Shown: piece by piece, positions 1 to 20,611 of the stretch
How the letters are laid out: every line of letters begins with the position of its first letter
Numbering within the stretch: the first letter of the stretch is position 1
DNA from: a virus
Direction: 5' to 3' (one strand)
DNA length: 20,611 nt
IMG/VR virus record: IMGVR_UViG_3300013131_004634
Location: 1-20,611 of that record
Translations under genes and position numbers: made by a program
Notes under the pieces: model-generated
The model's input: the letters and a program-made list of their open reading frames with translations, nothing else
Told to the model about the DNA's origin: nothing
The model's database searches: none

Positions 1-465
1 ACTCCTTCCGCGCTGCTAAGCGTTGGCGCCTCGTCGCAATTCCAGGTAGATTCTAGCGGCAACTTGGCACGGATAAATAATATTCCATATACATTCCCGG
101 CGACACAAGGAGCTGCCGGCACAATTCTAACCAACGACGGATACGGCGCCCTTTCCTGGGCTGAAAACGCTGCACAGGCAACCTCGGCTCCCATTTCGAC
201 CAAGAGTTCGAATTACACACTGACAACTGCAGATGGCACAATTCTAGTTGATGCGACCTCTGGTGGCATCACCATAACGCTACCCGCTGCAGCGTCAGCG
301 ACCGAGAGCATCTTTACGATAAAGAAAAAAGATGTTACTTTTCAGACGGTTACGATTGATGCAAGCGGGGCCGAGCTAATCGATGGAGCCGCGACATACG
401 TCTTGAGCACTCAGTATGAGGCAATTAAAATTCAATCCGATGGCAGCGCCTGGTGGATAATCTGA
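1..465 (+). CDS. Tail-fibre/virion-type protein, C-terminal part (5' end outside window)
   Basis: The frame is open from base 1, so this is the last 154 residues of a longer gene. A TTG at 64 could be read as a start, but it has no ribosome binding site and the same frame runs on upstream with fibre-like sequence (SVGASSQFQVDSSGNLAR), so I treat the CDS as 5'-partial. The visible part has one copy of a fibre module (GAAGTILTNDGYGALSW, bases 109-159) that recurs twice in the large fibre gene downstream. A beta-rich tail follows, with D-A-T-S-G-G-I-T-I-T-L-P and ending in W-W-I-I. This low-complexity Gly/Ser/Thr/Ala style is typical of phage tail-fibre or head-decoration proteins. It stops with TGA, and the next gene starts 17 bases on behind its own GGAG. 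The exact role (fibre, spike or decoration) cannot be told. The virion assignment is inferred from composition, the shared module and the neighbours. Confidence 0.7.
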   Translation, partial: TPSALLSVGASSQFQVDSSGNLARINNIPYTFPATQGAAGTILTNDGYGALSWAENAAQATSAPISTKSSNYTLTTADGTILVDATSGGITITLPAAASATESIFTIKKKDVTFQTVTIDASGAELIDGAATYVLSTQYEAIKIQSDGSAWWII

Positions 466-2476
466 TCTAAGTCGGAGTAGTTATGTCACACAATCCAAAC
501 GTCAGAACAATATATGGGATGTCAAATGAGCCGACCGGCTTTCACAATAGAACAGACTCCGCGATAAGTTTTGACAACGGCACTCGTACGCTTACCGTTG
601 CTCCAAATACCCCAACCAGCAGCCAGTTCGAGTACTACGCACAAGGAATAAAATATACGCATCTTTCATCTGCATCGAAGCAGATCACAGATACAGAAGG
701 GCTGTGGCATTTCTACTTTGACGGGTACACTCTAGAGGCCGCTCAGTCGTTCGATATAAGCATGATTACGAGCAAGGCCCATGTAGCTATTTTGTACTGG
801 AATGCGTCTGATAATGAGGCGGTATACTTTGGAGAGGAGCGCCATGGCCTAACGATGGACGGGGCTACGCATAGATGCTTGCACAATCTTAATGGCGCAG
901 TTTATATAAACGGCCTAGGGTTAGATGACTTTGTCGTAGATGGCACGGGAAACAATGATTCGCACGCTCACCTCTCGGTCGCAGATGGCACAATTTATGA
1001 TGAAGATATAGTTCATTCTATAGTGGACGGCTCCCCGCAGACGCTTTCGACTATCGCCGAGCTACCAGTGCTATACCGTCTCGGAGCAGCCGGCAACTGG
1101 AGAAAGAAAACGGCTGATACTTTTCCAGTGATATACCCCGGCACAGTGGCTAGCTACGGACTAACCAATACCCTGCTGGCATATAATGATTTTGATGGCA
1201 CGACATGGAGCTTGCAAGAAGTGTCAAGCGGTAACTATGTGCTCGTGCACATAGTGGCAACTAACGACATAGACACGCCAATGATTGCGATTCTCGGCAC
1301 AAATGAATATGCCAACAAAAATGATGCGAGGGCAGGGGCTAGGGTTGAGCTAGCATCTCTGACAGGGCTGCCGTTTGCAGAGCTAGTTCCAGTGGGTACC
1401 GTTATCTTCGAAGTGTCAAGTGGTTATACAAATGCCGTAAAGGCTCGAATAGTATCGGCCGACACCGGCGTTAATTATGTAGACTTCAGGCCCGCCGGCT
1501 TCTTTAGCAAGTAGCCACCTGGTTGCGCAAGTGCTTTTCTGGCTAGTACTAATAATGCAGCCAAGCTTTGCGAGCGCATTGCAATCAGGGGTAGCCCGTG
1601 ACATTTAATCCTATAACTCCAGTTCTTGTTATAAGAAATATCTCTAAGTCTGACGTCAATATTCTTGGCGTCAAGATTCGTCCAGGCCAGCAGAAGGATA
1701 TTTATCAGGAGCTGGAGTACGACGAAAATGGATCGCTGACAACTACCGTACTTAAAGAGCTAGAGACACCTAATGGTAAAATCTACCGCTTGTGGAAGGT
1801 TCTTGACGTTATTCGCATCATTCAGTGTGTAAATCCAACGCACTTCGGCTCTGGCCTTACCCCCGACTCTATAACTGCATCAAACGCTTATTTTGAAGGA
1901 GCGGTTCTCGGTTATGAAAATGGGGAGTTTAAGTGGCTCTCAGGCGGTGGCGGAGGTGGCGTTTCAGCTGTCACGGCTAGCTCTCCGCTCGCCTCAAGCG
2001 GCGGCTCTACTCCAAATCTTACAATCGGCGGAGGCACCCCCGGCCAGGTACTGACATCTGACGGCGGCACCTCGCCTACTTGGGAAGATCTGCCTGCGCC
2101 TCCTGCGGCGGATTGGACTCGTACTGGCACGGTACTAAGCCCGACAGCTGCTGGCGATACGGTTTCGGTTGAGATTCCATTTGGAACGGTGGGCCTAGTT
2201 GTAGAAGAATCTGCTGCAGCTTTCCGTACATCTGTGTCGCCCGCAGTGGTAACTCTCGAGGATAATCTAAAGCGGGCAGAGCTAAATGCTAATTCAGCAT
2301 CTCTGACGTTGAAAGGCGATACTGCCGAAGCTGTTGCTCCGGCTATAGTTGCGCAGGATGAGACCGGCTCTCCATATGCCCTTGATCTACAGATGCTAGA
2401 GCTCGCAGTAAATGGCGATGTAGGCGCTGCCGGCCAGGTCCTTACCTCCGGCGGTCCTGGCGCAGCTCCTACGTGG
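109..2476 (+). repeat. Fibre module repeated three times across two genes
   Basis: Three copies of a roughly 17-19 residue module are visible: bases 109-159 (GAAGTILTNDGYGALSW), 2027-2083 (GGGTPGQVLTSDGGTSPTW) and 2423-2476 (GAAGQVLTSGGPGAAPTW). The first is in the partial fibre gene and the other two are in the large fibre gene. Shared features are a Gly-rich lead, [TQ]-[IV]-L-T, a Gly-rich turn and a closing Trp. Such modules are common connectors between domains of phage fibres. Their presence in both genes suggests domain shuffling or duplication within the fibre locus. The coordinates given span from first to last copy; intervening DNA is not repeated. Confidence 0.6.
483..1514 (+). CDS. 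Putative virion structural / tail-associated protein (343 aa)
   Basis: The ATG lies 7 bases after GGAG (cggag-tagtt-atg), and the gene follows the previous one by 17 bases. The N-terminus has a GFHNRTDSAISFDNGTRTLTV stretch that I recognise as a style common in uncharacterised virion proteins of large environmental phages. The rest is a mixed beta-rich protein with no enzymatic motif, signal peptide or clear membrane segment. Its position between two fibre-type genes supports a role in the tail or in host contact; this is inference from context. It ends with TAG at 1512-1514. The same frame then stays open for 28 more codons and ends in a TGA that overlaps the next gene's GTG start by four bases, so a small read-through extension is possible (see findings). 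Alternatives are a baseplate component or a fibre adaptor. Confidence 0.65.
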   Translation: MSHNPNVRTIYGMSNEPTGFHNRTDSAISFDNGTRTLTVAPNTPTSSQFEYYAQGIKYTHLSSASKQITDTEGLWHFYFDGYTLEAAQSFDISMITSKAHVAILYWNASDNEAVYFGEERHGLTMDGATHRCLHNLNGAVYINGLGLDDFVVDGTGNNDSHAHLSVADGTIYDEDIVHSIVDGSPQTLSTIAELPVLYRLGAAGNWRKKTADTFPVIYPGTVASYGLTNTLLAYNDFDGTTWSLQEVSSGNYVLVHIVATNDIDTPMIAILGTNEYANKNDARAGARVELASLTGLPFAELVPVGTVIFEVSSGYTNAVKARIVSADTGVNYVDFRPAGFFSK

Positions 2477-5400
2477 ACCGCGGCGTCTAGCGACTTTGCA
2501 TATGATCAAGAAGTTTTTGTAGCCAAGAATGGCAGCGATGTCACTGGTACTGGTTCTGTTTTAAATCCGTTTGCATCGGTTGGCGCCGCTATGGCTGCAA
2601 TTACCGACTCTTCACCATCAAAGAGATATGCAATTAGGGTTGAGGCCGGAGCCTACACCGAGTCATCTGCTCTAAATATCAAACCCGATGTCTATATCAT
2701 AGGTGCGCTGAAAGACGCAGTTCGAATTACCGCCCCATCGTTCGGCCTAGATGCATTATTTACGGGAGCAGGCGACAAGCGGTCTGGTGTTGCACAAGCG
2801 ATTCTTATTGGAACCTGTGCATTTAACATGACATCTGTGACCTCTAACGAGGGCAAACTTTCATTTCACGGAGTATCTTTTAACAGTCCAATATCAATCA
2901 CTGGCTTCACCGGTACAAACCAGGCTCAGTTCGACAGCTGTCTGTTTTTTGGAGCTATCTCATTCAGCGGCGTTAATGTCGGTTCATTTGTTAACAATCG
3001 CTGTTTCACATCTATTTCACTGTCCCAGCACCCAAGCCTTCCAACAATACTAAACGCTGCAGGTGGTTTCGCAGATAGCCTGACCGCTACTGCCGCAGTA
3101 AATAACTTCAGTCGCCGCTGCAGCGTCTTTGCTCGTAGCATGAAATTTGATGGAACAGTTACTGTAGACGGACCTTCAGCATACTTTGACTATACCGTAT
3201 GCAGCCTGCCACAAGCAGGTCCCGTTTCACTAAATGGTGGCAATTTGGTAAGCGTAGACTGGGGCGCGAATAAGGAACTCTCAAATCTCGTATTCCCAAC
3301 CAAAGTCAACAATCCAATTATTCCTGCTTCTACCAATGCCACAAACCACGGTGACTGGGGGTATCAGTGGTTCTGGAATTTTGGCTATCTTCACGCGTCT
3401 ACAGGCACAGATTGCTACCTAGTCTCGTACCCATCTGCATTCGGAGCCGAAACAGATGCAGGTAAAAATGTATACCTTGTTGCTGATGCTGCAGGTCTCG
3501 CTGCCGATATCGATGGCGGTGGCGTCGGCATGTACAGCAGCAATGCGTCCGGCACCGGGGACAGCGGTCCAATTGTGGCAGAAACTGGTACTGCCGTAGA
3601 CGGATATAGTGGCGACATAACGCTGACTACTGGGTCAGTATCTGGTACCGGTACGCGAGGCGTCATTAGCCTGAATGGCCGACATATAAATGCGAACAGC
3701 ACAAAGATCGCAAATCTCGCTGATGGTACAGATCCAAGCGATGCAGTAAACAAGGGCCAGCTTGACGCGCTTGCTACCACCAGCTCTTTCCTTGTACCAG
3801 CAGCGGTTAAATACGACTTCCCTGGTGCTGCCGGACCTACTGTCATTGATCCGGTGGCGCCCCCGACGGCAACCGGCTCTACATTTACGGTAGGCACGCT
3901 CGGAGGAGAAGACTTTACAGATCTAGCAACTGCCCTTGCAGATTCTTCAGTGGTGAATGGCAGTCGCCTCCTATTGTCTGCTCAGGAATTTACACTGACT
4001 TCGCAGCTGAATATTGGCAAGCAAGTAATAATTCAGGGCGCTGGTCGGTCTAGCACGACAATCAAAACCACTGGTCTTGGAACCGGGGTTTTCTACATGC
4101 TTAATATCACTACAAGCAATGTTGTTCTACGCGACATGACCATTAGTGATCTGAGAGCCGCGCCTACCTCTAATGATTCGGCGATCAACATCTCTGCAGG
4201 AGCTGGGTCGTCTGGGCACTACCTTGAGAATGTAGTCGTAAACTTCGGGGAATTCGGCGTAATTATAAAGAGCGATGGCTGGCAGATTAACAATTGTCAC
4301 ATCGCATACGTAGGACCTAACAATGCTACGCGCCGAGGTATTGGCATCTACAGGTCCGCTGGACAGGGCTTGTTTACCAATAGTACGTATGATTCAGGTC
4401 AAAATGGTGTTATAACAGGAAACACTCGGCTGATAGCGATAGTAACCGGAGCAGCCCCTCCCGACGAGGTTCTTGGAGGCTATCTCCGAATTGGAAATAT
4501 TACTCCGTCAAATGCATTTCCAATACACCAGTTTTTTAACTGTGAATATTTCGCACCAGCTGCAACCCCACTGACGTTCTGTGTAGACGGATGCACTGCG
4601 GCAGAAACCAGTGCCTTCGTTGTATTTGCCAACGCAGTAACGCAGCCAGTTCTTAGTCAGTGTCAAGAGATAGTATTCCAGAACAATACATTCACAAATG
4701 CGCATGGAAAGGGCGGATTTGCTCTGAACGGCGCAACCGGCGGCCCCGCGAGCCCTGGAATCACTACATTCTATGCTAGCGGTAATACGATATCCTCTAC
4801 TGGATTTCTTGGTAACTTTGCTACCGCTATCGACGGCAGCGCTGATCCAGCCGTCCTTGCTCAAATGGGTTACGATACCTTGCGCTGGACAGACCCAAAT
4901 CAAACTGTCTCAGCAGTTAGCTCAGGCTTGGCCGGTCTATTGACGGTAGACGGTGTTTCACTATCAGATGGTGAACGTGTATTTGTAGTTGACGCTAGTG
5001 ATGGCATAAATAGCGGCATCTATATCGCAAGCGCATCAGAATGGGCAAGGTCGGCGGACTTTGACGACGGCAAAAATGCACGCGGCACATTTTTCTTTGT
5101 TAACAAGGGAGATGTCTACTCAAATACAGCCTGGCTATGCACAAACACAGATGGGCTAGATGTAGTGGCAACGGACGCACTCACGTTCGAGCAGTTTGGA
5201 AATACTGCTGGCAATGATCCAGATGCCATTGTCATAAGTCTAAATACCTCGACTAATGCAGTTGTTGCAGGCGAAGCTGTGTGCGCAGATTCTGCTGCCG
5301 CGCGGACTGTCAAAAAAGCAGATGTTTCTGCACTAGCAACTGCTCGAGTAATCGGAATTGCAGTAGGCGACGGCAAGGTACAGACTGCCGGCATAGCCCT

Positions 5401-5578
5401 TGCCAAGTTTACATCAGCGCCATCAATAGGCGATGCTGCTTATCTATCTGCAACTACTGGTCAGCTCACTGGTACAGCTCCAGTTTCAGGTATTGAAGCG
5501 GAAGTAGGTATAGTTGTGGACAATGTAGCAGTTGACGGCAAGTATGCGGTAGCGCTTCAGATCAAGAAGCCGGTTTGA
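1598..5578 (+). CDS. Large tail fibre/spike with two beta-helix-like regions (1326 aa)
   Basis: Start is GTG at 1598 with AGGGG 6-10 bases upstream. Residues 1-105 look like a virion-attachment head. A Gly-rich hinge (about 113-120) is followed by two fibre modules ending in P-T-W (residues 144-162 and 276-293). From about 305 a V-A-K-N-G-S-D-x-x-G-x-G-S-x-x-N-P-F-A-S-V motif opens a right-handed beta-helix (pectin-lyase-like) region to roughly 560. Residues about 696-725 hold a motif known from many fibres (K-I-x-N-L-A-D-G-T-x-P-S-D-A-V-N-K-G-Q-L-D). A second beta-helix-like region spans about 755-1090. Residues 1100-1200 carry a known phage fibre domain (V-D-G-V-x-L-x-D-G-x-R-V-x-V-x-D-x-x-D-x-x-N-S-G-I-Y). 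The final 115 residues resemble small beta-barrel capsid/fibre caps (DUF2190-like). Expected role: receptor binding or glycan degradation at the tail tip. No catalytic residues can be assigned from sequence alone. Confidence 0.8.
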   Translation: MTFNPITPVLVIRNISKSDVNILGVKIRPGQQKDIYQELEYDENGSLTTTVLKELETPNGKIYRLWKVLDVIRIIQCVNPTHFGSGLTPDSITASNAYFEGAVLGYENGEFKWLSGGGGGGVSAVTASSPLASSGGSTPNLTIGGGTPGQVLTSDGGTSPTWEDLPAPPAADWTRTGTVLSPTAAGDTVSVEIPFGTVGLVVEESAAAFRTSVSPAVVTLEDNLKRAELNANSASLTLKGDTAEAVAPAIVAQDETGSPYALDLQMLELAVNGDVGAAGQVLTSGGPGAAPTWTAASSDFAYDQEVFVAKNGSDVTGTGSVLNPFASVGAAMAAITDSSPSKRYAIRVEAGAYTESSALNIKPDVYIIGALKDAVRITAPSFGLDALFTGAGDKRSGVAQAILIGTCAFNMTSVTSNEGKLSFHGVSFNSPISITGFTGTNQAQFDSCLFFGAISFSGVNVGSFVNNRCFTSISLSQHPSLPTILNAAGGFADSLTATAAVNNFSRRCSVFARSMKFDGTVTVDGPSAYFDYTVCSLPQAGPVSLNGGNLVSVDWGANKELSNLVFPTKVNNPIIPASTNATNHGDWGYQWFWNFGYLHASTGTDCYLVSYPSAFGAETDAGKNVYLVADAAGLAADIDGGGVGMYSSNASGTGDSGPIVAETGTAVDGYSGDITLTTGSVSGTGTRGVISLNGRHINANSTKIANLADGTDPSDAVNKGQLDALATTSSFLVPAAVKYDFPGAAGPTVIDPVAPPTATGSTFTVGTLGGEDFTDLATALADSSVVNGSRLLLSAQEFTLTSQLNIGKQVIIQGAGRSSTTIKTTGLGTGVFYMLNITTSNVVLRDMTISDLRAAPTSNDSAINISAGAGSSGHYLENVVVNFGEFGVIIKSDGWQINNCHIAYVGPNNATRRGIGIYRSAGQGLFTNSTYDSGQNGVITGNTRLIAIVTGAAPPDEVLGGYLRIGNITPSNAFPIHQFFNCEYFAPAATPLTFCVDGCTAAETSAFVVFANAVTQPVLSQCQEIVFQNNTFTNAHGKGGFALNGATGGPASPGITTFYASGNTISSTGFLGNFATAIDGSADPAVLAQMGYDTLRWTDPNQTVSAVSSGLAGLLTVDGVSLSDGERVFVVDASDGINSGIYIASASEWARSADFDDGKNARGTFFFVNKGDVYSNTAWLCTNTDGLDVVATDALTFEQFGNTAGNDPDAIVISLNTSTNAVVAGEAVCADSAAARTVKKADVSALATARVIGIAVGDGKVQTAGIALAKFTSAPSIGDAAYLSATTGQLTGTAPVSGIEAEVGIVVDNVAVDGKYAVALQIKKPV

Positions 5579-5615
5579 ATTAGACAGCAAAGCTTGACAC
5601 AAACAGGAGAAAACG

Positions 5616-5723
5616 ATGAAAACTCTTAAGCCAAATCCGCCTGTACCGCCACCGTCTCCAGCGCCCGGCCCTGCCGGGCCTGGGCCAACTCCCGTTCCTG
5701 ATCCAGAAAAGGAAAACGAGTGA
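5616..5723 (+). CDS. Small proline-rich peptide (35 aa)
   Basis: A short ORF starts with ATG at 5616, five bases after a strong AGGAGA, and ends in TGA at 5721-5723. The product begins MKTLKPNPPVPPPSPAPGP and ends in an acidic/basic tail (DPEKENE). Around 40% of residues are proline, so it should be extended and disordered, with polyproline-II character. It lies 37 bases after the giant fibre gene and just before the hairpin that ends the + strand block, so it is probably the last gene of the late structural transcript. I do not recognise a family. A role as a small linker, fibre accessory or chaperone-like peptide would be guesswork. The ribosome binding site and clean position support a real gene; the main risk is its shortness. 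Confidence 0.55.
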   Translation: MKTLKPNPPVPPPSPAPGPAGPGPTPVPDPEKENE

Positions 5724-5742
5724 TATAGTTGAGTACAAAAGA

Positions 5743-5768
5743 AAGAGGGGCGGTTTTCCGCCCCTCTT
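5743..5768. terminator. Bidirectional rho-independent terminator between convergent blocks
   Basis: A perfect 11-bp stem (aagaggggcgg / ccgcccctctt) with a tttt loop lies between the end of the + strand structural genes and the end of the - strand operon. On the - strand it is followed by a U-rich tract (ctctttctttt). On the + strand the tail (cttgtctatt) is weaker but still U-rich. It is well placed to serve both directions. Confidence 0.85.
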
Positions 5769-5786
5769 GTCTATTATTGCCGAATG

Positions 5787-6368
5787 TCAGCCTACGTCAG
5801 CGCTGATGATAAAGCCGTGCGCGTCAGTCGTCAGCAGGATGCGGCTGGTGTTGGTATCACCGGGCATAGCAGAGCCAGGAGGAAGAACTCGGAAATCCGA
5901 GATCGTGCCCTTGGTCTGCAGATCCTGCAGGCGCATGCGAGCTGAGGTGACGTTGACGCCCTCGAACTCCCGAGCAAGCTGCTCTAGGCGGCCCGGCTCC
6001 GCAGCCTTGCGGACGCGGCCATTGGCACGGCTAGCTGCATCACGCTGGCGCTTTTCCTGTAGCTCCGAGTACTTGACAAGGACATCTGGAGCGAGAGCGG
6101 CACCGCCTAGGGTTGGATTAAAACCACCATCAGCAGTGGCTCCACCAGTCGCCTCGGCAGCAGCTTTGGCAGCGGTACGACGAGCAGCAGCGCGGTCACG
6201 CGGAGCATCGCTGCTCTGCTTGTCGGCAAGGGCCGTCTCTAGGGCCGAGACACGAGCCTCAAGGGCCTCGACAAGAGCCGAGAGATCGGCAAAGCGGGTG
6301 TCAGCGGTATCGCCCGTTTGCGCTGCCACTGTCTCTGTAGCGGTTTCGGTCTTCTTTGACTTAGTCAT
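5787..6368 (-). CDS. Hypothetical protein with N-terminal coiled coil (193 aa)
   Basis: The ATG at 6368 is preceded by AAAGGAG with 7-base spacing, and it overlaps the end of the upstream desulfurase-like gene by 8 bases, so the two are probably translationally coupled. After a Lys/Thr-rich start, residues about 28-50 show a heptad pattern (LSALVEALEARVSALETAL) expected to form a coiled coil. A long Ala/Arg-rich, probably disordered stretch (50-125) follows, then a more ordered C-terminal third with F-R-V-L-P-P-G-S and ending in DAHGFIISADVG. No catalytic motif, signal peptide or membrane segment is visible, and I do not recognise a family. The layout would suit a scaffolding or oligomerising factor, but nothing in the sequence proves it. 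It is the last gene before the convergent terminator. Confidence 0.6.
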   Translation of the reverse strand: MTKSKKTETATETVAAQTGDTADTRFADLSALVEALEARVSALETALADKQSSDAPRDRAAARRTAAKAAAEATGGATADGGFNPTLGGAALAPDVLVKYSELQEKRQRDAASRANGRVRKAAEPGRLEQLAREFEGVNVTSARMRLQDLQTKGTISDFRVLPPGSAMPGDTNTSRILLTTDAHGFIISADVG

Positions 6369-7461
6369 TCACTTTCTCCTTTGGGCAGTACGCCCGTAAC
6401 ATACGATCCGTTTTCTTTACAATCTCTAGCGCGTCTAACAAGTCACAGTCTTTTGTCAAGCGATCCCAACTTAGCCTCAGGCTGCAGCCAGCCCTATCCT
6501 CTCCTAGCATTGCCGTTATCACATGAGAACCGGCAGCCATCCCAGAGTTACAGGCAGATCCCGCACTTATACTTAGCCCAGCGTCACTAGCCTCTTGGAC
6601 AAAAAGATCAGACGGCAAGCCGGTATAATAGTTGGCAATAAATGAACCACTGCCATTTAGCTGCCAGCCAAGATCGGCTGCAGCCTCTTCTATAGTCGCA
6701 AGAAACCGGCTATTTTTTTCTGCTAGGGCAACCCCGTGCGGGCTGGCAATCCAGTCCATAGCATCTGCCAGGCATGATATGCCGATCATGTTTGGGCTGC
6801 CACCAACAACCCCGCCGAGGCCTTCGGTAGGTTGGTCGTCCCACAGGTCTTTCGTACCACACAGTAGTCCAAGGCCGGGTAAGCCATGCCACTTGCCAGC
6901 TGAAGCAAAAATATAATCTGCTTCGGAAAGCAGAGGGTCTCTCCAGTCGCCGCCGGTTGCATCTACGACCAGGCGCATACCACGCCGCCGAGCAGCCGTG
7001 ATTCCCGCACGTACCTTTTCTCCCGGTACGATGCCGGTCTCATTGTTCTTTAGACTAATTACGAGTACGTCTCCATCCCCGCATCGACCAAGTCCATATC
7101 GGCTCGTGGGATCTAAAGCACTATCGCTCAGCTGCCCATCTGCACCTACCTGTAGCGTAAAGTCTGCAACCGATAGCGAGCAGTTGTGTTCGGTGGCAGG
7201 CACATAAAAAGCAAAACCCTTCTCTGCGCGCAACTTCGTGCTTAAAAACCGAATTGCCGCAGTGCCAGAGCCAAGGAAACTTAGATCGATTGGATCCCGG
7301 CCCAGATGCCCTGCAATCCTGCTCTTACATGAAGCCAAGAAGTCACGACTCTCTACTCCAAGGGCATTGCCAGATGGTCGATGGAGACGCAGTGCCCGCG
7401 TAATGCTGCCGTCTACTCGTGGGTGTGGGGCATTTAGTGCAGCTCGATCTAGGTTTATCAT
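6361..7461 (-). CDS. Cysteine desulfurase-like PLP enzyme (NifS/IscS fold, 366 aa)
   Basis: This is a class V aminotransferase-fold, PLP-dependent enzyme of the cysteine desulfurase type, which takes sulfur from cysteine as an enzyme persulfide. Visible landmarks are the phosphate-binding turn LSFLGSGTAAI (about 60-70), His92 in ATEHN, N-N-E-T-G (139-143), the PLP-contacting Asp167 in VVDAT, the probable Schiff-base Lys190 in SAGKWHG, and the sulfur-accepting Cys304 in S-A-G-S-A-C-N-S-G. It is shorter than IscS (about 404 aa) and differs at known positions: IscS has Gln three residues after the PLP Asp (Gly170 here) and His before the Lys (Gly189 here). It could therefore be a divergent desulfurase or a related lyase. 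It has its own promoter (7486-7514) and starts at ATG 7461 after GGTGAG. No IscU, TusA or Dnd partner is in the window. Possible uses are tRNA thiolation, nucleic-acid sulfur modification or Fe-S supply; none is proven. Confidence 0.8.
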   Translation of the reverse strand: MINLDRAALNAPHPRVDGSITRALRLHRPSGNALGVESRDFLASCKSRIAGHLGRDPIDLSFLGSGTAAIRFLSTKLRAEKGFAFYVPATEHNCSLSVADFTLQVGADGQLSDSALDPTSRYGLGRCGDGDVLVISLKNNETGIVPGEKVRAGITAARRRGMRLVVDATGGDWRDPLLSEADYIFASAGKWHGLPGLGLLCGTKDLWDDQPTEGLGGVVGGSPNMIGISCLADAMDWIASPHGVALAEKNSRFLATIEEAAADLGWQLNGSGSFIANYYTGLPSDLFVQEASDAGLSISAGSACNSGMAAGSHVITAMLGEDRAGCSLRLSWDRLTKDCDLLDALEIVKKTDRMLRAYCPKEKVND

Positions 7462-7485
7462 CTCTCACCGTTCAGCATTTTAAGT

Positions 7486-7514
7486 AGAATAATGCAGAAT
7501 TCCGCTCACGTCAA
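7486..7514 (-). promoter_or_regulatory. Sigma70-type promoter before the cysteine desulfurase-like gene
   Basis: On the - strand a TTGACG -35 box (7509-7514) and a TATTCT -10 box (7486-7491) are separated by exactly 17 bases. Five of six -35 bases and five of six -10 bases match the sigma70 consensus. The -10 ends 24 bases before the ATG at 7461, and the site directly follows the groEL terminator. This makes the downstream two-gene unit independent of the operon upstream. Confidence 0.75.
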
Positions 7515-7524
7515 CAAAAGAAGA

Positions 7525-7542
7525 AGGCCGGTTGCCCGGCCT
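7525..7542 (-). terminator. Rho-independent terminator after groEL
   Basis: A perfect 7-bp GC-rich stem (aggccgg / ccggcct) with a 4-base loop begins 4 bases after the groEL stop. On the - strand it is followed by a U-rich tract (tcttctttt). The promoter for the next gene begins immediately afterwards, so the two form a boundary between transcription units. Confidence 0.8.
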
Positions 7543-7546
7543 CTCT

Positions 7547-8509
7547 TCAACCCGCCTGCCCTTTTGCTGCAGACAGCGCTTTGATCAGATCTGTTTCTTC
7601 CGCAAAGCCGATCACAACATCCGTGCTTAGCAGCAGACCGGCCATACTACAAGCATGCTCTACCTCGCTGGTAATTACGCGGGCTGGATCAATGATTCCG
7701 CGCTCCAGAAGATTGCAGTACTCATTACGATTGCTATCATAACCAGTATGCTCATCGGTCGACTCGCGCACATTGTGCAGGACGACTTCGGCAGAACCAC
7801 CTCCATTCTTGATAATTTCCTGGAATGGAACCAGGAGAGCCTTGCGCAGGATATGAATGCCTACGTTTTGCTCTTCATTGCCCGTGTCAAAGTCGCGGAG
7901 CGAATCTGCGGCACGAATGAGCATCGTGCCCGCGCCTGGAACAATTCCCGACGAAGCAGCCGCCCGGGCAGCGAGCAGGGCATCCTCGTACAGATCGCGC
8001 TTCTCGCGTACCTCGGCGTCGGAGCGACCACCAACGATAATGTTGGCTACTCCTCCAGTGAGCATCGAGCGACGGCGGGTAAGAATATGACGGAAATCCT
8101 CTTCTGTCGTAACAGCAAGCTTTGCGTCAATCTCTTCTACTCGGCGCTCGATGTTTTCGGCCTGAGAGTCTGGCGGGATAATGATCGTCTTATCTAGACC
8201 AACCTGGATAAAACGAGCAGTACCGAGCTCGGCAAGCGAGAAACCCTCAAAGAGCGAATCACCGGCATCTGTTCGGCGAACCTTGGCGCCCGTGGCGGTA
8301 GCAAGATCCTCCATCAGATCGCGTCGGTCCTGACCGAAACCAGGTGCACGCACAGCGACTACATTAAGGATGCCGCGCATAGCGTTCTGCGCAAGGAGCT
8401 TGAGCGCGTCGCCTTCGATAGCTTCGGCAACAATAAGTAGAGGAACATTGGTCTGGTGAACCATGTTGAGAATCGCCGTAAAAGATTCGCGAACTTCTGC
8501 CTGAGCCAA
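7547..8509 (-). CDS. groEL: GroEL-like chaperonin, C-terminal part (after in-frame amber)
   Basis: This is the rest of the apical domain, the second half of the intermediate domain and the C-terminal equatorial domain of a group I chaperonin. It aligns by eye with E. coli GroEL: PLLIVAEAIEGDALKLLAQN, then MRGILNVVAVRAPGFG, the ATPase Asp in YEDALLAARAA (E. coli Asp398), the nucleotide-binding VPGAGTMLI, ILRKALLVPFQEIIKNGG, and GIIDPARVITSE. The Gly-Gly-Met tail of GroEL is absent, as in several phage chaperonins. The first possible start is a TTG at 8509 with no convincing Shine-Dalgarno, but recognisable sequence (DPRSAYIWLINGRLGSLAQ) extends upstream in the same frame to the TAG at 8558-8560. 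So this is most likely not a separate gene but the second half of one 570-codon gene. Without read-through, or another way past the stop, it would be untranslated. No GroES gene is in the window. Confidence 0.8.
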   Translation of the reverse strand: MAQAEVRESFTAILNMVHQTNVPLLIVAEAIEGDALKLLAQNAMRGILNVVAVRAPGFGQDRRDLMEDLATATGAKVRRTDAGDSLFEGFSLAELGTARFIQVGLDKTIIIPPDSQAENIERRVEEIDAKLAVTTEEDFRHILTRRRSMLTGGVANIIVGGRSDAEVREKRDLYEDALLAARAAASSGIVPGAGTMLIRAADSLRDFDTGNEEQNVGIHILRKALLVPFQEIIKNGGGSAEVVLHNVRESTDEHTGYDSNRNEYCNLLERGIIDPARVITSEVEHACSMAGLLLSTDVVIGFAEETDLIKALSAAKGQAG

Positions 8510-8557
8510 ACTGCCAAGGCGACCATTGATAAGCCAGATGTAGGCGCTGCGAGGATC

Positions 8558-8560
8558 CTA
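8558..8560 (-). other. In-frame TAG inside the groEL reading frame
   Basis: The - strand reads GGC AAC CCA TAG GAT CCT CGC. The codons before and after the TAG are in one frame (9259 and 8509 differ by exactly 250 codons), and GroEL homology continues on both sides. A single base change from CAG, AAG, GAG, TGG, TAC, TAT, TCG or TTG would explain it as a mutation or sequencing error. Read-through or ribosome hopping are the biological alternatives. Six other genes in the window end with TAG and no other long recognised gene contains one, so whole-genome reassignment of TAG is unlikely. Confidence 0.9.
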
Positions 8561-9259
8561 TGGGTTGCCGAATCGTGGATCAAGCTGGCTGAGGACGCCA
8601 TCTTCAATCCCGTCGCCATACACGGTACGCTGCTTCTCGAAGTCGCGCAGGAAGTGTTCGGTCACCATGCCACGGTCGAACTCGAAGCCCTTTGTAAGAG
8701 TGACCTTTGTGCTACTGCCCTTGCCCTCTTCCAGGGTAACAGTTGCGTCAGTGCCAACCTTGTCAAGAGTATCTGCGATAATACGACCGATTTCAGCATC
8801 ACCGTTAGCAGAGATAGTAGCTACGCGCAACAGGTCTTCGATGCCCTTGACGGGTACAGCTTGGTTCTCAACCCACTTGACAATACGCGAGCATGCGGCA
8901 TCGATGCCACGGCGCAGGCTCATGGGGTCTGTACCGAGGCTGATTTGCCGCTTGCCTTCCTGTACGATAGCATTGAGAAGGGTGATCGTACTCGAGGTCC
9001 CGTCGCCTGCAGCGCGAACAGACCGATTGCCGGCCTCGCGAGCGAGCTGAGCTCCCATGTTCTCAAGCGGATCCGAGAGTTCTACGTTCTTAGCAACCGT
9101 GATGCCGTCCTTGGTAAACTGATAACCCGTTGGGGTTTGGATCAGGACGTTGCGACCGCGTGGACCGAGCGTGCTCTTTACGGCAGCAGCAGTCTTCTCC
9201 AGGCCCCGTGTAATCTTATCCTGGGCATCTTTTCCGAATACAATGTCTCTTGCTTTCAT
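8558..9259 (-). CDS. groEL: GroEL-like chaperonin, N-terminal part ending at in-frame amber
   Basis: The ATG at 9259 follows GGAGAGT with proper spacing, 8 bases after the upstream gene's stop. The 233 residues cover the N-terminal equatorial domain, first intermediate segment and start of the apical domain. Landmarks are VKSTLGPRGRNVLI (24-40), TKDGITVAKNVEL (49-61), ENMGAQLAREA, the ATP/Mg-binding DGTSS at 86-90 (GroEL DGTTT), ATISANGD and GFEFDRGMVTEHF at the entry to the apical domain. It then runs into a segment about 22 residues longer than in E. coli GroEL and meets TAG at codon 234. The 233-residue product alone would lack most of the substrate-binding face and half of the ATPase domain. 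In phages, chaperonins of this type (for example that of Pseudomonas phage EL) fold phage proteins; the same job is inferred here if a full-length product is made. Confidence 0.82.
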   Translation of the reverse strand: MKARDIVFGKDAQDKITRGLEKTAAAVKSTLGPRGRNVLIQTPTGYQFTKDGITVAKNVELSDPLENMGAQLAREAGNRSVRAAGDGTSSTITLLNAIVQEGKRQISLGTDPMSLRRGIDAACSRIVKWVENQAVPVKGIEDLLRVATISANGDAEIGRIIADTLDKVGTDATVTLEEGKGSSTKVTLTKGFEFDRGMVTEHFLRDFEKQRTVYGDGIEDGVLSQLDPRFGNP

Positions 9260-9269
9260 CTACTCTCCG

Positions 9270-9686
9270 TTATACCGCAAAGGTATATTTATCAAACTTT
9301 AGATAACGATCTTTTAGGCGTTCGGCCCGACCTCGCATCTCATTATAAGCATCTTTACCAATAATGTCAATGGCTGGCTCCAAGATTCTTCCGATATTTA
9401 TTCTCAGACTGCCATCTTCGTATCGGCTTAGCAGGCACTCTAACCGCTGCATTCCTGCATTCCTGAAAGCATATCCGCGCAAGGCATCCAGAATAGTTTG
9501 ATCGAATTCTAAAATTCCCCAGCTGCGTTCATCAACTAGCCAAACAAGCGAGCCGTACAGGATGTGTGACCCGCTAGCAGTCACGAGCAGGGCGTCATCT
9601 ACTGGTACCTCTGCTGGAGGAAAAGGAAACATCACTGGCAGAAGTTTGCCAGTGACGATTTCCTCATTTATCCTGCGGATGCTCAT
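9270..9686 (-). CDS. Hypothetical protein (138 aa) upstream of groEL
   Basis: The ATG at 9686 overlaps the stop of the upstream gene (ATGA), and its TAA lies 10 bases before the groEL start, so it belongs to the same operon. The protein is soluble, with a hydrophobic mixed alpha/beta N-terminal half (LLPVMFPFPPAEVPVDDALL, then YGSLVWLVDERSWGILEFDQ) and a more helical, charged C-terminal half ending in RLKDRYLKFDKYTFAV. There is no signal peptide, membrane helix or recognised catalytic motif. I do not recognise a family. Close linkage to groEL could suggest a co-chaperonin or substrate. However, it lacks the GroES mobile-loop (G-G-I-V-L) pattern and is longer than GroES (97 aa), so I do not call it GroES. 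Confidence 0.65.
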   Translation of the reverse strand: MSIRRINEEIVTGKLLPVMFPFPPAEVPVDDALLVTASGSHILYGSLVWLVDERSWGILEFDQTILDALRGYAFRNAGMQRLECLLSRYEDGSLRINIGRILEPAIDIIGKDAYNEMRGRAERLKDRYLKFDKYTFAV

Positions 9687-9988
9687 TCCGCCGCTACCGT
9701 CTGCGTATCGCTGGCTTCGGCCACGACCGCTTTTTCAGCATCGTCATCCTCAATCTCAAGCAAGCTGACTTCAAAGGCATCGTCAGCGCCGGCGTCTACT
9801 CCTGCGATAACCTGCTCGCGCTCGCTTACGCGGCGACGGGTATCAGCGAGCAGGCGCTCGCCCTTCTCCTGAAGCAGGTGCAGCCGGTAGTAGGCGGCCA
9901 GAGGGTAGTTCTTTGGGAGGCGCTTGTTCTTCTTTAGCTCTTTGAGGGCAGCCTTGGCACGTTCACGGGACATTCTACGGTCAGTCAT
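9683..9988 (-). CDS. Small charged hypothetical protein (101 aa)
   Basis: The start at ATG 9988 overlaps the stop of the deformylase gene (TAATG), with AGGAG just inside that gene, and its TGA overlaps the next start, so it is tightly coupled in the operon. The first 65 residues are very basic and helical (MSRERAKAALKELKKNKRLP, then RLHLLQEKGERLLADTRRRV). The last 35 are acidic and probably disordered (LLEIEDDDAEKAVVAEA). This basic-helix/acidic-tail layout is seen in small nucleic-acid- or partner-binding phage proteins, but no known family is recognisable and no function is assigned. Confidence 0.65.
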   Translation of the reverse strand: MTDRRMSRERAKAALKELKKNKRLPKNYPLAAYYRLHLLQEKGERLLADTRRRVSEREQVIAGVDAGADDAFEVSLLEIEDDDAEKAVVAEASDTQTVAAE

Positions 9989-10416
9989 TATACTCTCCTT
10001 TTGTGCATTGTAATTCCATCAAGATGATCCAGCTCGTGCTGGAATGCAACGGCTTCGATACCGGTCAGAATTTCATCAGGACCGCTATCGCTACGAATCT
10101 TTATGCGGCTGAACCGGCGAGTGCAGTAAATTTCGCCAGGAAATGACAGGCAGCCTTCGCCGTCAAAAACGAAATCACCGCTCTGTTCAAGTATTTCGGG
10201 ATTGACATACGCTCGGATGCCGTTAAAATTTAGAACAAAAACGCGCAGGTCGCTGCCGATCTGGTTTTCCGCTAGACCTAGGCCACGCTCCTGTTCGCAT
10301 ATGTTTCTAAGAGCTGCTAGCAAGCCGGAGACGTCATCGTCCATACCTACTTCCCTGCAGCGTTCTTGCAGTAGTGGGCTATCACTTGGCAACAACTTGT
10401 ATTCTGAATTACTCAT
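9988..10416 (-). CDS. def: Peptide deformylase (142 aa)
   Basis: A metal-dependent enzyme that removes the formyl group from N-terminal formyl-methionine of nascent proteins. All three family motifs are present: GLGLAENQIG (45-54; family G-x-G-L-A-A-x-Q), EGCLS with metal ligand Cys89, and HELDH with ligands His127 and His131 and catalytic Glu128. The frame is open to 10524, but I choose the ATG at 10416. It overlaps the upstream stop as ATGA, follows GAGGATGG, and gives a protein starting just before the expected N-terminal helix; the upstream extension (MGEHCGRRNALHG...) reads across the preceding gene. At 142 residues it is shorter than bacterial enzymes (about 168), like other phage deformylases, which lack the C-terminal extension that can reach the ribosome exit. 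It sits with groEL downstream and Lon upstream in a protein-processing neighbourhood. Confidence 0.92.
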   Translation of the reverse strand: MSNSEYKLLPSDSPLLQERCREVGMDDDVSGLLAALRNICEQERGLGLAENQIGSDLRVFVLNFNGIRAYVNPEILEQSGDFVFDGEGCLSFPGEIYCTRRFSRIKIRSDSGPDEILTGIEAVAFQHELDHLDGITMHKRRV

Positions 10417-11000
10417 GGTGCCATCCTCTCGATCAGCTTGCGCCCCAGCAGCTCTTCGATCCAGTGAATTAGCACAAAGCCATGTCCCATGGAGCGCGTT
10501 TCGTCGGCCACAATGCTCTCCCAAGAGCCTGCATGATTGTTTGTAACATCAAAATCCCAAATCCACAGGTCGCCCTTGCGAATTTCGCCTATAAGCATCT
10601 CGGTCTCTTTCCAGCAAAAACGCTGTAGTTTTTGAAGGTATGCCGGAATGTATATCGCCTTTCTTGCTGGCACCAGTCCCATTCTTCCTAACGACCTTGT
10701 AATGAAGGAGAACTCTGGCACCGCACCACGGCCCATAGGATAGCGCACACCGCGCTCGTTCGAGTATCCGGCGATTCTCCATTCGTTCCATACGTGGGGA
10801 TCATCTTGACCTGGGTACTTCCTAGAGTACTGCCATAAGTTTTCAACAGTCCACGATTCGTAGCCGTATAGCTGAAGAGGTAGCTCATCTCGGACCATAG
10901 GGCTGAAACGCCTTGTCCAGGTTTTGGATCGCGACGTTACATTTAGAACATTGGAGCCTGGCGGAGCAGGGGTCGCAGGATTACAGAAAAAAACTGCCAT
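10413..11000 (-). CDS. Conserved phage protein of unknown function (195 aa)
   Basis: The ATG at 11000 lies 3 bases after the TAG of thymidylate kinase and in the same frame (TAG AGC ATG). Its TGA overlaps the deformylase start. The sequence begins MAVFFCNPATPAPPGSNVLN with V-T-S-R-S-K-T-W-T-R-R-F-S-P soon after, has W-T-V-E-N-L-W-Q-Y-S-R-K in the middle, and ends with a L-I-G-E-I-R-K-G-D-L-W-I-W-D-F-D stretch. From memory this pattern resembles an uncharacterised phage family (possibly DUF6939), a tentative assignment I could not check. It is rich in Trp and Arg, has no membrane segment, and no catalytic motif can be named. Co-transcription with tmk and def suggests an early or middle accessory role. 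Confidence 0.65.
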   Translation of the reverse strand: MAVFFCNPATPAPPGSNVLNVTSRSKTWTRRFSPMVRDELPLQLYGYESWTVENLWQYSRKYPGQDDPHVWNEWRIAGYSNERGVRYPMGRGAVPEFSFITRSLGRMGLVPARKAIYIPAYLQKLQRFCWKETEMLIGEIRKGDLWIWDFDVTNNHAGSWESIVADETRSMGHGFVLIHWIEELLGRKLIERMAP

Positions 11001-11003
11001 GCT

Positions 11004-11609
11004 CTATCCTACTGCGGCACGCACGCGCTGCGCGACCTCTTCTGGAGTGCCGCTGCCGTCAACCGCGATCCCGCCGACCATGTCCAGCATATTTTTATAG
11101 TTGGCATGAATTCGCTTTTGGGATTCTAATTTGTCAAAGATCTCTTCGACAGCAGTCCCCGATTTGAGCCGCCGCTGTATGCGCTCCCATGCCACGTCAA
11201 ACGGCAGCGATATCAAAACGGTGACATCGGCTGGCACAGCTACGGCATTAAACGATTTTACCAGGTCTAACGGCATATCAAGCGACTGGTATACGTAACT
11301 AGATAGGAGATAGCGATCAGACACCACGTCAATACCAGCCTGCAACGCAGGCCTGATTACGTTGTTATAGTGCTCTAGCCGATCAGCTGCAAAAAGCAGA
11401 GCAAGGGTAGCAGGGTTTGTTTCGCCGCCAGATCGCAGCAGCTCCCGCGCCAGACGACCGATTTCACCGCTGGATGGCTCCCCGGTGAGCATAGCTATCC
11501 GGCCTTCGGCCTTAAGAGTATCTACCAGAATGCCGCACTGCGTGCTAGACCCAACTCCGTCAGCACCTTCGATAACAATAAATCTTCCGTGTTCTACTTC
11601 GGTTGTCAT
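11004..11609 (-). CDS. tmk: Thymidylate kinase (201 aa), atypical P-loop
   Basis: It phosphorylates dTMP to dTDP for DNA synthesis. The length fits the family (200-215 aa). Landmarks are the N-terminal strand plus P-loop [15 protein letters not shown] (10-24), the EPSSGEIG turn (about 44-51), AADRLEHY (75-81), the [12 protein letters not shown] core with DR at 98-99, and a LID-like RIQRRLKSG segment near 134. The usual P-loop is G-x-D-G-x-G-K-[ST]-T; here the invariant lysine is serine (codon tct). Some bacterial thymidylate kinases also lack this lysine, so it may still be active. The start at 11609 follows GGGAGGG with 6-base spacing, downstream of the Lon terminator, so it probably opens the tmk-def-groEL operon. 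No clear promoter is visible in the 83-base gap. Confidence 0.88.
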
Positions 11610-11657
11610 GGCAAGCCCTCCCGGTACGGATCAGCTAGCGGAAATGAAAAGACACAA

Positions 11658-11683
11658 AAAAGGCCCGGTTTCCCGGGCCTTTT
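11658..11683 (-). terminator. Rho-independent terminator after lon
   Basis: An 11-bp stem (aaaaggcccgg / ccgggcctttt) with a 4-base loop lies 9 bases beyond the lon stop. On the - strand it ends in a run of six U (ccttttttgtg). It separates lon from the tmk-def-groEL operon. Confidence 0.88.
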
Positions 11684-11692
11684 CTTAATTCA

Positions 11693-14110
11693 TCAGGCTT
11701 CTGCGACTGGTACTCCGCCTGCAGAAAGCTTGAAGGCAAATCCGCCTTCAAGTGCATTCGACAGAACGGTGTCTACGGTCTTGGCGAAGATGAACTCCAT
11801 CTCTTCGCGAACAACTGGTGGGATATCCGCAAGATCCTTCTCGTTGCGAGCGGGTAGGATGACGCGACGGATACCACCGCGATGCGCGGCAAGTACCTTC
11901 TCCTTAATGCCTCCGACCGGAAGAACGTGGCCACGCAGCGTGACCTCTCCACTCATGGCCGTATCAGCGCGAACATTACGACCAGTCAGCAGCGAGACAA
12001 GTGCGGTCGTAATGGTTACGCCAGCCGAGGGACCGTCCTTTGGAATAGCGCCCGCCGGGAAGTGAATGTGTAGATCATTCTTATCCAAGAAGTGCTCATC
12101 CAGTGATCCGGCTAGCCCTAGGTCTACGGCCTTGCTGCGAATCCAGCTCATGGCAGCCTGAGCTGACTCCTTCATGACGTCACCCAGTTGACCAGTTAGG
12201 GTTAGCGAACCCTTGCCGCCCATGCGCGTTGCCTCGATAAACAGCAGATCTCCGCCAGCAGCAGTCCAGGCAAGACCGGTCGCAACACCCGGCAGGGACG
12301 TGCGCTCAGCTGTTTCGTTAAAGTAGCGCTCCGCTCCAAGGATCTTGTCTAGGCGCTCTACATCGACGACTACTTTGTCAAAAGTCTTTTCAGCCGTATT
12401 TGTTAGTGCAACATCTACTGCGATAGAGCGACAGACGCCAGCCACTTCGCGCTCAAGGTTGCGAACTCCAGCCTCCCGGGTGTAGCTCATTGCGAGCTTC
12501 AGCAGGGTAGCGTCTGGAATCTCTACATGGTCGCTTGAAATGCCGTGCTCACGCAGCTGCTTTGGCACAAGGTGCTGCCGGGCGATAGCGAGCTTTTCTT
12601 CAAAAGTATAGCCAGGAACCTCGATAATCTCCATGCGATCCCGCAGGGGGGCAGGGATGGTGTCCAGCTGGTTGGCGGTGGCGATAAACAGAACCTTTGA
12701 CAGGTCGTATGGCACATCAAGGTAGTGATCCGCGAACGTGTTGTTCTGCTCTGGGTCAAGAACCTCGAGGAGTGCGGCGGCGGGATCACCACGAACGTCA
12801 TGACCTAGCTTGTCGATCTCGTCAAGAAGCACTACCGGGTTGCTTGTACCCGACTTCTTCATACCCTGGATAATACGACCGGGCAGGGCGCCGATATACG
12901 TGCGACGGTGGCCTCGGATCTCGGCTTCGTCACGGACGCCGCCAAGCGCAATACGATGGAACTTGCGACCAAGGGCATCGGCAATAGAACGGCCAAGTGA
13001 AGTCTTACCAACGCCAGGTGGGCCTACAAAGCATAGGATTGGACCCTTCATATCGCTCTTGAGCTTGCGAACGGCGAGATACTCGACGATGCGCTTTTTA
13101 ATCTTTTCTAGACCGTAGTGGTCTTCGTCGAGCTGCCGTTGAGCATTGCTGATATCAAGATTGTCGGTAGAAACCTTTGACCACGGCAGGTCCGCGAGCC
13201 ATTCAAGATATGTACGTGCAACGGTGTACTCGGCCTGGCTGGGCTGCATATTGCGGATACGGCGCAGCTCACGATTAGCGGCTTTCTCCGCATCCTCTGG
13301 CATATTGGCGTTGCGCAACCGGCGCTCAAGCTCTTCGATGCCGTTCTCATCGTCTTCGCGCTCGCCCAGCTCTTCCTTGATGGCCTTCATCTGCTGGCGG
13401 AGGTAGTAGTCGCGCTGCGACTTGCTCATCTCGCCCTTGACATGCGAGTTAATCTTGTTGGAGATTTTGGTAACTTCGGCCTGCCGAGTAATTAGCTCAA
13501 GTACTCGCTTAAGGCGAACCTTAAGGTGCGCGGCTTCTAGTACTTCCTGCTTCTCTTCGATACCGGCGTCGATATTAGCCGTAATAAGATCAGCCAGATG
13601 GCCCGGGTCGCTGATGTTGTCCAGCAGCTGCTTTGCCATTACGGGCAGATCAGGGAGCATGTCGATGACCTCGCGAGCGGTCTCTTTTAGGTTGGCGGCG
13701 AGAGCATCTACCTCTACTTCTCTAGCGCCCTCGTCTTCGATAAGCTCGATTCGAGCACGCAGGAATGGATCGGTCTGCGTAACTTCCGCTAGGCGGAAGC
13801 GCGCAAGGCCCTCTACAACAACCGAAAATCCGTCTTTGCCAGTGCGAGTAAGCTTGATTACCCGCGCAACAGTTCCTACCTTATAGAGGTCCATTGGAGC
13901 AGGATCGTCAACCTCGGGGGACTGCTGAGCTACAATTGCAATAAGAGAGCTCTCTTCGATAGTGTCCTCAATAAGCCGAATAGTGCGAGCTCGGCCAATT
14001 GTAAGCGGCATTACTGCGCCCGGGAAAAATACGCTATTTCGCAGAGGCAGCAGCGGCAGATCCTCTGGAAGATCGCGTAGATCAAACTTGGGCTTGTTAC
14101 TGAGTGTCAT
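11693..14110 (-). CDS. lon: ATP-dependent Lon protease, full length (805 aa)
   Basis: A complete LonA-type protease that unfolds and degrades misfolded or regulatory proteins in the cytoplasm. The N-terminal substrate domain begins [20 protein letters not shown] (18-37). A coiled-coil linker (about 205-290) leads to the AAA+ domain with Walker [10 protein letters not shown] (363-371), Walker B VVLLDEID with Asp430/Glu431, and sensor region LFIATAN. The protease domain has the catalytic Ser695 in PKDGPSAG and Lys738 in [14 protein letters not shown]; their 43-residue spacing matches E. coli Ser679/Lys722. Length is near that of bacterial Lon (784 aa in E. coli), so nothing appears missing. The ATG at 14110 follows AGGAG by 5 bases. 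Terminators lie on both sides, making it a single-gene unit. A complete Lon in a phage is uncommon; it may act on host regulators or on misfolded phage proteins (inference). Confidence 0.96.
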
Positions 14111-14146
14111 TCAAACTCCTATTGCTTTCTCTTTAGAACCACCCCG

Positions 14147-14175
14147 AATATAGCTTACAAACTAAACTCGGTCGG
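14147..14175 (-). promoter_or_regulatory. Possible promoter for lon
   Basis: On the - strand a TATATT -10-like box (14147-14152) lies 17 bases from a weak -35 (CCGACC, 14170-14175; only three matches to TTGACA). It is in the only gap between the upstream terminator and the lon start, where a promoter is expected. The weak -35 suggests either a phage-specific or activator-dependent promoter, or that the match is chance. Confidence 0.3.
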
Positions 14176-14198
14176 GTCTAGCGATGATGGTCTTACAT

Positions 14199-14225
14199 AA
14201 AAAAAGCAGACACCTATGTGCCTGC
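14199..14225 (-). terminator. Rho-independent terminator upstream of lon
   Basis: On the - strand an 8-bp stem with one G-U pair (gcaggcac / gtgtctgc) and a 4-base loop is followed by seven U. The stop codon (TAG) of the 106-aa gene lies inside the hairpin. It closes the long ligase-lysozyme transcript before lon. Confidence 0.82.
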
Positions 14226-14534
14226 TGGTGGATCGATCATGCTCTCGGACGGTGGACTGGGTGTTGCCGGAGGCGTAGGAACAGGGCCGCGCAGTGATAT
14301 TCGCTGTTTGCCGGCAGGATCAATTTCTAAGTCGTAAAGCCAGCTGGCAGAGTCGTATTCACGAAGTAGCTGGTTCGCAGTCATTCGCAACTCATTATCA
14401 GGGAGGAATTCGAAGAAATGCTGCCATGGAACTTCATAAAGGGAGAACCGCACTGGGCCTTCCATTGGTATTTCGTTACAGAGGAAACTTATCGTACACA
14501 CAGCCCCTGGTATCAGGATGTCTGTCGCGGGCAT
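14214..14534 (-). CDS. Hypothetical protein with proline-rich tail (106 aa)
   Basis: The ATG at 14534 follows GAGGA with 5-base spacing and lies 16 bases after the lysozyme stop. Residues 1-80 look like a small folded domain (ILIPGAVCTISFLCNEIP, then FSLYEVPWQHFFEFLPDNE and a helix RMTANQLLREYDSASW). The last 25 residues are Pro/Ser/Thr-rich (GPVPTPPATPSPPSESMIDP) and probably disordered. There is no membrane helix or lipobox, so it is not an obvious holin or spanin despite its place next to the lysozyme. I do not recognise a family. The TAG stop is embedded in the terminator hairpin. The proline-rich tail recalls the small peptide at 5616-5723 in composition only. Confidence 0.62.
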   Translation of the reverse strand: MPATDILIPGAVCTISFLCNEIPMEGPVRFSLYEVPWQHFFEFLPDNELRMTANQLLREYDSASWLYDLEIDPAGKQRISLRGPVPTPPATPSPPSESMIDPPAGT

Positions 14535-14550
14535 AGCTTCCTCGCTGCTT

Positions 14551-15018
14551 TCATGATTTAAAGTATAAATCTGCTTCCTCCGCTCGTCTTTTTGTAAGGC
14601 CCTTCATTACTCGACCAGCTGCTTTGTTCCAGCGCAAGAACTCGTCCCTTATGGTCGGATCTTTTGTATTTGCATTAAGTTTCTTCAGTAGCGTGCTGCC
14701 CTTTAGCGCGCCTAGGCCCACGTTGTAGGCGAAGCAAACCAGAGCGTCGAACTGGTTTTGATTAATGTCGTCACGGCACAGCGAGTCAACTCCGCGCTCG
14801 TAGTGATCGAGCAGCTGAGCCAGGAGCTGCGTTGCTCGATCTTCTGTGATGGGTGGGTCCGCCATTGTTACTTTGCGCCCGTCCTCGTAGTAAGTGGACC
14901 CATATCCGATGGTAAAAGGAACTCCGCCAGTTGCAGGATCAGGATATGGCTTGGCGCTAAAGCCTTCAAACTTTTTAATTAGGTTGATTCCAGCAGCTGA
15001 AGTTTTGGTAATTTTCAT
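14551..15018 (-). CDS. Phage lysozyme (GH24 endolysin, 155 aa)
   Basis: It hydrolyses the peptidoglycan glycan strand for host lysis. It matches the lambdoid/T4-type lysozyme fold: IKKFEGFSAKPYPDP gives the catalytic Glu18 and Asp27, nine residues apart as in T4 Glu11/Asp20, followed by F-T-I-G-Y-G-S-T with Thr36. The helical lobe has QNQFDALVCFAYNVG, GSTLLKKLNA and a C-terminal R-W-N-K-A-A-G-R-V-M-K-G-L-T-K-R-R-A-E-E. Length is typical. There is no signal peptide or signal-anchor, so export would need a holin, and none is visible nearby. The ATG at 15018 lies 3 bases after the ligase stop and uses a weak GAG-type site, so translation is probably coupled. A less usual alternative is a virion-borne lysozyme. 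Confidence 0.93.
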   Translation of the reverse strand: MKITKTSAAGINLIKKFEGFSAKPYPDPATGGVPFTIGYGSTYYEDGRKVTMADPPITEDRATQLLAQLLDHYERGVDSLCRDDINQNQFDALVCFAYNVGLGALKGSTLLKKLNANTKDPTIRDEFLRWNKAAGRVMKGLTKRRAEEADLYFKS

Positions 15019-15021
15019 GGT

Positions 15022-16131
15022 TCACTCATAATCTCTAATGGCGACAACATACGGAAATCGTGGTACGCCATCAGGCGTTAGGTTGAAGTATTTTACAGTA
15101 GCTAGTTTGCCGACTAGCTCGTCTTTGCCTGCCAGCAGGCCGCGCAAGTAGTCGCGGTCGCCCTTGATGTTCGAGTTGAACTCTGTGCCTGCGGCATTCT
15201 TGAAGAGCATGGACGCTGCCATTCCGGTCTTATTGCCTTCGCCCTCTACTACTCCCAAGATAGTGAATTCCTCGTCACGAAACTCTTTGCGCTTGAGCAG
15301 GCTGCGGCTGCGCTTGAACTCGTAGGGCGTATTTAGCCGCACCATTTGCCCTTCGTAGCCGTCGTTCATATACTTTTCGTATAGGGCGTCAAGTGCGGGT
15401 GCATCGGCAACCAGCTCAGTAGGCACGCGGCGGATAGCCGGATGGTCTGGCAGGTTATCGAGTAACCACTGGTTCCGCTCAGAAAAGCGCATGGCGGGGT
15501 CTGCAACATCGTAGATCCAGTACTGAATAGTAGCAGCACTCTCTTTGAGATCAGCGCCGTTGGGCTTGGTCTTTTTTACAAGAGAGCAAATCTTGTTAAA
15601 ATCATTTACTAGTTTGTCGCAGTAAAGCTCGCCATCTAGTACCACATTTGGAAATTTTTGAAAAAGTCCAGCGAGGGCCTCACGGATATGAGGGGCACTG
15701 ACGATAGGCTTGCCGTTGCGGGAGTTGATTGAATCCGCAGTAACGACGCACCGGATGCCGTCGTATTTGGGTTGGCTATAGATCGGGAATGCGATGTCGT
15801 CGGCATAATCGTCATAGCTCTTGGCCAGCATTGGCTCTACGAACTTGCGCTGATCAATGTCTGCGACATTTTCTCTGTAGCCTGAATCCAGCTTCTTTTT
15901 CCACTTAGCCTGGGCTTCCAGAAGCGCCTGCTGCTCGTCAGTTGTAGCGTTTTTGCGGCCAGTGTTTTTGCCGTGACAGACAGTCCACTCGGAAGTTATC
16001 TTTTTGCCATCTACCTGGCCCGAGATTGTTCTAAAGCGTGGTCCCTGGACTTCGGCGATCCATACTTGGACGGCTCCTGTCTCGGTGCGTGCATACAGGG
16101 GAGCGAGCTGCGTAATATCGCAATCTGACAT
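15022..16131 (-). CDS. ATP-dependent DNA ligase with WGR-like N-terminal domain (369 aa)
   Basis: It seals nicks in duplex DNA during phage replication, using ATP. The first 85 residues resemble the WGR-like domain found fused to many phage ligases (QVWIAEVQGPRFRTISGQVD ... CHGKNTGRKNATTDEQQALL). The nucleotidyltransferase core has motif I PKYDGIR with adenylated Lys122, motif III V-L-D-G-E-L-Y (164-170), motif IV DGYEGQMVR (257-265) and motif V LLKRKEF with Lys280/Lys282. A short OB-like domain completes it (about 285-369). The ATG at 16131 follows AAAGGA with 9-base spacing. The reading frame stays open upstream through the G+C island to the TAG of the preceding gene, but no ATG, GTG or TTG occurs there, so the chosen start stands. 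Ligation of RNA rather than DNA is a less likely alternative. Confidence 0.93.
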   Translation of the reverse strand: MSDCDITQLAPLYARTETGAVQVWIAEVQGPRFRTISGQVDGKKITSEWTVCHGKNTGRKNATTDEQQALLEAQAKWKKKLDSGYRENVADIDQRKFVEPMLAKSYDDYADDIAFPIYSQPKYDGIRCVVTADSINSRNGKPIVSAPHIREALAGLFQKFPNVVLDGELYCDKLVNDFNKICSLVKKTKPNGADLKESAATIQYWIYDVADPAMRFSERNQWLLDNLPDHPAIRRVPTELVADAPALDALYEKYMNDGYEGQMVRLNTPYEFKRSRSLLKRKEFRDEEFTILGVVEGEGNKTGMAASMLFKNAAGTEFNSNIKGDRDYLRGLLAGKDELVGKLATVKYFNLTPDGVPRFPYVVAIRDYE

Positions 16132-16157
16132 TTTTTTGTTTCCTTTGGTGATTTTTT

Positions 16158-16240
16158 CCGGCGCGGCGCGGCGGACCGGATCGGGCGGCGCGGGGCGCGG
16201 CGGCGGCCCCCGCCCGGGCGCGCGGGCGCGGGCGCGCGCG
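16158..16240. other. 83-base nearly pure G+C island
   Basis: Only three of 83 bases are A or T (16175, 16180, 16181), while flanking DNA is ordinary mixed sequence. It is dense in GCGC/CGCG and CGGCGG steps, including repeated gcgcgg units at 16220-16240. It could fold, for example cgggcgg (16182-16188) with ccgcccg (16210-16216), and ggggc with gcccc inside that stem. It fills most of the 120-base gap between the 168-aa gene and the ligase. It does not look like a normal terminator, since no U tract follows on the - strand. No gene is supported in it. Confidence 0.85.
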
Positions 16241-16251
16241 TTACCCGTGGT

Positions 16252-16758
16252 CTATTTGCGCGTTCGTTTATAGAAAGCAGCTGCAATAGCGCTGCCTTTT
16301 TCCTTAAGTCCATCTGTGATCAGTATTGCTGGCACAAGAAACGGGGCGGCTGCAAAGAAAGCAACTACATTCGCCCGTTCCCTTGGATTATGCCAGGCGC
16401 CTACCGTCAGAGACCTAGAAGTACTAGGTTCCATCCAATAGCCTGTTCGAAAAAAGATATTGACTTGCCAGAATATAAACTTAAATGTGCTGTACTTTGA
16501 AAGATGGTGAGGTACGAGTGTTCCATCGGGTCGCGAGTACACGAAGGCACCTTGCTCGGTTACTATATCTACTCTGTATGTTTTCTTTTCAAAGCCATTT
16601 CTGCTGTGTGTCTCGTTGACATAAGGAGTTGCCTCAGTGACCATGCCCCTTATCTCAGGAGGCAGAGCCAAGATGGCATGAATTGCCTCTGCAGAATGAC
16701 CCTCAGCTGCGAGGTCTTCCTCTGTCCCATATCGGAGAATATAGGATTCTAGCTTCAT
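16252..16758 (-). CDS. Hypothetical protein, possible single membrane segment (168 aa)
   Basis: The ATG at 16758 comes 2 bases after the TAA of the upstream gene. No Shine-Dalgarno is visible, so it probably depends on coupled translation. The N-terminal 45 residues are helical and acidic, followed by a beta-rich middle (KKTYRVDIVTEQGAFVYSRP). Residues 129-148 (ANVVAFFAAAPFLVPAILIT) are hydrophobic enough for one membrane helix, followed by a basic C-terminal tail (FYKRTRK). I do not recognise a family. A membrane or membrane-associated role is inferred only from the hydrophobic stretch. It ends in TAG, directly before the G+C island, and the same frame stays open through the island into the ligase. 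Confidence 0.6.
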   Translation of the reverse strand: MKLESYILRYGTEEDLAAEGHSAEAIHAILALPPEIRGMVTEATPYVNETHSRNGFEKKTYRVDIVTEQGAFVYSRPDGTLVPHHLSKYSTFKFIFWQVNIFFRTGYWMEPSTSRSLTVGAWHNPRERANVVAFFAAAPFLVPAILITDGLKEKGSAIAAAFYKRTRK

Positions 16759-16760
16759 AT

Positions 16761-17312
16761 TTATTTTGAAATAATCTTTTCGACATAGCCGAGGCGGGCG
16801 AGGCGCTTCTTGTGGCGAGCTAGATCATAGGCAGTTATGGATTTAGGGTAGAATCTGTTAAGAGCCTTTCCACTCATACCCTCAACATACATCATCGACT
16901 TAGCCTTATCAGAAGGCCTGTGAACAAGTACGAACTTATAGTTCCCGCTAGCCATCCTCTTTTCGCAGAAAAAGTCAACATGTGGCAGAATATTAACGTG
17001 CTTTAGATCGGACTGAATATCATCAGGCTGGGCCGCCACGGTCTGCTTAACCAGTACAAAGTCCCCGATCTTTGATGGCAGAGCAGGGATAAAGACAGTC
17101 TTGTCCATGTCCGTCCAGAAACTCAGTGTCTTGATTTTTTCAGGCTCAAGGAAGCTGCGACAGATAAGCAGCCCGCAGCGGTTGTTGTTTTCAGCAGTTT
17201 TAGTAATCACTTCGTGTAGCTCGAAAGCGCCGTCCCTTTCAAGACCGATTAGACAGTTCTCTTCGACTTTGTCGGCATCTAGTTCGCCAAAGGTTACGAC
17301 GCTTCCGTTCAT
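16761..17312 (-). CDS. Hypothetical protein (183 aa)
   Basis: The ATG at 17312 follows GAGGA and starts 1 base after the stop of the upstream glycosyltransferase gene, so it is part of the same operon. The protein is soluble, mixed alpha/beta, with a hydrophobic core segment NRCGLLICRSFLEPEKI, a middle PSKIGDFVLVKQTVA, and a C-terminal basic helical region (ARHKKRLARLGYVEKIISK) that could bind nucleic acid or a partner. Three or four cysteines are scattered without a zinc-finger spacing. No family is recognised. The neighbours (glycosyltransferases upstream, ligase downstream) do not fix a function. Confidence 0.62.
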   Translation of the reverse strand: MNGSVVTFGELDADKVEENCLIGLERDGAFELHEVITKTAENNNRCGLLICRSFLEPEKIKTLSFWTDMDKTVFIPALPSKIGDFVLVKQTVAAQPDDIQSDLKHVNILPHVDFFCEKRMASGNYKFVLVHRPSDKAKSMMYVEGMSGKALNRFYPKSITAYDLARHKKRLARLGYVEKIISK

Positions 17313-17313
17313 A

Positions 17314-18009
17314 TCATTCCTCGATCTTAAATTCCTGTGGAGGGCCGTTCCACATAGGATTTGCTACGTACATAGCATCGTCTCGGTGGGCGCGATAATG
17401 CGTACCGCCTTCCCGGCCAATGTGATGCGAGCGTGAGATTCGTGGCTGCAAAACACGCAGACCAGAAGCGATCAGGCCGGTAATGCTAAAATCCCAACCG
17501 CGTGCATCGCGTTTCCAAGCTGGCTCAAAATGCGTCGCCCATTGCTCTTTTGTAATAGCGAAGCCTAGAGCAGAAAATTTAGATCCTGCAAAGGTAGCGG
17601 CTGGATCAGCGTCAGCCCGGCTATCATGATTATAAAGATTCATGCACAGGAATTCATTGCGCCGTGGGTGATTCAGATACCAGGTAGCTAAACCGACGGC
17701 ATCGGTGGAGATCACGATATCATCCTCTAGGTAAAGGACACCATCTACTCCGCTGTTAAATGTGCGCTTTAGCAATTCATAAGGGTTATCTCGAACACCG
17801 AGCTGGCGAGAATTTACTACTGCGTTGCTCTGCATGAAGCTTACGCTTTTGCAAATCTTTATGACTTCTTCATTACCTGGCTCAATACCGAAATTAAGTA
17901 CATAGTCATCTAGATCGCCGTTCTTGCTCAGGCTATCTAGCGCAGTCTGTAGATACTTGGGTCGCTTAAAAGCGGTCATAGTCATTGCAAATTTCAAGCT
18001 ATACTCCAT
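17314..18009 (-). CDS. GT-A-type glycosyltransferase (231 aa)
   Basis: Probable nucleotide-sugar glycosyltransferase of the GT-A fold. The N-terminus has the family-2-like FAMTMTAFKRPKYLQTALDS (first strand and helix). Residues 91-100 read VLYLEDDIVI, an E-D-D metal/nucleotide-binding motif equivalent to DxD, best matched in GNT-I-like (GT13-type) enzymes. A later S-R-S-H-H-I-G-R-E-G-G-T-H-Y-R segment also resembles that group. Length is short but enough for a single GT-A domain. Its start at 18009 overlaps the end of the GT4-type gene by 11 bases. No strong Shine-Dalgarno is seen, and the internal Met9 is an alternative start. Targets could be phage DNA bases, virion proteins or host surface sugars; the window does not decide. 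Confidence 0.75.
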   Translation of the reverse strand: MEYSLKFAMTMTAFKRPKYLQTALDSLSKNGDLDDYVLNFGIEPGNEEVIKICKSVSFMQSNAVVNSRQLGVRDNPYELLKRTFNSGVDGVLYLEDDIVISTDAVGLATWYLNHPRRNEFLCMNLYNHDSRADADPAATFAGSKFSALGFAITKEQWATHFEPAWKRDARGWDFSITGLIASGLRVLQPRISRSHHIGREGGTHYRAHRDDAMYVANPMWNGPPQEFKIEE

Positions 18010-19090
18010 GCAGGCTGCGGTTTATTGCGCTAAATGTACTTTCCTCTGTATAGGTCTCTAGTATTTCCGTGCGCCGGGCTTCTGCTACCTGACACGCATC
18101 AGAATAATTATTGAAAACGTATCGCAGCTTATCTATCGCATCATCCAAGTGAGGTTCGGCCCAGTTCATTTCGGCATTGAAGAACGGCGAAATCTTCGGA
18201 TTAACGCCGGCAACTGGGGTCATGTTATGCTTAACCAGAAATGGATAACCAGATCCTAGCCACTCAGCAGGCGCAGACCAGCCAGTGGTAATTACCGGTC
18301 TGCCTGCGATAGCTGCCTCCCATGGCGGCAGACCCCAGCCCTCCCCATGCGTAAGGCTTATGTGGGCGTGCGATGATTCATTTAGCTTGTGAATATCGGC
18401 AGTGGAGGAAATCTTTGCCACTAGTTGAATGTCAGGAGCCCTGCGTAGCTTCATGCCGCCAACAATCCCAGCTATTTCTTTGCTAATGATTGCAGCAGAC
18501 TCGTTAGCATTAGCAGTAACGTGGCTTTTTAGTACCAGCTGTACGTCGGGATTGCCGTTAAAAGCGGCACAGAAAGCGCGAACAAGGGCAGATGGATTCT
18601 TGCGCTCGCTCCACTGAAACGACGAAAGAAAGCGGAATTTTCCAGACCTTGGGGCTTGCTTAAGATGCCCAGTGCTTTTCGCAATAGGCATGACAGCGTG
18701 CACTGGAACGGTAACGCCAGAACTGATCATTACCTCTTTGTTCCAGTGAGAAGTGGTCCAGCAGGCATCATACTCGTTAATCTTCTTTGCCCAGCCATCT
18801 GGCAAGCGATCAGCTTCAAAAGTAGTGTAGCCAATATTCCTACTGCTGCCTCTTATCCCGTCCCATAGAATCGGGACCATGTTTATCACAGTGGCATCCG
18901 GCGCATCGAATGGCTTGGCAGCGAGCATTTCCTTGGCTACCTGGCCCATGTCTGCGCTATTGCTCTGTAGTCTTATATCTAAGCAGCCGACATTCCCCGC
19001 CCGCCGCAGGGCGGGCCATATCAGCCGACCCATCTCGGCATAGCCCATGTGGGTAGATATGGGGCTAGCAAAGTTTATATTACTAGCCAT
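17999..19090 (-). CDS. GT4-like glycosyltransferase (363 aa)
   Basis: A GT-B-fold retaining glycosyltransferase. The C-terminal half shows FRFLSSFQWSERKNP (start of the second Rossmann domain, about 152-165), VQLVLKSHV, and the donor-site signature H-G-E-G-W-G-L-P-P-W-E-A-A with Glu250 and Glu258 in the E-x7-E arrangement, followed by GRPVITT. The N-terminal half has the GYAEMGRLIWPALRRAG acceptor-side turn typical of GT4 proteins. It overlaps both neighbours: its ATG lies within the end of the AAA+ gene by 8 bases, and its TAG overlaps the GT-A gene, so the three genes are tightly coupled. The ribosome binding site (AAAGGG) is rather distant, again suggesting coupling. The pair suggests stepwise sugar addition to one acceptor (inference). 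Confidence 0.82.
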   Translation of the reverse strand: MASNINFASPISTHMGYAEMGRLIWPALRRAGNVGCLDIRLQSNSADMGQVAKEMLAAKPFDAPDATVINMVPILWDGIRGSSRNIGYTTFEADRLPDGWAKKINEYDACWTTSHWNKEVMISSGVTVPVHAVMPIAKSTGHLKQAPRSGKFRFLSSFQWSERKNPSALVRAFCAAFNGNPDVQLVLKSHVTANANESAAIISKEIAGIVGGMKLRRAPDIQLVAKISSTADIHKLNESSHAHISLTHGEGWGLPPWEAAIAGRPVITTGWSAPAEWLGSGYPFLVKHNMTPVAGVNPKISPFFNAEMNWAEPHLDDAIDKLRYVFNNYSDACQVAEARRTEILETYTEESTFSAINRSLHGV

Positions 19091-20474
19091 CAGTGCTAAA
19101 CCCTTTGCGCTTTACTTTCTTGCTTACCGTAGCAGGTTTTGCTCGCTTTGTCCTCGTTGCTCTGCGTGGCTTAGGCCCTGCTTCATCAGCCGGATAATCG
19201 CCTACGATGGGATCACTTTCTATATCCGCAGATTCGGCATCATCCTCGTCTGGATGAAATGCCCGCAAATCATCAAGAATATCCCGGATATTTGAGGTCG
19301 GGCGCAGCTTTAGACGAAGGACTACTTCCTTGCATTCTGCCGGAGTAAACCTGCGACCAGCCATTGCAGCTTTTACGTCGCTGCTGCTAATCTGGACATC
19401 CATGCTCTTGGCGTAAGACTGCATGATCTCCAAGCATGAATCGGCGCTAGGCAGCGAGAACTGGAATTTCTCATCAAACCTGCCCGGTCGCAGCAGGGCT
19501 TCCCCAAGCTCCTCTGTGTCGTTAACTGTGGCGAAGAAGGAAATCTTTGGGTACTTGCGCTTTAGATTTTCCGTAATGTAGAGGAACTTGCCCTCGTATT
19601 CGTCAAAGTCTACGCGGTCAAAATCATCGAAAAGCACGATCTCGGGCTTAAGAATCGATAGTATCTGCTCAATCTCCTTGTTGTCAACGCTCTCTAGGAA
19701 TGAGGCATCAACCTTTACCAGCCTATTGCCAAATTCTTGCGAGATGCGCTCGCACCAGCTGGTCTTGCCGGTGCCAGGCTTGCCGTACAGCAAAAAGCTG
19801 CGGCTAATAGACATGCTCTTGGAAAGGTTGAGGTATGCAACCATGTCTGCAATAGGATGCGTGGACATGTCAGTATACTGGTTTGAGCCGGGCAGCGCAG
19901 AGATCTCTACCTCTACTTTGGAGTCACCAGAGCTTTTACCATACGAGAGATTGATGCCTGTTGGGTATTTGTTCCAAAAGAAATCGTGGATAAGCGCGTG
20001 GTCAAAATCTGGCGATAGCCAGTATTGACTTACGATCTCTTCGGGGCTGGCAAAGACATCAAAGCGATCTACTTGTGCAGCCCTGTGAATCCAATACATT
20101 TCCGAGTTGTCCGCAACAGTCATGCGGATCATGCTCATGTTGTCCAGCTTCATAACTGTACCAACAGAGAAGACTGACTCTGCTCCAGACTTAATTAGGA
20201 GCTTGTGCAGTTCGCCGTTATGGACTTTCAAGTTATGCTTCTCAACATAGAAGTTGATTGGATTCACAAACTCGATATTCAGGGCATCCGCAATTACGTT
20301 AGCACCAGCCATAACAGCTGATCCGATACTAAGCGGGTTGCGATTGTGGGCGAGGCTGGCAGTAATGTTAAGGACTTCCTGCCCCAGAGAAGAGGCCTGC
20401 TGAACATAAGGATGCCCGAGAACTTCGCCGGCCTTCTTCTTAAACTTGTCAAAAAAGCTCTTCTCTGACATCAT
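19083..20474 (-). CDS. AAA+ ATPase, BCS1-like (463 aa)
   Basis: A ring-forming ATPase that probably remodels or translocates proteins. The AAA+ core has Walker A YGKPGTGKTSW (230-240), Walker B IVLFDDFD with Asp283/Asp284 (Asp in place of the usual second-position Glu), sensor-1 Asn318 in ATVND, and L-L-R-P-G-R-F-D-E-K-F (327-337) with Arg329/Arg332, the arrangement seen in BCS1/FtsH-type proteins. The N-terminal 215 residues start with an amphipathic helix (FFDKFKKKAGEVLG), then a hydrophobic stretch (LSIGSAVMAGANVIADAL, 48-65) and a beta-rich domain of unknown type. The C-terminus (about 400-463) is acidic, then strongly basic and disordered. ATG 20474 overlaps the upstream stop (ATGA); a second ATG follows at once and has better spacing from GGAGG. 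Substrates are unknown. Confidence 0.85.
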   Translation of the reverse strand: MMSEKSFFDKFKKKAGEVLGHPYVQQASSLGQEVLNITASLAHNRNPLSIGSAVMAGANVIADALNIEFVNPINFYVEKHNLKVHNGELHKLLIKSGAESVFSVGTVMKLDNMSMIRMTVADNSEMYWIHRAAQVDRFDVFASPEEIVSQYWLSPDFDHALIHDFFWNKYPTGINLSYGKSSGDSKVEVEISALPGSNQYTDMSTHPIADMVAYLNLSKSMSISRSFLLYGKPGTGKTSWCERISQEFGNRLVKVDASFLESVDNKEIEQILSILKPEIVLFDDFDRVDFDEYEGKFLYITENLKRKYPKISFFATVNDTEELGEALLRPGRFDEKFQFSLPSADSCLEIMQSYAKSMDVQISSSDVKAAMAGRRFTPAECKEVVLRLKLRPTSNIRDILDDLRAFHPDEDDAESADIESDPIVGDYPADEAGPKPRRATRTKRAKPATVSKKVKRKGFSTDG

Positions 20475-20611
20475 TCCTCCGACTTCACTGCGATCTCGCC
20501 ACCGATTGCGCCTGATTGCAGAGCGGCCTTTAGTTTTTCCCAGGCGCCCATCCTGACAGCTTTTGCAAAATACGAGTCAATACTTTCTAGCATAAAACGC
20601 AAACTACCATC
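20471..20611 (-). CDS. Unknown protein, C-terminal 46 residues (5' end outside window)
   Basis: The frame is open from the window edge to TGA at 20471-20473, which overlaps the AAA+ start as ATGA. The visible part is helical (LRFMLESIDSYFAKAVRMGA, then WEKLKAALQSG) and ends EIAVKSEE. The overlap suggests coupled translation with the AAA+ ATPase. No family can be named from this fragment, but an internal ATG would give only about 40 residues, so it is more likely the end of a longer gene. Confidence 0.6.
   Translation of the reverse strand, partial: DGSLRFMLESIDSYFAKAVRMGAWEKLKAALQSGAIGGEIAVKSEE

Follow-up and report, generated by a model that had tools for sequence, protein, structure and literature searches.

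A private in-frame TAG in a phage groEL gene, probably a sporadic nonsense change in a single contig

Introduction

The locus described here raises a simple question: is an in-frame TAG codon inside an otherwise well-preserved phage groEL gene read through, so that the phage makes a full-length chaperonin together with a shortened one, or is it an accident confined to one sequence? The window, by which we mean the whole stretch of DNA analysed, is a 20.6-kb virus record with phage genes for tail-like proteins, lysozyme, DNA ligase, thymidylate kinase, Lon protease and peptide deformylase. The original prediction, made from the letters of this stretch, had placed a very recent mutation or an assembly error beside read-through as possible explanations. 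We have set the gene against a nearly identical sister contig and a series of more distant relatives, and the comparison favours the accident.

Results

The groEL gene and its internal stop

The interrupted gene is a group I chaperonin of the GroEL/Cpn60 family, with a predicted chaperone and ATPase function (Table 1). Its single internal stop is the TAG at codon 234, and the frame ends at a TGA at codon 571. When read through the TAG, the whole frame matches the Cpn60_TCP1 profile from position 2 to 486 of 490, with 216.7 bits against a curated cut-off of 34.3. Taken alone, the N-terminal part matches profile positions 2-200 with its residues 24-209, and the C-terminal part matches positions 235-486 with its residues 21-316. 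The ATPase motifs TLGP, TKDG, GDGT, EDAL and GIIDP are retained. PGAG replaces the usual PGGG/AGGG, but this departure is common to every aligned relative and is therefore not a mark of decay.

The TAG is the sole lesion in the gene. Beyond it, the earliest listed start codon, a TTG at 8509, is not preceded by a Shine-Dalgarno-like sequence. In these respects the gene is as the original prediction had described it: a single in-frame TAG with the frame open for 233 codons before it and 336 after, a Cpn60 match on each side, ATPase landmarks kept in both parts, no decay in the rest of the gene, and just a TTG start without a ribosome binding site for the C-terminal half.

Table 1. Coordinates of the features discussed (window positions unless another record is given)
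Feature	Coordinates	Strand	Basis or remark
groEL (group I chaperonin), 570 codons, one internal TAG	7547-9259	minus	Pfam PF00118 across frame
In-frame TAG, codon 234, private to this record; differing base 8560	8558-8560	minus	Comparison with sister contig and relatives
groEL N-terminal open part, 233 residues	8558-9259	minus	Pfam Cpn60_TCP1, E 4.1e-26
groEL C-terminal open part, 336 residues, same frame	7547-8557	minus	Pfam Cpn60_TCP1, E 8.3e-37
Apical insertion, codons ~215-255	8460-8620	minus	Variable in sequence
Peptide deformylase, thymidylate kinase and Lon protease genes	9988-14110	minus	Near groEL
DUF6939 gene	10413-11000	minus	PF22075
groEL insert in relatives	L005:6673-7635; L006:8052-9014; L007:8155-9117		In-frame between GDG and TT
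GroES-like co-chaperonin in 371-kb relative	G002:C1:330550-330798

The region of codon 234 is an apical-domain insertion of ~25 residues relative to solved chaperonins: query residues 214 to 255-260 span about 41-46 residues, compared with 16-18 in solved GroELs. When the relatives are aligned, few stretches are less conserved than columns 215-240, and the insertion characteristic of this subgroup is five residues longer in L009. The break thus created lies inside the apical domain and not at a domain boundary. A product ending at residue 233 would lack most of the apical domain as well as the C-terminal half of the equatorial (ATPase) domain and, from the known domain layout of GroEL, would probably not work as a chaperonin.

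Selection on the two parts of the gene is equally strong. The dN/dS ratio between the window and L005 is 0.034 before the TAG and 0.019 after it, and between the window and L003 it is 0.044 before and 0.036 after. Because constraint beyond the TAG equals that ahead of it, groEL was functional until very recently, or is still functional and the TAG is an error.

The genes near groEL include those for peptide deformylase and thymidylate kinase, and one for a Lon protease that is full-length and has its substrate-binding, AAA and proteolytic domains. A DUF6939 gene lies between those for thymidylate kinase and peptide deformylase, where L005 has a short spacer instead. A GroES-like co-chaperonin is encoded in the 371-kb relative, ~190 kb from that relative's groEL; neither the window nor any of the other, shorter records yielded one.

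Codon 234 in the sister contig and relatives

The sister contig, IMGVR_UViG_3300013126_004901 (L002), forms a gap-free alignment with window positions 1-17393 and is 99.983% identical over those 17,393 bases. The two differ by three substitutions in total, at 8560, 15608 and 16708, and at all three the sister has G or C where the window has A or T. At 8560 the sister has a Glu codon, and its groEL is intact, with all 570 residues open. At 15608 the window again stands alone, having the base of a Val codon in place of the Ala codon's base found in the sister and the relatives. The change at 16708 is in a third codon position, and its direction could not be assigned.

Among the other relatives, protein identity to the window GroEL is 97% for L005, 91% for L003 and L004 (which do not differ from each other in the stretch compared), 90% for L006 and L007, and 72% for L009. 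Codon 234 specifies Asp in L005, Glu in L003/L004, L006 and L007, and Ala, beside a short length difference, in L009. The sister and all these relatives have G as the first base of this codon, and the T of the window is therefore the derived state. The uninterrupted frame, absent from the window record, is present in the sister contig and the relatives.

Comparison of homologous phage groEL genes at this codon, a check suggested in the original prediction, accordingly returned a sense codon in the sister and in every close relative found. That prediction had also named the finding that would weigh against it, namely sense codons in all related phages combined with no full-length protein from this isolate; the codon part is what we observe in all related phages found. 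When the viral collection was scanned for further contigs of this population with a DNA pattern that allowed any base at the key position, the sister contig alone was returned, near-identical records possibly having been excluded. A profile scan of viral contigs gave no additional relatives, and one of genome contigs gave one MAG match, which at 36% identity is not informative.

An apparent class 3 intein in the groEL of relatives

The groEL genes of L005, L006 and L007 contain an in-frame insert of 321 residues, placed exactly at GDG^TT of the GDGTT ATPase motif. The insert is absent from the groELs of the window, L002, L003/L004 and L009, and the empty site in the window gene lies near 8998 on the minus strand. 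It has matches to LAGLIDADG endonucleases (PF14528, PF05204), its ends match the gp41-1 intein (best entry 6riz), and it is 86% identical between the two lineages that carry one. Its first residue is Pro rather than Cys or Ser; it has His-Leu-Trp at 64-66, Cys301 and Thr319, and it ends in Thr-His-Asn, followed by Thr. Class 3 inteins have a Trp-Cys-Thr signature and no N-terminal nucleophile (PMC7664689). The insert fits this signature and, on the evidence of its residues, is apparently an intein of class 3 that carries a LAGLIDADG endonuclease. Among the 25 matches listed, related inteins in deposited phages occur in helicases, terminases and PhoH. A partial literature search turned up no GroEL intein in any title or abstract, and we consider this side finding of more interest than the TAG itself.

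Discussion

The TAG shows no sign of function. We consider it very likely to be a sporadic nonsense event confined to one contig, whether an error of base-calling or assembly or a point mutation that is very recent and unselected. This reading follows from the codon being private and derived and missing from a sister that is 99.98% identical, circumstances that make an error or a very recent mutation the most likely cause, and not a device of expression. It was one of the two explanations in the original prediction, and it is the one that the sister and all the close relatives found now favour. In either form the event would have put a TAG into an otherwise intact phage groEL. If the TAG is real, translation would halt after 233 residues, and the genome would be without a working phage chaperonin and dependent on that of the host. 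About 2.5% of the possible single substitutions in this groEL create a stop, and 50 of its codons lie one G-to-T step from one, so that an occasional case of this kind is to be expected among many metagenome contigs.

Read-through, whether by a suppressor tRNA of phage or host or through a leaky context, would give truncated and full-length GroEL from the one gene, and the intact and constrained frame past the TAG is what it would call for. The TAG is, however, conserved in no relative, including the sister, and the sequence downstream of it is identical in the sister, where no read-through is needed. The RNA past the TAG folds no better than shuffled sequences (z-score -0.08 for the 83 nt from the TAG). 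No tRNA gene was found in the window, the sister contig or the other loci, and none of the five tRNAs of the 371-kb relative has a CUA anticodon, so that a tRNA of this kind is lacking from the 20.6-kb window, the 33-kb sister contig and the 371-kb relative alike. A suppressor might sit elsewhere in the phage genome or in the host; even so, we regard read-through as very unlikely. The original prediction that it yields both forms of the protein is not supported, given an unconserved TAG, no suppressor tRNA found and a codon that serves as an ordinary stop here. A narrower version, in which a recent amber mutation is tolerated through host or phage suppression and truncated and full-length GroEL are produced side by side in this strain, seems to us extremely improbable. 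Were the TAG both real and translated, the phage chaperonin would offer an instance of stop suppression at the level of the strain.

Reassignment of TAG to an amino acid throughout this phage has a precedent in TAG-recoded phages (for example PMC9523058 and PMC10607447), but the ordinary use of the codon here speaks against it. Six other genes of the window terminate in TAG, exactly the number originally counted, as do 27 of the 176 long ORFs of the 371-kb relative, in which the open stretch beyond TAG is no longer than that beyond TAA or TGA. The thymidylate kinase gene stops at TAG in the window and at TAA in the same place in L005, and no CUA tRNA is present in the examined records. We also looked for an RF-1-family release factor in the window, the sister and the relatives' records and found none. 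On the strength of the ordinary TAG stops and of the one aligned to TAA we reject code reassignment, whose chance we take to be negligible; the original argument that TAG stops count against it was sound, TAG being an ordinary stop in this phage group. An established pseudogene, or a split gene with two useful products, is likewise hardly credible as a property of the phage lineage. The first stage of gene loss would look identical in a single contig, and a TTG start does lie past the TAG; on the other hand, that TTG is without a ribosome binding site, the break falls within a domain rather than between domains, no further lesion has accumulated, and the sister and other close relatives retain one intact gene under strong constraint.

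We thus return to a sporadic nonsense change as the explanation of this TAG. Literature searches on phage chaperonins produced nothing bearing on such a case. The practical implication is one of caution: before a nonsense codon seen in a single metagenome contig is taken as a sign of read-through or recoding, it should be compared with the codon in near-identical contigs.

Comparison with known systems

In some phages, such as the crAss-like phages, TAG has come to encode glutamine (code 15), and suppressor tRNAs are present. The present gene resembles those of code-15 phages in having an in-frame TAG within a conserved gene, but differs in that it has a lone TAG, seen in no other gene and on a single contig, that TAG is otherwise a stop, and that no suppressor tRNA was found. 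With other phage-encoded GroELs (Cpn60, PF00118) it shares a full-length frame match and retained ATPase motifs, and deposited phage GroELs are 31-40% identical to it among the best matches listed; compared with known phage and solved GroELs, it is set apart by its one TAG and, together with its subgroup, by the ~25-residue apical-domain insertion. The closest likeness is to the sporadic nonsense variants and errors of metagenome contigs, in which a private, derived, single-base change likewise interrupts an intact and constrained gene, and from which the present case differs in no tested feature.
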